Under the pieces are notes generated by a model, which did no database searches, had not been told where the DNA came from, and worked only from the letters and a program-made list of their open reading frames with translations. The translations under genes were made by a program, and so were the position numbers. Positions 1 to 64,000 of a stretch of DNA of 64,000 bases are shown here, piece by piece (within the stretch, counting starts at the first letter, position 1; every line of letters begins with the position of its first letter). The stretch is from NCBI RefSeq assembly GCF_000383915.1, contig NZ_KB912942.1:3582929-3646928 (forward strand). Direction: 5' to 3'. This DNA comes from Amycolatopsis benzoatilytica AK 16/65 (GTDB taxonomy: Bacteria; Actinomycetota; Actinomycetes; Mycobacteriales; Pseudonocardiaceae).

Positions 1-678
1 AACGACTTCGCCCGCCGCTACGCGGCCGCGATTGAAGCCGACGGCAATGTCACTCTCAACACCCTCGACCTGTTCCGCAAGGACGTCTCCACCTAGTCCG
101 GCTCTACGACTTCATGAGCCAGATCGTCAACTACGGCGACCCCTACCTGGAAATTCTGTCATTCCTGCGACTGCTGGAGAAGGTCATCGCAGACTCGTCC
201 TGGACCGCGGAAGTCGACCTCTCCGGCATAGTCCTGGCCGGGGTCGAGCACAGCAAGGAGACAGCGGTCAACATCTCGCTGACCGGCGACGGCGAACTGA
301 AAGGGATCAGCGCCGCGGGGTCCGGGCACGGAAGGAGCCGGAGTACAGCGCACTCCAGATCGTCATCGACAAGATAACGACCTCTTCGGAGCCGAGTCGT
401 TCTCCGAATCCCAGGTCCGCGAGTTCGTCCAGGGGCTCGTGCAGCGGCTGCTCGCCTACCCGAATCTGGTCAACCAGACCAAGGTGAACTCGGAGAAGCA
501 GTTCATCAAGTCACAGGACTTCCAAGCGGCAGTCGCCGAGGCTGTCGATGACAACCAGGAGGCCCACAACACCATGGCTGACTACTTCGTCAGCGACAGG
601 CCCGGAATCAACGCTGTCATCGCGGGACTCGCAGACGCCTTCGACGAGGCGGCCATCGATCAGCCTATGGATGAGTGA
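1..678 (+). pseudogene. Type I restriction HsdR-like C-terminal remnant
   Basis: The text resembles the C-terminal helical part of type I restriction endonuclease R subunits, including a stretch reading VRLYDFMSQIVNYGDPYLE and a later LLAYPNLVNQTKVNSEKQF. It is spread over three reading frames: frame 1 to about base 94 (stop TAG), frame 3 to about 325, frame 2 to about 375, then frame 1 again to the TGA at 676-678. Each change fits loss of one base, so the three deletions restore the original frame. The 5' part lies outside the window. No hsdM or hsdS partner is visible here. The gene cannot make a full R subunit as written. Sequencing error is a less likely alternative, given three separate lesions. 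Confidence 0.75.
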
Positions 679-782
679 GCAGCTCATCTGATGCATGGCG
701 CGTCTGTTCCCTGAGCAGTCGTGACAACGGCTGGTACCCAGCCACCTCGTAGCCACCTTCACCACCCTCGTCGGCGCCATGC

Positions 783-3536
783 TCAGCCGTCATCACGGAA
801 GCCCGTAGCGGCGAGTCGCTCCTGCAACCGGGCGTGCCGGAATTGGTACACCGCACCGACCTGCCGCAGCACGCCGCGGCGGTGCGCGTCGTCGAGGAAA
901 GCCATGAATCGCAACGGAATGTGGCCACGAGCTGCCAGCCACAACCGTGTGCAGGCAAATGCGCCCCAGGCCCGGGACAGGCAGACGCTGAGCCCGACGG
1001 CCAGCCCGAACAGACCGCCGGCCGCCACCGCGTGGACTACGCTGGGTATTTCCCGGATCACCCGGCCGCCGATCAGCGCACCGGCGATGCCGTACGCGAC
1101 AGTGCCGGGCTTCGGCGCGAAGTACCGGCCGAGCAGGGCGGCGGCGACGCCGCCAGCCACGCTCAGTACCAGGTCGAAGCTGCTGTCCAAGATCTGGACG
1201 GTCGGCTCGTCCTGGGTGAAGCGCAGCGCGAGGCTGTAGAACAGGCCCAGCGACATCGTGAACGCCAACGTGAACGACAAGGCGGCGGCGCGATCCTGAC
1301 GCAAGACAGTGCCAGGGTTGGAGACCCGGTTGGCGTCCAGTGGAGTGCCGAGCCAGACGTGCACGCCGACGGCCAGGCCGACCACCACCACCACGAGACC
1401 GATGACCCCGATCGGCAGCGCCCAGCCGAAGCCGAGGCAGGTCCCGGTCGCCGCGCCGATCGCGAACCGGCGCGCGAACCGGCCGGAGATCCCGGTGAAG
1501 GTCGCCTCAACCCGCTGCGGGCCTGGTCGGCGGCCGATGCTGTGCGTGACGAGGCCGGCGGCGCCGCCGGAGACCCCGTAGATCGCCGCGGTGACCGGGT
1601 CGGCGGCCAGCAAACCGGTGAGCACGAACAGCAGCGCGGGCGGCAGACCGAGGTAGAGGCCAACGACGAAACGCGGCACCGCCTGGTCTAGCCGCCACCA
1701 GGCAAGGTCGCGGGTGCGTTCGCGTTCGAGCCGCCGGGCGAGGAAGGACAACCATCGCTCGACGTGTTTCGGGTCGTACTCGCGCGGAAGGCCGAGCCGG
1801 GCAGGCGGGGATGGTCGGCGCGCGTACACCGACGGCAGGTACGCATCGAGCAGGTGCCGTTCGATCGTCGCACGGTCCGGAAACCGTGCAGTGTCACAGA
1901 GTTCGCCGGGGTCAGTGGCGGGGCTGGCGTAGGCGCTCCGGGCCAGGTCGACCATCAACGGCGTGCGCAGCGCCTGGGCCAGCGCCCCGGTCGGCTCCCG
2001 TTTCAGCCATGTGACCAGCGGCTGCCACCGGGTCTCGCCGGGACGTCGACGTGCGGTCAGGAACTCGACTGCGTCTTCGATCTCCACCGGTTCGATCTCC
2101 ACTACGGCGGCCCTGACCAGGAACGAGCCCGCCGCCCGCACCGCGAGCTCGTACTCGGTCCCTCGACAGGTCACCACCAGTGGCCGGCCGGCGCTTACGG
2201 CCTGGTCGAGTGCGTCGATCGCGGCCGTATGCAGGCCGGGCGGAGTCTCATCCAGCCCGTCCAACACGGGGATGACCCGGCCGTCGAGCACCAGACGCAG
2301 CCCAGCGTCCGGGCCGTAGATGGCGGTGTTGGCCAGCCACGGGTAGTCCTCGACCAGCCGCCGGGCCAGCCAGGCGTCCAAGTGCTCGTGATGCGGATTC
2401 CACGACGCAAGCGTCAGCAGTACCGGCACCGGCTCGCCCGGTGGGAGGTCAGCGAGCAGGCCGAGCGTGAGAAGAACGGCCAGCACCGACTTGCCGGCGC
2501 CGGGCTCGCCCAGCACCACCAGCTGCCGCGACGGGACCTGACGGAACTTGGCCACCACATCGGTCAGGTCGCCGCTGAGGACTAATCGCTCCGAGCCGTA
2601 GCCGGGAGAGTCACCCAGCACCGCCGACGCCGCGGCCGCCACCTCTCGTTCGGTGCTCGACCAGCGCAGCGGAACAGGCTTCGGTCGATGCAGCGACCGC
2701 ATCTCGGCCTCGGCCGTCCACTGCCGGGCGATTGCTGCCGCGAGCTCCTTAGCCGCGCGGTCCAGGCCGTCGGTAGGAGCTGGTTTCGCGCGCCGCGGCC
2801 GGTTCTCCCCGCGGAGGATACGTTCGTGCAGTTCACAGACGTCTGCTCCGGGGTCAACGCCCAGCTCCTCGGCCAGTCCGGCGCGCAGCTGCTGGAAAGT
2901 CTTGAGTGCATCGGCCTGCCGCCCGGCGCGGTCGAGCGCGAGCATGAGCTGTGCGTGCGGCCGTTCTCGCAGCGGGTTGTCGGCAACGACCGCGGCGAGT
3001 TCGTCGATGACCTCGCGGTGCTGCCCCAAAGCGAGCTGCCAGTCCACGCACGACTCGAACGCGTCCAGGCGCTGCTCGTCTAGCCGCGCCGCGCGTCCGG
3101 CCAGCGCGCCGGTGCCGAGGCCGTCAAGGGCCGGACCGCGCCACAGCTTCAGCGCCGTCCGGATCTCGCGCACTCCGTCGCGCAGCGCGCCCTTGTCGAC
3201 CTGCCGTCGCGCCTCGGCGACATGTTTGGTGAACCGCAGCAGGTCGAGCTGCTCGTCGGTGACCACGAGCCGGTAGCCCGGGCCGTCTGTGACGATGAGC
3301 TGCTGCTCGGTGTCGCCCAGCCGGTCCCGCAACGCCGACACGCAGTTCTGCACCTGTTTGGTCGCGGTCGCCGGCGGCTCCTCGTCCCACGTCGACTCGA
3401 TCAGCCGCGCCATCGGCACGACCATGCCCGGGGCCAGCAGCAGCGTCGCCAGCACCCGTTGATGCCGGGTGCTCGGCAGCGCGAGCCGACCCTGAACCGT
3501 CCAGATCTCCAGCGGCCCCAGCACACAGAAATCCAT
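783..3536 (-). CDS. AfsR/SARP-family regulator with NACHT NTPase and C-terminal membrane domain
   Basis: This 917-residue protein starts with an OmpR-type DNA-binding domain (about 1-95) and a bacterial transcriptional activation domain (about 96-245), the SARP layout of antibiotic-pathway activators. A NACHT-type NTPase follows, with Walker A GEPGAGKS at 343-350 and Walker B VIPVLDGLDE at 421-430. Unlike AfsR, which ends in TPR repeats, the C-terminal part (about 640-870) is a run of hydrophobic segments, so the protein is probably membrane anchored. The start ATG has a purine-rich GGAGGAGGGG ribosome site immediately upstream. It diverges from a small secreted protein gene, with about 145 bp between them. 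No biosynthetic cluster is next to it, so its target is unknown. Confidence 0.85.
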   Translation of the reverse strand: MDFCVLGPLEIWTVQGRLALPSTRHQRVLATLLLAPGMVVPMARLIESTWDEEPPATATKQVQNCVSALRDRLGDTEQQLIVTDGPGYRLVVTDEQLDLLRFTKHVAEARRQVDKGALRDGVREIRTALKLWRGPALDGLGTGALAGRAARLDEQRLDAFESCVDWQLALGQHREVIDELAAVVADNPLRERPHAQLMLALDRAGRQADALKTFQQLRAGLAEELGVDPGADVCELHERILRGENRPRRAKPAPTDGLDRAAKELAAAIARQWTAEAEMRSLHRPKPVPLRWSSTEREVAAAASAVLGDSPGYGSERLVLSGDLTDVVAKFRQVPSRQLVVLGEPGAGKSVLAVLLTLGLLADLPPGEPVPVLLTLASWNPHHEHLDAWLARRLVEDYPWLANTAIYGPDAGLRLVLDGRVIPVLDGLDETPPGLHTAAIDALDQAVSAGRPLVVTCRGTEYELAVRAAGSFLVRAAVVEIEPVEIEDAVEFLTARRRPGETRWQPLVTWLKREPTGALAQALRTPLMVDLARSAYASPATDPGELCDTARFPDRATIERHLLDAYLPSVYARRPSPPARLGLPREYDPKHVERWLSFLARRLERERTRDLAWWRLDQAVPRFVVGLYLGLPPALLFVLTGLLAADPVTAAIYGVSGGAAGLVTHSIGRRPGPQRVEATFTGISGRFARRFAIGAATGTCLGFGWALPIGVIGLVVVVVGLAVGVHVWLGTPLDANRVSNPGTVLRQDRAAALSFTLAFTMSLGLFYSLALRFTQDEPTVQILDSSFDLVLSVAGGVAAALLGRYFAPKPGTVAYGIAGALIGGRVIREIPSVVHAVAAGGLFGLAVGLSVCLSRAWGAFACTRLWLAARGHIPLRFMAFLDDAHRRGVLRQVGAVYQFRHARLQERLAATGFRDDG

Positions 3537-3680
3537 AGGCCCCCCTCCTCCGGTTCATGATATTAGCCCGTTTGACCTGCGGGAGGACCGCGCGATGACG
3601 AGGCGAGGACGGATCTTCGTAGCGTGGCGCTCGTCCGGTCACCCGCCCCGGTGGTGATCGAATCGAGGGGAGAACGTCAC

Positions 3681-4154
3681 ATGTCCAAGTTCCGCTCCGT
3701 GGTGGCTCTCGCGGCCACCGCCGCTGGTGTCGCCACCGGCACCGTGCTCGCGCCGACGCCGGCTTCCGCGGCCAACGCGCAGTGGAAGGTCAACGCCTAC
3801 AGCGGCAGCACGCTGCACGCCAAGGCCTATGGGGATTTCGCCAACAACGGCGGCGTATATGCCACGGTCGGCATCAACTACGTCGACATGCTCAATAATG
3901 GGAACCCTGTCTACGTTGAAGTGCACTGGTCTTTTTGGCGAACCCCGGTCGGCAGCTCCACTCCGGTATGGTATCCCGAGAAGGTATACAAGCAGACTGA
4001 CCGCACTGAACGCATGAAATACGTACCCACGAGTTTGTCGAAAGGGCTGCGGGGCGATTCAAATAAGGTGCGTGCGACAATCAAGGTGTGTGAAGACAGG
4101 CCTCACAATTTTGACATTTGCTCCGATCCTGCGATCGTGGCGTTCGACTACTGA
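3681..4154 (+). CDS. Small secreted protein, function unknown
   Basis: This is a 157-residue protein with a clear Sec signal peptide: basic MSKFR, a hydrophobic core, and a probable signal peptidase I site after ASA at residue 30. The mature part is about 127 residues, rich in Asn, Tyr and Val, with two Cys near the end (VCEDRPHNFDIC) that could form a disulfide. ATG 3681 was chosen over the upstream GTG at 3624 because it starts the signal peptide and follows a GAGGGGAGAAC ribosome site. The base composition drops in the last 250 bases, which suggests a recently acquired gene. I do not recognise the family. It diverges from the SARP-NACHT regulator and might be its target, but that is only positional. 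Confidence 0.75.
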   Translation: MSKFRSVVALAATAAGVATGTVLAPTPASAANAQWKVNAYSGSTLHAKAYGDFANNGGVYATVGINYVDMLNNGNPVYVEVHWSFWRTPVGSSTPVWYPEKVYKQTDRTERMKYVPTSLSKGLRGDSNKVRATIKVCEDRPHNFDICSDPAIVAFDY

Positions 4155-4329
4155 CTTAAGTCGTGACACCGCCTGCCGAGCCGTCGGTACGCGGAAACTG
4201 TGGCCCGCTGGGAACCAACAGCTCGGCAGTGGTGTTCGTTAGGCACTAATTTGACCCGGTCAATTCGGCCGATGCGTTTTGTGCGTTGGGTGTGGCCCGA
4301 GTCAGGCTGGTGGTGAAGGCAGGACCGCG

Positions 4330-4680
4330 CGGCGTGGTCGTGGAGATCGAGCATCACGGTGCTATCCCGGTCGTGGCGTGCCACACCCGGGGCGGTCTCG
4401 TCGCGGGAACCGGTGGCGACGAGCCGCCCGTCCGGCGACCACACAACCACCCGTACCCGACCTGTGTGCCCGCGCAGCCCGAGCCGTTTCCGGTGACGGC
4501 GCGGCGTCCCGGATCCGGATCGTGCTGTCGCGCGGCGCGCTCGCGACCAGGGTGCCTTCGGGCGACCAGGTGCCCCCTTCGACCCAGTCGGCGTGTCCGC
4601 GGAGCACGGCCGTCTCCTCGCCTTCGCCGGAGTCCCACAGGCCCTGACGGGAGCGCGTTTCCGACAAGGTTGGTGGCCAC
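4330..4680 (-). pseudogene. WD40-repeat protein remnant
   Basis: Two WD40 repeat units can be read on the minus strand: one as ETAVLRGHADWVEGGTWSPEG (about 4540-4620), then in another frame LRGHTGRVRVVVWSPDGRL (about 4420-4490). The end of the second repeat, VWHATTG, lies in a third frame. Neither frame has a plausible start or a complete propeller of seven repeats. This is what is left of a WD40 protein, a type often fused to Ser/Thr kinases or NACHT proteins in actinomycetes. The rest of 4155-4721 holds nothing else I can support. Confidence 0.65.
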
Positions 4681-4721
4681 CGAGCGCGGCGACGCGACCG
4701 CTCAACCACCGAGCGGACGCG

Positions 4722-5213
4722 TCAAGACAGCGGCCGGGCGCCCGGGCCGGGCGACGCGACGATCTCGCGCGCTGCGTGGTTCTCGTGGCCATGTCCGCAC
4801 TTGAGGGCGGCCTCGACGGGGGCACCGCAGCCGCTGTGGCGCAGGGACATCGTCGGCCCGCGGTCACCGGTCAGCCAGCGGTCGGCCCAGCCGATCATGG
4901 CGATCATGGTCGGCACGAGATCCCGACCCTGGTCGGTGAGCCGGTATTCCGCGCGCTCCCGCGCCCCCGGCTCCTTGTAGGGCACCTTCACGAGGAGTCC
5001 CTGCGCGACGAGATCGCGCAGCCGCGCCGAGAGCACTCCCGGGCTCATCCCGGTGCGGCGGAGGAAGTCGTCGAACCGGCGGGTGCCGTAGAACGCCTCG
5101 CGCATGATCACGCCCGACGAGTGCGGAGTCAGGGCCGCCAGCGTCAGGGCCACCGAGTCCGGAACGATGTCCCACGCGACGCGATCCCACGACTGGTCCG
5201 CTTCGTGCGTCAT
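4722..5213 (-). CDS. HxlR-family winged-helix transcriptional regulator
   Basis: The protein of about 163 residues carries the HxlR winged helix: REAFYGTRRFDDFLRRTGMSPGVLSARLRDLVAQGLL is the recognition region (described in parts: FYGTRRFDDFLR, then GMSPGVLSARLRDL), and YRLTDQGRDLVP is the usual wing and C-terminal helix. Cys and His residues near the end (SGCGAPVEAALKCGHGH) resemble the metal-binding tail seen in some members. The ATG at 5213 was preferred; a GTG at 5231 in the same frame is possible but has no ribosome site. HxlR proteins usually control an adjacent detoxification or redox gene, but here both flanks are broken genes, so it may be an orphan. Confidence 0.8.
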   Translation of the reverse strand: MTHEADQSWDRVAWDIVPDSVALTLAALTPHSSGVIMREAFYGTRRFDDFLRRTGMSPGVLSARLRDLVAQGLLVKVPYKEPGARERAEYRLTDQGRDLVPTMIAMIGWADRWLTGDRGPTMSLRHSGCGAPVEAALKCGHGHENHAAREIVASPGPGARPLS

Positions 5214-5589
5214 CTCACCTCGCCGGGCCACACCAGTGCGAACGGCTCAACCGGGCCATCTCCCCCAATGCGGTCGCCTGAGTTCGCCCCAGTTGCACAA
5301 GCTGGCGGCACCAGCGGGTTCGCGTACCCAGCGGGATCGTGGCCGGGCTCGCCCACCGGCGATCCGACATCGCCGGGCTGAAACCCTTTGGTTCGTAGCA
5401 TAGTTCCAAGTTCAGCGCCCGGTACAGGCGGCTCATGCCAGCCGTGGTTGCGTCGGCCAGTGTCCCGCAGCCATCGCCGAGGGCATCGATCGTCGGCGAA
5501 GAGCGCCAGCAGCGCGGTGTCTTCGCGTTCGAGAACAGCGTTCACCCGCCCACCGCCTCGTTCACTCCTGCGTCGCGCGGTCATGCGTG

Positions 5590-6060
5590 CTTCCGCTGCA
5601 GCCCCGTCCCCATCGTTGGGCGGATAGAGCTGCAGCGGCTGGGTTTCGCGGACGAGCGCGCACATCCCGGCGAGATCGGGAGGAGCGACGCCGAACGCCA
5701 ATGCATGGGCTCAGACGTTGCCCAATGCCGAGAATTCGACCGTGGCGGCGAGCACCGGTACACCGCGCGTGTCGGCGGTCAACTGGCGCAGCAGCCGGTT
5801 GCGGCTTCCCTCCGGCCGACGACGCGCGCGACGTCGACGGCGCGACCGGCGCTGCCCGCGGCCCGGCGGACCGCGCGGCGGTAGCTCGGCGCAAGACTGT
5901 CCACGACGCAGCGGACGACCTCGCCCCGGGTGCGCGGCGCCGCCCGGCCGAGCCGTCGGCAAGCCTCCGCGATCCGCCCAAGCATGTCGCCGAGGGGCAG
6001 GAGTTCACGTGCGTCGAGGTCCATTACGGACGCGACAAGAGGTGCGGCGGCCGCTTGCTT
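5590..6060 (-). pseudogene. Decayed second rhamnulokinase C-terminal fragment
   Basis: Read on the minus strand, this stretch parallels the C-terminal third of the intact rhamnulokinase at 6232-7692. Segments such as DLDARELLPLGDMLGRIAEAC and GEVVRCVVDSLAPSYRRAVR match the kinase's DVDAPEFLPPGD and AEVVRCILDSLALAYRR. The match continues in other frames (RLLRQLTADTRGVPV, then ETQPLQLYPPNDG), so at least two frameshifts are present. Identity is well below what a recent duplication would give, so this is an old or foreign paralogue. It has no N-terminal nucleotide-binding half. See the two adjoining fragments at 6079-6130 and 6131-6235. Confidence 0.7.
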
Positions 6061-6078
6061 CAGCGCGGCTGCGAGGTC

Positions 6079-6130
6079 TGGGTTCCTGGTAGATCACCAC
6101 GATCCCGGCCGCCTTCGCGTCAGCCGGCGA
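6079..6130 (-). pseudogene. 52-bp fragment of a sugar ABC-transporter ATPase gene
   Basis: Bases 6079-6130 match 17105-17156, inside the rhamnose ABC ATPase gene, with only four differences in 52 positions. The encoded Q-loop motif reads ADAKAAG followed by VVIYQEP. Nothing of the ATPase continues on either side: to the left lies the kinase fragment, to the right the lutA stub. The fragment is too short to tell a copy of this rhaT from a piece of a related ATPase, because the Q-loop is strongly conserved. Confidence 0.65.
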
Positions 6131-6235
6131 AACTCCACCTCAATTCCCAGCCGGCGCAACAGTCGGACGCCGGCTTTCCCGGCTTCCGGGAACACCGGCA
6201 TCGTTGATGCAGGTGACCAGCAGTGCGACCCTCAC
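6131..6235 (-). pseudogene. lutA: lutA 5' stub (lactate-utilisation Fe-S protein), truncated and frameshifted
   Basis: The reading frame begins with GTG at 6235, overlapping the rhamnulokinase stop by four bases (GTGA). It reads MRVALLVTCINDAG, the start of LutA/YkgE-type Fe-S proteins of L-lactate oxidation (family pattern MRVALFVTCxND). After about 16 codons the frame slips by one base; the other frame continues the family text with FPEAGKAGVRLLRRLG, then the homology stops dead at the ATPase fragment. All Cys-rich CCG domains are gone. In related actinobacteria lutABC commonly follows rhamnose genes because lactaldehyde oxidation yields lactate, so this operon has lost its lactate-oxidation tail. 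Confidence 0.7.
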
Positions 6236-7692
6236 AGCGGACTCACGCCTTCCCAGGACTGCACCTGTGCGGAGGGGGTGTAGCGGCGAACAGACTGGGT
6301 CCGTCCGACCAGCGCGCGCATCGCGGCCAGATCCGGAAGATCCTCGCCTAGAGTGCGGGCCTGGACCAGCACATTGCCCAAAGCGGTCGCTTCCACCGGG
6401 CCTGCCACGACGGGAATTCCGCACGCGTCGGCCGTGAGCTGGCACAGTAGCTCGTTGCGAGCCCCGCCGCCGACGATGTGCACGACATCGATCGTCCGTC
6501 CGCTCAGGCCCGCGGCTTCGCGGACCGTACGCCGGTAGGCCAGCGCCAAGCTGTCGAGGATGCACCGGACGACCTCGGCTCGGGTCTCCGGCGGTTCCTG
6601 CCCGGACGCCCGGCACGCCGCGACGATCCGGGCAGGCATGTCGCCCGGCGGAAGGAACTCCGGCGCGTCCACGTCGACGACCGCGCGCAGGGGACGCACG
6701 GCGGCAGCCTCGGCCAGGAGCCGCCCGAGTCCGACCCTGTCACCGCGAGCGCGCCACGTTCGCAGCGTCTCGGACAGCACCCACAGCCCCATCACATTGC
6801 GAAGAAACCGGATGGTGCCGTCGACACCGGCTTCGTTGGTGAAGTTCGCCGCCATGGCGGCGTCGGACAGCACCGGCGCGTCGAGCTCGACTCCCACCAG
6901 CGACCAGGTTCCCGAGGAGATGTAGGCGAAGGTGGCTCCCGGCTCGGCCGGGACGCCGACCACAGCCGATGCGGTGTCGTGCGATCCCACCGCAACCAGA
7001 GGCAGCGTGGGCATTCCCGCCTCTTCAGCGACCGCGGGGAGCAACGGACCGATCAAGTCGCCGGCTGACCGCAAGGGCGGGAACAGCCCGGGCCGAAGAC
7101 CAGCCTTGGCGGCGATGCCGATGGCCCAGTCGCCGGCGCGCACGTCGTAGAGCTGGGTGGTCGAGGCGTTCGTGCGTTCTGCACCGATCTGCCCGGTGAG
7201 CCAGTACGCCAGCAGGTCGGGAATCATCAGCAACGTGGCGGCTTCGCGCACGCGCGCGCCGTCCCGCTCGGACATCAGCTGGTACAAGGTGTTGAACGGA
7301 AGCTGCTGGAGGCCCGTGACGGCGTAGAGTTCGCGGTCGGGCAGCAGGCCGCGCAGCTGTTCCGGGACGCCCTCGGTCCGGGTGTCCCGATAGTGCACGG
7401 GATTGCCGAGCAGCGTCCCGGACGGGTCGAGCAGACCGTAGTCGACGGCCCAGGAATCGATGCCCACGGCGTCGAGCGGCGCCTTCGCCTGGGCGGCCCG
7501 AATGCCCGCCAGTACTTCGGTGTAGATCGCGAGGATGTCCCAGTACAGGGTCGACTTGCCCCGTCCGGCCAGGCGCACCGGCCCGTTCGGGAACCGGTGC
7601 GCCTCCGCGAGAGCCAGTCGGCCGGGCTCGACCTCGCCCGTCATCACGCGGCCGCTCGAAGCGCCCAAATCGACCGCAGCGACCCTGATCAC
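6232..7692 (-). CDS. rhaB: L-rhamnulokinase
   Basis: RhaB phosphorylates L-rhamnulose to L-rhamnulose 1-phosphate with ATP in the cytoplasm. The 486-residue product has the FGGY-kinase layout: N-terminal phosphate loop AAVDLGASSGR (about 5-15), the conserved GIDSWAVDYGLLD segment, and the C-terminal ATP site VHIVGGGARNELLCQLTAD. The GTG start at 7692 overlaps the stop of the upstream isomerase-like gene (GTGA); the reading frame stays open further upstream but that part is only antisense-type sequence. Its own stop overlaps the GTG of the lutA stub. It is the last intact gene of the rhamnose operon. An L-fuculokinase role for the same enzyme cannot be excluded. Confidence 0.92.
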   Translation of the reverse strand: MIRVAAVDLGASSGRVMTGEVEPGRLALAEAHRFPNGPVRLAGRGKSTLYWDILAIYTEVLAGIRAAQAKAPLDAVGIDSWAVDYGLLDPSGTLLGNPVHYRDTRTEGVPEQLRGLLPDRELYAVTGLQQLPFNTLYQLMSERDGARVREAATLLMIPDLLAYWLTGQIGAERTNASTTQLYDVRAGDWAIGIAAKAGLRPGLFPPLRSAGDLIGPLLPAVAEEAGMPTLPLVAVGSHDTASAVVGVPAEPGATFAYISSGTWSLVGVELDAPVLSDAAMAANFTNEAGVDGTIRFLRNVMGLWVLSETLRTWRARGDRVGLGRLLAEAAAVRPLRAVVDVDAPEFLPPGDMPARIVAACRASGQEPPETRAEVVRCILDSLALAYRRTVREAAGLSGRTIDVVHIVGGGARNELLCQLTADACGIPVVAGPVEATALGNVLVQARTLGEDLPDLAAMRALVGRTQSVRRYTPSAQVQSWEGVSPL

Positions 7693-9140
7693 CCGTGCAC
7701 CACTGTCAACTCGAGGCCGAGGAGGTCGGCGACCGCGGCCAAGTCCGCGGTTCGGCGCCCGACCCCGAGCGCCCAATGGTGGTTCACCCCGCTGGCCGAC
7801 CACGCGTCGACCCACTCCCCCGGGTCCGTCCCGAAGTCCACTCGCGACGTCGTGTTTCCGATCGACAGGACCGGCCCCGGAACGACTTCGCCCTCGGCTG
7901 CCACAAGCCGGAACGCGCCGTCCCGCAACTGCGCCAGCCCAAGAAGCGTGACCGGGCCCGGCCGTACGTCGAACTCCACCGACACGCCCCAGCCTCGTTT
8001 GCCGTGGTAGACACCGAGACCACGCAGCAACGGGCGGCGCGCGCTGATCGCCAGATGCGCCGGTCCGTCGTGGCCCATTTCGACCACATTGTCCCGGAAG
8101 TTCAGTGCCTGCAGCTCAGTGAACGAACCACCGGCACCGAGCCGGTCCAGAATCAGCATCGCGAGGGAATTGCGCAGCTCGTACTCCCCGGCGGCCGGTA
8201 TGCCTCGAGCGGTCAGCAACGATGCGCCCAAGATCAGCCCAGCACCGACCCGCTCGTGCGTTTCGCCGTCGAGGCCCCGATGGTAATAAGCCAGCGAATC
8301 GAGCGCGAAGTCCTCGACGAGCCGGTCGAGCGCGACCGAAACCCGCGCGCCCCAGGCGAAGTCCTCGTCCGCCACGGACTCGTCCAGGGTGAACACCTCG
8401 CGCACGAGCGCCATCCGCGCCGCAGTCTCGGCTTCCGTGACGGCCTCGGCTCGCACTCGCACATCGTCGATCTCCAGGATCTCGACGTGCCCGCCCAGCT
8501 GGGCCGGCACCAGAGTCGGATCAGTTGCCACGTCCAGCATGCCGGGGTACAGGTGCCCGAGCAGGCCGTGGCGGCCGTTGCGCAGCGCCGCCCGCACGCC
8601 GGCCGCACGGATCCACCGGCTGATCCGCGTCCAGGCCCGCTCGTCCTCGAGATAACCGGACACGGACCGGAACTCCACGCCTGCCCGGCGGAACGCGTTC
8701 GCCATCTCCGGCAACGGGCACGCCCCGCAGTAAGCGAGCCAGGCCCCGGTGTCGAAAGTCGCGTGGTCCATCGCCTCCGTCGGCTGGAGGTTCAGCAACA
8801 GCACCGGCGCGCCGCTGCGCTGCGCGACCGGCACGAGCATGCTCGAGGTGAGATAGGTGGCGAGGAATCCGATGATCAAGTCGCAGCCGGCCACGCGCAG
8901 CCGCTCCGCAGCTTGCGCGCCTTCCCGTTCGTCGGAGACGAACCCGGCATCCACGACCTCGCAGTCCATTCCGGACAGCCGCTCGGCCACCCGGCGTGCC
9001 GAAGCCTGCAGCTGCGGCAACAGGGCCGGGAACTGCGGCCAATAGGCACCGAGCCCACCGGATATCAAGCCGACTCGGGTCCGCCTCGGGCTGATTCGCG
9101 CCAGCCCCTCAACCTCAGACCATGGCAGCGCTGCTGTCAT
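7689..9140 (-). CDS. L-fucose/L-arabinose isomerase family protein
   Basis: The 483-residue protein resembles the fucose/arabinose isomerase superfamily: an N-terminal Rossmann-like half (RVGLISGGLGAYWPQF, then GCDLIIGFLATYLTSS), a metal-site region around LDSLAYYHRG and the C-terminal GNTTSRVDFG and WALGVG segments. These enzymes interconvert aldoses and ketoses using Mn2+. It is odd to find it in a rhamnose operon that already has a dedicated rhamnose isomerase. It may extend the operon to L-fucose or another 6-deoxyhexose, since those routes also give DHAP and lactaldehyde. A strong AAGGAGG ribosome site precedes ATG 9140, 13 bp after the aldolase/dehydrogenase stop. Substrate is unproven. 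Confidence 0.8.
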   Translation of the reverse strand: MTAALPWSEVEGLARISPRRTRVGLISGGLGAYWPQFPALLPQLQASARRVAERLSGMDCEVVDAGFVSDEREGAQAAERLRVAGCDLIIGFLATYLTSSMLVPVAQRSGAPVLLLNLQPTEAMDHATFDTGAWLAYCGACPLPEMANAFRRAGVEFRSVSGYLEDERAWTRISRWIRAAGVRAALRNGRHGLLGHLYPGMLDVATDPTLVPAQLGGHVEILEIDDVRVRAEAVTEAETAARMALVREVFTLDESVADEDFAWGARVSVALDRLVEDFALDSLAYYHRGLDGETHERVGAGLILGASLLTARGIPAAGEYELRNSLAMLILDRLGAGGSFTELQALNFRDNVVEMGHDGPAHLAISARRPLLRGLGVYHGKRGWGVSVEFDVRPGPVTLLGLAQLRDGAFRLVAAEGEVVPGPVLSIGNTTSRVDFGTDPGEWVDAWSASGVNHHWALGVGRRTADLAAVADLLGLELTVVHG

Positions 9141-9153
9141 CGCGTCCTCCTTC

Positions 9154-11190
9154 TCATCGCAAGAACGCCGCGGCGACGCCCGCGTCGACCGGCACGTGCA
9201 GGCCGGTGGTGTGGGTGAGATCGCCGCCGGTCAGCGCGAACACCGCGGCCGCGACGTGCTCTGGCAGGACTTCGCGCTTGAGGATGGTGCGCTGCGCGTA
9301 GAACTCGCCCAGCTTCTCCTCCGGCACTCCGTACACCGCGGCCCGTTGCGCACCCCATCCGCCTGCGAAGATCCCGGACCCGCGCACGACGCCGTCCGGG
9401 TTCACGCCGTTGACCCGGATCCCGTGCTCGCCCAGCTCCGCCGCGAGCAGCCGGACCTGATGCGCCTGATCCGCCTTCGCCGCGCCGTAGGCCACGTTGT
9501 TCGGCCCGGCGAACACCGAGTTCTTGGAAGAGATATAGACGATGTCGCCGCCCATTCCCTGCTCGATCATCGCCCGCGCGGCCGCCTGGGAAACCAGGAA
9601 CGATCCCTTCGCCATCACGTCGTGCTGCAGGTCCCAGTCGCGTTCGGTGGTCTCCAGCAACGGCTTCGAGATCGACAGCCCGGCGTTGTTCACGACCAGG
9701 TCCACCCCGCCGAACGCGAGCGCCGTCTCCGCGATCGAGGCCGCCACCGCCTCCCCGTCGGTGACGTCCGCGGCCACTGCGACCGCCCGGTCCGGGCCGC
9801 CGATCCCTTCGGCGACCGCCTGCGCCGCCTCGGCGTCCCGGTCTGCGACCGCAACGCACGCACCTTCGGCCGCGAGCCGTTCCGCGATGGCCTCGCCGAT
9901 GCCGGAACCGGCTCCGGTGACCAGCGCGATCCGCCCGGCCAGCGGCTTGGGCTCCGGCATCCGCCGCAGCTTCGCCTCTTCCAGCGCCCAGTACTCGATC
10001 CGGAACTTCTCGCCCTCCGGGATCGGTGCGTAGGTCGACACCGCCTCGGCACCGCGCATCACGTTGATCGCGTTGACGTAGAACTCGCCCGCCACCCGCG
10101 CGGTCTGCTTGTCCTTGCCGAACGAGAACATCCCGACCCCGGGAACCAGGACAATCGCCGGGTCCGCACCGCGCATCGCCGGGCTGTCCGGCGATGCGTA
10201 CCTGCCGTAGTAAGCCGCGTAGTCAGCGCGGTAGGCGTTGTGCAGCTCCTTCAGTCGAGCCACCGCCTCGTCCAGCGGCGCGGTGCCGGGCAGGTCGAGC
10301 ACTAGCGGACGGACCTTGGTGCGCAGGAAGTGGTCCGGGCACGATGTTCCGAGCGCGGCCAGCTGTCCCAGCTTCTCCCGTGCCAGGAAATCGAGCACTG
10401 TTCCGTTGTCGGTGAAATGGCCGACCTGCCGCTGATCCGTGGACGCGAGGCCGCGCACCACCGGGGCGAGCGCTGCGGCCCGAGCCCGGCGTTCTTCTTC
10501 CGGCAACGGCTCGTACCCGGCCACCACGGCACCGAAAGGTTCCGGCGCGCCACGCTCTGCCAGGAACTTCTCGGCGATGCGGATGATCTCCAGGGAATTG
10601 CGCTCGCACTCCTCAGAAGTCGTTCCCCAGGCGGTGATGCCGTGCCCGCCGAGGATGACGCCGATCGCCTGCGGGTTCGCCGCTTTGACCGCCGCGATGT
10701 CCAAGCCCAGCTGGAAACCCGGCCGCCGCCAATCGACCCATGCGACCCGGTCGCCGAAGCATTCCTTCGTCAGCGCCGCGCCGTCGGCCGCGGTCGCCAG
10801 CGCGATGCCGGAATCGGGGTGCAGGTGGTCGACGTGCGCGGCGTCGACCAAGCCGTGCATCGCCGTGTCGATCGACGGCGCCGCACCGCTCCGGCCGTGC
10901 AGGCAGTAGTCGAACGCGGCGACCATCTCGTCCTCGCGCTCGACGCCCGGGTACACATCCACGAGCGACCGCAGACGGTCGAGCCGCAGCACGGCGAGCC
11001 CGTCCTGGGTCAAGGTGCCCAAGTCGCCGCCCGAACCCTTGACCCACAACAGCTCCGCAGGCGATCCGGTGACCGGATCCACAATGGACCCTTTGGCGGA
11101 GGTATTGCCGCCGGCGTAGTTGGTGTTGCGCGGATCGCCGCCCAGCCTGTTGCTGCGCGCGACCAGTTCCTCCGGCACAGTCACGGTCAC
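9154..11190 (-). CDS. rhaD: Bifunctional rhamnulose-1-phosphate aldolase / L-lactaldehyde dehydrogenase
   Basis: This 678-residue fusion splits rhamnulose 1-phosphate to DHAP and L-lactaldehyde and then oxidises the lactaldehyde. The N-terminal class II aldolase domain (about 1-400) shows candidate zinc ligands in HVDHLHPDSG (His119, His122, His124) and GGHG (His183), with GGNTSAKG at 28-34. The C-terminal domain (about 411-678) is a short-chain dehydrogenase with TGAGSGIG, NNAG and the catalytic YGAAK. This matches the known RhaD/RhaE-type (RhaEW) fusions of the rhamnose route that ends in lactate. The GTG at 11190 overlaps the RhaI stop (GTGA), as at two other joints of the operon; ATG 11199 is an alternative three codons earlier. 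Confidence 0.93.
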   Translation of the reverse strand: MTVTVPEELVARSNRLGGDPRNTNYAGGNTSAKGSIVDPVTGSPAELLWVKGSGGDLGTLTQDGLAVLRLDRLRSLVDVYPGVEREDEMVAAFDYCLHGRSGAAPSIDTAMHGLVDAAHVDHLHPDSGIALATAADGAALTKECFGDRVAWVDWRRPGFQLGLDIAAVKAANPQAIGVILGGHGITAWGTTSEECERNSLEIIRIAEKFLAERGAPEPFGAVVAGYEPLPEEERRARAAALAPVVRGLASTDQRQVGHFTDNGTVLDFLAREKLGQLAALGTSCPDHFLRTKVRPLVLDLPGTAPLDEAVARLKELHNAYRADYAAYYGRYASPDSPAMRGADPAIVLVPGVGMFSFGKDKQTARVAGEFYVNAINVMRGAEAVSTYAPIPEGEKFRIEYWALEEAKLRRMPEPKPLAGRIALVTGAGSGIGEAIAERLAAEGACVAVADRDAEAAQAVAEGIGGPDRAVAVAADVTDGEAVAASIAETALAFGGVDLVVNNAGLSISKPLLETTERDWDLQHDVMAKGSFLVSQAAARAMIEQGMGGDIVYISSKNSVFAGPNNVAYGAAKADQAHQVRLLAAELGEHGIRVNGVNPDGVVRGSGIFAGGWGAQRAAVYGVPEEKLGEFYAQRTILKREVLPEHVAAAVFALTGGDLTHTTGLHVPVDAGVAAAFLR

Positions 11191-12377
11191 GCTCCCCATC
11201 CGGCCTGCTGCCCGTCGGCACGCTCGGCCTCGATCCTCTCCTGGTAGCCGCTGCGGTGGTAGGCCGCGACCGGGTCCGGGTCCAGCCCGGCCTCTTCGCG
11301 CACCTCCGCGAGCAGCGGCCGGACGTCGGTGTTGTACGCGTCCATCAGGATCGCGTTCGCGCCCAGCACATCTCCGCTCTGCTGGGCGGCGCGCAGCGCG
11401 GGCCGGTCGACCAGCAGCGCCTTCGCCGTGGCCTCCTGGACGTTCATCACCGACCGGATGATCGCCGGGATCTTCGCCTCGATGTTGTGACACTGATCCA
11501 GCATGAAGTTGATGCCGTAGGACGGGTCGAGCGCGTCGCCGCGGACGATCTCGTACATGATCCGGAACAACTGGAACGGATCCGCCGCACCGGCCATCAG
11601 GTCGTCGTCGGCGTAGAACCGGGAGTTGAAGTCGAAAGCGCCCAGCTTCCCCGCGCGCAACAGGAACGCGACGATGAACTCGATGTTCGTGCCGGGCGCG
11701 TGGTGTCCGGTGTCGATGCACACCGTCGCCTTCTCCCCCAGCTCCAGGCAGTGCGCGTAGGACGTGCCCCAGTCTGGCACGTCGGTAGCGTAGAACGCCG
11801 GCTCGAACAGCTTGTACTCCAACAGCATCCGCTGGCCGGCACCAAGCCGGTCGTATGCCTCGCGAAGTGCCGCGGCGAGCCGGTCCTGCCGGTCTCGCAG
11901 GTCGTCCTGGCCCGGATAGTTGAGGCCGTCGGAGAACCACAGCTTCAGATCGCGGGAACCGGTCGCGTCCATCACGGCGACCGCCTCGAGCAGGTGGTCG
12001 GTCGCCTTGCGCCGGATCCCGGCGTCCGGGTTGGTGACCGAGCCGAGCTTGTAGTCCTCGTCCTGGAACACGTTCGTGTTGATCGCACCGATCTCGACGC
12101 CGAGGTCCTCCGCGTAGCGGCGCAACGCACCGAAATCCTCGACGTGGTCCCACGGGATGTGCAGCGCCACGCTCGGCGCCGCGCCGGTGAGCCGGTGCAC
12201 GACCGCTGCGTCCGCGATCTTCTCCTCCGGGGTGCGCGGGACTCCGCGCTGCGGGAACACCTTGAACCGGGTCCCCGAATTCGCGAACGCCCACGACGGC
12301 GTCTCGATCCGCTGCGCCCGCAGTGCGGACTTCACGGCCGTCAGGTCGGACAAGTCGATCACTTCTCTTCTGCTCAT
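11187..12377 (-). CDS. rhaI: L-rhamnose isomerase
   Basis: RhaI converts L-rhamnose to L-rhamnulose. The 396-residue TIM-barrel protein carries the expected metal-site residues of the xylose-isomerase-like fold: Glu187 in LLEYKLFEPAFY, Asp222 and His225 in CIDTGHHAPGTN, and Asp249 in AFDFNSRFYADDD. It belongs to the RhaI type (Pseudomonas/Bacteroidetes/actinobacterial), not to the E. coli RhaA type. The ATG overlaps the mutarotase stop (ATGA) and its stop overlaps the aldolase start (GTGA), so translation is probably coupled along the operon. Confidence 0.94.
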   Translation of the reverse strand: MSRREVIDLSDLTAVKSALRAQRIETPSWAFANSGTRFKVFPQRGVPRTPEEKIADAAVVHRLTGAAPSVALHIPWDHVEDFGALRRYAEDLGVEIGAINTNVFQDEDYKLGSVTNPDAGIRRKATDHLLEAVAVMDATGSRDLKLWFSDGLNYPGQDDLRDRQDRLAAALREAYDRLGAGQRMLLEYKLFEPAFYATDVPDWGTSYAHCLELGEKATVCIDTGHHAPGTNIEFIVAFLLRAGKLGAFDFNSRFYADDDLMAGAADPFQLFRIMYEIVRGDALDPSYGINFMLDQCHNIEAKIPAIIRSVMNVQEATAKALLVDRPALRAAQQSGDVLGANAILMDAYNTDVRPLLAEVREEAGLDPDPVAAYHRSGYQERIEAERADGQQAGWGA

Positions 12378-12712
12378 GCGCTTTCGCGCTTTCCGTCAAG
12401 GTGGAAGACCTCGTTCAGCAGCCACAGGTTCTCGTCCGGCCGATGTTCGCCCGATCCAGTGAAGAAGGCCGCCATCTCCGCCTGCCAGCGCGCGTTGACC
12501 TCGGTACGCTCCATCGCTGCCTGCGCGGCGGCGAGGTCGTCCGCCTCCACGTAGCCGATGAGGAGGCCGTCCTCGCGGAGGAAGAGCGAGTAGTTCCGCC
12601 AGCCGCATTCGGCGAGCGCGGCCCGCATCTCGGGCCACACGGCGCGGTGCCGCTCGGCGTATTCCTCCAGCCGGTCGGGTTTCACCTGCAGGCAGAAGCA
12701 GTATCGAGCCAC
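12374..12712 (-). CDS. rhaM: L-rhamnose mutarotase
   Basis: The 112-residue protein interconverts the anomers of L-rhamnose, feeding the isomerase. It shows the RhaM/RhaU signature: an aromatic start (ARYCFCLQV), ERHRAVWPEM with the active-site His, the NYSLFL strand, and a C-terminal LLNEVFHLD matching the family's LxEVFYLP end. Length is near the usual 104-112. The start is GTG at 12712, six bases after a GGAGGA ribosome site; the open frame further upstream is antisense to other sequence. It follows a hairpin that separates it from the transporter genes. Confidence 0.93.
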   Translation of the reverse strand: MARYCFCLQVKPDRLEEYAERHRAVWPEMRAALAECGWRNYSLFLREDGLLIGYVEADDLAAAQAAMERTEVNARWQAEMAAFFTGSGEHRPDENLWLLNEVFHLDGKRESA

Positions 12713-12726
12713 AGTCGGTCCTCCGT

Positions 12727-12757
12727 GGACCCGGCCGGACGAAGCCCAGCCGGGTCC
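12727..12757 (-). terminator. Intra-operon hairpin between rhaS and rhaM
   Basis: A perfect 9-bp inverted repeat (GGACCCGGC / GCCGGGTCC) with a 13-base loop occupies the 50-bp gap after the binding-protein gene. There is no U-tract, so it is more likely an mRNA 3'-end stabiliser or partial terminator that raises binding-protein mRNA over the enzyme genes than a full stop. Confidence 0.5.
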
Positions 12758-12762
12758 GGGCG

Positions 12763-13839
12763 TCAGAAGTTGAACTTGTCGATGTTGTTCGCGTCGAAGG
12801 TCGTCGGCGGTCCGAGCACGATCTCGCCGTCCGCGCCGATCGTGTACTCGCCGAGCTTGCCGGCCTTGAACTTCTCGCCTTGCTTGCCGGTGATCTGGCC
12901 AGACTCCAGCGCGACGCCCGCGTACGCGGCGAGGTAGCCGATGTCCGCCGGGTTCCACAGCGCGAACTGCTTGACCGTGCCGTCCTTGACGAATGCGCGC
13001 ATCTGGTTCGGCGTGCCGAGCCCGGTCACCGCGACTTTGCCCTTGTAGCTCGACGAACTGACGTACCGGGCCGCGGCCGCGATTCCGACCGTCGTGGGTG
13101 CCACGATCACCTTGAGGTTCGGGAACGACTGCAGCAGGCCCTGTGCTTCCTGGAACGACTTCTGGTCGTCGTCGTTGCCGTAGGCGACCTTGTCCAGTTT
13201 CAGGCCCGCGTAGTCCGGCTTGGCGAGTTCCTTCTTCAGCACGTCGATCCAGGCGTTCTGGTTGGTGGCGTTGGGCGTCGCGGACAGCACCGCGATCTCC
13301 CCGGACCCGCCGGACAGTTCCTTCGCCTGCTTGGCCAGCTGCTCGCCGATGCCTTGCGTGGTCGCCTGGTTGATGAACACGTCGCGACAGTTCTTGGCCG
13401 CGTCCGAGTCGAACGCGACGACCTTGATGCCCGCGCTGCGGGCCTGGTTCAGCGACGGGCACACCGCGTTCGGGTCGTTCGCGGCGATGCCGATGACGTC
13501 CTGCTGCTGCTGGATCAGTGTGTTGATGTAGCTGACTTGCGAGGACGCGCTCGCGTCGTTCGGGCCGACCAGCTTGTACTCGCCCTTCAGCTCGCTCAGC
13601 GCCGCTTTGCCTCCGCTGGCCTCGATGTCGCTGTAGGGATTGTTGAGCTGCTTGGGCAGGAAGGCCATCTTGACGCCGGTCTTGGACGCGGCGTTCGGGT
13701 TCGCCGACGCGGTGGACGCAGCCGGCCCGGAACCCGAACTGCTGTTCTTCGTGGTGCCGCCACAGGCGGTGAGACCGAGCACCAGGACGGCCGCGCTTGC
13801 GACCGACACGGCGCCGGAGGGGAATCGACGGGACATCAT
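12763..13839 (-). CDS. rhaS: Rhamnose ABC transporter substrate-binding lipoprotein
   Basis: This 358-residue protein is the extracytoplasmic sugar receptor. It has a lipoprotein signal (MMSRRFPSG, hydrophobic core, lipobox LTAC with Cys about residue 26), a Ser/Ala-rich linker, and a type 1 periplasmic-binding fold beginning KMAFLPKQLNNPY, as in the ribose/rhamnose receptor family. The segment GIAANDPNAVCPSLNQA is the usual hinge-side pattern. ATG 13839 follows GAAAGGTGACA; the next codon is also ATG. It is the fourth gene of the transport part of the operon. Confidence 0.93.
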   Translation of the reverse strand: MMSRRFPSGAVSVASAAVLVLGLTACGGTTKNSSSGSGPAASTASANPNAASKTGVKMAFLPKQLNNPYSDIEASGGKAALSELKGEYKLVGPNDASASSQVSYINTLIQQQQDVIGIAANDPNAVCPSLNQARSAGIKVVAFDSDAAKNCRDVFINQATTQGIGEQLAKQAKELSGGSGEIAVLSATPNATNQNAWIDVLKKELAKPDYAGLKLDKVAYGNDDDQKSFQEAQGLLQSFPNLKVIVAPTTVGIAAAARYVSSSSYKGKVAVTGLGTPNQMRAFVKDGTVKQFALWNPADIGYLAAYAGVALESGQITGKQGEKFKAGKLGEYTIGADGEIVLGPPTTFDANNIDKFNF

Positions 13840-13841
13840 TG

Positions 13842-14840
13842 TCACCTTTCTGGAATTGCCGCGCTGCGGGCCCGATGCCGGCGCCGCAGCGCCGCACCGG
13901 CAGAGGAGAGGAGATTGGGCAGCAGAACCGAGATGATCAGCAGGACCCCGGTCACGACGTTCAGGGCTTCGTTCGACACGTCCTGCAGGCGCAACGCGTT
14001 CTGCAGGACCGCCAGCAGCAGCACCCCGCCGAGCACCCCGGGCAGCGTGCCCTTGCCGCCGAAGATCGAGACGCCGCCGAGCAGCACGGCGGCCACCACC
14101 GCGAGTTCCAGTCCGAAACCATTGTCGGCACGGGCGCTCGAATAGCGCAGCGTCCAGAGGACCCCGGCCAGTCCGGCGACGGCCCCGCTCACCACGTAGA
14201 GCCAGAACTTCAGCCGTCCGGTGCGGATGCCGGCGAATCGCGCCGCCTGATCGCTCGCGCCGGCGGCGAACGCGGCGCGGCCGACCGGCGTCGCGTGCAG
14301 CACCACCCCGAAAACGACCGCCAGCGCGAGCAGCGGCAGCAACACGTTCGGGAGCGCGCCGCCTCCGGCGACCCAGCCGGTGTAGGAGGCCGGGAAGTCG
14401 GCGACCGCGCTGTCCCCCAGAACCACGAAGGCCAAGCCCCGGAACAGGGCCATCGTGCCGATGGTGACGGCGAGAGACGGCAGCTTCAGCACGGTCACGA
14501 AGAAGCCGTTCACCGCGCCGAGCAACGCCCCGAGGACGATGCAGAGCGGAATGATCGTCTGGATGCTGAGGCCCGCGTTCCACAGCGAGCCCATCACCGC
14601 CGAGGTCAGCCCGAGCGTGCTCGCCACCGAGAGATCGATCTCGCCGGTGACGATGACGAACGTCATCGGCAGCGCCATCAACGCGATCGGCAGCAGGTCC
14701 AGCAACAGGAACGTGAAGTTGCGGCTGGTGCCGAAGTTCTCGACGGCGCCGGACGCGATCGCCAGGCCCGCGACGGCGACAGCGATCACGGCGACGTCCC
14801 AGCTGAGCAGCCGGCCGAGCCGGTTCCCGCGGTCAGACAT
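13842..14840 (-). CDS. rhaQ: Rhamnose ABC transporter permease
   Basis: A 332-residue membrane protein of the ribose-type (BPD_transp_2) ABC permease family, with about nine hydrophobic segments. It has the family landmarks GEIDLSVAS in the first third and the cytoplasmic EAA-like loop near ATPVGRAAFAAGASDQAARFAGI. With the neighbouring permease it forms a heterodimeric channel driven by the ATPase at 15873-17390. Only two bases separate it from the binding-protein start, and it overlaps the preceding permease stop by eight bases. Confidence 0.92.
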   Translation of the reverse strand: MSDRGNRLGRLLSWDVAVIAVAVAGLAIASGAVENFGTSRNFTFLLLDLLPIALMALPMTFVIVTGEIDLSVASTLGLTSAVMGSLWNAGLSIQTIIPLCIVLGALLGAVNGFFVTVLKLPSLAVTIGTMALFRGLAFVVLGDSAVADFPASYTGWVAGGGALPNVLLPLLALAVVFGVVLHATPVGRAAFAAGASDQAARFAGIRTGRLKFWLYVVSGAVAGLAGVLWTLRYSSARADNGFGLELAVVAAVLLGGVSIFGGKGTLPGVLGGVLLLAVLQNALRLQDVSNEALNVVTGVLLIISVLLPNLLSSAGAALRRRHRARSAAIPER

Positions 14841-15876
14841 GGGAATTCCTCTTCTTGAGCGCTTTGGCGACGCGGACCGCGACCAGCCGGTCTGCGCCGA
14901 TGGCCAGCAGGATCAGCGCGCCGACGATCGCCTGCTGCCAGAACTGGTTGATGTCCAGAACCGCCAGCGAGCTGCCGATCACAGTCAGCAGGAGCGCGCC
15001 GAGGCTCGCGCCCCACACCGATCCGCTGCCGCCGAACACCGCGACCCCGCCCACGACCGCCGCGGCGACGACGTTGAGCTCGTAACCGGTTCCCGCCGCG
15101 GCATCGACCGTGCTGAACCGGGCGGCGAAGAGCACGCCCGCCAGCCCGGCCAGCGCTCCGCAGACGAGGAACGCGACCGTGGTGTTGCGGCCGACCTTGA
15201 TGCCCGCCAGCTCGGCAGCCTGCGGACTCGACCCCATGGCATACAGCTCGCGTCCGCCGCGATAGCTGCGCAACACGACCCCGGCGACCACCAGCACGAG
15301 CACCGCGATCAAGACCAGCCATGGCACCCCCAGCAGCGACGCGTCCCCGAACTCCACGAACGAGCGAGGCAGCTTGTCGGCGTTGATCTGCTGACCGCCG
15401 GCCCAGAAATAGGTCACCCCGCGAAACGCGTACAGCGTGCCGAGCGTGACGACCAGCGCCGGCACCCGGCCGAAGCGCACCACCGCGCCGTTCACCAGCC
15501 CGCACCCCGCGCCGATGCCAAGCCCGGCCAGCAACGCCACGATCACCGGCAACCCCGGGTTGCCCTCCATCAACGAACCGACCGCGAAAGCCGACAGGCC
15601 GAGCACCGAACCGACCGACAGGTCGATGTTGCGCGTGATCATCACGATCGCTTGCCCCACGGCCAGCACCGCGAGGATCGCCGTGCCCAGCAGGATGTCC
15701 CTGATGTTCTGCCCGGACAGGAACCGGCCGTTCTGGGTCGCGGTGAACGCCACGAGCACCAGCAGCGCCAAGACGATGCCCGACTCGCGCGCTTTGAACA
15801 CAGCCCCGAACACCGTCCTGCCCATGCCCGCGCTCGCCTGCGGGGGCGGCGCGGCAGCCACCTTCGTCGCGTTCAT
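14833..15876 (-). CDS. rhaP: Rhamnose ABC transporter permease
   Basis: The 347-residue partner permease has the same fold: RNIDLSVGSVLGLSAF in the first third, LVVTLGTLYAFRGVTYFWAG, and the cytoplasmic coupling loop around GSSPQAAELAGIKVG. The start ATG at 15876 overlaps the stop of the ATPase gene (ATGA). The open frame upstream of this ATG lies antisense-like within the ATPase gene and is not used. Which of the two permeases corresponds to RhaP or RhaQ is a naming choice. Confidence 0.92.
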   Translation of the reverse strand: MNATKVAAAPPPQASAGMGRTVFGAVFKARESGIVLALLVLVAFTATQNGRFLSGQNIRDILLGTAILAVLAVGQAIVMITRNIDLSVGSVLGLSAFAVGSLMEGNPGLPVIVALLAGLGIGAGCGLVNGAVVRFGRVPALVVTLGTLYAFRGVTYFWAGGQQINADKLPRSFVEFGDASLLGVPWLVLIAVLVLVVAGVVLRSYRGGRELYAMGSSPQAAELAGIKVGRNTTVAFLVCGALAGLAGVLFAARFSTVDAAAGTGYELNVVAAAVVGGVAVFGGSGSVWGASLGALLLTVIGSSLAVLDINQFWQQAIVGALILLAIGADRLVAVRVAKALKKRNSHV

Positions 15877-17390
15877 GCCGCCGCTCCCTGTCCCATCGCC
15901 GCGAACATCACCGAGTTCTCGTCGGCGTCGGACCGCGGAATCTCCGCGACGATCCGGCCTTCGCGCATCACGAGCACCCGGTCGGCCATGCCGAGCACCT
16001 CGGGCAGCTCCGACGACACCATCACCACGGCCACGCCTTCCGCGGCGAGCGATGACATGAGCCGGTGCACCTCGGCCTTCGTGCCGACATCGATTCCGCG
16101 GGTCGGCTCGTCCACGATCAGCACCCGCGGCGCCATCGCCAGCCACTTGGCCAGGACGACCTTCTGCTGGTTGCCGCCGGACAGTGTCGCGACCGGGTCG
16201 CCAAGACGGCGGTACTTCGTCCGCAGCCGCTCGGTCCAGCGCAGCGCCTCCCGCCGTTCGCCCGAACCCAGCAGCAGCCCCAGTTTCGACAGCGCGCGGG
16301 CCCGGGGCAGCGTCACGTTCCGCTCGATCGACAGGTCCATCACCAAGCCCTCCTGCCGCCGGTCCTCCGGAACGAGAGCCATGCCCGCGGCCATCGCCGC
16401 CCGCGCCGAATTCGGCCGCAGCTTCTTCCCGTTGACCCGCACGATTCCGGCGTCGCGCTCGTCCACCCCGAACACCGCTTGGACCACCTCGGACCGGCCA
16501 GAGCCGACCAGCCCGGCGAACGCGACGATCTCGCCTGCCCGCACCGAGAACGACACGTCGCGGAACACGCCTTCGCGGGTCAGGCCCTCGACCTCGAGCA
16601 CGACCGCTCCGGGCTCCACCTCCTGCTTGGGAAACAGCGCCGCGAGATCCCGGCCCACCATCCGCCGCACCATCGTGTCGACAGTGACCTCGTCCATCAG
16701 GTCAGTGGAAACGTGTTTGCCGTCGCGCATGATCGTCACGCGCTGGCACAGATCGGTGATTTCCTCGAAACGATGCGAAATGAACATGATCGCCGCGCCC
16801 TCGTCCCGCAGCGCCCGCGCGACCGCGAACAGCCGCTCCACCTCCACCAGGCTCAGCGCCGCGGTCGGCTCGTCCATGACCAGCACCCGGGCGTCCGCAC
16901 TCAGCGCCTTCGCGATCTCGACGATCTGCTGGTCGGCGATCGAGAGCCCGCGTGCAGGCCGCGCCGGATCGATCCGGACCCCGAGACGCGCGAAGAGCCG
17001 CTCAGCCTCCGACCGGATCGCGGCCCGGTCGATCCGGCCGAAGCCCTTGCGCGGATGACGGCCCATCACGATGTTCTCCGCGACCGACAGATCCGGGAAC
17101 AGCGTGGGTTCCTGGTAGATCACCGCGATCCCGGCTGCCTTCGCGTCGGCTGGCGACGAGAAGGCGACCTCCTTCCCGTCGAGCAGCAGCGCGCCCCGTT
17201 CCGGCCGGTGCACCCCGGCCAGCATCTTGACGATCGTCGACTTGCCCGCCCCGTTCTCCCCCACCAGGGCGTGCACCTCCCCGGCGTACAGCGGAAACGA
17301 CACCCCGTCGACCGCCGCGACCGCGCCGAACGACTTCGCCACCCCCCGGACCTCCAGCAAGGGCACCGGGCCCGGATCCTGCCGCATCAT
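15873..17390 (-). CDS. rhaT: Rhamnose ABC transporter ATP-binding protein
   Basis: This 505-residue protein is a tandem-domain sugar ABC ATPase. The first domain has Walker A GENGAGKS (44-51), Q-loop VIYQEPT, signature LSIADQQ and Walker B VLVMDEPTAALS. The second keeps LSGGNQQKVVLAKWL and VLIVDEPTRGIDVG, but its Walker A is the degenerate GLVGSGRSE typical of this family. It energises rhamnose import. ATG 17390 (next codon also ATG) follows GGAGGACGCG; the frame is open for 26 codons more, across the operator region. It is the first gene of the operon, divergent from the LacI regulator. Confidence 0.93.
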   Translation of the reverse strand: MMRQDPGPVPLLEVRGVAKSFGAVAAVDGVSFPLYAGEVHALVGENGAGKSTIVKMLAGVHRPERGALLLDGKEVAFSSPADAKAAGIAVIYQEPTLFPDLSVAENIVMGRHPRKGFGRIDRAAIRSEAERLFARLGVRIDPARPARGLSIADQQIVEIAKALSADARVLVMDEPTAALSLVEVERLFAVARALRDEGAAIMFISHRFEEITDLCQRVTIMRDGKHVSTDLMDEVTVDTMVRRMVGRDLAALFPKQEVEPGAVVLEVEGLTREGVFRDVSFSVRAGEIVAFAGLVGSGRSEVVQAVFGVDERDAGIVRVNGKKLRPNSARAAMAAGMALVPEDRRQEGLVMDLSIERNVTLPRARALSKLGLLLGSGERREALRWTERLRTKYRRLGDPVATLSGGNQQKVVLAKWLAMAPRVLIVDEPTRGIDVGTKAEVHRLMSSLAAEGVAVVMVSSELPEVLGMADRVLVMREGRIVAEIPRSDADENSVMFAAMGQGAAA

Positions 17391-17403
17391 CGCGTCCTCC
17401 GGA

Positions 17404-17417
17404 TTGAAAGGTTTCAA
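17404..17417. promoter_or_regulatory. LacI-type operator of the rhamnose operon
   Basis: The sequence TTGAAAGGTTTCAA has perfect 6-bp arms around a 2-bp centre, 13 bp before the rhaT ATG in the 148-bp rhaT-lacI intergenic space. It resembles LacI-family operators. A weaker related site, ATGACGTTTCAAG (17515-17527), lies just before the regulator's own start. Together they suggest control of both directions by the adjacent LacI protein. Confidence 0.6.
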
Positions 17418-17538
17418 AATCGGTGTCGACGACGCTACTATGACGGAGAACACGAAGTCAACGCTCACCTTCAGCCAGTGATTATCCAGCTACACTGCAC
17501 GCTGAGCCTGCTTTATGACGTTTCAAGAGGGGGTCGCG

Positions 17539-18591
17539 ATGACGGTGACCGGGGTCGACGGGCCAGAGCCCGCGGAGAACCGTTCCGCCGGGATGAAGGA
17601 CGTCGCGGCCGCCGCCGGCGTCTCGCTCGGTACGGTGTCCAACGTCCTCAACCGGCCCGAGCGAGTCAGTCCCGCGACGCGCGCCAGGGTCGAGGCCGCG
17701 ATGGCCGAGCTGCGGTTCGTGCGCAACGAAGCCGCCCGGCACCTCCGGGCCGGACACAGCCGAATGCTGGCCTACGTGATGCTCGACGGCCGCAACCCGT
17801 TCTTCACCGACGTGGCCGGCGGCATGGAAGACGCCGCGGAAGAAGCCGACCTGTCGCTCTTCATGTGCAACAGCGCCAACCTCGCCGCCCGCGAAGCCGC
17901 CTATCTCAACCGGCTGGAGCAGCAGCGCGTGCAGGGCATCTTGATCACTCCGATCGACCCCGATTCCGCCCAGCTCGACGAAATCGCCCGACGAGGCACC
18001 CCGCTGGTGATCGTCGACCGCAGGCGAAACTCCGCCAGCCACTGCTCGGTCGCCGTCGACGACGTCGTCGGCGGCGAAATCGCCGTCCGCCACCTCCTCG
18101 AACAAGGACACGAGCGGATCGCCTTCGTCGGCGGACAGCTGAACATCGGCCAGGTCCGCGAACGCCGCGAAGGCGCACTGCGCGCCCTTCGGGAGGCCGG
18201 ACTCGGGCCGGACCGCCTTGTCGACCTGACCACCTCGCAAATGGCCGTCGCCGACGGCGGCAACGCCGGCCAGCGCCTGGCCGGCCTCCCGGCCGCGACC
18301 AGGCCAACCGCGGCGTTCTGCGCCAACGACCTCCTGGCGCTCGGCCTGCTCCAGGCCTGCGCCGCCCTGCACATGCGCGTACCAGAAGACCTCGCCATAG
18401 TCGGCTACGACGACATCGAATTCGCCGCAGCCGCAACCGTCCCGCTCACCTCGGTCCGCCAGCCGCGCCGCCAGCTAGGACGCACCGCCGCCGAGCTGCT
18501 CATCCGCGAGACCACCGAGACGGCGCACGAGCATGAACAGGTGACGTTCACCCCGGAACTGGTCGTCCGAGCGTCGAGCTACCGACGATAG
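17539..18591 (+). CDS. LacI-family regulator of the rhamnose operon
   Basis: The 350-residue regulator has an N-terminal LacI helix-turn-helix (about 19-40: MKDVAAAAGVSLGTVSNVL, then NRPERVSP) followed by a periplasmic-binding-like effector domain ending in DLAIVGYDDIEFAAAATVPL. The ATG at 17539 follows GAGGGGG at the right distance; ATG 17515 is in frame but sits in the probable operator. Its place opposite the rha operon suggests that it represses the operon and that a rhamnose-derived molecule relieves this. In streptomycetes rhamnose genes are also controlled by LacI or DeoR proteins, so the family fits. Confidence 0.9.
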   Translation: MTVTGVDGPEPAENRSAGMKDVAAAAGVSLGTVSNVLNRPERVSPATRARVEAAMAELRFVRNEAARHLRAGHSRMLAYVMLDGRNPFFTDVAGGMEDAAEEADLSLFMCNSANLAAREAAYLNRLEQQRVQGILITPIDPDSAQLDEIARRGTPLVIVDRRRNSASHCSVAVDDVVGGEIAVRHLLEQGHERIAFVGGQLNIGQVRERREGALRALREAGLGPDRLVDLTTSQMAVADGGNAGQRLAGLPAATRPTAAFCANDLLALGLLQACAALHMRVPEDLAIVGYDDIEFAAAATVPLTSVRQPRRQLGRTAAELLIRETTETAHEHEQVTFTPELVVRASSYRR

Positions 18592-18604
18592 CCCCTCCCC
18601 GCTG

Positions 18605-18884
18605 CTTCAGCTGCCGACGGTCCCGCCGCTCCCCCGAATCGGTCCACGCAGCTCCGGTGATCGGCGCAGTCTCGGACAACAGCAATTCCCCCATCCGTTG
18701 GCAGGGAGCTGAAGATCTGCCTTGCACAGCATCGCTGCTTCCTCGGGACGCAATGCCGCGTAGTACCTGAGCGCGAAGTACGCAACGAGCATCGGACCCG
18801 CGGATCGACGCGGTGCAATATCGCGGACCAGTATTTCTGGCGTTCCGGAAACCAGGAAGGCACCGCCGATCGAGTCGACCTCAC
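18605..18884 (-). pseudogene. Tyrosine integrase (phage-type) remnant
   Basis: The minus strand carries the catalytic-domain entry of an actinobacterial tyrosine recombinase: MLVAYFALRYYAALRPEEAA with the active-site Arg, then LQLPANGWG. The frame then slips by one base and the homology continues as ELLLSETAPITG and WTDSGERRDR in a second frame. It then ends abruptly near the LacI stop. The C-terminal HxxR and Tyr are missing, so it is inactive. It marks an old integration event. Confidence 0.65.
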
Positions 18885-19281
18885 CTAGGGCAAACAGAGC
18901 GTTAAGCAGGTTCGGGATACGGTGCTCGGCCAGGTCCGCGGCCGCAGCCCATGCTCCGAACGCCCCGAGCGGCATCGCAGCCGGCCAGATCCACGACGGG
19001 CCAGGCAACCACTCAGACATCGGCAACGGCCGCGGTACCGAGAAGAGCCACGCCCAACAGACAGCGGATCGGCCCAGCTCTCCTGAGCGCGCCGCGGCTG
19101 ATCCGCGAGCGACCTCGTTCAGTGGGCACGGCCCTCCTCGACCTTCACTTCCGCGCCGTACCGAACACCTGCGTCGCCGCGCCGCGCAGGCCGGTAGTGC
19201 CACTCTGGCCCGGACTAGGCGTGTAACGCGCTCCAGCCCAGCGACTCCCAGTGGGATCGCATATGGGCGGAGGGCAACGGC
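18885..19281. other. Gene-poor stretch
   Basis: I see no supportable gene here. The open minus-strand frame that runs through it extends the integrase remnant but shows no family motif beyond that. No strong hairpin or attachment-type repeat was noticed. Confidence 0.4.
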
Positions 19282-19817
19282 ATGGGGTTCGAGTTCCATC
19301 CGCCGCCGAACTGGCCGCAGGTTCCCCCCGGGCGGACTTCCTCACCCGGCTGGCGTCCGCCGGCAGAGTGGCCCGAGCCGCCAAAGAAGTGGCAGCTGTG
19401 GACGCTCGATCCTGAATCGCCTACCCCGGCAGTTCCGGGCCAAGCGGATGTCGGCCCGGCTGCAGGAAAGCCTGGATTGTTCGGCGCTCGCAAGCGGGCT
19501 CGGGAACTCGAGGTCAAGCGCAGAGCAGGCCCACCAAGATTGGGATCAATTCTATCAGTTGCCCTGGAGCGCCGCGGGTTCCCGACCTCCCCTAGCGCTT
19601 CTGGAAGATCGATTGAAGTCTCATCTAAATTCTCCGCCAGCACTCCATCAATCGAATCAATAGCGACTCGAACATCGTCGCTAGCCCACCCGATGCGAAT
19701 GAAGAATTCACTGCGCGACAGTGCTTCCACTGATTCGCTCACACAGGCCAGAAGTCGCTCCAGCTCAACCTTCGTCACAGTGAGAACGAATCCGACGCCA
19801 CCACGATTAACATGCAT
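19215..19817 (-). CDS. Hypothetical protein, lower-GC gene with probable chimeric C-terminus
   Basis: The first 90 residues look like a genuine helical protein (VTKVELERLLACVSESVEAL, FFIRIGWASDDVRVAIDSID). The coding bases here are distinctly lower in GC than the surroundings. ATG 19817 follows AGGTGAATC and is 7 bp after the stop of a 39-codon gene. After about residue 95 (near base 19530) the frame runs into sequence antisense to the truncated P/W-rich gene, so the last 100 residues are probably accidental and the true C-terminus is lost. Length and partner resemble small immunity-type genes of toxin cassettes, but I do not recognise the family. Confidence 0.45.
   Translation of the reverse strand: MHVNRGGVGFVLTVTKVELERLLACVSESVEALSRSEFFIRIGWASDDVRVAIDSIDGVLAENLDETSIDLPEALGEVGNPRRSRATDRIDPNLGGPALRLTSSSRARLRAPNNPGFPAAGPTSAWPGTAGVGDSGSSVHSCHFFGGSGHSAGGRQPGEEVRPGGTCGQFGGGWNSNPMPLPSAHMRSHWESLGWSALHA
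19282..19520 (+). pseudogene. Truncated proline/tryptophan-rich N-terminus (DUF4041-like protein)
   Basis: The frame from ATG 19282 reads MGFEFHPPPNWPQVPPG and continues with the repeated PPGW/PEW-type pattern, then reaches GLFGARKRARELE. This order, a P/W-rich leader followed by LFGARKRA and a coiled coil, is that of actinobacterial DUF4041/T5orf172-type proteins. After about 19520 the homology and composition change at once, so the coiled-coil and nuclease-like domains are missing. The family call rests on memory of the pattern. Confidence 0.45.
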
Positions 19818-19824
19818 GATTCAC

Positions 19825-19944
19825 CTATTCGGATCGATTCGGGACTCGAAGTTGCCCCTTGAGCGCCTTCCCGGTGCCGATTTTTGCGTATGCGTCAAGG
19901 TAATCAGCGAGCTGGTTGTCAGTCATTCTCAGATCGTGGGTCAT
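19825..19944 (-). CDS. Small 39-residue protein upstream of the lower-GC gene
   Basis: A short frame runs from ATG 19944 to TAG 19825: MTHDLRMTDNQLADYLDAY at the start, then KIGTGKALKGQLRV. It is hydrophilic and helical, ends 7 bp before the next ATG, and shares the lower GC content of that gene. The second Met (19926) may be the real start. It could be a genuine small gene or the N-terminal scrap of a longer one. Confidence 0.4.
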   Translation of the reverse strand: MTHDLRMTDNQLADYLDAYAKIGTGKALKGQLRVPNRSE

Positions 19945-19969
19945 CTTACCCTTGTCACCCCGGTGTCAA
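19943..19969 (-). promoter_or_regulatory. Candidate promoter of the lower-GC two-gene unit
   Basis: A perfect -35 hexamer TTGACA (19964-19969) is followed after 15 bases by TAAGAT (19943-19948), which overlaps the first ATG of the 39-codon gene. This would give a nearly leaderless transcript. The spacer is two bases shorter than ideal. Confidence 0.35.
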
Positions 19970-19981
19970 CCAAAGTCTGGG

Positions 19982-21106
19982 CTACGTCCTCGTCAATCCG
20001 GCCGTGAACCGCTGCGCGATTACGGCACCCGCGATGCGCAACCAGCGCAGTGGTTCCGCCATCGCAGCCTCAGCCGAACCAGCAAGAACCGTAAGATCCG
20101 TTCCGATGGCAGGTGGCTGGATGGCGAGCCGGCCCGCGACGATGACGGGCTGCACCCGGTGCGCCCGGCAGCGGCTCAACAACGACCCCACCAGCTTGCC
20201 GGTCGCTGACGTGGCGTCGAAACAACCTTCTCCGGTGACCAGGACGTCGATTCGATCGAGGAGTGCGGTCAAGCCGGAAAGCTCGGCGATCGCGTTCGCG
20301 CCGTCGACGATGCTGCCTCCCCAAGCAGAAAGGCCGAACGCGGTACCGCCCGCCGCACCGGAACCGGGCGCGTGCGGGTCAGCGGCGGAGCAGGCACCAA
20401 GGACTGCGCCGAACCGGGCGAGAGCAGCATCGAGTCGAGCGACTTCGTCCGGCGTCGCCCCTTTTTGCGGGCCGAACACTCGTGCCGCACCGTCGGGTCC
20501 GGTCAGGACAGTCCTGGTGTCAGTGAGCAGCCGGACGCCCCCAGGCGGAAGCGGGACGAGCCTGGTCAGGTCTGCCCGGTCGACCTGCAGCAGGGCCGCG
20601 CCCCCCAACGGCAATTCGGTGCCCTGCCTATCGGTCAGGCATGCCCCCAATGCCTGCAGAGCACCCGCTCCGCCGTCCGTCGACGCGGAACCGCCCAGCG
20701 CGACCGTGATCGACGGGGCACCGGATGCGGCGGCCGCCCGAACCACCTCGCCGAGACCGCGGGTCGTCGCACCGGCCGGATCGGGAGTGCGCAGCATCGG
20801 CAGACCGCACACCTGCGCCAGTTCCACCACCGCGCTGCCGTCCGGCAAGCGCAGCCATCGTCCTGGTACTGGGCGGCCGTCCGGCCCGGCGACGGAGTCC
20901 GGTGTGCGTTGCCAGGCCGCACCGGGAACGCCGGTCTGGATGACGGCCGCGGTTCCTTCTCCGCCGTCGGCCTGCGGCAGCAGGATCAGCTCGTCGCCGG
21001 GCCGATCGGTTTGCCAGCCTTCCGCCAGCGCAGCCGCGACCTGCGCGGCGGACGCCGAGCCTTTGAAGGAATCCGGCGCGAAGAGCACCCGCAGCTGGTG
21101 CGTCAT
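19982..21106 (-). CDS. Glycerate kinase
   Basis: The 374-residue protein phosphorylates D-glycerate, feeding 2- or 3-phosphoglycerate into glycolysis. It has the glycerate kinase type-1 (GarK/GlxK) pattern: VLFAPDSFKGSASAAQVAAAL at the start, LPQADGGEGT, ALGGSASTDGGAGALQALG, and a C-terminal VLVTGEGCFDATSATGKLVG. ATG 21106 overlaps the SDR stop (ATGA). It is the last gene of the MFS/acyl-CoA dehydrogenase operon, which implies that the pathway releases a C3 acid such as glycerate. Confidence 0.93.
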   Translation of the reverse strand: MTHQLRVLFAPDSFKGSASAAQVAAALAEGWQTDRPGDELILLPQADGGEGTAAVIQTGVPGAAWQRTPDSVAGPDGRPVPGRWLRLPDGSAVVELAQVCGLPMLRTPDPAGATTRGLGEVVRAAAASGAPSITVALGGSASTDGGAGALQALGACLTDRQGTELPLGGAALLQVDRADLTRLVPLPPGGVRLLTDTRTVLTGPDGAARVFGPQKGATPDEVARLDAALARFGAVLGACSAADPHAPGSGAAGGTAFGLSAWGGSIVDGANAIAELSGLTALLDRIDVLVTGEGCFDATSATGKLVGSLLSRCRAHRVQPVIVAGRLAIQPPAIGTDLTVLAGSAEAAMAEPLRWLRIAGAVIAQRFTAGLTRT

Positions 21107-21840
21107 GTGATCGAATAGCCGCCGTCGACCGGCACGACCGCTCCGGTCACGTACCGGGCGGCGTTCGAGACGAGGAACGTCACCACATCGGCGATGTCCG
21201 CGCCGTCCGCGAGCCTGCCGAGCGGGATCCTGCTGAGGACCCGATCGCGGAATTCGTTCCGCCCCAGCAGGTTTGCCGTCATCGGGGTGACCACGTAACC
21301 GGGTGCGACGGCGTTGACGCGGACGCCGGACGGCCCGAGCTCCACGGCGAGCCCTTTGGTCAGCTGGACCAAAGCCGCCTTCGTGGCACCGTAGGGCACG
21401 ATGCCGGCGACCGCGCGGTCGGCCGACAACGACGCGATGTTCACCACCGAACCCCGCGCCTCGGCGAGCGCCTTCGCCGCGGCTTGGATCAACCGGTAGG
21501 TCGCCGTCAAATTCACCGACAACAGCCGTTCCCAGTCCTCTGCGGCGATGTCGACCGCGGCCGTCCGCACCTGGATGCCGGCCGCGTTGACCAGCATGTC
21601 CAAGCACGGGCGAACCGACAGCACCCGATCGAGCACGCGCCGCGGAGTCTCCGGACCGCTGAGATCTTCCACGATCGCGCATCCGCCGAGGTCCGCTGCG
21701 AGATTCTCGGCTCGCTCGTCGGCGTCGACCACCGCTACCCACACGCCCTGCGCGGCGAGCCCACGGGCGATCGCCGATCCGATCCCGCCCGATCCGCCGG
21801 TCACGACGGCGGTCTTGCCGGCCAGCCCCTCACCCGCCAT
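21103..21840 (-). CDS. SDR-family oxidoreductase
   Basis: A 245-residue classical short-chain dehydrogenase/reductase: cofactor loop TGGSGGIG (about 14-21), acidic DADE suggesting NAD(H) preference, NAAG, Ser in VVNIASLSADRAV, catalytic YGATK, and the C-terminal GAVVPVDGGYSIT. It probably oxidises a hydroxyl or reduces a carbonyl of a pathway intermediate; similar enzymes include tartronate-semialdehyde and 2-deoxygluconate-type dehydrogenases, but substrate cannot be read from sequence. ATG 21840 was chosen; GTG 21855 is an alternative. It is coupled to the glycerate kinase. Confidence 0.88.
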   Translation of the reverse strand: MAGEGLAGKTAVVTGGSGGIGSAIARGLAAQGVWVAVVDADERAENLAADLGGCAIVEDLSGPETPRRVLDRVLSVRPCLDMLVNAAGIQVRTAAVDIAAEDWERLLSVNLTATYRLIQAAAKALAEARGSVVNIASLSADRAVAGIVPYGATKAALVQLTKGLAVELGPSGVRVNAVAPGYVVTPMTANLLGRNEFRDRVLSRIPLGRLADGADIADVVTFLVSNAARYVTGAVVPVDGGYSIT

Positions 21841-21899
21841 CCGGGAATTCCTCACTGTCGTCGGCACCTTTCCTCTTCCGGTTGCCACGTCCTGTTGGC

Positions 21900-23246
21900 T
21901 CAGACCTGGCCGCGGAGACTGATCCAGCGGCGTTCGGTGAACAGATCGAGATTCGCGAGACCGCCGAAGCGTTCGCCCGCACCGGATGCACCGACCCCGC
22001 CGAACGGGACATGCGTCTCGTTCAGCGCGGTCATCTCGTTGACGTGGACCATCCCCGCGTGCAATCGACGGGCGATCCGCCAACCACGGTGCACGTCCCG
22101 GGTGAACACGGAGGCCGAAAGCCCGTACTCGGTCCGGTTCGCGAGTTCGACCGCGTCTTCCTCGTCGACGGCCTCGGTGACGGAGACGACCGGAGCGAAC
22201 GTTTCCTGGTCGAACAGAGGCATCCCGGGCCGGACTCCGGTGACGACGGTGGCCGGCACGAATCGGCCGTCCTGCCCGCCGCCCAGTCGCAGCCGCGCAC
22301 CTGCAGCCACGGTGTCGGCCACCAGCTGCGCCGCCCGTGCTGCTTGTTTCTCGCTGATGAGCGGACCGAGGTCGGCGTCGGGATCCAGCAGCGGGTCCGC
22401 CGTCCGGAGCGCCGCTGCCTGGGTGAGAACCCGCTCGACGTACTCGTCGGCGATCTCCCGGACGACGATGTGGCGACCGGTGGCGATGCAGACCTGTCCT
22501 TGGTGGACGAACGTGCCCGCGACGGCCTGCTCCACTGCGAGGTCGAGATCCGCGTCCGCCAGCACCAGCGCCGCATTGTTCCCGCCCAATTCGAGCGCGA
22601 CCTTCTTCAGTGTGCGCGCGGCGATTGCCGCGACCTGGTGCCCCACCGCGCTCGACCCGGTGAAGTGGATCAGGTCGACACCAGGGTGCTCGACCAGCGC
22701 CGGTCCGGCCGCGTGCCCGGGAAGGACTTGCAGCAGCGCGGGCGGCAATCCCGCGTCTACCAGTGCGTCGTGCCATGCCAGCCCGCCCGCGTGCGGGGTT
22801 TCCGGTGCCGGCTTGACCAGCACAGCGTTGCCGAGCGCGAGGGCGGGCGCGGTAATCCGCAAACCCAGGTGCATAGGGAAATTCCAGCCGGTGATCAAGC
22901 CGACCACGCCGATGGGAAAGCGCTCGACGACATTGGTGCGCCCGGCGACTGCCGAGGGGATCAGTTCCGCCTCGGGGTGCAAGGTCAGCGCGCCCGCAGC
23001 GTGCAGCTCCTCGATGCTGTCGCGTACTTCTCCCTCTGCCTTGGATCTGGTGCTGCCCGTTTCTGTCATGACCAGATCGACGAGTTCGGACGATCGCGCG
23101 TCCAGGGTCGCTGCCGCGCGCCGCAGAACAAGACGTCGCTGCGGTGGCGGGGTCGCCGCCCATTCGTGTTGCGCTTCGGCAGCCAGTGCGACGGCTTTGC
23201 CAACGTCGTCCGGGGTGGCATCGGCCGGTTTCGGGGGCAGATTCAT
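21900..23246 (-). CDS. Aldehyde dehydrogenase family protein
   Basis: The 448-residue enzyme has the full ALDH set: GVVGLITGWNFPMHLGLR, catalytic Glu in VALELGGNNAALV, catalytic Cys in HQGQVCIATGRH, and the C-terminal FGGVGASGAGER. The closest type by pattern is the benzaldehyde/aryl or short-chain aldehyde group. It would oxidise an aldehyde to an acid with NAD(P)+. It is slightly short at the N-terminus compared with the usual 470-500. It sits between the acyl-CoA dehydrogenase (13 bp gap) and the SDR. Confidence 0.88.
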   Translation of the reverse strand: MNLPPKPADATPDDVGKAVALAAEAQHEWAATPPPQRRLVLRRAAATLDARSSELVDLVMTETGSTRSKAEGEVRDSIEELHAAGALTLHPEAELIPSAVAGRTNVVERFPIGVVGLITGWNFPMHLGLRITAPALALGNAVLVKPAPETPHAGGLAWHDALVDAGLPPALLQVLPGHAAGPALVEHPGVDLIHFTGSSAVGHQVAAIAARTLKKVALELGGNNAALVLADADLDLAVEQAVAGTFVHQGQVCIATGRHIVVREIADEYVERVLTQAAALRTADPLLDPDADLGPLISEKQAARAAQLVADTVAAGARLRLGGGQDGRFVPATVVTGVRPGMPLFDQETFAPVVSVTEAVDEEDAVELANRTEYGLSASVFTRDVHRGWRIARRLHAGMVHVNEMTALNETHVPFGGVGASGAGERFGGLANLDLFTERRWISLRGQV

Positions 23247-23259
23247 CGGGGTTTCTCCT

Positions 23260-24432
23260 TCAGGCGGGTCGGGGCAGCAAGGACCGGCTGATGATCAGCC
23301 TCTGCATTTCGCTGGTGCCCTCGTAGATGCGGGTGATGCGGGCGTCGCGGTAGAGGCGCTCCGCCTCGTACCCGCGGATGAAACCGGATCCGCCGAAGGT
23401 CTGGACCGCGGTATCTGCGTGCCGGACAGCGCCCTCGGACGCCGTCAACTTCGCCATCGAGCACAACACACCGGATTCAGCGGAGCCGTCGCCCAGCGCT
23501 CGGGCGGCTTCGGCGGCCAGCGCCACACCCGCGCGCAGTTCGGTGTATGCAGTCGCGAGCGGAAATGCGATCGCCTGATTGGCGCCGATCGGCTGGCCGA
23601 ACTGGCGCCGGTCACCGGCTTGGTCGACTGCCGCGGCCACCGCGGCGCGGCTGATGCCAAGCGCGAGTCCTGCGATGCCCAGACGGCCTTTTGCCAGCAC
23701 CTCCATCATGTAGCCGAAAGCCTTGCCCTCCTCGCCGAGCAATGCATCCGCGGGCAGCCGCACGTCGGAGAACACAAGACCGCCGACCTGGCTGGCACGC
23801 TGTCCCATCTTGTGTTCGTGGTAGGCCCTGGTCACGCCGGGCACGGCCAGATCCACGACGAACACCGAGATTCCCCCGCGTTTGCCTTTCTCCGGATCGG
23901 TCACCGCGAGCACCAGCGCGAAATCCGCGACCGGCGCGTTGTGGATGTAGATCTTCTCCCCGTTGAGGACCCACCCCGTTCCCTCCCGTACCGCTCGGGT
24001 GGAGATGCTGCCGAGGTCGGAGCCGGAACCGGCTTCTGTCAACGCGTAAGCGCAGGTCTGTTCGAACGCGAGCAGCGGGCGGAGATAGCGCTCGTGTTGT
24101 TCAGGCGTGCCGAACGCCGCCAGCAACGAGCCGATCAGCTCGATCAGCCCGCACTGGTCGGCGACAGAGGCGTAGCCGTAGGACAGCGCCTCCATGACGA
24201 ACAGGTAGTCGAGCGGGCTCGCCCCCATTCCGCCGAGGTGCTCGGGCACCGTCGTGCCGAAGATGCCGATCTTGGCCAGCTCCGCGTACAGCTCGCGGGG
24301 GAAGCGCTCCGTCTGGTCGAGTTCCGCGGCCACCGGACGAATCTGCTCGGCGACGAACTCCTCGACCAGGTTCCGCTCATCCGCGCCGAGGGCCGCGGAC
24401 GGGACGACGCTGCGCCGCAACGACACAGTCAT
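23260..24432 (-). CDS. Acyl-CoA dehydrogenase family protein
   Basis: The 390-residue flavoenzyme has acyl-CoA dehydrogenase landmarks: CAYALTEAGSGSDLGSIST for the FAD/substrate loop, RRQFGQPIGANQAIAF, FGGSGFIRGYEAERLYRDAR, and the catalytic Glu in IYEGTSEMQ. Members make an alpha,beta-unsaturated acyl-CoA. An acyl-CoA dehydrogenase in an otherwise sugar-like operon is unusual and links the pathway to CoA thioesters, together with the enoyl-CoA hydratase (38220) and MaoC (28125) of the same regulon. It lies 31 bp after the MFS gene. Confidence 0.9.
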   Translation of the reverse strand: MTVSLRRSVVPSAALGADERNLVEEFVAEQIRPVAAELDQTERFPRELYAELAKIGIFGTTVPEHLGGMGASPLDYLFVMEALSYGYASVADQCGLIELIGSLLAAFGTPEQHERYLRPLLAFEQTCAYALTEAGSGSDLGSISTRAVREGTGWVLNGEKIYIHNAPVADFALVLAVTDPEKGKRGGISVFVVDLAVPGVTRAYHEHKMGQRASQVGGLVFSDVRLPADALLGEEGKAFGYMMEVLAKGRLGIAGLALGISRAAVAAAVDQAGDRRQFGQPIGANQAIAFPLATAYTELRAGVALAAEAARALGDGSAESGVLCSMAKLTASEGAVRHADTAVQTFGGSGFIRGYEAERLYRDARITRIYEGTSEMQRLIISRSLLPRPA

Positions 24433-24463
24433 GTTCTCTTTCCTTTCACTGCAAGGGTTCTTG

Positions 24464-25804
24464 TCAGCTCACTGCGGGATTTTCTTCCCGGCGAAGCGTT
24501 TCGGGCATGACCAAGACCGCGACCCCGCCCACCGCGCTGAGGACCATGAGGTAGACCGCCACGCCCCACGGCGATCCCCCGCCCCAGGCCACGAGGGCCG
24601 CGGAGACCAGCGGCGCGGTTCCGCCGACGACGGCGGCAGGTATCTCGCGTGCCGCGGCGATCCCGCTCCACCGCGAGCTGGCGGGGAACAGCTCGGACAT
24701 CAGCGCGCCGGCCGGACCGGACGTCGCGCCCTGGCTGATCCCGATCCCCAGCGTCATCGCCAGCCCGATGACCCACGGCGACGAAGAGTGCAGCATCCAG
24801 AACATCGGCCAGGGGAACACCAGGCAGAACGCCGCGCCGCCGAGCAGGACCGGGCGGCGGCCGACCCGGTCCGCGAGCCGGCCGAACGCGACGATCAGCG
24901 GGATGGCGAGCAGCTCCGCGACGATGAGACAGGCCAGCGCGGTGCCGGAGGGAGCGTGCAAGGTCTTGGTCACGTACGAGAGCACGAAGACCTGCATCAC
25001 GTAAGCCCAGGGGATGACGAACGCGAACAGCGCCATCCCCTGCAGCACCTGCCGCCGATGGTTTCGGGCCACCTGGAGAAGCGGGGCTTTCTCCAGTTCG
25101 CCGGCGTCGCGCACGCCCGAGAACTCCGCAGTTTCCTCCACCCGCAGCCGAAGATAGCCTGCGACCAGCACGATGACCGCGCTCGCCAGGAACGGCAGCC
25201 GCCAGCCCCAGCTGGTGAAGATCTCGTGCGGCAGCAGAGAGAACAGCGCGAAGACCGCCGTCGCACCGCCCGTGCCGACATAAATGGCCGCGCCGGGCAG
25301 GCTGCTTGCCAGCGCCCGTCCCCGGCTTGAGGTCGACTCGGTGACCATGGTGATGGCGCCCGCGAACTCCGCTCCGGCGCCCGCGCCTTGCACGAGCCGG
25401 AGCACGACGAGCAGGATCGCCGCCCAGGGCCCGATCAATGCTGCCGTGGGCAGGGCCCCGATCAGCGTAGTCGAAGCTCCCATGACGATGAGCGTCAGGA
25501 ACATCATCGGCTTGCGGCCGATCCGGTCTCCGAAATGCGCGAAGATCAGCCCGCCCACCGGACGGGCGCCAAGCCCGACTGCGAACGTCGCCAACGAGGC
25601 CAGGACCCCGCCGAGGTCGCCGGCTCCCGGGAAGTACAGCGGACCGAAGATCAGCGCGGCCGCCAAGCCGTAAAGGGTGAAGTCGTACCACTCGATGACG
25701 GTTCCGGCGACGCTGGCGCGAAACATCCGCCGACGCTGCAGCCGCGCGGCGTCCCCGTCGGTGGATGATGCACCGCGCCCGGCGGTGACTCGTGGTGTCG
25801 GCAT
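24464..25804 (-). CDS. MFS transporter, metabolite:H+ symporter type
   Basis: The 446-residue protein has 12 predicted membrane segments and the signature GTVIEWYDFTLYG near the N-terminus, typical of the metabolite:H+ symporter (shikimate/alpha-ketoglutarate/proline-betaine) group. GDRIGRKPMMFLTL is the loop 2-3 motif. It probably imports an organic acid or related metabolite. It is the first gene of the operon, and the operator at 25851-25862 stands 47 bp before its ATG. Confidence 0.9.
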   Translation of the reverse strand: MPTPRVTAGRGASSTDGDAARLQRRRMFRASVAGTVIEWYDFTLYGLAAALIFGPLYFPGAGDLGGVLASLATFAVGLGARPVGGLIFAHFGDRIGRKPMMFLTLIVMGASTTLIGALPTAALIGPWAAILLVVLRLVQGAGAGAEFAGAITMVTESTSSRGRALASSLPGAAIYVGTGGATAVFALFSLLPHEIFTSWGWRLPFLASAVIVLVAGYLRLRVEETAEFSGVRDAGELEKAPLLQVARNHRRQVLQGMALFAFVIPWAYVMQVFVLSYVTKTLHAPSGTALACLIVAELLAIPLIVAFGRLADRVGRRPVLLGGAAFCLVFPWPMFWMLHSSSPWVIGLAMTLGIGISQGATSGPAGALMSELFPASSRWSGIAAAREIPAAVVGGTAPLVSAALVAWGGGSPWGVAVYLMVLSAVGGVAVLVMPETLRREENPAVS

Positions 25805-25850
25805 GTGTGCGTGGTCCCCGTTTCCGCGTCGATGCGTACCGACCAGCTCG

Positions 25851-25862
25851 GTAACCGGTTTC
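25851..25862. promoter_or_regulatory. Operator of the AACCGGTT regulon, site 1
   Basis: GTAACCGGTTTC has a perfect AACCGGTT core with near-symmetric flanks. It lies 47 bp upstream of the MFS start. The same 12-mer occurs at 34453, its inverse form at 25975 and 36156, and a one-sided variant at 36068. The likely binder is the LacI protein at 34801-35823. Confidence 0.75.
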
Positions 25863-25974
25863 TACACGATTCACCCGAGGCGCGTCAACAGCGCCTCAGA
25901 CTGCAGCTTTTACACCGCACAAGGGCCATTATCGGCCGGGTATTGCTGTTAGACTCACCGCCGATCTTGGGTCA

Positions 25975-25986
25975 GAAACCGGTTAC
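25975..25986. promoter_or_regulatory. Operator of the AACCGGTT regulon, site 2
   Basis: GAAACCGGTTAC, the reverse complement of site 1 except the outer bases, lies 20 bp before the GTG of the zinc dehydrogenase. With site 1 it brackets a 112-bp divergent promoter space, centre to centre 124 bp, which would permit looping. Confidence 0.75.
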
Positions 25987-26006
25987 TAGATGATGAGGAG
26001 CTTCCG

Positions 26007-27071
26007 GTGAAGACAGTCGTGGTGCGCGAACCGGGCCGAGTGGCGACGGAGGACGCCGCCCCTCCCCGTGAACCCGAGCCGCACGAACTCGCCCTGCGCC
26101 TGCATTCCGTCGGCATCTGCGGCGGCGACCTCGCGCTCGTCCGCGGGCGGAACCCGCTGGTCTCCTATCCGGTGGTGCCCGGACACGAGTGCGTAGCCAT
26201 CGTGGAGCACGACCCCGGCGGCCGGCTCGCCACCGGCTCGTCCGTGGCGATCTATCCGACAGCGTCGTGCGGCGATTGCCGGGCGTGCCGGGCCGGCCGG
26301 TTCAACAACTGTGCCGGGATGCAGGTGCTCGGCTTGTCGGATCCGCGGGGCTGTCTCGCCGAACGCTTCGTCCTCCCGCGGTCGCAGGTCATCCCGCTGC
26401 CTGCCGGGCTGGGCGAACGGGCCGGCGCACTGATCGAACCGCTCGCAGTCGCGTCGCATGTCTGCGACCGGTCGGCGCTCGGCCACGGTGACACCGCACT
26501 CGTCGTCGGCGCGGGCGCCATCGGACTGGCCACTGGCCTCACCGCGCGGGCCAACGGCACCGAACGCGTACTGTTCGCCGACACCCTCCCGGAGCGTGTC
26601 GAGGTCCTGGCACGCTTGGGCTTCGCGGATTTCACCGTGTGTCGCGAGGACGACCTGATCGCCTGGGTCAAGGAACGCACGGGCACCGTCGACGTCGTGT
26701 TCGACACCGTCGGCCTCACCTCGACCGCGGCAGTGGCTTCGGCTGTGCTCGCCGGCGGCGGACGCTACGTCACGATCGCCGCAGCCAAGCCCGGCCACCG
26801 GATCGAACTCGACTACCAGGCGTTCTACGAGCGCGAACTCACCCTGGTCAGTTCGCGCAACTACACCCCGGCCGATTTCCGTTCCGCGATCGGACGACTC
26901 GAACGCGGCGAGGTCGACCCGCTTCCCCTGCGCACCGCCGTGTACGGCCTGTCCGGCGCGGCAGCCGCATTCCACGAACTCCTCGAACACCCCGAGCGCA
27001 ACGTCAAGGTCTTGATCACCCCGGACGACCTTCTCGGCACGACACCGCTCCTGACCGGGGTGCAACGATGA
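26007..27071 (+). CDS. Zinc-dependent sugar/polyol dehydrogenase (MDR family)
   Basis: The 354-residue medium-chain dehydrogenase has catalytic zinc ligands Cys38 (GICGGD) and His60-Glu61 (GHEC), the structural-zinc cysteines Cys88, Cys91, Cys94 and Cys102, and the NAD loop VVGAGAIGLATG. It resembles sorbitol/galactitol/gulonate-type dehydrogenases and would oxidise a secondary alcohol of a polyol or sugar acid. The GTG start follows GAGGAG by six bases. The next gene starts inside its stop codon (ATGA). The upstream operator places it in the AACCGGTT regulon. Confidence 0.88.
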   Translation: MKTVVVREPGRVATEDAAPPREPEPHELALRLHSVGICGGDLALVRGRNPLVSYPVVPGHECVAIVEHDPGGRLATGSSVAIYPTASCGDCRACRAGRFNNCAGMQVLGLSDPRGCLAERFVLPRSQVIPLPAGLGERAGALIEPLAVASHVCDRSALGHGDTALVVGAGAIGLATGLTARANGTERVLFADTLPERVEVLARLGFADFTVCREDDLIAWVKERTGTVDVVFDTVGLTSTAAVASAVLAGGGRYVTIAAAKPGHRIELDYQAFYERELTLVSSRNYTPADFRSAIGRLERGEVDPLPLRTAVYGLSGAAAAFHELLEHPERNVKVLITPDDLLGTTPLLTGVQR

Positions 27072-28069
27072 AGGTCGCCATGCTCGGAGCAGGCTTGGCG
27101 GCGGGCGGACATCTTCGCGCGCTCGCGGCGCTCGACGCCACAGTCGTCACGGTCGCGACCCGCAGCCCGCAACGTTTCGCCCGCATTCGCGAGCGATTCC
27201 CCGGTGCTCGCCAGTGCTGGCCGCCAGAGGACGCCATGGACGGCGTCGACCTGGCGCTGATCCTCACCCCGCCCGCGACGCACCTGGGCCTCGTTCGCGT
27301 CGCGGCCGGCCGCGGGATCGACGTCGTTGTGGAAAAGCCGCTCGAAGTCTCGGCCGAACGCGCCCGGGCGCTCGTCGAGGTCGCCGAATCGGCCGGAATC
27401 GGCCTGGCCGTCTGCTACCAGCACCGCGCGAAGGAAGCCGGACGCGCGCTGCAGCGGCTGGCGGCCGCGGGCGAGCTCGGCCAGCTCGTCGGCGGGAACC
27501 TCCAGATGGCCTGGTGGCGACCCCAGTCCTATTACGACGAGTCCGGCCGCGGGCAGCTGGCGCGAGACGGCGGCGGAGTGCTGATCACCCAGGCCATCCA
27601 CACCCTCGATCTGCTCGTGTGGGCAATGGGCCGTCCTCGGCGCGTGCTGGCGACATCGGGCCGCTCTCCGGCGCACACGATCGAAGCCGAGGACACTATG
27701 GCGGCCCTGCTGGACTACGGCCCCGGCGCCACGATCAGCCTCTTCGTCACCACGGCCGCCGGGCAGGGCGCACCCGAGCAGTTGACCCTGGTCGGCAGCG
27801 CGGCGACCGCAACCCTGCACGGGCCGCGGCTGACGCTGCACCGGATCGGCGCGTCCGAACCGGAGATCTGGGGCGACGCAACGGGATCGGGCATCGAAGC
27901 GGACACGAGCCGGATGCCCGCAGACTGGCACACCGAGCTGCTGCGCGACGCGATTTCGGCCTTCTGCGAGAAACGGGAACCGCTTGCGAGCGGAAGGTCG
28001 GCGCTGGCGACGCAATCCGTGGTGCAGGCTCTCTACGACTCCGCCGCGACCGGCTCCTGGGCCGGCTGA
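27068..28069 (+). CDS. Gfo/Idh/MocA-family oxidoreductase
   Basis: The 333-residue protein begins with a Rossmann fold (MLGAGLAAGGHLRAL) and carries the family's EKPLEVSAERA motif with the catalytic Lys, followed by the C-terminal alpha/beta domain with DGGGVLITQAIHTLDLL, where His is the usual active-site residue. Members oxidise sugars, inositols and glycosides, often at C3, with bound NAD(P). The start overlaps the stop of the zinc dehydrogenase. Together with the DHDPS-like and TIM-barrel genes at 36-38 kb this suggests chemistry on a keto-sugar. Confidence 0.9.
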   Translation: MKVAMLGAGLAAGGHLRALAALDATVVTVATRSPQRFARIRERFPGARQCWPPEDAMDGVDLALILTPPATHLGLVRVAAGRGIDVVVEKPLEVSAERARALVEVAESAGIGLAVCYQHRAKEAGRALQRLAAAGELGQLVGGNLQMAWWRPQSYYDESGRGQLARDGGGVLITQAIHTLDLLVWAMGRPRRVLATSGRSPAHTIEAEDTMAALLDYGPGATISLFVTTAAGQGAPEQLTLVGSAATATLHGPRLTLHRIGASEPEIWGDATGSGIEADTSRMPADWHTELLRDAISAFCEKREPLASGRSALATQSVVQALYDSAATGSWAG

Positions 28070-28075
28070 ACGCGG

Positions 28076-28118
28076 GCCGATGGCTGGCCCCGGTCACCGG
28101 CCCGGGCCAGCCATCGGC
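28076..28118. terminator. Bidirectional terminator hairpin
   Basis: A perfect 15-bp inverted repeat (GCCGATGGCTGGCCC / GGGCCAGCCATCGGC) with a 13-base loop fills the 55-bp gap between the convergent Gfo/Idh/MocA and MaoC genes. It can end transcription from both sides. No U-tract is present, as is common in actinomycetes. Confidence 0.85.
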
Positions 28119-28124
28119 GACGGT

Positions 28125-28556
28125 TCACACGAACGCGAGGACGTGTGTCCCGACGAGCACCGTCTCCCCTCGTTGGTTGGTGATTTCGATGTCCGACACG
28201 GCTCGGCGCCGCTCCTGGTCGAGCGACGCCAACCGGTACGTGACGGTCACTGTGTCGCCGATGCGCACCGGCCCGACGAAGCGGATCCGGTCATAGCCGA
28301 GCGACACCGCGTGCCCGCCGATCAGCGCCGCCATCTGGGTGGACGCCGTCGACGAGAAACCGAGAACGAGCACACCGTGGGCGATCCGGCCGCCGTAACG
28401 GCTGGCGGCCATGAACTGCTCGTCCACGTGGTTCGGTGCGAAGTCGCCGGTGATTCCGGCGAACCCGTAGACATCGCTCTCCGCGACAGTCTTGCGGAAC
28501 GTGATCTCGTGTCCCGCCAAGTGCTCCGGGATCGGGGACACCGCCCGGCCCGACAT
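28125..28556 (-). CDS. MaoC-family dehydratase (hotdog fold)
   Basis: The 143-residue protein is a single hotdog domain with the R-specific enoyl-CoA hydratase pattern: FAGITGDFAPNHVDEQFMA contains the catalytic Asp/His, and RIAHGVLVLGF is the conserved following helix. It would hydrate or dehydrate a CoA thioester. The start overlaps the NDMA-type dehydrogenase stop (TGATG). It is the last gene of the ABC transporter operon, which is unexpected for a sugar-uptake operon. Confidence 0.88.
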   Translation of the reverse strand: MSGRAVSPIPEHLAGHEITFRKTVAESDVYGFAGITGDFAPNHVDEQFMAASRYGGRIAHGVLVLGFSSTASTQMAALIGGHAVSLGYDRIRFVGPVRIGDTVTVTYRLASLDQERRRAVSDIEITNQRGETVLVGTHVLAFV

Positions 28557-29674
28557 CAGTGCTCGTGAACGAGCACGCCGCGGATGTTCGCCCCGGCATG
28601 CAGGTCGGCGTAGGCCTGATTCACCTCGTCGAGGCGGTAGCGCCGGGTGATGAGTTCGTCGAGTTTGAGCCGCCCGCTGCGGTAATAGCCGAGCAACGCC
28701 GGGATGTCGTGGGTTGGGTTGCAGTTGCCGAACAGCAGACCCCGCAACTGCTTCGCGTAGACGACCAGTTCGAGCGGGCTGATCGGGATCCCCGGTTCGT
28801 TCTGCCCGATCGAAGCCACGGCGACCGTGCCCCGCTTGCGGACCGCGGAAAACGCTTCGGCGATCAGGTCGCCGGTCACCACTCCGACGGTGACCACTGC
28901 CGAGTCCGCGCCCTGCCCGTTGGTGACCGACCGGATGAACGGCATCGCCTCCTCGATCGAGGCGAACGCGTGCGTCGCGCCGAGCGACAATGCCATTTCC
29001 CGTTTGAAAGCAACGGGATCGACCGCGACGACGTACGCCGCGCCCGCATGGCTCGCGCCCTGCACCGCATTGATCCCGACGCCACCGACCCCGACGATCA
29101 GCGCAGTGTCGCGGGGGCGCACTCCCGCCGCGTTCACCGCGGCGCCCCAGCCGGTGCCGACCCCGCACGACACCAGGCAGGCGACATCGAACGGGATGTC
29201 GTCGTCGATCTTCACTGCCTGCGCCTCGTCGGTGACCAGGTGATCGGCGAACGTCCCGAGCCGTTGCATCGCACCGATTCCGAGCCCGGCGGACGTGCTG
29301 AACCGAGCGGAGCCGTCCAGTGCCATGCCGGTTTCCATTCCCGCGCCGGTATCGCAGATGTACTGCATCCCCTGGGCGCACCACGTGCACGTCCCGCACG
29401 CGGGCAGATACGCGGTGGCGACATGGTCGCCGACCTTCAGCCGCCGGACGGCGCTGCCGACCGCTTCCACGACGCCCGCCCCTTCGTGCCCGCCCACGAG
29501 CGGGAGGGCGTTCGGGATGTCACCGGTGACGAGGTGGTCGTCGGAATGGCAGAGCCCGGACGCCATGACTTTGACGCGGACCTCGGTGGGGCCCGGATCG
29601 CGCAGCGTCAGCCGCTCGACGCTCCACTTGGCGCCCACTTCGTGAATGACCGCACCATTGACCTGAATACTCAC
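28556..29674 (-). CDS. NDMA-dependent-type alcohol dehydrogenase
   Basis: The 372-residue zinc dehydrogenase has Cys42 (GLCHSDDH), His63-Glu64 (GGHEGAG), structural-zinc cysteines 93, 96, 99 and 107, and the segment CDTGAGMETGMALDGSARF typical of the NDMA-dependent alcohol dehydrogenases of actinobacteria. In that family NAD(H) is tightly bound and electrons pass to an outside carrier, usually mycofactocin. No mycofactocin genes are in the window. It is 28 bp after the second ABC permease and coupled to MaoC, so it oxidises an alcohol made from the imported substrate. Confidence 0.9.
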   Translation of the reverse strand: MSIQVNGAVIHEVGAKWSVERLTLRDPGPTEVRVKVMASGLCHSDDHLVTGDIPNALPLVGGHEGAGVVEAVGSAVRRLKVGDHVATAYLPACGTCTWCAQGMQYICDTGAGMETGMALDGSARFSTSAGLGIGAMQRLGTFADHLVTDEAQAVKIDDDIPFDVACLVSCGVGTGWGAAVNAAGVRPRDTALIVGVGGVGINAVQGASHAGAAYVVAVDPVAFKREMALSLGATHAFASIEEAMPFIRSVTNGQGADSAVVTVGVVTGDLIAEAFSAVRKRGTVAVASIGQNEPGIPISPLELVVYAKQLRGLLFGNCNPTHDIPALLGYYRSGRLKLDELITRRYRLDEVNQAYADLHAGANIRGVLVHEH

Positions 29675-29702
29675 CAGAACTCCTTAGCAACGCCGCGAAC
29701 GG

Positions 29703-30707
29703 CTACTTGATCATCGAGAGTTTCTTGCGGTCGAGCGTGAGCGCCACCGCGACGATCACCACCACCCCGTAGACGATCTGCTGGTAGTTCGGGTCGATTC
29801 CGGCGACCGACCCGCCGACTCGCAACACGGTAACGATGAGCGCTCCCACCAGCACCCGCCAAGGCCCTCCGATGCCGCCGGTGATCGCGCACCCGCCGAC
29901 CACCGCGGCGGCGATGGCAGGCAGCAGCAGAGAATTCCCCAGCTGCGCGGCGGCGCTCTGCTGCTGCGCGGTCAGCACGATCCCGGCCAGCCCCGACAGC
30001 AATCCGGACAACGCGAACGCCGCCACCTTGACGCGCCGGGTGCGGATCCCCGACAGGAGAGCCGCACGCTCGCCAAGCCCGACGACGTGGAGCACGTTGC
30101 CCCGGGGGTGGTGCCGCATGACCAGCCAGCCCACCGCCACGACCAGCACCGTCAGCAGGACCGACGCCGAAACAGAGCCGATGCCCAGGTTCGTCAGCCA
30201 ACTGATCGCGCCGAAGCCGGCGCTGACGTAGATCGTGGACGCGCCGGACAGCACGAGGGCGACCGCGCCCCAGAAACCCAGCGCCCCCAAGGTGATGACG
30301 AACGACGGCACCTGCCCGTACGCGACGAGCGCACCGCTGAGCGCGCCGGCGCCGGTCAGCACCACCAGCGTGACGAGCACTGCCGCCGGTCCGAGCTCCG
30401 GAAGCAGGCGTGCCACCAGCACAGTGCCCAACGAGGCCAGAGCGGCCGCGGACAGATCGATCCCGCCGATGAGGATGACGAACATCTCCGCCAGTCCCAG
30501 CAGCAGAATCGGCACCGCCTGGTTGGCAACGACGAGCAGGCTCTGTCCACTGAGGAATGCCGGCGCGGCGAGCGCGACGAGCAGGACCAGCGCCGCCAGG
30601 ACAGCCAGTGGCCCGAACATCCGCAGCCGCCGGCCGGCGGCGAACCGCCGGGATGGCCTGGCCTCCGGCGGGGCGGAGATCGTGGTCGGTTCGGTCGAGA
30701 GGGTCAT
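29703..30707 (-). CDS. Sugar ABC transporter permease (ribose type)
   Basis: A 334-residue BPD_transp_2-type permease: IGGIDLSAAALASLG in the first third, FVITLGALGFWGAVAL, and the coupling loop VVGLGERAALLSGIRTRRV. It has about nine hydrophobic segments. It pairs with the permease at 32241-33278 and follows the ATPase by seven bases. Substrate is unknown; the family imports pentoses, hexoses and polyols. Confidence 0.9.
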   Translation of the reverse strand: MTLSTEPTTISAPPEARPSRRFAAGRRLRMFGPLAVLAALVLLVALAAPAFLSGQSLLVVANQAVPILLLGLAEMFVILIGGIDLSAAALASLGTVLVARLLPELGPAAVLVTLVVLTGAGALSGALVAYGQVPSFVITLGALGFWGAVALVLSGASTIYVSAGFGAISWLTNLGIGSVSASVLLTVLVVAVGWLVMRHHPRGNVLHVVGLGERAALLSGIRTRRVKVAAFALSGLLSGLAGIVLTAQQQSAAAQLGNSLLLPAIAAAVVGGCAITGGIGGPWRVLVGALIVTVLRVGGSVAGIDPNYQQIVYGVVVIVAVALTLDRKKLSMIK

Positions 30708-30714
30708 CGTCGCC

Positions 30715-32244
30715 TCACATCATCTTCTCGAGCAGCTGAACCGCGGTAGGCCGGCTGGCACCCGGTTCGGGCGAGTCGCCGCCGAAGCGGCCGGTCACCC
30801 GGCCGTCCCGCATGACCAGCACTCGGTGGCTCATCCCGATGGCTTCGTCCAGGGTGTCGGCGAGCAGCAGGATCGAGGTTCCCTGCGCGCACAGGTCGTG
30901 GAACAGCCGGTACAGATCCTCTTTCGCGCCGATGTCGAGCCCTCGGGTCGGGTGGTCGAGCACCAGCAGCCGGGGTGGACCGGACTGCAGCCAGCGGGCG
31001 ATGGCAGCCTTCTGCTGGTTGCCGCCGGAGAGCCGGGCGATGTCGGCGTGCGGGTCCGGTGGCCGGACCCCCAGCTTGCCGATCCACGTGCGCGCGATCG
31101 CGTCCCGCCGCGCCGCGGTCACGACGCCGCCTTTCGCCGCCGTCCCGGGATGCACGAGCACGATGTTCTCGGCCACCGTGGCACCGGCGATCATGCCCTC
31201 GGCGCGCCGTTCCGCCGGCACGTAGGCGATTCCCGCCCGCACGGCCTGCGCGGGAGAAGAGGCACGCAGCGGCTGCCCGTCGAGGCGCACCTCGCCATCC
31301 GAAGGGAGCGCGCCGAAGACCGCGCGGGCGACTTCTTCGCGACCGGAGCCGGCGACGCCGACCAGTCCGACGATTTCCCCAGCGTGGGTCTCGAAGGACA
31401 CGTCGTGCACCAACCCGCGAACCGACAAGCCGCGGACCGACAGCACGGGCCGGGCGCTGCGATCGACCCGAACCCTCCGTTCTTCGGAGTAGAAGCCGGC
31501 GGCGGACTCCCGCCCGATCATCATGCGGTACAGATCGTCCTCGGTCGCGTCCGCGGCGTCCCGTTCCCCGACGACCGCGCCATCGCGCAGGACGTACACC
31601 CGGTCGGAGAAGCGCAGGATCTCGTCCAGCCGGTGCGAAACGAAGATCACCGAGCCGAGGTCCCGCAGGGCGCGGACGCGCTCGTACAGGATGTCGATGT
31701 CTTCCTCTTCCAGCACGGAAGTGGGTTCGTCGAATACGACGAGCGGCGGCCGACCGGCGTTCCCCGCGGCCGCTGCCCGCGCCACCTCGACCATCTGCCG
31801 CTGGGCGAAGCTCAGATCACCGGTGAGCGCCGACGCCGCGACATCGGACTCGACGGTGGCGAGCATCGCCGCCGCCCGCGCTTCCTGGCGGCGGCGACGG
31901 ATGAACCCGGCGCGCACCGTGTCGCCCTCCCGGCCGATGAGGAGGTTCTCGGCGACTGTGAGATTAGCCAGCAGAGACTGTTCCTGGTGCACGACGCCGA
32001 CACCGTGCCGGGCCGCGACCGCCGGAGCGGTCAGCCGGACGGGCTGCCCGGAAAGCAGGATCTCGCCCTCGTCTGGCTGGTGGTTGCCTGCCAGCAACTT
32101 GAGCAGAGTCGATTTCCCGGCGCCGTTCTCGCCGATCAGTCCGACCACCTCGTGCCGGCGCACGGTGATCGACACGTCGGACAATGCGGCGTGCCCGCCG
32201 AAACGCTTGGTGACATTGCGCAGTTCGAGCAAGGGGTCGGTCAT
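30715..32244 (-). CDS. Sugar ABC transporter ATP-binding protein
   Basis: This 509-residue tandem ABC ATPase has Walker A GENGAGKS, signature LSFAQRQMVEVARAAA and VVFDEPTSVLEEED in domain one. Domain two has the degenerate GVAGSGREE loop and LSGGNQQKAAIARWLQ. Its Walker B ends VLDHPTRGLDIG: the usual catalytic Glu is His, so the second site is probably inactive. Domain one keeps Glu. ATG 32244 overlaps the permease stop (ATGA); the frame stays open upstream inside the permease gene but that is antisense-type noise. Confidence 0.9.
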   Translation of the reverse strand: MTDPLLELRNVTKRFGGHAALSDVSITVRRHEVVGLIGENGAGKSTLLKLLAGNHQPDEGEILLSGQPVRLTAPAVAARHGVGVVHQEQSLLANLTVAENLLIGREGDTVRAGFIRRRRQEARAAAMLATVESDVAASALTGDLSFAQRQMVEVARAAAAGNAGRPPLVVFDEPTSVLEEEDIDILYERVRALRDLGSVIFVSHRLDEILRFSDRVYVLRDGAVVGERDAADATEDDLYRMMIGRESAAGFYSEERRVRVDRSARPVLSVRGLSVRGLVHDVSFETHAGEIVGLVGVAGSGREEVARAVFGALPSDGEVRLDGQPLRASSPAQAVRAGIAYVPAERRAEGMIAGATVAENIVLVHPGTAAKGGVVTAARRDAIARTWIGKLGVRPPDPHADIARLSGGNQQKAAIARWLQSGPPRLLVLDHPTRGLDIGAKEDLYRLFHDLCAQGTSILLLADTLDEAIGMSHRVLVMRDGRVTGRFGGDSPEPGASRPTAVQLLEKMM

Positions 32245-33278
32245 TTGATCACCCGCAACCGGTCGCGAGCGGGCCACGCCGCCGCGATCACCGCCGCGAC
32301 CAAGACGACGCCCTGCGCAGCCTGCTGCAGGTAAGGACTCGCCCCGGACAGCAGCAGACCGTTGCCGAGCACGGTCAGCAGGAGCACTCCGACCACAGTG
32401 TGCAGCGGGCCGCCCCGTCCGCCCGAAAGCAGCGTCCCGCCGAGGACGACCCCGGACAAGGTCAGGAACAGGTCGCCGGACCCGACGCTCACGTCCCCGA
32501 CGCCGAGCCGGATCGTGGCCAGCACGCCGCCGAACCCGGACAGCAGTCCTGCGAGCGTGAAGATCGCGATCTTGTAGCGGCCGACGTGGATGCCTGCCAG
32601 CCGGGCGATCTGTTCGTCCCCGCCGATCGCGTAGGCGTACCGGCCCAGAACGGTGACCCGGCACAGCACCGCCACCGCCGCGACCACGAAGAGCGCGATC
32701 AGCACGACGATCGGCAGGCCAAGCAGGCGACTGCCCGCCCACCCTCGAAAAGTGCCGTCGAGCAGCTGCGGCGGCACGGTTCCGAACAGCACCGTCGCCG
32801 CTCCGAGGCCGATGAACCAGGTTCCGAGCGTCACCATGAACGAAGGCACCCGGGCCTGGACGTGCAGCACCCCGTTGAGCAGTCCGAACCCCGCGCCCAC
32901 CGCCAGCGCGGCGATCAGGGCGAGCACGCCGAAATCGTTGTGGTTGACGGAGTTGTGCGCGAGCAGGACGAACGTCAGGCCGCTCGCGGCCATCACTCCC
33001 TCGATGGACAGGTCGATTCCGCCCAGCAGGACGACCAGCGTCGCGCCCATCGACAGCACGAGGGGGATCGCTGCCTGCTCGAGGATCGCCGAGGCATTGC
33101 CCAGCGTCGCGAACGACGGCGTCAGCGCGGCGAACACCACGCACAGCACAAGCAGCGCCAGCGCCGGGCCAGCGGTGAACAACAGCCGCTGCCGTGCGGC
33201 GGAGGTGCGCCGCGAGCCCATCGCGCCGGCAGGCCGGGCTCGGTCTTCGAGGACTGAGGGTGCGCTGCGGCCGGTCAT
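32241..33278 (-). CDS. Sugar ABC transporter permease (ribose type)
   Basis: A 345-residue permease with LLGGIDLSIEGVMAASGL, FMVTLGTWFIGLGAAT and the coupling loop AIGGDEQIARLAGIHVGRY. It begins inside the stop of the binding-protein gene (four-base overlap) and ends inside the ATPase start. With the other permease, the ATPase and the lipoprotein it completes a four-gene importer. Confidence 0.9.
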   Translation of the reverse strand: MTGRSAPSVLEDRARPAGAMGSRRTSAARQRLLFTAGPALALLVLCVVFAALTPSFATLGNASAILEQAAIPLVLSMGATLVVLLGGIDLSIEGVMAASGLTFVLLAHNSVNHNDFGVLALIAALAVGAGFGLLNGVLHVQARVPSFMVTLGTWFIGLGAATVLFGTVPPQLLDGTFRGWAGSRLLGLPIVVLIALFVVAAVAVLCRVTVLGRYAYAIGGDEQIARLAGIHVGRYKIAIFTLAGLLSGFGGVLATIRLGVGDVSVGSGDLFLTLSGVVLGGTLLSGGRGGPLHTVVGVLLLTVLGNGLLLSGASPYLQQAAQGVVLVAAVIAAAWPARDRLRVIK

Positions 33279-34375
33279 CCGATCGGCCCAGCGTTGCGGC
33301 CCAGCGGGTCCTTCACCGACGCGACGATCTGCTGTGCGCTGGGTTCGGCGGTGTACTTGGCGACATTGTCTTTCGTAATCAGGTATTGCTGCACGTAGAA
33401 GGAGCGGTCGCGATGCGGCAGCGAGCCGACCTTCAGCTGCCCGGTCGCCGCCTGGTAGGCGAGCGCGAGACCCATCGCGCCGTTGTAGTACGGGTCAGTG
33501 GTGTAGGTCGAGACCAGATCGCCGCGCTGGATCGCCTGCAGCCCTTCGGGAGTGGCGTCGGCCGAACTGGCGATCTTGACCTGGCCTGCCCGGCCGGCTT
33601 CGGTCACCGCCTGCAGCGCGCCCAGCGCCATCGAGTCGGTAGCCGCCCAGATCCCCTTCACCTCGCTGCCGTATTTGTTGAGCAGCGTTTTCGTTGTCGC
33701 GTAAGCCTTGTTGCGGTCGAAGTCGGCGGGCTGCTGGTCGAGCAGCTTGATCCCCGGGGAACCCGCTATCCCCTGCTGGAAACCGTCGAACCGGGACTTG
33801 CTGATGTCGTTGGCAAGCAGGCCCTGCAACGCGATCACGCCGCCCTGTCCGCCGAGCGCATCGGCGAGCGCCTTTCCGGTCTGCGCGCCTTCCTGCCGCC
33901 CGTCGTAGCTGACGTAGGCGACCCAGTTGTCGCCCACGTCCCACGGCTGAAGGTCGTTCGGCTTGCTCCACTGGGTGACCGCGTACCCGCCCGCGTTCTT
34001 CACCGCGTGCACGATCGCCGGCGTGTCCGCCGTGGTGTTCGGGTTGATATTGAGCAGCACCTTTTTGCCGCCCGCGAGAACCGACTGCAGCTGGGAGAGC
34101 GCCTGCTGCGAATCGCCGTTGTAGACGATCGTCTTCAGCTCGATGCCCAGGGAGTCCGCGTAGGCCTTGCTGCCCGCCACCCACTGCGCCTCGTACGGGT
34201 TGGTCAGCGACCGGACCTCCGAAACCATGATCATGTCGTTCTTGGCGACCGGCGCGGCCGTGCTCCCGGTCGCAGAAGTCGTCGAACATCCGGCCGCGCC
34301 GGCTACGAGCGCCGCCGCCGCGAGGGCGGTCGCGCCTCGCGACCACTGGGACTGAGCTCCCCGGAAGACCTTCAT
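33275..34375 (-). CDS. Sugar ABC transporter substrate-binding lipoprotein
   Basis: A 366-residue receptor with a lipoprotein signal (basic start, hydrophobic core, lipobox VAGAAGC) and a type 1 binding fold: MIMVSEVRSLTNPYEAQW, then VLLNINPNTTADTPAIVHAV and VTQWSKPND. ATG 34375 was chosen because it begins the signal peptide and follows AGGTGGAACGC; an in-frame ATG ten codons upstream is less likely. The operator at 34453-34464 lies 78 bp upstream. It opens the transporter/NDMA-ADH/MaoC operon. Confidence 0.9.
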   Translation of the reverse strand: MKVFRGAQSQWSRGATALAAAALVAGAAGCSTTSATGSTAAPVAKNDMIMVSEVRSLTNPYEAQWVAGSKAYADSLGIELKTIVYNGDSQQALSQLQSVLAGGKKVLLNINPNTTADTPAIVHAVKNAGGYAVTQWSKPNDLQPWDVGDNWVAYVSYDGRQEGAQTGKALADALGGQGGVIALQGLLANDISKSRFDGFQQGIAGSPGIKLLDQQPADFDRNKAYATTKTLLNKYGSEVKGIWAATDSMALGALQAVTEAGRAGQVKIASSADATPEGLQAIQRGDLVSTYTTDPYYNGAMGLALAYQAATGQLKVGSLPHRDRSFYVQQYLITKDNVAKYTAEPSAQQIVASVKDPLGRNAGPIG

Positions 34376-34452
34376 GCGTTCCACCTGTCTCTCGTTGTGC
34401 CGCACTGCACCACCGGCGTCACGCGCGCACCAACTTCACCGAGCCGACGCCA

Positions 34453-34464
34453 GTAACCGGTTTC
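34453..34464. promoter_or_regulatory. Operator of the AACCGGTT regulon, site 3
   Basis: GTAACCGGTTTC, identical over all 12 bases to site 1, followed by the same TAC as at 25863. It stands 78 bp before the binding-protein ATG. A transcription start between this site and the ATG would place the operator over the promoter. Confidence 0.75.
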
Positions 34465-34770
34465 TACACAAGACGAGCGACCGCTGTCAATAGCGCTCTC
34501 ACCTGCACAGTCTCCGAGAAGATCACGAAACTCAGAAGCAGTATTCGTTTACTCACGAGAAGCCCCCGGCTCCGTGGCCAACGAACAGGGCAACCGCGTC
34601 CGTCCCGCGAGGAAACGAACGGACCGCACCCGGCGGTCAGGCAGGCTCGGCGAGGCACGCGCCGAGGCGGCATGCACGCTGACGCGGGGTTTTTCCGCGC
34701 GCCGGGATCGCCCGGTGCCCGCCGGTCGCCGCACCGTGCCGATCGCATCGAGGCCGCGCGCGCACGTTCA
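34465..34770. other. Gene-free stretch
   Basis: I see no gene here. Short frames on both strands lack ribosome sites and family motifs. It is the spacer between the end of the LacI gene and the promoter of the transporter operon. Confidence 0.4.
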
Positions 34771-34785
34771 CCGGGGTCACCCCGG
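34771..34785 (-). terminator. Weak hairpin after the LacI gene
   Basis: CCGGGGTCACCCCGG is a short inverted repeat 15 bases beyond the LacI stop. The arms are only about five to seven bases and no U-tract follows, so this is a tentative call. Confidence 0.3.
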
Positions 34786-34800
34786 CCTTACCGCGGCGAA

Positions 34801-35823
34801 TCAGGACGCCTTGACCGGCCCCGTCGACTGCCGCTTCTGCAGGGTCGCGGCCAGCAGGACCTCGTTGCCTTCGGGCTTCTGGCCGTTGATCGCACCGTTG
34901 AGCAAAGCCCAGGCTCGACGGCCGAGTTCGTCGCGAGGACTCGTCGCCGTCGTCAGGGCCGGGTAGACATGCCGTCCGATGCTGAGGTCGTCGAAGCCCG
35001 TCACCGAGACATCGCGAGGCACGTCCAGCCCTTCGTCGCGAAGCCTGGAGATGACGCCGATGGCAGAGAGGTCGTTGAAGCACACGATCGCGGTCGGGCC
35101 GTGGCCGAGCGCCTGCTCCGCCGCCTCGTAACTGGTCTCGATCGTCCCGTCGCCTTCGACTCGCACTGAATCCAGGTTCAGGAAACGGTTCGCGGTCTGT
35201 ACCGCCCGCCAGCGCTCACGGTCCTGCCAGGCCAGCTCGGACCCGGACACGTACACGACCCGCCGATGGCCCAGTTCGGCCAGATGCGCGCAGATCTCCA
35301 GCGTCGCGGTGAAGCTGTCCACCCCGACCATCGGCAGGTCCACGCCGAGTTCAACCCGGTTGATGAGCACGACCGGAGTCTTCTGCCGGGCCAGTTCCTT
35401 GAGATCCCCGACCCGGATCCGGGACGACAGCAGCGCGAGGCCGTCCACGTGCCCCATCAAGTCCCAGGCCGTGGCGAACTCGTCGTCCGGCTTGCCGGAG
35501 TGGTCCGAGATGAGCATGCGAAACCCGGTGTCGGACGCGACGTCGTGCATGCCTTTGACGATGTCGTGGAAGTAGGCGTTGCCGAGGTCCGGCATCAGGG
35601 CCCCGATGTTGCGCAGCGCCCCGAGAGCCAAGTTCCGCGCGGTCTCGCTGGGCCGGTACGCGAGCTCCTCGGCAACCCTGCGAACGCGTTCCGCGAGCTC
35701 CGGATTGACCGTGGAGACACCGCTCATCACCCGCGACACCGTCGCGGTCGACACGTTCGCAGCCGCCGCGACCGTGCGAATCGTCACGCGATCCGGATCG
35801 GTCGGCCGCGCCGTATCACCCAT
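34801..35823 (-). CDS. LacI-family regulator, probable controller of the AACCGGTT regulon
   Basis: The 340-residue core has a LacI HTH (VTIRTVAAAANVSTATVSRV, about 13-35, then MSGVSTVNPELAERV) and an effector domain ending SVTGFDDLSIGRHVYPALTT. It is central to the five AACCGGTT operators and one lies in front of it, so autoregulation is likely. ATG 35823 follows GGGAGG by nine bases and gives normal LacI length. However, the frame stays open to a GTG at 36054 with a stronger ribosome site (GGGAGG, six-base spacing), directly behind the operator at 36068, so a 77-residue longer form is possible. Confidence 0.88.
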   Translation of the reverse strand: MGDTARPTDPDRVTIRTVAAAANVSTATVSRVMSGVSTVNPELAERVRRVAEELAYRPSETARNLALGALRNIGALMPDLGNAYFHDIVKGMHDVASDTGFRMLISDHSGKPDDEFATAWDLMGHVDGLALLSSRIRVGDLKELARQKTPVVLINRVELGVDLPMVGVDSFTATLEICAHLAELGHRRVVYVSGSELAWQDRERWRAVQTANRFLNLDSVRVEGDGTIETSYEAAEQALGHGPTAIVCFNDLSAIGVISRLRDEGLDVPRDVSVTGFDDLSIGRHVYPALTTATSPRDELGRRAWALLNGAINGQKPEGNEVLLAATLQKRQSTGPVKAS

Positions 35824-36067
35824 CGAGCGTTGCCTCCCTGCAGCCTTCGGCCGGATCGTTGTGCCCGCACTGCCGCGATGATATGCGGTCTCGGTCTCCG
35901 CGATCGGCTCAGGGACCACGCCGGCGTGGTCCGGCTCCAGGTCACGCTGCTCGTGCCGACTGCCGGACCGGCGAACCGGCAGCGGACCGTCCGTGCGCGG
36001 ATCGGCGCCCGCCGCGACCGCGACAGGCGCCGGCTCGAACTTCTTCGCCTTCACTCCACGCCTCCCG

Positions 36068-36079
36068 GTAACCGGATAC
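36068..36079. promoter_or_regulatory. Operator of the AACCGGTT regulon, site 4 (variant)
   Basis: GTAACCGGATAC keeps one full half-site and one altered half. It lies 13 bp upstream of the alternative GTG start of the LacI gene and 88 bp (centre to centre) from site 5. It fits weak autoregulation. Confidence 0.55.
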
Positions 36080-36155
36080 TCACCAGGCTGCCACCGAGCA
36101 CACCGCTCTTGTCATCGCAGCACGGAACGCTATAAGGTCCGGCTCAACAGTATCA

Positions 36156-36167
36156 GAAACCGGTTAC
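36156..36167. promoter_or_regulatory. Operator of the AACCGGTT regulon, site 5
   Basis: GAAACCGGTTAC, identical to site 2, sits only 11 bp before the ATG of the DHDPS-like gene. Binding here would block both transcription start and possibly elongation. Confidence 0.75.
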
Positions 36168-36178
36168 TCGGAGCACGC

Positions 36179-37336
36179 ATGACGGCGATCGCCCTGCCCA
36201 GCAGCAACGGAACCATCCGGCCCCTCATTCTCGGCGACCCGGCGGACCTGGCCCCGCGCAGCGAACCGGCTGCCAGCCGCATGGCCTACGCGGCCGCGCA
36301 CGTAGTGGCCGACCCGCTCGTCGCCTCCGCCGCGGGAACGCCCGGGCAGATCGACTGGGACTCGACGCTCGGCCTGCGCCACCGCCTGTGGGATCTCGGC
36401 CTCGGCGTCGCCGAGTCGATGGACACCGCCCAGCGGGGCATGGGGCTGGACTGGCCCGCAGCCCGCGAACTCGGCCGGCGCACGCTGGCCGAAGCCCGCA
36501 GCCGCGACGCACGGGTCCTGGTAGGCATCGCGACCGACCAGCTGCCGCCGGAGGCGGCCGGCCTCGCCGCGATCCAGGACGCCTACCTCGAACAGCTGGA
36601 CGCCATCGAGTCCAGCGGCGGTCAGGTCGTGCTGATGGCCAGCCGGCACCTGGCCAAGGCGGCACGCTCCGAGGACGATTACCTCGCGGTGTACTCCGCG
36701 GTGCTGAAGGAAGCCCGACGTCCAGTCGTTCTGCATTGGCTAGGCAGCGTCTTCGACCCCGCCCTGGCCGGGTACTGGGGCCATGCCGACCCGGCCGCCG
36801 CGATGCCGGTGGTACGCGGTTTGATCGACAGCCACCGCGATTCGGTCCGCGGCATCAAGGTCTCGCTGCTCGACGCGGACCTCGAACGGGACCTGCGTCG
36901 CCAGCTGCCCGACGGAGTGCAGTTGTTCACCGGCGACGACTATCACTACACCGATCTCATAGCCGGCGACGGCCAGCACCACAGTGACGCGCTGCTGGGT
37001 GCGTTCGCGGTCGTCGGCCGCCACGCCTCGGCGGCACTGGCCCGCCTGGACTCCGGGGACGAGGCCGGCTTCCGCGACATCCTGGCACCGACGGAAACCT
37101 TGTCCCGTCTCGTTTTCGCCGAGCCGACGCGGTACTACAAGGTCGGGGTGGCCTGGTTGGCATACCTTTCCGGCGCTCAGTCGCACTTCCGCATGATCGC
37201 CGGCTTCGAAACGGGACGAAGCCTGGGGCATCTCGGCGACCTGGTCCGGGCGGCCGACGCGGTCGGCCTGTTTCCAGACCCGGAATCCGCCGCACATCGC
37301 GCTTCCGCGTACTTCGCCGTCCACGGGATCGCGTGA
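36179..37336 (+). CDS. Dihydrodipicolinate synthase-like protein (DUF993 type)
   Basis: The 385-residue protein matches the DUF993 group of the DHDPS/N-acetylneuraminate lyase superfamily. These use a Schiff-base lysine to join or split keto acids. Lys227 in RGIKVSLLD is the candidate, with VLHWLGSVFDPALAGYWGH, QLFTGDDYHYTDLI and FEPTRYYKVGVAWLAYLSG-like text (read AEPTRYYKVGVAWLAYLSG) as further family landmarks. The enzyme's substrate is not known. It probably performs an aldol cleavage in the pathway. It opens a three-gene operon behind operator site 5; its stop overlaps the next GTG (GTGA). Confidence 0.82.
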   Translation: MTAIALPSSNGTIRPLILGDPADLAPRSEPAASRMAYAAAHVVADPLVASAAGTPGQIDWDSTLGLRHRLWDLGLGVAESMDTAQRGMGLDWPAARELGRRTLAEARSRDARVLVGIATDQLPPEAAGLAAIQDAYLEQLDAIESSGGQVVLMASRHLAKAARSEDDYLAVYSAVLKEARRPVVLHWLGSVFDPALAGYWGHADPAAAMPVVRGLIDSHRDSVRGIKVSLLDADLERDLRRQLPDGVQLFTGDDYHYTDLIAGDGQHHSDALLGAFAVVGRHASAALARLDSGDEAGFRDILAPTETLSRLVFAEPTRYYKVGVAWLAYLSGAQSHFRMIAGFETGRSLGHLGDLVRAADAVGLFPDPESAAHRASAYFAVHGIA

Positions 37337-38223
37337 TCCTGATGGGCCTTTCGCTGTGCAGCCTCAACTCGGCGACGATCAAGCACGCATCGTTTTCCGA
37401 TCTGATCGCACTTGCCGTGCACCACGGGTTCGGCGGCGTCGGCCTGTGGCGCGACAGCTACGCCGCGACCGGTGCCGCCAGCGCCGCGCGGCTCCTCGCG
37501 AAGGCCGGACTGCGAGTCACCAGCGTCTGCCGCGGAGGAGCCTTCCCCCAACCCAGTGCCGAAGCTCGCGCCGCAGTTCGCGAGGACAATCTCCGTGCGC
37601 TCGACGAGGCGCACGCACTCGGCGCCGACTGTCTTGTGCTCGTGTGCGGTCCGGCGATCGGCCGCGATCTGGAAGGCGCCCGCAGGCAGATCGAGGACGG
37701 CATCGCCGATCTCATCCCGCGCGCCGCCTCGGCGGGCGTTCCTCTCGCGGTCGAACCGATGCACCCGATGATGGCCGCCGACCGATCGGCCGTCACGTCG
37801 CTGGCTGAGGCCAACGACCTGCTCGATCGGCTGGACAGCGAATGGGTCAGCCTGTGTCTGGACAGCTATCACCTGTGGTGGGACGCCGCGCTCCCCGCCG
37901 AGGTCGCCCGCGCCGCGGGCCGGGTGTCGTCTGTCCAGTTGGCCGACTGGATACTCCCCATCGAAGGCCAGCTCTCCAGCCGCGGCATGCCCGGCGAGGG
38001 CACCATCGACCTCGCCGGATTCGTCGAACTCGTCGCCGGGGCGGGCTATCCCGGCCTCGTGGAAGTCGAAGTCCTCAGCGACCGGTGGTGGTCCGTTCCT
38101 CCGGCCGACGCGGCCCGCGCTGCTGCGGACGGACTGCACGCTCTGTCCCTGCACCGCGGAGCGCCGTCTGCCGGACCGTCCGCGCACGCCTGGCTTTCCG
38201 CCTTGGCCAAGGAGTCGTCGTGA
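37333..38223 (+). CDS. Sugar phosphate isomerase/epimerase family protein
   Basis: A 296-residue xylose-isomerase-like TIM barrel. Candidate metal ligands are Glu in LAVEPMHPM, Asp and His in CLDSYHLWWD, and Glu in LVEVEVLSDRWW; the loop SSRGMPGEGTIDLAGF is the usual substrate-lid region. Relatives include keto-sugar epimerases, inosose isomerases and glycoside beta-eliminating enzymes. The GTG start overlaps the stop of the DUF993-type gene and its own stop overlaps the next GTG. Confidence 0.85.
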   Translation: MILMGLSLCSLNSATIKHASFSDLIALAVHHGFGGVGLWRDSYAATGAASAARLLAKAGLRVTSVCRGGAFPQPSAEARAAVREDNLRALDEAHALGADCLVLVCGPAIGRDLEGARRQIEDGIADLIPRAASAGVPLAVEPMHPMMAADRSAVTSLAEANDLLDRLDSEWVSLCLDSYHLWWDAALPAEVARAAGRVSSVQLADWILPIEGQLSSRGMPGEGTIDLAGFVELVAGAGYPGLVEVEVLSDRWWSVPPADAARAAADGLHALSLHRGAPSAGPSAHAWLSALAKESS

Positions 38224-39026
38224 CGTCGACCTGCCCTTCCGGATTCCCGGCCGCGTCCGGCACGGTCACCGTCCGGGCCAGTGCCGACGAGCAGGTGGCC
38301 ACGATCCTCATCGATCGGGCCGACCAGCTCAACGCGCTCACGCTCGACCTGCTCGCCGATCTCGACGACGCGCTCGCCGAGATCGCCGATTCCCCTGCTC
38401 GCGTCGTGCTCGTCCGCACCGCTGGCGAAAAAGCGTTCTGCGTCGGGGCGGACATCAAGGTCTTCTCGCGGCTGGCGCCGGAAGAGATGTGGCGCCGGTG
38501 GATCGCCTCCGGCCACCGCACTTTCGATCGGCTGGCCGGGCTGCCGCAGCCGACTATCGCCGTGGTCGACGGGCTCGCTCTCGGCGGCGGGCTGGAACTC
38601 GCCATGTCCTGCGATCTGCGGATCGCGCACCGCCGGGCCGAGTTCGGGCTTCCAGAGACGGGCCTCGGCACGATCCCGGGCTGGGGAGGGACCGCGCGGC
38701 TGACCGACCTGGCAGGCCCGTCACGAGCCAAACACCTGATCCTCACCCGGCGGCGGATCGATGCCGACACCGCGCTCGCATGGGGCGTCGTGAACTCGGT
38801 CGCGGATGATCTGGAGGCCGCCGTCGGCGGCTTCGTCCGGGATCTCCTCGATTCCGCACCGATCGCCCAGCAAGTCGCCAAACAGCTTGTCGACGCGGCC
38901 GCCGCCGGCGCACCGTCGTCCGTGCTCGAAGCGATCGCCAGCGGATTCACCGCGCACACCGCCGACTTCCGGGAAGGAGTCCGGGCTTTCACCGCCCGGG
39001 CCACGCCGCAGTTCCAGGGCCGCTAG
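38220..39026 (+). CDS. Enoyl-CoA hydratase/isomerase family protein
   Basis: The 268-residue crotonase-fold protein has the oxyanion-hole segments EKAFCVGADIKVFSR and DGLALGGGLELAMSCDLR and the acid/base region FGLPETGLGTIPGWGGTARL, where Glu is catalytic in hydratases. It would hydrate an enoyl-CoA, possibly the product of the acyl-CoA dehydrogenase at 23260. GTG 38220 overlaps the preceding stop (GTGA); the open frame upstream is an out-of-frame shadow of the isomerase gene. It ends the operon behind operator site 5. Confidence 0.9.
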   Translation: MTSTCPSGFPAASGTVTVRASADEQVATILIDRADQLNALTLDLLADLDDALAEIADSPARVVLVRTAGEKAFCVGADIKVFSRLAPEEMWRRWIASGHRTFDRLAGLPQPTIAVVDGLALGGGLELAMSCDLRIAHRRAEFGLPETGLGTIPGWGGTARLTDLAGPSRAKHLILTRRRIDADTALAWGVVNSVADDLEAAVGGFVRDLLDSAPIAQQVAKQLVDAAAAGAPSSVLEAIASGFTAHTADFREGVRAFTARATPQFQGR

Positions 39027-39192
39027 GCGTTCTTGACATTTAGCGGTGTCGCGGAGGCATGCGGTAGTGCGGCAGCGCGCGACGAGTCGCTTTCGTCCTT
39101 TCGCAGGCAGGGGCGCGTTGCGGTGAGTCATGGTGCGAAGAGGATCTCGATTGCGGAGCCGGCCGCCTTCAGCGCCGTCAGACGATCCGCGG

Positions 39193-39750
39193 TCAGGCGT
39201 CCAGTGCGCTGATGACGGCGGCGATCGTGCCGGTTTCTGCGATTCGGGGGAAGGTGTGGGCGAGGGCGTGGTCGTGGGCGGTTTGGTCGAGGTCGGTGAC
39301 GCCGTCGGTGGCGATGGTGACGTGGAGTCCGTGGTCGTAGGCGGCGCGGGCGGTGGATTCGACGGCTTGGCTGGTTGAGACTCCGGTCAGCACGATCTGG
39401 GTGATGCCGCGTTCCTCGAGGTCGTCGATCAGGCTGGTGCGGCCGAGGGCTCCCCAGCTGCTCTTCGTGACGGTGTGGTCGCTCTCGTCAGCACGCAGTT
39501 CAGGCAGGAACTGCGTGTACGCCTCGGGGAGAGTCATGCCCGCGGGGTCGCCGGCGTCGGTGCGACCGGGGGCGGTGCCGGTGACCCGGACGAGGATGAC
39601 CGGACGCGAATGGGCGCGGAACGCGTCGGCGAGGTCGGCCACGCGGGCGGCGACGGCCGGCACCGGCTCGAGGGTCGGGGCGGCGGCCGCCGCGGCCTGG
39701 AGGTCGAGGACGACGAGGGCTGCGGTGTCGTCGATGGCGGTGATGGGCAC
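39193..39750 (-). CDS. Isochorismatase-fold hydrolase lacking the catalytic Cys
   Basis: The 185-residue protein has the isochorismatase-like hydrolase fold: AALVVLDLQ with the first catalytic Asp, TVTKSSWGAL with Lys, and GVSTSQAVESTARAAYDHG. The last segment is where cysteine hydrolases of the family carry Cys; here it is Ser-Gln, as in YcaC-like members, so amidase chemistry is doubtful. GTG 39750 follows AAGGAGAGAACC. It lies 44 bp after the MFS gene and is probably the last gene of the MarR operon. Confidence 0.85.
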   Translation of the reverse strand: MPITAIDDTAALVVLDLQAAAAAAPTLEPVPAVAARVADLADAFRAHSRPVILVRVTGTAPGRTDAGDPAGMTLPEAYTQFLPELRADESDHTVTKSSWGALGRTSLIDDLEERGITQIVLTGVSTSQAVESTARAAYDHGLHVTIATDGVTDLDQTAHDHALAHTFPRIAETGTIAAVISALDA

Positions 39751-39794
39751 GGTTCTCTCCTTGCTTGCAGTTTGCGCGGGGCCAGGAACTTCGG

Positions 39795-41195
39795 TCAGGC
39801 GGTCGGGGCGGCGGTCCGGCCGAGCGTGCGGTCGAAGATCGAGATGCCGAGGAGGACGAGGCTGCAGCCGACCATGATCCAGGCGATGGTCGCGACCCCG
39901 GTGTCGGTCACGGAGGTGCGGTAGACGATCCCGGTGACGGCGGAGGAGGCGATGGAGCCGAGGTAGCCGAAGGAGCGCATCAGGCCGGATGCCGTGCCGA
40001 GCTGTTCGGCGGTCGCCTGGCTGTAGAGGGCGAGCTGGTTGCTGCTGGCTGCGCCCTGCGCGAAGCCGAGCAGGATCGTGACCGCGAGAGTGATCGCGAG
40101 CCAGGCGGGGGTGGGCAGGAAGAGGGCGCTGATCGCAGCGGCGATGCAGGCGACGGCGGCGCCGACGATCGGGCCGCGCACCAGGTTGCGGCGCGAGAAC
40201 GGCACGATGACGAGGCCGGAGACGACGGTCATCGGGATCAGCAGGAGGCCCGCGCCGAGCTCGGACATGCCCTGGGACGCTTCCAGCCACTGGGTGATGC
40301 CGTAGAGGACGACGTAGCCGCAGAGCATGACGAGCCCGAAACGGACGAGGGTGCGGGTGAGTGCGGCGTTGCGGCCGAGGAGGAGCACGTCGAAGAAGGG
40401 GGACTTCGCGCGCAGCTCCCACCAGATCTCGAGCGCCCAGAGCACGACCGTGGCGGCCAGCAGAGCCCAGTTCGGCGTGGGGAGGCCGGAGAGGAAGAGC
40501 AGCAGGCTCGTCATCGCCAGGGCGAATCCGACGATCCCCGTCAGGTCCAGATCGGAGGCGATCCGGCGGGCGGTGCGCCGTTCGGTGGTTCCGTCGCCGG
40601 GCACCCAGATCAGGGTCGCGACGAGTGCGACGAGCGCGACCGGCACGTTGACGAGGAACACCGATCGCCAGCCGAGGAACTGCACGAGCACGCCCCCGAC
40701 CGGGAGCCCCAGGGAGGCAGTGGCGACGCCGGCGATCATGAGGCCGCCAAGCACGCCGCCCGGCGGCTTCTCCAGCCCGGCCGCGCTGGCTCGGCGGCGG
40801 ATCAGGACCATCGCGGTCGGGTAAGCGCACGAAGTGCCAAGGCCGATCAGCACCCGGCTGACGATCAACGCCGGCAGCCCGGGGGCGAGACCTCCGACGA
40901 TCCCGCCGGCCAGGACCAAGAGGATACCGGTGAGGAACACGCGCCGCGGCCCGAAGACCTCGGCCGCTTTTCCCGCGGTGGGCTGCGCGATCGCGCTGGC
41001 GAGGTAGAGCGCGGACACCAGCGCGGCCGTCTGGCCGATCGAGACGTGCACGCCGGCCGCGATCGGCACCAACGCCGTAGCTATCAGAGAGCTGTTGATC
41101 GGGTTCAGGGCCGAGCCGATGTACAGGGGTGTGGTGAACCGCCAGTCGAACGGCTTGCTCGGCACCTCGGCCGAGGCCGTCATAGAACCAGACAT
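39795..41195 (-). CDS. MFS transporter, drug efflux type
   Basis: The 466-residue membrane protein has DHA-type landmarks: an N-terminal TTPLYIGSALNPINSSLIATAL with the family's motif D region, AQPTAGKAAEVFGPRRVFLTG (motif A) and GIGTSCAYPTAMVLI-like text (read GLGTSCAYPTAMVLI). Length suits 12-14 segments. It probably exports a toxic compound. It follows the MarR gene by 78 bp and has a GGAGTAGG ribosome site. Confidence 0.88.
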   Translation of the reverse strand: MSGSMTASAEVPSKPFDWRFTTPLYIGSALNPINSSLIATALVPIAAGVHVSIGQTAALVSALYLASAIAQPTAGKAAEVFGPRRVFLTGILLVLAGGIVGGLAPGLPALIVSRVLIGLGTSCAYPTAMVLIRRRASAAGLEKPPGGVLGGLMIAGVATASLGLPVGGVLVQFLGWRSVFLVNVPVALVALVATLIWVPGDGTTERRTARRIASDLDLTGIVGFALAMTSLLLFLSGLPTPNWALLAATVVLWALEIWWELRAKSPFFDVLLLGRNAALTRTLVRFGLVMLCGYVVLYGITQWLEASQGMSELGAGLLLIPMTVVSGLVIVPFSRRNLVRGPIVGAAVACIAAAISALFLPTPAWLAITLAVTILLGFAQGAASSNQLALYSQATAEQLGTASGLMRSFGYLGSIASSAVTGIVYRTSVTDTGVATIAWIMVGCSLVLLGISIFDRTLGRTAAPTA

Positions 41196-41273
41196 GGACC
41201 TACTCCAGGGCGCCCGGCGGGCGCGCTCGGCAGCGGGCCGCCGAGGCGCCCGCCGGTGAAGGAAAGAAGTGGG

Positions 41274-41708
41274 TTAGAGGTACTGCGCGACGCGCTCGAT
41301 CAGCGGCGCCGCATCGCGGATGAGCCGGATCTCCTCCGGGCTCAGGTGCTCGCGCAGAGCAGCCGCGATCTTGTCGGTCGCGGCATCGCGGATGTCGTGC
41401 AGCTGGCGTACCCCGGCCGGAGTCAGCGAGAGCAGGAACCGGCGACCGTCGGCCGGGTCCGGGCGCCGTTCGATGAATCCCCGCGCCTCGAGCGCGGCGA
41501 CCGTGGCTCCCATCGTCTGCGGAGTCACCTGGTCCCACCGGGCAAGGCCGGCAATGTTGTCCGGACCATTGCGGTCCAGACGGGAAAGCACCGACGACTC
41601 CGCCGCGCTGAGATCATCGGTGCGGCTATTGCGCATGCGCCGCTTCACCTGGCTCACGGCTCGGCGCAACGCAGCCGCCGTCTTCTCCGCGTCGATCTCA
41701 TCCGCCAT
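41274..41708 (-). CDS. MarR-family transcriptional regulator
   Basis: A 144-residue winged-helix regulator: LSAAESSVLSRLDRNGPDNIAGLARWDQVTPQTMGATVAAL is the MarR core (here cited by its ends LSAAESSVL and QTMGATVAALEARG), followed by the wing RRPDPADGRRFLLSLTPAG. It probably represses itself and the MFS and isochorismatase-like genes. ATG 41708 was chosen because the longer frame to 41744 runs over two palindromes in the promoter space. Confidence 0.9.
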   Translation of the reverse strand: MADEIDAEKTAAALRRAVSQVKRRMRNSRTDDLSAAESSVLSRLDRNGPDNIAGLARWDQVTPQTMGATVAALEARGFIERRPDPADGRRFLLSLTPAGVRQLHDIRDAATDKIAAALREHLSPEEIRLIRDAAPLIERVAQYL

Positions 41709-41714
41709 ATTGAG

Positions 41715-41726
41715 AAGGTTAACCTT
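41715..41726. promoter_or_regulatory. MarR operator palindrome
   Basis: AAGGTTAACCTT is a perfect 12-bp palindrome seven bases upstream of the MarR ATG. It is the best candidate for autoregulatory binding. Confidence 0.6.
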
Positions 41727-41736
41727 GTAAGGACAG

Positions 41737-41746
41737 ACTTGCAAGT
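41737..41746. promoter_or_regulatory. Second palindrome in the MarR promoter
   Basis: ACTTGCAAGT is a perfect 10-bp palindrome, 21 bp centre to centre from the first, thus on the same helix face. It may be a second binding site. Confidence 0.45.
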
Positions 41747-41987
41747 TTTGCCTTCCTAAATGGCTCCGACGCCGACCCGCCGACGATCAAGCGACACGCT
41801 CAAGGTGCGCTGCCGATCCCGGACTCGTCCGAACCGGCGAGCGCTGCGGGCGGCCCTTCCGCCGCGCTCGGCAGCAGATCGCTCTTCGCGCCGGCCGGGA
41901 CCGCGCCTTTCCCGGCTCGCCGATGCCGGCTGCCGGAATCGAGGCCCTGAGGTCCAGCCCGGCCGATCGTTCCCGCATGATGGGTCC

Positions 41988-43016
41988 GTGGCGGGTAAGG
42001 ATGCGGGTCAACGCAAACGACGCAGCGCGACGGCGGGACGAGTGACGATCAGCGCGGTCGCGGCCGAAGCCGGGGTCTCAACGGCGACCGTGTCCCGGGT
42101 CCTCACCGGGCAATCGACGCGACCCGAGCTGGCGGCCCGGGTTCGGGAAGCGGCCGAAAAGCTCGACTACCGTCCCAACGAGGCTGCCCGCGGCCTCGTG
42201 TCCGGGCGTTACCACACAGTCGGCGTCGTAGCGCCGGACCTGGCGAACCCGTACTTCAGCCGGCTGCTGAAAGTACTGACTCTCAACGCAGCGGACTGCG
42301 GCTTCCGCACCGTTGTCGCCGATTCCAACGACGATCCCGGCGAGGAACTCGAACTGTGCCGCAGTCTGTTGCGCCAAGTGGACGGGCTGGTCCTGTTGTC
42401 ACCCCGGATGCCCGCAGACGCGCTGCGCGTCCTTGCCAAGGAGGCGCCCGGAACGGTGATGGTGAACCGGGTCGCGGTCGGGATCGGACTGCCGACCGTC
42501 GCGGTCGACGGATTCGGAGCCATGCTCGAGGTATGCGGTCACCTCGTGCAACTGGGACACCGCAAAGTCGCTTACCTGGCCGGGCCGGAAGGTGCCTGGC
42601 AGGACTCGGAACGACGGCGCGCGGTCGAGCAGGCCGCGGCCTTCGGGCTCGAAGCCGAAACCGTCCGGGCCGGATCGTCCATCGAAGACGGCTATCAGGC
42701 GGTCGACGCCGCACTGCAAACCGGGGCCACCGCACTGTTGGGTTTCAATGACCTGGTAGCGGTCGGTCTGCTGAAAGGCCTCCGCGAACGAGGCATCCGA
42801 GTCCCCGGGGACATCTCGCTCGCAGGTGCAGACGATGTCCCGTTCGCCACCTGCGTGGAACCGGCCTTGACGACCACGACGGCAGCGCAGCAGGAACTGG
42901 GTGAAGCCGCCTGGCGCCAGCTGCAGGCCGTATTGTCCAAGCAGGAAATCGCCGAGGTGCCGCTCCTGACCGCGTCGCTCGTCCTGCGCGACTCCACCGG
43001 GCCGGTCGCACGCTGA
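41988..43016 (+). CDS. LacI-family transcriptional regulator
   Basis: The 342-residue regulator has HTH VTISAVAAEAGVSTATVSRV (about 19-40) and an effector domain with GVVAPDLANPYFSRLLKV and ISLAGADDVPFATCVEPAL. GTG 41988 is the only sensible start; the frame is open to 41760 but without a ribosome site. It diverges from the MarR operon and converges on the GMC oxidoreductase with a 15-bp gap. It is a close look-alike of the LacI protein at 46336, which suggests a related effector or a shared operator. Confidence 0.87.
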   Translation: MAGKDAGQRKRRSATAGRVTISAVAAEAGVSTATVSRVLTGQSTRPELAARVREAAEKLDYRPNEAARGLVSGRYHTVGVVAPDLANPYFSRLLKVLTLNAADCGFRTVVADSNDDPGEELELCRSLLRQVDGLVLLSPRMPADALRVLAKEAPGTVMVNRVAVGIGLPTVAVDGFGAMLEVCGHLVQLGHRKVAYLAGPEGAWQDSERRRAVEQAAAFGLEAETVRAGSSIEDGYQAVDAALQTGATALLGFNDLVAVGLLKGLRERGIRVPGDISLAGADDVPFATCVEPALTTTTAAQQELGEAAWRQLQAVLSKQEIAEVPLLTASLVLRDSTGPVAR

Positions 43017-43031
43017 GCGCAGGGCGGCCGC

Positions 43032-44639
43032 TCAGCCGGCCAGGATCAAGTCGGCTGCCTTCTCCGCGATCATCACGGTCGGTGCCTGCGTGTTGGAACT
43101 GACGATCCGGGGCATCACCGAACTGTCCGCAACCCGCAGCCCGTCCAGCCCGTAGACGCGCAGCTCCGGCGACACGACCGCTTGGTCGTTCACGCCCATG
43201 GCGCAGGTGCCCACCGGGTGGTACGCGGTGCGGCCGTGCGCCCGGACGAAGCGCAGGTAGTCGTCCGTGGTGCGCAGGGTCGCCTGGCCCGCGAGATGTT
43301 CAGACTTCACCTCTCGGGCCATCGACGGTTGCGCCATGATCTCGCGGCTTTGCCGGACGCCGTCGACGGTACGGGCCACGTCGCGTTCGTCGGCCAGATA
43401 GTTCGGATCGATGAGCGGTGCGCGGGCCGGGTCCGCACTCGCAATCCGTACCGTGCCGCGACTGTACGGGCGCAGGAACACGACGTTCAGGGTCGCCCCG
43501 TAGCCCGGCCGCACGCCGGCCACCCCGGCTTCGACCCCAGCGGCCGGAAGGAAGTGGAACTGCAGATCGGCGGTGGGCTCGCCTGGGTCGCTGCGCCCGA
43601 ACCCGCCGGCTTCGACCACAGTGGACGCCAGCGGCCCGGTGCGGAAGGCGAGATACTGGATCCCCGCCGACACCGCGGCCGGAACGGGGCGCTGCAGCCG
43701 ATCCATGCTCTGGTACCGGTGCAGCTGGTAAATGATGTCCAGGTCGCAGTGATCCTGCAGATTCTTGCCGACGCCCGGCAGCGCGTGCCGGACCTCGACC
43801 CCTGCCCGGCCGAGGTCTTCGGGGTCGCCGATGCCAGACAGCTGCAGCAGCTTCGGCGAGCCGAACGCGCCGGCGGTGACGACGACCTCACGGCCGGCTC
43901 GGTATCGGCGTAGCCGGCCGCCGTCGACGCACTCGATCCCCGTCGCGCGCCTTCCGTCCAGCAGCACGCGGGTGACCAGCACTTGCGAACGCACGACGAG
44001 GTTGGCGCGCTTGCGCGCGGGCCGCAGGTAGCCCACCGCGGCACTGCAGCGCCGACCGTTCTTGGTGGTGGTTTGGTAGAAGCCGATCCCGTATTGGTCC
44101 GCGCCGTTGAAATCGGCGTTGTAGGGCAGTCCGAATTCCTGGCCGGCGCGCACGAACGCCTGCGAGAGCGGATGGGAGCTCGCCGGATCGGAGACGCCGA
44201 GCGGGCCTTCAGTGCCGTGATGCGGCGCCGACAGCCGCGTGTTGCCCTCCGAACGCAAGAAGTAGGGCTGCACGTCCTTGGACGACCAGCCTTCGCAACC
44301 GTACGCGGCGGCCCACTCGTCGTAGTCCTCGGCGGCGCCGCGGGTATACACCTGTGCGTTGATCGATCCCCCGCCGCCGACGACCTTGCCCTGCGCGAAC
44401 TGGACGGACCGGTTGTCACAATGCCGCTGCGGCACCGTCGTGTAGCCCCACTGATAGGAGCTGGACGTGAGTTTCGCGAATCCGGCCGGGACGTGGATCA
44501 GCGGGTTGCGGTCGTCGCGCCCGGCCTCCAGCAGCAGCACCCGGTTCGCGGGGTTTTCCGAGAGGCGGGCGGCCAGCACGCAGCCCGCGGTGCCCCCGCC
44601 GGCGATCACGAAATCGAAGCTGTCGTCTGGTGGCGTCAT
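43032..44639 (-). CDS. GMC-family FAD-dependent oxidoreductase
   Basis: The 535-residue flavoprotein begins with the ADP-binding loop FVIAGGGTAGCVLAARL, has the GMC signature around GKVVGGGGSINAQVY, and the catalytic His in AYHPVGTCAMG near the end, followed by ADSSVMPRIVSSNTQAPTVM. Relatives are choline, alkanol and polyethylene-glycol dehydrogenases, which oxidise primary alcohols. It is the second gene after the CoA-transferase (44-bp gap). The two together may oxidise an alcohol and activate the acid as a CoA ester. Confidence 0.9.
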   Translation of the reverse strand: MTPPDDSFDFVIAGGGTAGCVLAARLSENPANRVLLLEAGRDDRNPLIHVPAGFAKLTSSSYQWGYTTVPQRHCDNRSVQFAQGKVVGGGGSINAQVYTRGAAEDYDEWAAAYGCEGWSSKDVQPYFLRSEGNTRLSAPHHGTEGPLGVSDPASSHPLSQAFVRAGQEFGLPYNADFNGADQYGIGFYQTTTKNGRRCSAAVGYLRPARKRANLVVRSQVLVTRVLLDGRRATGIECVDGGRLRRYRAGREVVVTAGAFGSPKLLQLSGIGDPEDLGRAGVEVRHALPGVGKNLQDHCDLDIIYQLHRYQSMDRLQRPVPAAVSAGIQYLAFRTGPLASTVVEAGGFGRSDPGEPTADLQFHFLPAAGVEAGVAGVRPGYGATLNVVFLRPYSRGTVRIASADPARAPLIDPNYLADERDVARTVDGVRQSREIMAQPSMAREVKSEHLAGQATLRTTDDYLRFVRAHGRTAYHPVGTCAMGVNDQAVVSPELRVYGLDGLRVADSSVMPRIVSSNTQAPTVMIAEKAADLILAG

Positions 44640-44683
44640 TGCCGTTGTTCCGTTTCTGGTCGGGGTGCGGGAAGTCCGGCTGG

Positions 44684-46249
44684 TCAGTGCCGTGCGCCCG
44701 GCCACAGCGGACCTCCGGCGAATACCGCCCGCGGAATCGTGCGCAGGTCGCCGACTCGGGGGGTGAATCCAAGGTGTGCCAGCACGTCTCGCTCCAGGTC
44801 GAGGCCTTCCGCGATCTCGGTGAGGACAAGTCCGTCGGGGCCCAGCTCGAATACGGCGCGCTCGGTCACATAGACGACCTGCTGGCCGTCGGCGAGAGCG
44901 GTTTCCGCGGAGAATGTCCGTTCGGCGACGGACGGCACGAACTTCGCGACGCTGCCCTCCCGGTCGATCCGCAACCGTCCGTCCGCTGTGGACACTTTGA
45001 GGCCGCGGGCGGTGAGAGTGCCGCAGAAGACCACCTTGCGCGCACCGCTGACGATGTCGATGAATCCGCCCGGCCCGACCACCTGCCCGGCGATGCGGGA
45101 AACGTTGACGTTCCCGTGCTGATCGACCTCGGCCATCCCCAGCGCGGTCACATCGAGCAGCCGGGTCGCGAAGAAGTCGAACTGGGTCGTCGAAGGGACC
45201 TGGGCATACGGGGCGCGCGAGAGCCCGAACAACTGCCCGGTCTCCATCCGCCCGCCGACTGCGCCCTGCTCGATGCACAAGTCCACGTCTTCCATCCGCC
45301 CGTGGTCGGCCAGCACGTCAACGACCTCCGCGCTCATCCCGAAGCCGACGTTGACCACCATCCCCGGCGTCACTTCCAGTGCGGCCCGCCGGGCGATGAC
45401 GGTCCGCGCGCCCCAGCTCGCCGTTTCCCCCTGTGCAGCCGTGCGCGACGCAGGCGTGAACTGGCCGGTCAGCCCTGGGTCGTATTCCGCGGCGTAGGTC
45501 TGCCATTGGCCGGGTTCCTCGACCACGACGTCGACGAGCGGCGCGGGCAGGTGCACCGACCGGGGCTCGAGCGACCCGGTCGCGGCCACGCGTTTCGCTT
45601 GTGCGATCACGATGCCCCCATTGCCGCGGGCCGATGCCGCGACAGCCTGCACATCGAGCAGCGCGGCCTCCTCGGCCAGGCTCAGGTTTCCGCGCAAGTC
45701 GGCAGCGCTGCCGCGCACGATCGCAACGTCGACCGCCAGCGGCCGATACCGCAAGTACTCGTGCCCGTCGTATTCGACCAGCTCCACGAGGTCCTCGGAA
45801 GCGGCTTCGTTCAGCTTTCCCCCACCGTGGCGCGGATCGACGAAGGTGCCCAGTCCCACCCTGGTGAACAGCCCCGGCCGCCGAGCGCCGCTTTCCCGCA
45901 GCAAGGCGCTGATCACGCCGGCCGGCAACGCGTACGCCTCGATCTGGTTCGTCGCCGCCAGCTTCTGCATCGTCTGCGACCACGTCCAATGGCCCCCGAT
46001 CACCCGTCGCGCCAGGCCGGGGTGGGCGAACCGGTTGAGGCCCTTCGCGCCGTTGTCCCCGATGCCGAGCGCATGGATCACGGTCAGGCCGCGCGGACTG
46101 CCGGTCGCGATGAACCGTCGTTCGATCGCGGCGAACACCTCGTCGGCCTCGAGGATCCCGCCGCCGGATCCAGTGAGAGCGAGCACCGCGCCGTCCGGTA
46201 TCCGGGCCGCGGCGGAGTCGGCGTCGAGCAGTTCAGCTGTGCGAGACAT
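44684..46249 (-). CDS. Acyl-CoA:acetate/3-ketoacid CoA-transferase (fused alpha-beta subunits)
   Basis: The 521-residue protein fuses the two halves of a family I CoA-transferase. The first half has LTGSGGGILEADEVFAAIE and GLGTFVDPRHGGGKLNE; the second has the catalytic Glu in CIEQGAVGG and VVGPGGFIDIVSGARKVVF. It moves CoA from a donor acyl-CoA to a free acid. ATG 46249 follows GAGGTGAACG. Two TGTAA-type operators lie in the 86 bp upstream, so it is probably repressed by the LacI protein just before it. Confidence 0.9.
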   Translation of the reverse strand: MSRTAELLDADSAAARIPDGAVLALTGSGGGILEADEVFAAIERRFIATGSPRGLTVIHALGIGDNGAKGLNRFAHPGLARRVIGGHWTWSQTMQKLAATNQIEAYALPAGVISALLRESGARRPGLFTRVGLGTFVDPRHGGGKLNEAASEDLVELVEYDGHEYLRYRPLAVDVAIVRGSAADLRGNLSLAEEAALLDVQAVAASARGNGGIVIAQAKRVAATGSLEPRSVHLPAPLVDVVVEEPGQWQTYAAEYDPGLTGQFTPASRTAAQGETASWGARTVIARRAALEVTPGMVVNVGFGMSAEVVDVLADHGRMEDVDLCIEQGAVGGRMETGQLFGLSRAPYAQVPSTTQFDFFATRLLDVTALGMAEVDQHGNVNVSRIAGQVVGPGGFIDIVSGARKVVFCGTLTARGLKVSTADGRLRIDREGSVAKFVPSVAERTFSAETALADGQQVVYVTERAVFELGPDGLVLTEIAEGLDLERDVLAHLGFTPRVGDLRTIPRAVFAGGPLWPGARH

Positions 46250-46267
46250 CGTTCACCTCAGGCGCTA

Positions 46268-46281
46268 TGTAATCGCTTACA
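46268..46281. promoter_or_regulatory. LacI operator before the CoA-transferase, proximal
   Basis: TGTAATCGCTTACA is a near-perfect palindrome with TGTAA/TTACA arms, 18 bp upstream of the CoA-transferase ATG. It matches the site in front of the LacI gene at 47343. Confidence 0.7.
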
Positions 46282-46321
46282 GAGAGGAAAACTACGTTTC
46301 TTGCTGCCCCTAAGTCAATAC

Positions 46322-46335
46322 TGAAATCGCTTTCT
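46322..46335. promoter_or_regulatory. LacI operator before the CoA-transferase, distal
   Basis: TGAAATCGCTTTCT agrees with the proximal site at 11 of 14 positions and lies exactly 54 bp from it, about five helical turns. It begins directly beyond the LacI stop codon. Confidence 0.5.
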
Positions 46336-47331
46336 CTACCAGGGTACCGGTCCGGCGGAGCCCCGCTCGATCACCTGCACGGCCAGGCAAACCGGATCAG
46401 GCAGCGGTTCGCCGTACAGCACCGCCCGCAGCATCTGCCAGGTCCGGTCGCCGAGCGCGCGCTGGTCTGCCGCCGTCGTCGTCAACGCCGGATCCACGTG
46501 CCGCGCGAGAGCGATGTCGTCGCAGCCGGTGATCGACAGGTCCTCCGGGACGCGAATGCCACACTGGCGCGCCGCGCGCATCGCACCGATCGCGACCAAG
46601 TCGTTGAAGGCGACCAGCGCTGTCGGTCCATGCCGCATCGCGTGCTCGAACGCTTCGTAACCCTGATCAACGCCTTCCCCCGCCGGGATGGCGACCGACT
46701 CGAGCCCGAAAGCCGCCGCCCGCTGGACCGCACGCCAACGCTCCGCGTTGTGCCAAGACCCGGCCGTGCCGGCGAGATACGCCAGCCGCCGGTGCCCCAG
46801 GCGCGACAGCAAACCGCAGAGGGCGAACGTCGCACCGAACGCGTCGACCGTCACCACAGGCAACGCCAAGCCGGACTCAACTCGGTTCACCAGCACGACC
46901 GGCGCGCATTCAGCCGCGAGGACACGGAGATCCGAGACGGCCATCCGAGGTGCGACAACCACGATTCCGTCCGCCTGGCGCAGCAGCCCGCACGCCAGCT
47001 CGAGTTCGCTGGACGCATGATTGTCGGCGTCCGCGACCAGGGTCCGCAGGCCGTCCGCCGCCGCATGCACCGTCACCGCCTTCAGAACACCGCTGAAATA
47101 CGGATTCGCCAGGTCGGGCACAAGCACACCGATCGTGTCGAAGCGACCCGACACCAGCCCCTTCGCGGCAGGGTTGGGCCGGTAGCCCAATGCCGTGACA
47201 GCCGCGTGCACCCGTTCGGCGGCCTCCGGCCGCACGGATCGACGCCCAGACAACACGCGGGAGACCGTGGCGATCGAGACGCCGGCCGCTTCGGCCACTG
47301 AGCCGATCGTTGCGCGTTGTCGCTCAGGCAT
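46336..47331 (-). CDS. LacI-family regulator of the CoA-transferase operon
   Basis: The 331-residue regulator has HTH ATIGSVAEAAGVSIATVSRV and an effector domain with GVLVPDLANPYFSGVLKAV and SITGCDDIALARHVDPALTT. ATG 47331 follows GGAGTG; the longer frame to 47358 would run over the operator at 47343, so the shorter start is chosen. It lies upstream of, and in the same direction as, the CoA-transferase/GMC genes. Confidence 0.88.
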   Translation of the reverse strand: MPERQRATIGSVAEAAGVSIATVSRVLSGRRSVRPEAAERVHAAVTALGYRPNPAAKGLVSGRFDTIGVLVPDLANPYFSGVLKAVTVHAAADGLRTLVADADNHASSELELACGLLRQADGIVVVAPRMAVSDLRVLAAECAPVVLVNRVESGLALPVVTVDAFGATFALCGLLSRLGHRRLAYLAGTAGSWHNAERWRAVQRAAAFGLESVAIPAGEGVDQGYEAFEHAMRHGPTALVAFNDLVAIGAMRAARQCGIRVPEDLSITGCDDIALARHVDPALTTTAADQRALGDRTWQMLRAVLYGEPLPDPVCLAVQVIERGSAGPVPW

Positions 47332-47342
47332 CACTCCGCAAC

Positions 47343-47356
47343 TGTAAGCGATTACC
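47343..47356. promoter_or_regulatory. LacI autoregulatory operator
   Basis: TGTAAGCGATTACC lies 11 bp before the LacI ATG and pairs with the sites at 46268 and 46322. The common pattern is TGTAA-4N-TTACA. Confidence 0.65.
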
Positions 47357-47754
47357 ATTGACAGCGGTAGCGTCGCTTCTTAGAGTGCCACACAAGCTAA
47401 CCTTCAGCTTCCCCGCTACCTCAGAGATATGAAATCCTTTACCTAACAGATCTGACGGAGCGCCGAGCCGCTTCGGAGCCGCACCGTCCGGGTCGGCGCA
47501 CCCGGACACGGCTGGGCACATTACGCCTGTCGGTTCGAGATCTACGACGTCGTGCTCACCGTGGCCGGCAAGACCGGAAGCTCGGCGGAAAACTGCGGAA
47601 TCAGGTGGATGGACCGTCACTCTGCGGTGTGGCCTCGCGATGATCTCCCTGGCCGTCTGCGTCCGGCCTCGGGAAGATCTTGCGCACCGCCTCCGCCCAG
47701 TGCCCGATCTCGAGCCGCGACCACGAGACCACCCCAGATCGGAGAGCACCGAAG
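47357..47754. other. Gap with a possible coding scrap
   Basis: No complete gene is visible. On the plus strand about 47482-47580 reads like protein (RVGAPGHGWAHYACRFEIYD, then VVLTVAGKTG) but has no start or end, so it may be a remnant. A poor third copy of the TGTAA-type site may lie near 47429 (TGAAATCCTTTACC). Confidence 0.3.
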
Positions 47755-48597
47755 TTGGCCCGTTCCGCACCCAACCACCCGATCCCCGCTGTCGAACTCA
47801 ACGACGGCACCCTCATGCCGCAGCTCGGCCTCGGCACATACCGGATCGCCGACGATGTCGCCCAGACTGTCGTCGCGACCGCGCTCGACGCCGGTTACCG
47901 CCATTTCGACCTGGCCTCCTACTACCGGAACGAGCGTGCGGTCGGACTCGCGCTCCGCCGAAGCGGCATCGCACGCTCGGAGTTGTTCCTGACGTCGAAG
48001 GTGTGGAACGACTCGCACGGATACGAGCACACCGTTCAGGCATTTGAACGCAGCCTCGCGGAGATCGAGACGGACTACCTCGACCTCTACCTGATCCACT
48101 GGCCCGCATCCGATCCGGCGCTCACCCGCGATACCTGGCGTGCGCTGGAAGATCTTGCCCGCGACGGAAGGGCCCGCTCGATCGGAGTGTCGAATTTCAG
48201 CACCAGCCAGCTTGAATCTCTCTTGCGCGGGACGACGATCGTGCCCGCGGTCAACCAGATCGAGCTGCACCCCTACCTGCCGCAAACCGAGTTGCGGGAG
48301 TTACATCGCGCACAGGGGATCGTCACCCAGGCATGGGCGCCGCTCGGACGCGCGGCCGTCCTGGACGATCCGGTGATTGCCGATATAGCGCGCCGGCATC
48401 GGACCACCACTGCACAAGTGGTTCTCCGGTGGCACCTGCAGCTCGGGACCGTCGCCCTGCCGAAATCCGTGACCCCTCAGCGGATCCGGGCCAACGCACA
48501 GGTTCACGGCTTCGCGCTTGACGAAACGGATCTGGCCCGGATCGCATCGCTCGACCACGGTCGGCACGTCGGACCGACAGCCAGCGAACCGAAGTAG
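47755..48597 (+). CDS. Aldo/keto reductase (2,5-diketogluconate reductase type)
   Basis: The 280-residue TIM-barrel oxidoreductase has AKR motifs: LNDGTLMPQLGLGTYRI at the start, GYRHFDLASYYRNERAVG with catalytic Asp and Tyr, LFLTSKVWN with Lys, DLYLIHWPASDP with His, and VALPKSVTPQRIRAN for NADPH binding. A TTG at 47755 with GGAGAG upstream gives the normal family N-terminus; ATG 47815 would cut the first strand. It reduces an aldehyde or ketone, perhaps a sugar-derived one. A second AKR follows after 24 bases. Confidence 0.85.
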   Translation: MARSAPNHPIPAVELNDGTLMPQLGLGTYRIADDVAQTVVATALDAGYRHFDLASYYRNERAVGLALRRSGIARSELFLTSKVWNDSHGYEHTVQAFERSLAEIETDYLDLYLIHWPASDPALTRDTWRALEDLARDGRARSIGVSNFSTSQLESLLRGTTIVPAVNQIELHPYLPQTELRELHRAQGIVTQAWAPLGRAAVLDDPVIADIARRHRTTTAQVVLRWHLQLGTVALPKSVTPQRIRANAQVHGFALDETDLARIASLDHGRHVGPTASEPK

Positions 48598-48621
48598 GCG
48601 GACACTGGGAAAGGGCGGAAA

Positions 48622-49635
48622 ATGCACGTCGCACAACGCAGGACCCTCGGCCGGACCGGCATCGACCCGTCGTTGCTGTCCTTCGGCGCAGCGCCTATCG
48701 GCAACTTCCTTCGCCCGTTCCGGGAAGCGGATGCGCGAGGGATGGTCGACCAGGCATGGGAACTCGGCATCAGGTACTACGACACCGCACCTCTCTACGG
48801 GCACGGGCTGAGCGAGTATCGGCTCGGCCACGCCCTGCGGGAGCGGCCACGGCAGGAATTCTTCCTGTCCACCAAGGTCGGCAGGGTGTTGCGGCCGGCC
48901 GCGCCGGGTACTTTCGACTCGGGTTTGTGGACCGACCCCGCCCCGTTCGCGGTCACCTACGACTACAGCTATGACGGGGTGCTGCGATCGGTCGAGGACA
49001 GCCTGCAACGCCTCCTGGTCGATCGCGTCGACATCCTTCTGCTGCACGACATCGACCGCTACACCCATGGCGACGCCCAGCCGGACATGTTCGAAACCGC
49101 TATGACCGGCGGTGCCCGGGCGCTGGAACGACTTCGGGACGAAGGCGTGACGAAGGCCATCGGCGTCGGTGTCAACGAGGCGGACGTGTGCGCCGAAGCG
49201 CTGCGCCGGATGGACGCGGACTGCGCCCTGCTCGCCGGAAGGTACACGCTGCTCGAGCAGGAGCCGCTCGACGACCTGCTCCCCCTGTGCCTTGACCGCG
49301 GCATCGGAGTGATCCTCGGCGGTGTCTACAACAGCGGTGTCCTGGCGACCGGCCCCAAGCCTGGAGCGAAGTTCAACTACGCACCCGCACCACCGGACAT
49401 CCTGCAACGCGCAGGCCGGCTACAGGCGATCTGCGACCGCCACCATGTCCCGCTCCCAGCAGTCGCTCTCCAGTTCGCGGCCGCACACCCCGCAGTCGCC
49501 TCGATCTGCATCGGCTCCCGAACACCGGACCAGCAGGCGGCGACCGCGCAGTGGCTCGAGACTCTCCTCCCTGCCGAGCTGTGGCAGGACCTCCGCAGCG
49601 AGGGACTGGTCCGTGAAGACGCGCCCACCGCATGA
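48622..49635 (+). CDS. Aldo/keto reductase (aldose 1-dehydrogenase type)
   Basis: The 337-residue protein begins RTLGRTGIDPSLLSFGAAPI and has GIRYYDTAPLYGHGLSEYRLG with Asp and Tyr, FFLSTKVGRV with Lys, and VDILLLHDID with His. The pattern is that of L-fucose/D-threo-aldose 1-dehydrogenases, which oxidise aldoses to lactones. ATG 48622 follows GGAAAGGGCGGAAA. It is probably cotranscribed with the first AKR. An L-fucose oxidation role would fit the neighbouring sugar genes but is not proven. Confidence 0.88.
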   Translation: MHVAQRRTLGRTGIDPSLLSFGAAPIGNFLRPFREADARGMVDQAWELGIRYYDTAPLYGHGLSEYRLGHALRERPRQEFFLSTKVGRVLRPAAPGTFDSGLWTDPAPFAVTYDYSYDGVLRSVEDSLQRLLVDRVDILLLHDIDRYTHGDAQPDMFETAMTGGARALERLRDEGVTKAIGVGVNEADVCAEALRRMDADCALLAGRYTLLEQEPLDDLLPLCLDRGIGVILGGVYNSGVLATGPKPGAKFNYAPAPPDILQRAGRLQAICDRHHVPLPAVALQFAAAHPAVASICIGSRTPDQQAATAQWLETLLPAELWQDLRSEGLVREDAPTA

Positions 49636-50175
49636 CTTCTCCGCGTCGCGTGCACCGACTGACACACGAAGTGCTCCGAGCTTCTCGCGATCCGCTTGCC
49701 CCCTGCTCGCGGCAGAGCCGAGTCGCGGGCCAGGCCGCACAGTGGCGCGGACGCAACGGCTGACACCGAAGCCACACCGGCTACTGGCTCGAGGCCTGCG
49801 GTGCGCGCCGCCGAGAGCTCCTGCGCGGTCTCGCGCTACACGCCGCTTCGCAGCAGCGAGATGAGCGGCGAGCTCACCGGCGAGGTCTGCGTCCGGCAGG
49901 TCTGCGTACGCAGTGGCTGCTCGACCGGCACCGCGGCGGACTCGGCTGCACGTTCGCGAGCGAGACCACGACCGCAACGCGCGTTTGAGCAACTCCAAAG
50001 CAGCGCAGGAGAGCAAGCGGAGGCCACGCCGCCGTCACCCCGAACACACTCAACGACAGAGCAGCACTGATTATTCGCGCGCAACGACAGCGAGATCCCG
50101 AACCGCAAAGGTGTGAACCGGCGCCCACCGGGTATGCGCCCGTTCGAACGGGTCGCGCGCGGAAGGGCAGAGAGG
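49636..50175. other. Gene-free stretch
   Basis: I see no supportable gene in these 540 bases. Several overlapping frames on both strands are Arg/Ala/Ser-rich with no motifs. It separates the sugar region from the stress/redox block. Confidence 0.4.
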
Positions 50176-50673
50176 ATGAACCGCTTCCTCGGAATTTATC
50201 TCAATGATCAGCTGGCGCTGGGCGTGCTGTGGCGAGAACTGGCCTTCCGCGCCGCACGGAACAACCGGGAGACGGATCTCGCGGCCGCGCTCGACGAGGT
50301 CGCCGCTGCGATCGCCGAGGACGTAAGCGCGTTCGAAGGCGTTCTGCGGCGGCTCGGCGTCCGGCCGAATCCGGTCAAGACCTGGCTCGCGGTCGCCGCG
50401 GAACGGGCTGGCCGGCTCAAATGCAACGGCCGGGTCCGCGGATTCTCGCCGCTCAGCCGGTTCTTCGAAATGGAGGCGCTCGCGATGGGCATCGAGGGGA
50501 AGAAGATTCTGTGGCACACCGTCGCGGATCTCGCGGCCGCGCGGGAGATGCTGCCCGACGTCGATTTCGACGCCCTGCTCGACCGGGCCGAGCATCAGCG
50601 GGACGTGCTGGAGCCGTGCCGCCGGCGCGCCGGAGCGGCGGCTTTCCGTCCGTCCGGTGCCGGCCGGTCCTGA
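50176..50673 (+). CDS. Conserved all-helical protein, function unknown
   Basis: The 165-residue protein is predicted almost wholly helical. Landmarks are FLGIYLNDQLALGVLWREL, LGVRPNPVKTWLAVAAERAG, RVRGFSPLSRFFEMEALAMG and DFDALLDRAEHQRDVLE. I recall this pattern as a conserved actinobacterial protein without a known role; the length and helices could suit a ferritin-like bundle but no clear metal ligands are seen. ATG 50176 is preferred over 50113, which lacks conserved sequence. It stands 78 bp before the methyltransferase. Confidence 0.75.
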   Translation: MNRFLGIYLNDQLALGVLWRELAFRAARNNRETDLAAALDEVAAAIAEDVSAFEGVLRRLGVRPNPVKTWLAVAAERAGRLKCNGRVRGFSPLSRFFEMEALAMGIEGKKILWHTVADLAAAREMLPDVDFDALLDRAEHQRDVLEPCRRRAGAAAFRPSGAGRS

Positions 50674-50751
50674 CTGGACGGTTGCGCGAACGCGTTTGTC
50701 CCGCCTCGGCACGGGTATCCGGGCGGACCGACCGAGACCAAGGGAGTCCCG

Positions 50752-51435
50752 ATGTCCGCGCCTGTTCGAGCCGACCCGCAGCCCCGGCCGCCGGGTGGAC
50801 TGTTCCGGTTGCCCGGGGTGTACCGCCCGCAGCACGACACCGCTCTGCTCGCCTCTGTGCTGGCCGAGGACCCGCGCATCGGCCCCGGGCTGCGCTGCGC
50901 GGACCTGGGCACCGGCAGCGGAGCGCTGGCGATCGGGCTGGCGCGGACCGGGGCCGCCGTCGTCGCGACGGACGTTTCGTCGCGGGCACTGGCTTCTGCC
51001 TGGGCGAACGCCGTCGTTCGGGCACTGCGGATCGGCCTCGTCCGGGGCGGGCTCACCGCGGCCGCGGCAGCCGGCCCGTATGACGTCGTCGCGGTAAACC
51101 CGCCCTACGTCCCGTCCCCGGCCCCGGCGGTCCGCTCGACGCGCGCGTGGGACGCCGGGCCGGACGGGCGCGAGCTGATCGACCCGCTGTGTGCTGCCGC
51201 CCCGGCGCTGCTGAACCGCAACGGTGTGCTGTACCTAGTGCAGTCGACGATGTCCGATGTGGACAAAAGCCGGCACGCCTTGGCCGCCGCCGGACTGCGC
51301 AGCAAGGTGGTCGCGCGCGCGGAAGTGCCGTTCGGGCCGGTGGTTTCCGGGCGGCTGCGGTATTTGACCGAGCGCGGATTCGTACGGCCCGGGGACCGCA
51401 CCGAGGAACTGGTGGTGCTGCGTGCCGCGCGATGA
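50752..51435 (+). CDS. HemK2/MTQ2-family class I methyltransferase
   Basis: The 227-residue protein has the SAM-binding loop CADLGTGSGALAIG (about 49-62), TDVSSRAL after strand 2, and the N-methylating motif NPPY at 116-119. The pattern is that of HemK2/MTQ2 proteins, which methylate glutamine in release factors in other domains of life; the bacterial substrate is unknown. The CDGSH gene begins inside its last codons (14-base overlap), so the two are cotranslated. Confidence 0.87.
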   Translation: MSAPVRADPQPRPPGGLFRLPGVYRPQHDTALLASVLAEDPRIGPGLRCADLGTGSGALAIGLARTGAAVVATDVSSRALASAWANAVVRALRIGLVRGGLTAAAAAGPYDVVAVNPPYVPSPAPAVRSTRAWDAGPDGRELIDPLCAAAPALLNRNGVLYLVQSTMSDVDKSRHALAAAGLRSKVVARAEVPFGPVVSGRLRYLTERGFVRPGDRTEELVVLRAAR

Positions 51436-51625
51436 ACGGCGGGTCCGGATCGTGCCGGACGGGCCGATTCTGGTGGAGGGTCCGGTGGCGGTGTCCACTC
51501 CGGACGGCCGCACCGTGCGGTCGGACCGGTTCGTCGTCGCGGTGTGCGCGTGCCGGCGCAGCAAGCGGTACCCGTGGTGCGACACGAGCCACCGCAAGCG
51601 CGTCCGCGGTCAGGGCAGCGGCTGA
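51422..51625 (+). CDS. CDGSH iron-sulfur domain protein
   Basis: This 67-residue protein carries one complete CDGSH-type motif: Cys42, Cys44, Cys53 and His57 in CACRRSKRYPWCDTSH, with the family spacing and the conserved Ser47, Pro51 and Asp54. It would hold a redox-active, labile [2Fe-2S] cluster. GTG 51422 lies inside the methyltransferase gene. Its 3' end overlaps the 3' end of the convergent iron-enzyme gene by 16 bases, so the two antisense transcripts pair. Confidence 0.88.
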   Translation: MPRDERRVRIVPDGPILVEGPVAVSTPDGRTVRSDRFVVAVCACRRSKRYPWCDTSHRKRVRGQGSG

Positions 51626-52590
51626 CGCAGCGACGAACGCCCGTCCTGCCAGCAGCTGGCCAAATGCTCGTCCAGGTATTCTTCGAGCAACCCGGTCGCC
51701 TGGATCCCGAACACGACGTCCGCCGCCAGCTCCGGTTCCGCGGCCAGCAGGCCGCCCGCGACGTCATGCCGCATGACCTGTTCGTGCACGGCGTCCGCCT
51801 CGATGTGTTCGGTGTAGAAGAACCGGCAGGCGTCCGGAGCTCCGAGCCGGCGCAGGATCCGGTCCATCCGTCGCGCGGCCGGGGCGGTGGTGATTTCGGC
51901 CGCGGCGAAATGCCCGACCAACGCGCCGCGCAACGCCCGGTGCAGACCGAACATCGACATCATGTTCACCAACGCCAGCATCGGTCCCGGCACGTGCTCC
52001 AGCAGCGCGAGATAGCCGTTCGGCAGACCGGCCGCGGCGAGCAGGTCCGCGAACAGCGCGGCGTGGACCCGATCCGCGTGCCCGCCGCCGAATTCGTCGA
52101 ACTCGACGGCCACCAGTCCCGCCTTCGCCGGCCCGGACAGCCGCGGGATGGCCCAGGCGTGCGGATCGGCCTCTTTCAGGTGATAGACCGAGCGGTGCGC
52201 GAACAGTTCCCGCACGTGCCACCACTGCCCCTCTGCCACCAGGAACCCGATTGCTCCCGCGGCACCGGTTTCGGTGAGCAGCGCGTCGAATTCGGCCTCG
52301 ACGTCGGTGCCGCCGGGAAGACTGTCGCGCAACCCGGACTCGAACCGAGACTCGAGCAAAGCCCGGACAGCCAGCAGCTTCGGGTCCCATTCCTGCTCCG
52401 CGGCGACCCCGGGCAAACCTCGATAGTGCAGCTCGTAGCACAGGTGCAGCGCGAGATGGAGGTCGTCGCCGAACGGGTCGGCGGCGTCGAGCCCCGGCGC
52501 GGCGGGGGCGGCCGAGCCGCGCAATGCTCCCAGGATGGCCGCGGACACCGGACCGCGCGCGCCGGGCAGTGCGGTGAGGGAGGTCGTCAT
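51610..52590 (-). CDS. Iron-containing redox enzyme, heme-oxygenase-like diiron family
   Basis: The 326-residue all-helical protein resembles the heme-oxygenase-like diiron oxidases/oxygenases (UndA, BesC and SznF relatives). Likely metal-ligand segments are YELHYRG (Glu53), VEFDEFGGGHADRVH (Glu163/Glu166 and His176), and TEHIEADAVHEQ near the C-terminus. Such enzymes use O2 to cut C-C or N-hydroxylate small molecules, and many assemble iron only transiently. A convergent CDGSH gene could supply iron or electrons. ATG 52590 follows GGAG. Its substrate is unknown. Confidence 0.82.
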   Translation of the reverse strand: MTTSLTALPGARGPVSAAILGALRGSAAPAAPGLDAADPFGDDLHLALHLCYELHYRGLPGVAAEQEWDPKLLAVRALLESRFESGLRDSLPGGTDVEAEFDALLTETGAAGAIGFLVAEGQWWHVRELFAHRSVYHLKEADPHAWAIPRLSGPAKAGLVAVEFDEFGGGHADRVHAALFADLLAAAGLPNGYLALLEHVPGPMLALVNMMSMFGLHRALRGALVGHFAAAEITTAPAARRMDRILRRLGAPDACRFFYTEHIEADAVHEQVMRHDVAGGLLAAEPELAADVVFGIQATGLLEEYLDEHLASCWQDGRSSLRQPLP

Positions 52591-52619
52591 CGGCTCCGGG
52601 TACCCGCCGCGGGCCGCGG

Positions 52620-53714
52620 TCACGCTTCCGAAGGCGCGGCAGTGCGTCTCGCGATCAGCGCCACCGCCCGGTCCAGCCCAGCCCTCCGTTGCGCGACCGA
52701 ACCGGTGCCGTCGCGCAGAATCGCGGACACCAGCCGGTGCGCCAGCTGATAGTCCCCGGACAACCGCAACGCCGGCTCGACGTAGCTGAGCAGGCCGCGG
52801 ACCGTGCGCGCGGCGGGCAACGGCCTGGCATGCACCGGATCGACCAGCGCGCCGGTGACGCCGTGCCGCGCGGCTGCCCACACGGCCGCCGCACCGATCT
52901 GCGGATCCAGCGGATCCGCCGGGACGCCGCGAGCCAGCTCGTCCAGCGCGGTGGCGACGATTGCGCGGGACAGAACCGCCTGGACCAGCGCGCCGTCGAC
53001 GGTCAACGGGACATCGGCGACGCGCAGCTCGACTGTCGGGTACCGGGGCGAAGGCCGGGCGAGCCAGAACGTCTGTTTCCGGTCCACCAACGCGCCGCAC
53101 GTCACCAGCGAATCGACCAGGCGCAGATGCTCGGCGTGCGAGCGGGCAGGCGGGCAGAGCCCGGAGCCCGGAAATCGCGTCTGCTGAGCGGTCCGCCAGC
53201 TGTGCAGGCCGGTGTCGCGGCCCCGGTCGAACGGCGAGTTCGCCGACAGCGCGAGCAGCGCCGGCAGCCACCGGGCGAGGCGGTTCACCACGGCGATCGC
53301 GGTGTCCGGGTCCGGGACCCCCACGTGCACATGACAACCGCACGCCTCGTAGTCGGCGACCAGACCTCGGTAGTGCTCGTCGATCCGGGCGTACCGGTCC
53401 GGTGGTCGCGGTTCGGCGGCCGCGAGGAGCGCGCCGACCGGGCTTCCGGTCGCCAGCAACGCGCACCCCGCGCTCGCCGCGGCGGAGGAGAGCGCTTGTC
53501 GTCCGCGCGTCAACTGGTCGCGTACCTCGGCCCACCGCGTGCACACCCCGGTGGCATGTTCCACCTGCGTCGCACGCAGCTCGCGATGCACCGCCGCTCC
53601 GTCCGCGAGCGGCCCCGTCGCGGCCAGCACTTCGGCTACGACCGGCATCGGACGCCCGCTGTCCGGGTCGGCGAGCAGGAACTCTTCCTCGACCCCGACC
53701 GTCAGCGACTCCAT
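52620..53714 (-). CDS. Glutamate-cysteine ligase family 2 / carboxylate-amine ligase
   Basis: The 364-residue protein has the GCS2/YbdK pattern: SLTVGVEEEFLLADPDSGRP at the start, RELRATQVEHATGVC, GCHVHVGVPDPDTAI and a C-terminal TVELRVADVPLTVDG. Members join glutamate to an amine, e.g. cysteine. Actinobacteria make mycothiol instead of glutathione, so this copy may belong to ergothioneine-type thiol or another gamma-glutamyl product. It starts 108 bp from a divergent DMT transporter and lies 29 bp upstream of the iron enzyme, in the same direction. It is probably cotranscribed with it. Confidence 0.88.
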   Translation of the reverse strand: MESLTVGVEEEFLLADPDSGRPMPVVAEVLAATGPLADGAAVHRELRATQVEHATGVCTRWAEVRDQLTRGRQALSSAAASAGCALLATGSPVGALLAAAEPRPPDRYARIDEHYRGLVADYEACGCHVHVGVPDPDTAIAVVNRLARWLPALLALSANSPFDRGRDTGLHSWRTAQQTRFPGSGLCPPARSHAEHLRLVDSLVTCGALVDRKQTFWLARPSPRYPTVELRVADVPLTVDGALVQAVLSRAIVATALDELARGVPADPLDPQIGAAAVWAAARHGVTGALVDPVHARPLPAARTVRGLLSYVEPALRLSGDYQLAHRLVSAILRDGTGSVAQRRAGLDRAVALIARRTAAPSEA

Positions 53715-53822
53715 CGGCACCTCCCCGGACCGGTTACCCGCGGCCTGGGCAGGCAATCCTGAGCTGGGACGGGTAGCCAGCCGGGCAGCGGGTAGCCGTG
53801 CAGCCATGAACAGGAACAGGCA

Positions 53823-54698
53823 GTGACGTCGTCGTGGGTGGCGGTGCCGGCCGCGGTCGCCGGGGCATTCGCCTTCGGCACGACCGGCGCGCTGCAGCAC
53901 CGCAGCGCCCGCCGGACCCGAGGAGCCGGCGCGGTACGGCTGAGCATCCTCCGATCGCTCGCGGCACAGCCGCTCTGGCTGGCGTCGCTGGCCGCCAACG
54001 CGGCGGGCGTCGTGCTGCAGTGGGTCGCGTTGAGCACCGGACCGCTCGTGCTCGTCCAGCCGGTGCTGGCCGTCGGCCTGGTTTTCGCGGTGCTCGTGAG
54101 TTCCGCCCTGGCGAGACAGCGCCCGGACCGGGTGGTGCTGGCCGGGGCGGCGCTGACCACTGCCGGAGTCGCCGTCTTCCTCTTGCTGGCCCGCCCGCAG
54201 CCCGGGCACGGCAAGCCGGCTTTCCCGGCAATCCTGCCGTCCGCGACGGTGCTCGCCGCGATTCTCGCCGCCTGCCTCGTGGCAGCGCTCTGGCGATCCG
54301 GCCAGCCACGCGCGCTCGCCCTCGGAATCGCGACCGGCGTCCTCTTCGGGACAACCGCATGCCTGGCCAAGCTCACGGCCGCCGACTTCGCGCACGGCCC
54401 GGTCGCGGCGCTGTCGGATTGGCCGCTCTATGCCGTCGCCGGATGCGGGATCGCGGGCTTCGTCCTGAGCCAGAACGCGTTCCGGGCCGGGGTCGCGATG
54501 GCTCCCGCGCTCGCGCTGATGCTGGCGCTCGATCCGGTGGTCAGCCTGTTCCTGGGCGCACGGTGGCTGGAGGAGCAGATCTCCCACAACGCCGCCGCTG
54601 TCGCCGGCGAAGCGACCGCGCTCGTCGCGCTCGTCGCCGGCATCGTCGTGCTGAGCACCCGGGCGCCGCAAGCGGCTCGCGCGAGCGGCCAGCCGTGA
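53823..54698 (+). CDS. DMT-superfamily transporter
   Basis: The 291-residue protein has about nine or ten hydrophobic segments with the drug/metabolite-transporter layout: VAGAFAFGTTGALQHRSAR at the start and LQWVALSTGPLVLVQPVLAVG, the region shared with magnesium/NIPA-like and EamA proteins. Its substrate is unknown. GTG 53823 was used. Its stop overlaps the GTG of the STAS gene (GTGA), so the two are coupled. It diverges from the ligase gene. Confidence 0.85.
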   Translation: MTSSWVAVPAAVAGAFAFGTTGALQHRSARRTRGAGAVRLSILRSLAAQPLWLASLAANAAGVVLQWVALSTGPLVLVQPVLAVGLVFAVLVSSALARQRPDRVVLAGAALTTAGVAVFLLLARPQPGHGKPAFPAILPSATVLAAILAACLVAALWRSGQPRALALGIATGVLFGTTACLAKLTAADFAHGPVAALSDWPLYAVAGCGIAGFVLSQNAFRAGVAMAPALALMLALDPVVSLFLGARWLEEQISHNAAAVAGEATALVALVAGIVVLSTRAPQAARASGQP

Positions 54699-55016
54699 AG
54701 CGGTCGGGAAAAACCGGCACGGTGCAGGTCGTCCGGATCAGCGGGCCGCTCGGCATCCTCGCCGGATTCCGGCTGGCCGCCGCGGTGGCGAACGCACAAG
54801 GCGACCCCCGGATCCTGGTCATGGTCCTCGATCTGGCCGAGGTTCCCGGTCTGGACGCGACCGGCCTGCGCATCGTCCGCGCCGTGAACGGAGCCTGCGG
54901 AGCGGCGCCCGCCCTGCGCATCCTCGCGTCCGCCCCGGTCGAGCACGCGCTTGCCGGGGGAAGGGCTCGACTACCTGCTCGCCAGCGGCGCCGAGGTCCG
55001 GCGGCTCCTCGCCTGA
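54695..55016 (+). pseudogene. STAS-domain protein, frameshifted at a G-run
   Basis: From GTG 54695 the frame reads a STAS (anti-sigma antagonist-like) domain: RISGPLGILAGFRLAAAV and VLDLAEVPGLDATGLRIVRA. At the GGGGG run 54956-54960 it leaves the homology. Removing one G gives EGLDYLLASGAEVRRLLA and a stop at 55014-55016, the normal STAS end. As written the frame runs on to 55144 with Arg/Pro-rich noise over the next gene's start. Either a real one-base insertion, a phase-variable homopolymer or a sequencing error. Confidence 0.7.
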
Positions 55017-55083
55017 GCCCGGGTTTCCCCTTCCCGCTACGGGGTATCCGGCCGGTCCGACGCTCTCCTGGAAAGGCACGGAC

Positions 55084-55248
55084 ATGGGCCTTCTTGTCGC
55101 ACTGCTCGTCATCTGGGTCGCGCTCGCCGTCATCGACATCGTGATCAAGGGACTGTTCTGGCTGATCGTCGTCGGCGCCGTGCTGTTCCTCGCTACGGCG
55201 GTGATCGGCTTCGTGAAGCGGGAGGCGCTGGGGCGGCGGCGCGGGTAG
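55084..55248 (+). CDS. Small hydrophobic membrane protein (54 residues)
   Basis: ATG 55084 begins MGLLVALLVIWVALAVIDIV, followed by a second hydrophobic stretch (GLFWLIVVGAVLFLATAVIG) and a basic tail. GGAAAGG lies upstream at good distance. It is probably a two-segment or hairpin inner-membrane peptide. Similar tiny hydrophobic proteins are common in actinomycete stress clusters. Role unknown. Confidence 0.65.
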   Translation: MGLLVALLVIWVALAVIDIVIKGLFWLIVVGAVLFLATAVIGFVKREALGRRRG

Positions 55249-55258
55249 ATTCGCGGGC

Positions 55259-56080
55259 ATGGAGCACGGTGGGCCGAGCCGGACCGCACTCGTCACCGCG
55301 TGGGCCCGCGCCGTCCACCAGGTCGCCGACCAGCCGCGAATCCTCACCGACCCGCTCGTGGCACGTTTGGTCGGCAGCGAAGCCGGTGCGCCCGGAATCG
55401 ACCGGCCGCGCCGGCTGTTCTTCGCCGCACGCGCTCGCTTCGCCGAGGACCGGGTGGCCCACGCTGTCGCGGACGGCGTCCGGCAGGCGGTGTTCCTCGG
55501 CGCGGGACTGGACACCTTCGGCTGCCGCAACCCGTACCCGGATCTGCGGGTGTTCGAGGTCGACCATCCAGCGACCCAGGAATGGAAACGCGAACGCCTC
55601 GCTTTGGCCGGGATCGACTGCCCTGCGACGGCGACCTTCGTGCCGCTCGACTTCGAAACCGGAACGCTCGCGGCGGCGCTGGCAGCGGCCGGGTTCCAGC
55701 GCAGCGAACCGGCCGTTTTCGTCTGGCTCGGCGTCGTTTTCTACCTGACCCCGGCAGCCGCCCGGGCCACCCTCGACTACATCGCCGGCCAGGCTCGCCC
55801 CGCCGAGGTGGTCTTCGACTACTTGCAGCCCGCGGACAACGACGAGGAACGCGCGCACCTGCGGCAGCGGGCCGACCGGCTCGCCGCCGAGGGCGAGCCG
55901 CTGCGCAGCTTCTTCGCCCCGGACGAAATCGCCGCGCAGCTTCGCGCGCTCGGTTTCGCCGAGATCGACGACTACCCCGCCGCGGACCTCGTCGCCGGGT
56001 ATCTCGACGGCCAGCCCGGGTTCGAGGACGAACCGTCCCGCGCGCTGCGCGCGAGCCGCGTCCTGCGTGCCCGCCGCTGA
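55259..56080 (+). CDS. SAM-dependent methyltransferase (TIGR00027/LCMT-like)
   Basis: The 273-residue protein has the leucine-carboxyl-methyltransferase-like fold of the large actinobacterial TIGR00027 family: SRTALVTAWARAVHQV at the start, AVFLGAGLDTFGCR for SAM binding, VFEVDHPATQEWKR, and VFVWLGVVFYLTPAA. Natural substrates are mostly unknown; some members act on carboxyl or hydroxyl groups of small molecules. It begins 10 bp after the small membrane gene. Confidence 0.88.
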   Translation: MEHGGPSRTALVTAWARAVHQVADQPRILTDPLVARLVGSEAGAPGIDRPRRLFFAARARFAEDRVAHAVADGVRQAVFLGAGLDTFGCRNPYPDLRVFEVDHPATQEWKRERLALAGIDCPATATFVPLDFETGTLAAALAAAGFQRSEPAVFVWLGVVFYLTPAAARATLDYIAGQARPAEVVFDYLQPADNDEERAHLRQRADRLAAEGEPLRSFFAPDEIAAQLRALGFAEIDDYPAADLVAGYLDGQPGFEDEPSRALRASRVLRARR

Positions 56081-56314
56081 CCGCCCGGAACGCGGCTTTT
56101 TGGCAGCCCCGCGCTGGGGTCGGTTCGCCGGACACGATCAGGTCCGACGGTTGAGTGCCGGGCCTGCCGGGAAACCGCCGAGGGCACGGTCCGCGACGAG
56201 TCCTGCACCCGGAGCCCCGGCACGCGGCTCCGCCCGCCGCCGGGCTCGCCCTGGTGCCCGCGCTCGGCCGGGACGAGCGCTCCGCAGGCGGGCAACGGGA
56301 CAAGAGGTGGCGAG

Positions 56315-57532
56315 ATGGCCGTTCAGGACGGAAACGTTCCAGCCCGCCGGATCGCCGGCGGGCGCCGGCGCCAAAGCCGGGACGCCGCCGAGGGCGTGCC
56401 GTGGGGGCTGCGGGTCGCCGCCGCGGCCGGATGGCGCTTCCTGGTTGTCCTGGTCATGCTCGGGGTGATCGCCTGGGTGCTCGGCTACCTCGCGACCGTC
56501 ACCGTCCCGGTCGGGATCGCCCTGCTGCTGTCGGCGTTGTTCGCGCCGCTGGTGGACCGCCTCGTGCGCTGGCACGTTCCCCGCGCGGTGGCCACGCTCG
56601 TCGCGATCGTCGTCGGGCTGGCCGTTGTCGGCGGAGTCCTCGCCCTGGTGATCACCACGGTCACCGCCAGCCTGCCGCAGCTGCAGAACCAGGTCGGCGC
56701 CAGCCTCGCGAACATCAACGACTGGCTGCAGCACGGTCCGCTGCACCTGTCGCACGCCCAACTCCAGCAACTGCTCGACGAAGCCGTGAAGTCCTTCCAG
56801 GGCAACACCGCCGAACTCACCAGCCGGGCGATCACCACCGCCGCCACCGTCGGCGGGCTCCTGACCGAAATACTGCTGACCCTGTTCGTGCTCGTCTTCT
56901 TCCTCTACAGCGGCGACCAGGTATGGCGGTTCCTCCTGGGCGTCGTGCCCGCCGCCTCCCGCGACAACGTCGATGTGGCCGGGCGGCGCGGCTACGCCTC
57001 GCTGGTCAGCTACGTGCGCGCCACGGCGGCAGTGGCCTGCGTCGACGCGGTCTGCATCGGGATCGGCGTGTGGCTGGTCGGGGTCCCGCTCGCGGTGCCG
57101 CTGGCCGCGCTGATCTTCATCGGCGCGTTCGTGCCGATCCTCGGTGCGGTGGTCACCGGCGCGGTCGCCGTGCTGGTCGCGCTCGTCGCCAACGGTTTCG
57201 TCGCCGCGCTCATCGTGCTCGCCGTCGTCGTCGCGGTGATGCAGCTGGAAAGTCATGTCCTGCAGCCGTTCCTGCTCGGCCGCGCGGTCCGGCTCCACCC
57301 GCTGGCGGTGGTGGTCGGCATCGCGGTGGGCCTGGAGGTCGCGGGCATCGCGGGGGCGCTGCTCGCCGTCCCGATCCTCGCCGTCGCCAAGTCCGCGATC
57401 GGCTCGTTCCTGCGCGACCCGCGACTCGATCCGGTCGAGGTCGACCCGCTGCGCCCGCGCAACGCGCGCGTCGCGACGGATCGGGCCGAGGAGAACGACG
57501 AGCCTGGCGAGCCCCCGCCGGACCGCGTTTGA
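56315..57532 (+). CDS. AI-2E family transporter
   Basis: The 405-residue membrane protein has the AI-2E (PerM/YdiK/TqsA) layout with eight segments in two groups: VTVPVGIALLLSALFAPLVDRL, a periplasmic-size middle loop, and the C-terminal QLESHVLQPFLLGRAV. Members export small molecules or Na+/H+; an AI-2 role is not implied. ATG 56315 has a GAGGTGGCGAG-type site. It is 27 bp before topoisomerase IB and probably cotranscribed. Confidence 0.9.
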   Translation: MAVQDGNVPARRIAGGRRRQSRDAAEGVPWGLRVAAAAGWRFLVVLVMLGVIAWVLGYLATVTVPVGIALLLSALFAPLVDRLVRWHVPRAVATLVAIVVGLAVVGGVLALVITTVTASLPQLQNQVGASLANINDWLQHGPLHLSHAQLQQLLDEAVKSFQGNTAELTSRAITTAATVGGLLTEILLTLFVLVFFLYSGDQVWRFLLGVVPAASRDNVDVAGRRGYASLVSYVRATAAVACVDAVCIGIGVWLVGVPLAVPLAALIFIGAFVPILGAVVTGAVAVLVALVANGFVAALIVLAVVVAVMQLESHVLQPFLLGRAVRLHPLAVVVGIAVGLEVAGIAGALLAVPILAVAKSAIGSFLRDPRLDPVEVDPLRPRNARVATDRAEENDEPGEPPPDRV

Positions 57533-57559
57533 ACCGGCCTGGCGCGGGCACTCTCGGCT

Positions 57560-58579
57560 ATGCGGTTGCGGCGAAGCGACCCGTCCACCCCCGGTCTCAA
57601 GCGCCGGCGCCGGGGACGGGGTTTCCGTTATCTCGCACCGGACGGCTCACCCGTGACCGACCCGGACACTCTCGAGCGCATCGAGCGGCTCGTCATCCCG
57701 CCTGCCTGGCGCCGGGTGTGGATCTGCCCGCACGGCACCGGCCACATCCAGGCGGTCGGGGTCGACGACGCGGGCCGCCGCCAGTACCTCTACCACCCCG
57801 AATGGCGCCGGGCGCGAGACGAGGAGAAGCACGACCGGGTGCTCGCGCTGGCCGGCAGGCTCCCCGGCGTCCGCGACGCGATCCGGAGCGACCTGCGGCG
57901 ACCGCACCTGGACCGGCTCCGGGTGTCCGCTGCCGCGCTGCGGATGATCGACCGGGGCGTGTTCCGCAGCGGCGGCGAGGAATACACCGAAACGAACGGC
58001 TCTCGCGGCGCCATGACGCTGCTCCGCGAACATGTCCGGATTTCCGGCGAGGAGCTCTCTTTCCGCTACCCGGCCAAAAGCGGACTGGTCCGGACGCTGA
58101 GCATGCGCGATCGCGAACTCGCGACCGTGCTCGGCTCGCTTCGCCGGTGCCGTACCGGCACCTCGCGCTTGTTCGCCTACCGCACCGCCGAGGGCTGGCG
58201 CCAGCTGCACGCCGACGAGGTCAACGAGCGTTTCAAAGAGCTCGCCGGCGACGAGTTCACCGTCAAGGACCTGCGCACCTGGAACGCCACGGTGCTCGCC
58301 GCGGTCGCTCTCGCCGTCCGCGAAGTGCCTGCGTCGCAACGAGGACGGGCCCGGGCCGCCGCGGCGGCAATGAAGGAGGTCGCAGAGGAACTCGGCAACA
58401 CTCCCGCCGTCGCGCGACGCTCCTACGTCGATCCGCGCGTCCTGCGGGAGTACGAAAGCCACCGCACCATCTACCGCACGGTGCGCAGGGCGGACTCCGA
58501 TGCGGTCGCCGACGACGTGCTGCGCGAGCGGATCGAGAAAGCGGTGATCCGCTTGCTGCGGCGGTCTTCCCGCCGGTGA
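57560..58579 (+). CDS. DNA topoisomerase IB
   Basis: The 339-residue protein is a bacterial/poxvirus-type topoisomerase IB. It relaxes supercoils by a 3'-phosphotyrosine nick. The N-terminal DNA-clamp domain has IPPAWRRVWICPHGTGHIQA; the catalytic domain has LFAYRTAEGWR, FTVKDLRTWNATVL with an active-site Arg, and the candidate nucleophile Tyr in ARRSYVDPRV. It is common in stress-linked accessory blocks of actinomycetes. It converges on hsp20, with a strong hairpin between. Confidence 0.92.
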   Translation: MRLRRSDPSTPGLKRRRRGRGFRYLAPDGSPVTDPDTLERIERLVIPPAWRRVWICPHGTGHIQAVGVDDAGRRQYLYHPEWRRARDEEKHDRVLALAGRLPGVRDAIRSDLRRPHLDRLRVSAAALRMIDRGVFRSGGEEYTETNGSRGAMTLLREHVRISGEELSFRYPAKSGLVRTLSMRDRELATVLGSLRRCRTGTSRLFAYRTAEGWRQLHADEVNERFKELAGDEFTVKDLRTWNATVLAAVALAVREVPASQRGRARAAAAAMKEVAEELGNTPAVARRSYVDPRVLREYESHRTIYRTVRRADSDAVADDVLRERIEKAVIRLLRRSSRR

Positions 58580-58613
58580 CTGGACAGGTTCCGGATGCTT
58601 TCCTCGTGCTGTC

Positions 58614-58646
58614 CTCGCCGGCGGAGGCCAGGCCTCCGCCGGCGAG
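58614..58646. terminator. Bidirectional terminator hairpin
   Basis: A perfect 15-bp inverted repeat (CTCGCCGGCGGAGGC / GCCTCCGCCGGCGAG) with a 3-base loop lies in the 71-bp gap between the convergent topoisomerase and Hsp20 genes. It should stop both transcripts. Confidence 0.85.
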
Positions 58647-58650
58647 CCGG

Positions 58651-59088
58651 TCAGGCGTTGATCTGCCGGGCTTCGCGGTTGCCGCCGACGGCGATCTTGC
58701 GGGGCTTGGCCTGTTCGGCGATCGGCACCCGCAGGGTGAGCACGCCGGCGTCGTACTCGGCCTTGATCCGGTCGGTGTCCAGTGCGTCGCCCAGGAACAG
58801 CTGCCGGGAGAAGACACCTCGCGGCCGCTCGGAGACCTGGACCTCGGCGTCCTCGCTGTACTCCGGCCTGCGTTCGGCCTTCACGGTCAGCACGTTGCGC
58901 TCGACGTCCAGGTCGATCGACTCCGGCGCGACGCCCGGCAGGTCGAACTGCACCACGTAGTCGTTGCCGGACCGGTAGGCGTCCATCGGCATCACCGCCG
59001 GCCGGGTCGCGGTGCCGTTGCCTCCGAAGAACTGCTGGCTCAGCCGATCCAGCTCCCGGAACGGGTCAGTCCGCATCAACATGACCAT
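58651..59088 (-). CDS. Hsp20/alpha-crystallin small heat-shock protein
   Basis: The 145-residue holdase has an N-terminal [16 protein letters not shown] and an alpha-crystallin domain (about 35-135) with [33 protein letters not shown] and [16 protein letters not shown], the usual conserved end. It prevents aggregation of unfolded proteins. ATG 59088 follows GGAGGCGC. No HspR-type CTTGAGT inverted repeat was found upstream; the MerR gene at 59943 may be its regulator. Confidence 0.93.
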
Positions 59089-59942
59089 GCGCCTCCATTC
59101 TCCTTCCCCTGCCGCCCGCCGCCCGGCGCACTCGGCCGATCGGAAGCGGGCTCTCCCTGTTTTCTGCCCTGCCAGCCAATCGCTCGGTATTTCTTTCCCG
59201 TAGCTGGAGCTGTTCTCCGCTTTCCACTTTGGACTGCCAGTTTCGCCGTACCCTCGGCGATCCGGCCCCGTCGCCGGGACAGCGGCGGGGCCGGGACCAG
59301 TTCGGGGTGAAACGCAACTAGGACGAGCTGTGCGCAAGACGGCGCTGCCGGCCACGTCCGGACGCGACGGGATCAGCCGCGGAAATGCGTCGCGAGACGC
59401 CGCGCCGGGGCTGTTCGAGCCTCCTCGGCCGCGTGTCGTGGCAGACCTTCCCGCCTGGAGCGACCCGGATCCGGCCGCGCCGTGCTATCACCTCCCAAGC
59501 GATGTCATCGCTGTGTTCCGCCGGGTGCGTATCGCGGCGGAGGCGACCGTTGCCGATGCTCCGGCGGCCACGCCCGGTGCAAACCGGGTCCGCCTCGCTC
59601 GTCTGCGCCCGCGGGCCGCCGAGGGCCGCAGCGGTCACCGCGCGCCGGAGGAAGCACCGGAACCTGGTCGAAGGCGGCCTCCACGATCGCGCCGAACTTG
59701 GCGCGCGGCCAGGCCGCGTCGGCGCAGACCAGCTCTACGAATCCGCGGGGCGGCGCGCCCTGACCGCCCCAGCGGCCGATGGTGTCCGGCATCGTCGATC
59801 ACTCCCCGGCTCGGTCGTCTCGACACCAGGTCAGCTATCGCCTCTCCCAATTTCTATAGCGCGGACTGTAGATTGTGTCAAGCAGTGAGTCGAGATAATC
59901 TTGAGCCGAACCAGCGGCAACGCTGCCGGCGAGGAGGCGCGC
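59089..59942. other. Long intergenic stretch with a possible scrap
   Basis: No complete gene is visible in about 850 bases. On the minus strand 59640-59792 reads GFVELVCADAAWPRAKFGAI, which resembles a conserved actinobacterial motif in small hypothetical proteins, but the rest is Arg/Pro noise. The plus-strand long frame has no motif. The promoters of hsp20 and the MerR gene must lie here. Confidence 0.35.
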
Positions 59943-60260
59943 ATGACCGGACTGGAGAGTCTCGACGATCAGGACTACCCGGCGTACACGACCGGCCAAG
60001 CCGCCGAAATGCTGGGCGTGCAGCAGGCGTTCTTGCGCAGCCTGGACACCGCGGCCGTGGTGCGCCCCGAACGCTCCGGCGGCGGGCACCGGCGCTACTC
60101 CCGCCGCCAGCTGACACTGGTCGTGCGGCTGCGCCAGCAACTGGACGACGGCCACCCCCTCGCCTCCGCCGCCAGGATCGTCGGCCTGCAGGACGAACTC
60201 GCCGACGCCCGCGAGATCATCACCGGACTCCGCGCCCAGCTCGACGAGCGCGACCGCTGA
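59943..60260 (+). CDS. MerR-family transcriptional regulator
   Basis: The 105-residue protein has the MerR DNA-binding domain: YTTGQAAEMLGVQQAFLRSLD (here cited in part as TTGQAAEMLGVQ), VVRPERSGGGHRRYSRRQL, then a dimer helix ending in DELADAREIITGLRAQLDE. The H-x-R-Y wing is typical of HspR/RacA-like MerR proteins, which control chaperone genes. It lies 855 bp from divergent hsp20. ATG 59943 follows GAGGAGG; the longer frame to 59901 has no such site. Confidence 0.87.
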   Translation: MTGLESLDDQDYPAYTTGQAAEMLGVQQAFLRSLDTAAVVRPERSGGGHRRYSRRQLTLVVRLRQQLDDGHPLASAARIVGLQDELADAREIITGLRAQLDERDR

Positions 60261-60412
60261 CCGGCCGGCGGTTCCCCGGGCCCGGCTCCCGGCAGGTGCG
60301 TGCCGGGCGGACCGGCCCGGTCTCCACGAAAGTCATCAGGTACCGGTACTCGTTCTTCTCCGTCATTGGCTAACCGCGGAGAGCAGTCGCCGCCGCGCTG
60401 CAGTCCGCAGGA

Positions 60413-60429
60413 AGTTCGTACCACGAACT
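60413..60429. promoter_or_regulatory. MarR operator A
   Basis: AGTTCGTACCACGAACT is a perfect 7-bp inverted repeat with a 3-bp centre, 18 bp before the MarR ATG at 60448. Two further copies stand after the gene at 60923 and 60945. Confidence 0.75.
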
Positions 60430-60447
60430 GTGCGCTACCCTGGCCAG

Positions 60448-60903
60448 ATGGCGAACAGTGCTGATCAGATGGGCGTCGTCGCCGGACTGGTCCGGTCCGC
60501 ATTCCTGGTGGACGCCGTTTATGCCGCGTCCGCCCGCGAATACGGGATCACCCAGCAGCAGGGACAACTGCTCTGCGTCCTGATGTCCGGCCCCCTGGGC
60601 ATGAGCGAGCTGGGCGCCACCCTCGGGCTGGCCAAGTCCAGCCTCACCGGACTGGTCGACCGCACCGAGCGCAACGGCTTCGTCCGGCGGATGGCGGACG
60701 AGCAGGACACCCGGGCGGTCCGGGTCGGGCTCACCATGCGCGGACACCGGCTGGTCGACGAGTTCTACGCCGAGACCTGCCGTCGGGTCGACGCACTGGC
60801 GGCCGGCCTCGGCGAGACCGAGCGGGAGACCCTGGCCGGACTGTTGAGCCGGGTCGTGGTCGACAACAAAGCTCCCATGGTCTTCCTCGACGCGAACGCC
60901 TGA
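60448..60903 (+). CDS. MarR-family transcriptional regulator
   Basis: The 151-residue winged-helix regulator reads GITQQQGQLLCVLMSGPLGM, ELGATLGLAKSSLTGLVDRT (recognition helix) and RRMADEQDTRAVRVGLTMRG (wing). Three AGTTCGT-type operators flank it, one before its own start and two before the downstream oxidoreductase gene, so it probably represses both. The ATG at 60448 is chosen because the longer frame to 60430 starts inside the operator. Confidence 0.9.
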   Translation: MANSADQMGVVAGLVRSAFLVDAVYAASAREYGITQQQGQLLCVLMSGPLGMSELGATLGLAKSSLTGLVDRTERNGFVRRMADEQDTRAVRVGLTMRGHRLVDEFYAETCRRVDALAAGLGETERETLAGLLSRVVVDNKAPMVFLDANA

Positions 60904-60922
60904 CCCCCAAGAACCAGATTGC

Positions 60923-60939
60923 GGTTCGTATCACGAACT
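60923..60939. promoter_or_regulatory. MarR operator B
   Basis: GGTTCGTATCACGAACT differs from operator A by one arm base. It lies 44 bp before the truncated oxidoreductase gene. Confidence 0.7.
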
Positions 60940-60944
60940 ATTAT

Positions 60945-60961
60945 GGTTCGTATTGCGAACT
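60945..60961. promoter_or_regulatory. MarR operator C
   Basis: GGTTCGTATTGCGAACT is the third copy, 22 bp from operator B, two helical turns, so both dimers sit on one DNA face. Confidence 0.7.
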
Positions 60962-60983
60962 ACAGCGCCAAGGGGTGTGGGTC

Positions 60984-61214
60984 ATGAATCGTTCAGTCCT
61001 GGTCGGCGGCGGCAGTTACGGCGGCTGGTCGCTGGCCAAAGCACTTGGGCGGCTAGGCCGACGTCGTGCTGGTCGAACCCCGCGAAGCGTTCGTCAACAC
61101 CGCCGGATCGCTGCGCGCACTGACGCGTCCCGGCCGGGCCCCGAACCCCTGTTCCACGACCGGCCGTTCACCGGCCGGTTCGCTCCGCCGTTCAGCGCCG
61201 CCAAAAACAACTGA
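60984..61214 (+). pseudogene. FAD/NAD-binding oxidoreductase N-terminal stub
   Basis: ATG 60984 begins MNRSVLVGGGSYGGWSLAKA, a FAD-binding Rossmann start like NDH-2/AIF-type oxidoreductases. After about 25 codons the frame slips; the next frame reads VVLVEPREAFVNTAGSLRAL, then LFHDRPF returns in the first frame before a stop at 61212-61214. The rest, some 300 residues, is gone. It was most likely the original target of the MarR operators. Confidence 0.65.
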
Positions 61215-61225
61215 AAGGCACTGCC

Positions 61226-62128
61226 ATGTCTCTTCCCCCGGTCGTCTTCGGCTTCGGCGCGCACAGCACGATCGCCGACGGACCCGAACTGCTTTCGATG
61301 ACCGAACAGGCGGATCGCGACGGTCTCGACCTGTTTTCCCTCTCCGACCACCCGTACCTCGGCGAACGCCTCGACGCCTACGCCACGATCGCGCTGGTTC
61401 TGGGCCGCACTCAGCGACTCGCCGGCTTCGCCAACGTCACCAACCTGCCGTCCCGGCCCGCGCCGATGCTGGCCCGCGCGGTGACGTCGCTGTCCGCGCT
61501 CACCGGCGGGCGCGTCGTGCTGGGGCTCGGCGCGGGCGGGTTGTGGGACCGGATCGCCGACCTCGGCGTGGCCCGTCTCTCCCCCGGCGAGGCGGTCGAA
61601 GCCTTCGAGGAGGCAGCGGTACTGATCAAGAAGCTGTCCGGCGGCGGGCCGCCGATCACCTTCCACGGCAAGCACTATCAGGTCGAGCAGATCGAACCCG
61701 CCGCAGTGGCCGCGCCGCCGGTGTGGACCGGTTCAGTCGGCGCGAAATCACTGGCCGCCACCGGCCGCGTCGCGGACGGCTGGATCCCCGGTCACGCCGC
61801 GGACTGGCTCAGCGAGCGCTACCGGACCTCGCGTCCGGTCGTCGACGCCGCCGCCAAGGCAGCCGGACGAAACCCCGCCGAGATCCGCACGATCTACAAC
61901 TTCCCCGGCCGGATCACCGAAAAGCCGCTGGCCGCGACCCGTCGCGAGGACGGCCGGTGGATCGGCGGTTCCGTCGAGCAGTGGACCGAGGAACTGACCG
62001 GTGCCGTGCTGGAACACGGCGCTTCCGGATTCGTGCTCTTCTCGCCCGGCGGCGGCACGCCTGACCGGGACTCGCTCAGCCGCTGGGGACAGGAGATCGC
62101 GCCGGCGGTGCGTGAAGCGATTTCCTGA
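61226..62128 (+). CDS. LLM-class flavin/F420-dependent oxidoreductase
   Basis: The 300-residue luciferase-like monooxygenase-family protein reads DLFSLSDHPYLGERLDAYAT, VTNLPSRPAPMLARAVTSLS and GRVVLGLGAGGLWDRIADLG, with a C-terminal VWTGSVGAKSLAATGRVADGW typical of F420-dependent actinobacterial members. It would reduce or oxygenate a small molecule with FMN or F420H2. It is 11 bp after the stub and shares its MarR-controlled promoter, so it may now be the main target of that regulator. Confidence 0.9.
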   Translation: MSLPPVVFGFGAHSTIADGPELLSMTEQADRDGLDLFSLSDHPYLGERLDAYATIALVLGRTQRLAGFANVTNLPSRPAPMLARAVTSLSALTGGRVVLGLGAGGLWDRIADLGVARLSPGEAVEAFEEAAVLIKKLSGGGPPITFHGKHYQVEQIEPAAVAAPPVWTGSVGAKSLAATGRVADGWIPGHAADWLSERYRTSRPVVDAAAKAAGRNPAEIRTIYNFPGRITEKPLAATRREDGRWIGGSVEQWTEELTGAVLEHGASGFVLFSPGGGTPDRDSLSRWGQEIAPAVREAIS

Positions 62129-62265
62129 GCCGGGACATGGCAGTCAACTGTCGGCGCGCACTGTCGTGGCAGTAGCCGGAGGTCTGCTGACTGGGTCGCG
62201 CCGACCGGACGCTTCAACTCGATCGAGATGTTGTCGCGGTCCGGGACGCGATTCTTCCTGACGCA

Positions 62266-62312
62266 ACAACAAGGGCCCGGTCCCCTGGGTGGGGCCGGGC
62301 CTTGCTTGTTCG
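62266..62312 (-). terminator. Second rRNA terminator hairpin
   Basis: On the minus strand AAGGCCCGGCCCC pairs imperfectly with GGGGACCGGGCCCTT around a CACCCA-type loop, followed by TTGTTGTTG. It lies 20 bases beyond the first terminator and is probably a back-up for the rRNA operon. Confidence 0.6.
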
Positions 62313-62332
62313 AGCGTGGTCGTGGATGCATG

Positions 62333-62385
62333 AAAAAAGCTGGGCCCCGGGAGAACCTGTTGGGGGTTCTCGACCGGGACCCAGC
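62333..62385 (-). terminator. Main intrinsic terminator of the rRNA operon
   Basis: Minus-strand arms GCTGGGTCCCGGTCGAGAACC and GGTTCTCCCGGGGCCCAGC (one or two bulges) form a long stem with a short loop, followed directly by six T. A canonical hairpin plus U-tract is rare in this GC-rich window. It begins 13 bases after the 5S gene. Confidence 0.85.
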
Positions 62386-62398
62386 CTGTTGGTTGAGT

Positions 62399-62515
62399 TC
62401 GGCGGTGTCCTACTCTCCCACAACCCTTCGGTTGCAGTACCATCGGCGCAATCAGGCTTAGCTTCCGGGTTCGGAATGGGACCGGGCGTTTCCCTGACGC
62501 TAAAACCACCGAAAC
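62399..62515 (-). rRNA. rrf: 5S ribosomal RNA
   Basis: The minus strand begins GTTTCGGTGGTTTTAGCG and carries the 5S core: GGGAAACGCCCGGTCCC, ATTCCGAACCCGGAAGCTAAG, GCGCCGATGGTACTGC and GTGGGAGAGTAGGACACCGCC. About 117 nt. Ends are set by comparison with the usual actinobacterial 5S and may be off by a few bases. Confidence 0.95.
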
Positions 62516-62605
62516 ACTCCGAAACAACACACACCCGCCACCCGGTATCCGGTGACAGCCGGTGTGGTGTTTCAGAACCGTAGAGTGGATGCGCAACATC
62601 TTCGT

Positions 62606-64000
<1,395 letters not shown>

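Follow-up and report, generated by a model that had tools for sequence, protein, structure and literature searches.

The palindrome GWAACCGGTTWC is most likely the operator of the adjacent LacI-family protein LacI1, which would repress a local regulon of 17 genes, comprising two importers and catabolic enzymes, until it is released by a pathway metabolite; binding, repression, looping and induction are what we infer from the sequence. The copies and their rarity, their positions at promoters, the presence of operators at orthologous promoters, a recurrent spacing and a core that co-segregates with a LacI subclade were observed directly. Beyond the earlier sequence-only reading, the predicted operators are found to be often paired 86–88 bp apart, the site at 36068 appears to act also as a distal operator, and 34541 is added as a weak site.

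A rare palindrome upstream of local operons

The window, i.e., the whole 64-kb stretch of DNA analyzed, was scanned for the palindrome, which recovered the sites listed in the sequence-only reading: exact copies of GWAACCGGTTWC at 25851, 25975, 34453 and 36156, plus GTAACCGGATAC at 36068 with one mismatch (Table 1). That reading placed the copies upstream of probable first genes, and all four exact copies indeed precede operons; the two orientations it described reduce to a single one, GAAACCGGTTAC along the transcript in all four. Its statement that no copy occurs elsewhere in the window overlooked a one-mismatch copy, GTAACCGGTTCC, at 15082, but this lies within an ABC permease gene. A weak sixth site, GTATTCGTTTAC, is situated at 34541. 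With up to two mismatches, the window contains 19 matches, compared with a mean of 3.4 and a maximum of 7 in 100 shuffles.

Across the whole genome (8,704,271 bp, one contig), exact GWAACCGGTTWC occurs four times, always inside the same 10-kb stretch, while 0.8 copies are expected under an independent-base model with the window G+C; the pattern read backwards had no match in the same scan. The chance of four random sites all falling within 10,317 bp is about 7e-9. With up to one mismatch there are 95 genome matches, about 0.7 per 64 kb. The form GNANCCGGTTAC has 20 matches in all, 15 outside the five sites of the cluster; of these 15, 13 are inside an ORF whose third-position G+C is 0.77 or higher, one is in the SDR gene of the window and one has no clear assignment. 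This is a weak test, given that two of the five cluster sites also fall inside an ORF (0.84), as does a third (0.53). A frequent motif free of promoter bias, the outcome named earlier as speaking against a regulon, did not emerge from the genome scan, because the exact copies are confined to this locus.

This confinement also makes it highly improbable that local duplication has clustered a repeat that arose by chance or has no regulatory role. A longer arrangement (TTGAC followed by TAGAAACCGGTTAC at the same distance) does recur at both the MFS and the importer promoter of the window; however, other genera have operators at the orthologous promoters although the spacers have diverged, and the change of core tracks the regulator tree.

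No promoter was found in any of the three intergenic regions by a strict sigma-70 scan, and the –10 and –35 elements were assigned by eye. TATANN lies exactly 19 nt before O1 in 9 of 10 DUF993 promoters compared (four being near-copies of each other), and TTGAC lies 20 nt before O1 in six of the seven promoters scanned (six importer promoters and the window MFS), with 21 nt at the importer of Rhodococcus sp. USK13; TTGAC was absent within 60 nt of the operator in the three MFS promoters of the G807 type looked at. The 36068 site is located 244 nt from the likely LacI1 ATG (35823); measured from an in-frame GTG at 36054, the distance would be 13 nt. The ATG is favored because the orthologue of N. 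gamkensis has a stop upstream of its ATG.

Table 1. Genes, predicted operators and promoter-like elements of the window
Feature	Position	Strand	Remark
Glycerate kinase	19982..21106	-	over TIGR00045 cut-off
Short-chain dehydrogenase (SDR)	21103..21840	-	
Aldehyde dehydrogenase	21900..23246	-	
Acyl-CoA dehydrogenase	23260..24432	-	
MFS transporter, metabolite:H+ symporter type	24464..25804	-	first gene of operon; below NCBIfam cut-off
Operator O1, MFS operon	25851..25862	-	GAAACCGGTTAC on gene strand; 46 nt from MFS start
-35-like TTGACG, MFS promoter	25883..25888	-	by eye; O1 begins 20 nt after
-10-like TAGACT, zinc-dehydrogenase promoter	25950..25955	+	by eye; 19 nt before operator
Operator O1, zinc dehydrogenase / Gfo-Idh operon	25975..25986	+	20 nt from start
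Zinc-binding dehydrogenase	26007..27071	+	
Gfo/Idh/MocA oxidoreductase	27068..28069	+	
MaoC-like dehydratase	28125..28556	-	
NDMA-dependent alcohol dehydrogenase	28556..29674	-	over TIGR03989 cut-off
ABC permease B	29703..30707	-	
ABC ATPase	30715..32244	-	
ABC permease A	32241..33278	-	
Sugar ABC substrate-binding protein, RbsB-like	33275..34405	-	below NCBIfam cut-off
Operator O1, sugar ABC importer operon	34453..34464	-	47 nt from start; begins 20 nt after TTGACA
-35-like TTGACA, ABC importer promoter	34485..34490	-	by eye
Weak distal operator O2	34541..34552	-	GTAAACGAATAC on gene strand; 88 bp upstream of 34453 operator; missed in the sequence-only reading
LacI1, predicted cognate repressor; LacI HTH and periplasmic-binding-like domain	34801..35823	-	AA-5 R, AA-15/16 T/A, AA-55 A
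Operator GTATCCGGTTAC/GTAACCGGATAC	36068..36079	.	DUF993 distal operator O2, 88 bp from 36156; possible LacI1 autoregulatory site
-10-like TATAAG, DUF993 promoter	36131..36136	+	19 nt before operator
Operator O1, DUF993 operon	36156..36167	+	11 nt from start
DUF993 protein	36179..37336	+	one solved homologue, 4dnh, uncharacterised
Xylose-isomerase-like TIM barrel	37333..38223	+	sugar phosphate isomerase/epimerase type
Enoyl-CoA hydratase	38217..39026	+	
LacI2, LacI1 paralogue	41760..43016		
GMC (choline-dehydrogenase-like) oxidoreductase	43032..44639	-	70% match in G807 and USK13 clusters
CoA-transferase	44684..46249	-	matches 54-57% in G807, USK13, G187 clusters, 41-42% in G868, G1013
Second palindrome, upstream of CoA-transferase operon	46269..46280	-	GTAAGCGATTAC on gene strand
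Second-palindrome copy	46323..46334	-	GAAAGCGATTTC; 54 bp from 46269
LacI3, paralogous repressor	46336..47331	-	45% to LacI1; downstream ATG 47331 chosen, listed ORF start 47358
Second palindrome, upstream of LacI3	47344..47355	-	GTAATCGCTTAC on gene strand; weak partner 87 bp off at 47431

Conserved operators and the candidate regulator

Predicted operators are conserved at orthologous promoters: LacI-type sites lie at matching promoters in the clusters of four genomes (G807, G187, G868 and G1013) and of a Rhodococcus plasmid. In G807 and on the USK13 plasmid they occur at the MFS, lacI, DUF993, CoA-transferase and importer promoters, and GTAACCGGTTAC is present at the DUF993 promoter in both G868 and G1013. 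At two Nocardia loci the cluster was not found, only lacI and a 37% MFS match. The comparison supports the five-unit regulon proposed from sequence, with a predicted 17 genes, provided each unit reads through, in place of about 15. The clusters of relatives show that the CoA-transferase, GMC and aldo/keto reductase genes (43–49.6 kb) belong to the same gene set. This catabolic set exceeds the CCGG regulon: here its CoA-transferase and GMC genes adjoin a second, paralogous LacI and a second palindrome, GTAAGCGATTAC. DUF993 is present in 91 of 249 genomes of the order.

LacI1 carries PF00356 (46.8 bits, cut-off 27) and PF13377 (109.7 bits, cut-off 26.5). Among named LacI equivalogs (CytR, RbsR, CcpA, GntR and others), 17 NCBIfam families matched and none exceeded its cut-off, the best being CytR (189.7 vs. 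436). The match to the core domain extends to residue 334 of 340, leaving six residues, and a LacI-type C-terminal tetramerisation tail was not found in the protein. GAAACCGGTTAC is an even palindrome with a central CG, as is typical of LacI/GalR-family operators, and the TVSR helix is present together with G at NT-6, a pairing that follows a published rule (PMC2978694); AA-5 is reported to correlate with NT-2 (PMC2978694).

In a 25-protein LacI tree, LacI1, two Nocardia proteins and those of G868 and G1013 form a CCGG subclade (99/99) apart from nine GCG-type orthologues; the CCGG label needs two changes. AA-5 is R in the five CCGG members and N, I or S in the nine. GTAACCGGTTCC precedes the orthologous lacI gene in both N. 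pneumoniae and N. gamkensis. LacI1 is the best candidate regulator of the palindrome because its subclade has CCGG-core operators and the sister subclade GCG-type ones. As judged from these sequences, a single residue does not account for the CCGG core: L018 has a CCGG site despite A at AA-5, and G1078 has T15 and A55 as in LacI1, yet GTAAGCGCTTTC at DUF993, with another LacI gene nearby. As in local autoregulated regulons, an operator lies upstream of the regulator gene, in the window at 36068 and common with DUF993; it is also found upstream of lacI in Nocardia, G807, USK13 and five other genomes of the G807 genus.

That LacI2 binds the CCGG palindrome, alone or together with LacI1, is unlikely. 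It lies in the same gene neighborhood, has the AA-15/AA-16 pair of LacI1 (T, A), and no LacI-type operator centred on CG was seen in its vicinity; however, its AA-5 and AA-55 are S and V where all five CCGG-subclade members have R and A, the CCGG operators of G868 and G1013 adjoin a LacI1 orthologue, and the tree places LacI2 with LacI3, the paralogue with GTAAGCGATTAC sites nearby.

Operator pairs and the proposed repression

With near-copies included, operator pairs 86–88 bp apart were found at all ten DUF993 promoters of clusters of this type, at five of six importer promoters, at six of eight MFS promoters, at all three CoA-transferase promoters without DUF993, and at only 2 of 11 lacI promoters. 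A partner at this distance was absent at the USK13 MFS, the G187 importer and nine of the 11 lacI promoters, and in the window the divergent MFS/dehydrogenase pair is 124 bp apart and the CoA-transferase pair 54 bp. When G807 near-copies were left out, 20 operators had 13 of their 21 neighbors within 400 bp at 86–88 bp, against at most 3 in 20,000 repeats with random anchors, the 7-of-8 operator score and the 86–88 band having been set after the first pairs were seen; 56 other operator-like palindromes had 38 neighbors, none at 86–88 bp. In 9 of 10 DUF993 promoters a –10-like element lies between the two operators, and spacer identity in this set is 20–60%. The 36068 variant, earlier assigned to lacI, is a one-mismatch copy and possibly a lacI site, but it is also read as the distal operator paired with 36156, because the pair is also present next to divergent genes other than lacI.

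At the MFS and ABC importer promoters, the operator begins 20 nt after the –35-like hexamer, so that it would cover the –10 region and keep RNA polymerase out. The DUF993 and dehydrogenase operators begin 19 nt after the –10, which would place them within the initially transcribed region. At the DUF993 and ABC importer promoters, a second predicted operator lies 86–88 bp upstream of the first, and the promoter falls between the two. Such fixed-distance pairs suggest DNA looped around the promoter: in the simplest reading, two bound dimers would interact and close a short loop, which would require GalR-like contacts, because the core match to residue 334 of 340 leaves little room for a tetramerisation tail.

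It is less probable, though a serious possibility, that the constant distance arises, with no looping, from closely packed divergent promoters that each have an operator in a fixed place. Every one of the ten DUF993 pairs is flanked by divergent genes, and operator place is fixed relative to the –10 or –35. However, the same distance occurs upstream of the window importer, where the upstream gene, lacI, runs in the same direction, upstream of the G807 importer (glycerate kinase, same direction) and at the G807 MFS gene, whose likely upstream gene has the same direction by ORF reading; moreover, the divergent partner of DUF993 varies (lacI, SDR, CoA-transferase, ADH) while the distance stays constant. 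Looping is the reading retained here. More tentatively, at slightly under even chances, we hypothesize a standard looping module in a catabolic regulon of high-G+C bacteria (actinobacteria, judging from the named relatives), in which two LacI-type operators 86–88 bp apart enclose the promoter, and module length and operator–promoter distance stayed fixed while core and regulator changed together, the core from GCG-type to CCGG; one ancestral regulon would thus now be split here between two paralogous repressors with different operators.

Comparison with known systems

Operator loops are known in detail for a few enterobacterial systems. Fixed-length pairs at unrelated promoters of several genera would offer a natural series on the spacing needs of a LacI-family protein without a tetramer tail, and the orthologues, in which one promoter scaffold carries either of two operator cores, would make the LacI recognition code at NT-2 directly testable; DUF993, an uncharacterised enzyme family, would be placed in a regulated pathway. 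In E. coli lac, O1 lies near the start site and the upstream auxiliary O3 about 92 bp away, an arrangement of main and auxiliary operators similar to that described here. E. coli LacI is a tetramer with a C-terminal tail, whereas LacI1 has only six residues past its core domain match.

LacI-family regulons in RegPrecise are, likewise, local, often autoregulated and mostly served by even palindromes with a central CG; the intersite peaks given in the pertinent part of that source are at 13, 22 and 32 bp, with none near 87 mentioned there (PMC4052901). PtxS of Pseudomonas, a LacI-family protein linked to 2-ketogluconate, recognizes TGAAACCGGTTTCA at operators over or just past the start site (kgu, +5 to +18; gad, +10 to +23) (PMC5902321, PMC11678583). 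The AACCGGTT core, several operons per regulon and operators over or just after the start are common to both systems. The gene content is unlike by annotation, with no kgu/gad-type product among the family matches listed for the window genes, and the operators here are asymmetric (GAAA..TTAC), of fixed orientation and often paired 86–88 bp apart. AcrC of Actinoplanes sp. SE50/110, an actinobacterial LacI-type repressor of acarbose genes, has two operators in one intergenic region, for which its authors proposed a loop; these are CTTGC(A/T)G repeats 182 bp apart, and the relevant passages describe no constant spacing over several promoters (PMC5526262). In the E. coli gal repressosome, GalR dimers at OE and OI, 113 bp or about 11 turns apart, meet with HU (PMC4693257). 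There, too, a LacI/GalR-family protein has operators on both sides of the promoters, as proposed here; the arrangement described here, predicted from sequence, differs in its spacing of 86–88 bp and in recurring at several promoters and genera.

Operator copies and the predicted LacI1 regulon

The sequence-only reading had placed four exact copies of the palindrome GWAACCGGTTWC, with a CCGG core, and one one-mismatch copy in front of five transcription units, and all five copies were recovered (Table). A genome scan found exact copies nowhere else in the 8,704,271-bp genome, and a backward-read control pattern gave no exact match across the same whole genome. Base composition by itself predicts about 0.8 copies per genome, and the probability that four randomly placed sites all fall within 10,317 bp is about 7e-9. 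One-mismatch matches numbered 95 genome-wide for the motif versus 12 for the backward control, so that the one-mismatch copy at 15082 is unremarkable; lying inside an ABC permease gene, it was rejected as an operator and regarded as a chance match. The exact motif was present at least once in 74 of the 80 genus genomes searched (the window's own counted), at 0 to 9 copies per genome. It is not rare across the genus; its clustering is the special feature here.

Two of the exact copies had been described as inverted, a distinction that disappears when the sites are read along the transcript, where all four appear as GAAACCGGTTAC in one orientation. The operators end 46, 20, 47 and 11 nt before the start codons of the MFS, zinc dehydrogenase, ABC substrate-binding protein and DUF993 genes, respectively. 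The operator starts 20 nt after TTGACG/TTGACA in the MFS and importer promoters, and 19 nt after TAGACT/TATAAG in those of the dehydrogenase and DUF993. A strict sigma-70 scan of these intergenic regions found no promoter, and the putative −10/−35-like elements are therefore our own reading, for which the support is their constancy among relatives. As a prediction, the regulon has good support, and LacI1 is its likely regulator. Its size needed correction: assuming read-through, the units hold 5, 2, 6 and 3 genes which, together with lacI, give 17 rather than about 15. An upstream GTG at 36054 was rejected as the LacI1 start, as the Nocardia gamkensis orthologue has a stop codon upstream of its ATG.

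Table. LacI genes, operator copies and operator pairs in the window (nucleotide positions) and operator pairs in relatives' genomes (G-numbers)
Feature	Position or promoter	Spacing	Remark
LacI1 gene	34801..35823 (-)		predicted cognate repressor
LacI2 gene	41760-43016		paralogue
LacI3 gene	46336..47331 (-)		paralogue
Exact GWAACCGGTTWC copies	25851, 25975, 34453, 36156		predicted operators
One-mismatch copy	36068		predicted operator
Second-palindrome copies	46269, 46323 (GAAAGCGATTTC), 47344		around LacI3
Window pair	36068/36156	88 bp	
Window pair	34541/34453	88 bp	
Window pair, LacI3	47431/47344	87 bp	weak
G868 and G1013 pairs	DUF993	87 bp	
G807 pairs	MFS, DUF993/CoA-transferase, importer	86 bp each	
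G187 pair	DUF993/ADH	88 bp	

Gene content and distribution of the cluster

LacI1 has orthologues with context in Nocardia pneumoniae (71%) and N. gamkensis (69%), in two same-family genomes (G868 and G1013, making 3 of 327 searched when the window's own is counted), in 7 of the 28 genomes from the genus of G807, and on a plasmid of Rhodococcus sp. USK13. Searching with the importer binding protein returned, besides the window's own, close matches in G187 (73%) and G807 (69%) and seven at 39–46% among 397 genomes of the order, and the window's own match only among 396 genomes of the phylum. Nearly the whole gene set forms a single block in G807 and USK13, comprising MFS, Gfo/Idh, zinc dehydrogenase, lacI, isomerase, DUF993, CoA-transferase, acyl-CoA dehydrogenase, SDR, aldo/keto reductase, glycerate kinase, ABC importer, ADH, aldehyde dehydrogenase, GMC and a second aldo/keto reductase genes, with LacI-type operators preceding MFS, lacI, DUF993, CoA-transferase and importer. 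The USK13 catabolic cluster (L251) lies in its entirety on the 599-kb linear plasmid pUSK13_1, predicted to be mobilizable, which fits horizontal spread. Examined up to 10 kb to either side, the Nocardia loci yielded no cluster, just lacI and an MFS match at 37%. At 11104 of the N. pneumoniae locus (L016), a GTAACCGGTTTC copy overlaps the first codons of the gene after lacI, which we take to resemble a glucuronoyl-esterase-type hydrolase.

Together the genes encode a sugar-type ABC importer, an MFS importer, dehydrogenases, DUF993, an isomerase, glycerate kinase and enzymes acting on CoA thioesters. The set looks like a route by which a polyol- or sugar-acid-like compound is broken down to glycerate and an acyl-CoA. 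Among the NCBIfam matches listed, only glycerate kinase and NDMA-dependent ADH exceed the cut-offs, and no named pathway could be assigned from these matches. On the USK13 plasmid the DUF993 protein carries a dihydrodipicolinate synthase family annotation, and the one solved homologue of DUF993, 4dnh, is uncharacterized; literature searches found no paper naming DUF993 and nothing on the gene combination (at least 4 of 6 terms). Use of a C-glycoside, cyclitol or methyl-branched polyol was considered and dropped as without support in the analysis. In all seven same-genus genomes fetched (L190–L196), DUF993 and the isomerase adjoin a different LacI gene, near which GAAAGCGCTTTC occurs; association of DUF993 with a LacI is thus usual, and the CCGG version a local variant.

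Operator cores and regulator residues

In the window, the gene set is split between two operator types, since the genes for CoA-transferase and GMC (46249-43032), like both aldo/keto reductases (47680-49635), lie around LacI3 with its copies of the second palindrome. This LacI-type palindrome, GTAAGCGATTAC, surrounds LacI3 and the CoA-transferase/GMC operon at 46269-47442, which holds three of the 10 genome matches of GWAAKCGMTTWC; by its position, the CoA-transferase operon would be under LacI3. No CG-centered LacI-type operator was seen near LacI2, in the region 41274-43016, where a ACTTGCAAGT palindrome lies at about 41736 beside a divergent gene that is MarR-like by eye. Elsewhere in the window, ORF translations of 6232-18591, judged by eye, have the look of rhamnose-type catabolism (kinase, isomerase, aldolase/dehydrogenase and ABC importer), with a LacI gene of its own at 17515.

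On a 25-protein tree, the CCGG label required two changes, against a shuffled mean of 7.9 and with none of 500 shuffles as low; as the tree contains near-copies, this amounts to one core switch in the LacI1 clade, not many. That clade is split into a CCGG part (LacI1, two Nocardia orthologues, G868 and G1013; support 99/99) and nine orthologues whose cores are GCG-type (86/80). G1078 and G1070b were assigned operator classes from DUF993 sites that another nearby LacI gene could own, LacI2 and G236 carried no class, and L203, L139 and L132 were omitted from this second tree for their long or distant branches.

Residues AA-5, AA-55 and AA-15 have been reported to correlate with operator position NT-2, according to the available text (PMC2978694). 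AA-5 is R in the five CCGG members of the clade and N, I or S in the nine others, and seven further positions among the first 60 also separate the two classes without overlap. Among CCGG relatives outside the clade this residue is R or H, except in L018 (A), which contradicts R or H as the sole rule; R or H fits G178, G283, G315, G125, G256 and G106, and LacI2 has S. A at AA-55 alone was rejected as a rule because G187 combines I15 and A55 with GTAAGCGATTAC. T15 with A55 fails on G1078, unless the other LacI gene nearby owns that site, and may therefore not be sufficient for CCGG. A wider automatic residue test had 8 usable regulators among 27 matched TVSR regulators. A separate LacI group from two genera of the same family (L128–L131, L133 and L134) has GAAACCGGTTTC flanking the gene on both sides, at other spacings.

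Paired operators and a possible promoter loop

Operators of the LacI1 regulator group commonly have a partner at 86–88 bp (Table), neighbors being scored against G.AA.CG.TT.C with seven of the eight fixed letters. In the fetched clusters, near-copies included, pairs occur at all 10 DUF993 promoters, 5 of 6 importer, 6 of 8 MFS and all three CoA-transferase promoters without DUF993, and at 2 of 11 lacI promoters, both from Nocardia. A reduced set of 20 operators omitted the G807 near-copies (USK13, G1068, G1072, G1070a, G1073 and G1075) and, as main sites, 36068, 46323, L016 11104 and the G187 ADH site; here 13 of the 21 neighbors within 400 bp lie at 86–88 bp, the threshold and band having been picked once the first pairs were seen. 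When random anchors were drawn close to these positions, the number of such neighbors never exceeded 3 in 20,000 repeats. A control run later took 56 other operator-like palindromes from the loci fetched for other regulators, including DUF993 loci that carry other LacI genes. Under a main-site rule made stricter (8 of 8, no more than one mismatched pair), and with near-copies and possible chance palindromes included, these had 38 neighbors, of which none lay at 86–88 bp. Off the band are the window MFS/dehydrogenase (124 bp) and CoA-transferase (54 bp) pairs, USK13 MFS, the G187 importer and most lacI promoters. Spacers of the DUF993 group are 20–60% identical, so that length is kept while sequence drifts, and TATANN precedes the proximal operator, O1, by exactly 19 nt in 9 of 10 DUF993 promoters, four of these nine being mutual near-copies. 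A pair of near-constant length, kept through the change of operator core, is in our view a more interesting result than the regulon.

O1 by itself could prevent each unit from being transcribed: at the importers it would cover the −10 region, and at the catabolic operons the first transcribed bases. The latter arrangement resembles that of PtxS, whose operator TGAAACCGGTTTCA is placed at +5..+18 and +10..+23 in the available text of two reports (PMC5902321, PMC11678583). The spacing of the distal operator, O2, suggests looping of the promoter; at this near-constant distance, 8.2–8.4 turns at 10.5 bp per turn or 7.8–8.0 at 11, two dimers could contact each other and enclose the promoter in a short loop. 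Intersite peaks in a RegPrecise survey are given as 13, 22 and 32 bp (PMC4052901, accessible portion), and the accessible portions of the literature on looping and spacing yielded no report of a constant operator distance over several promoters. Looping is not a new idea for such bacteria, as AcrC, a LacI-type repressor from an actinobacterium, has been suggested to form a loop over 182 bp, according to the accessible text (PMC5526262). The LacI1 core domain match ends at 334 of 340, leaving little room for a LacI-type tetramerization tail, and looping would thus be GalR-like, with two dimers closing the loop, as described in the available text for GalR over 113 bp with HU (PMC4693257).
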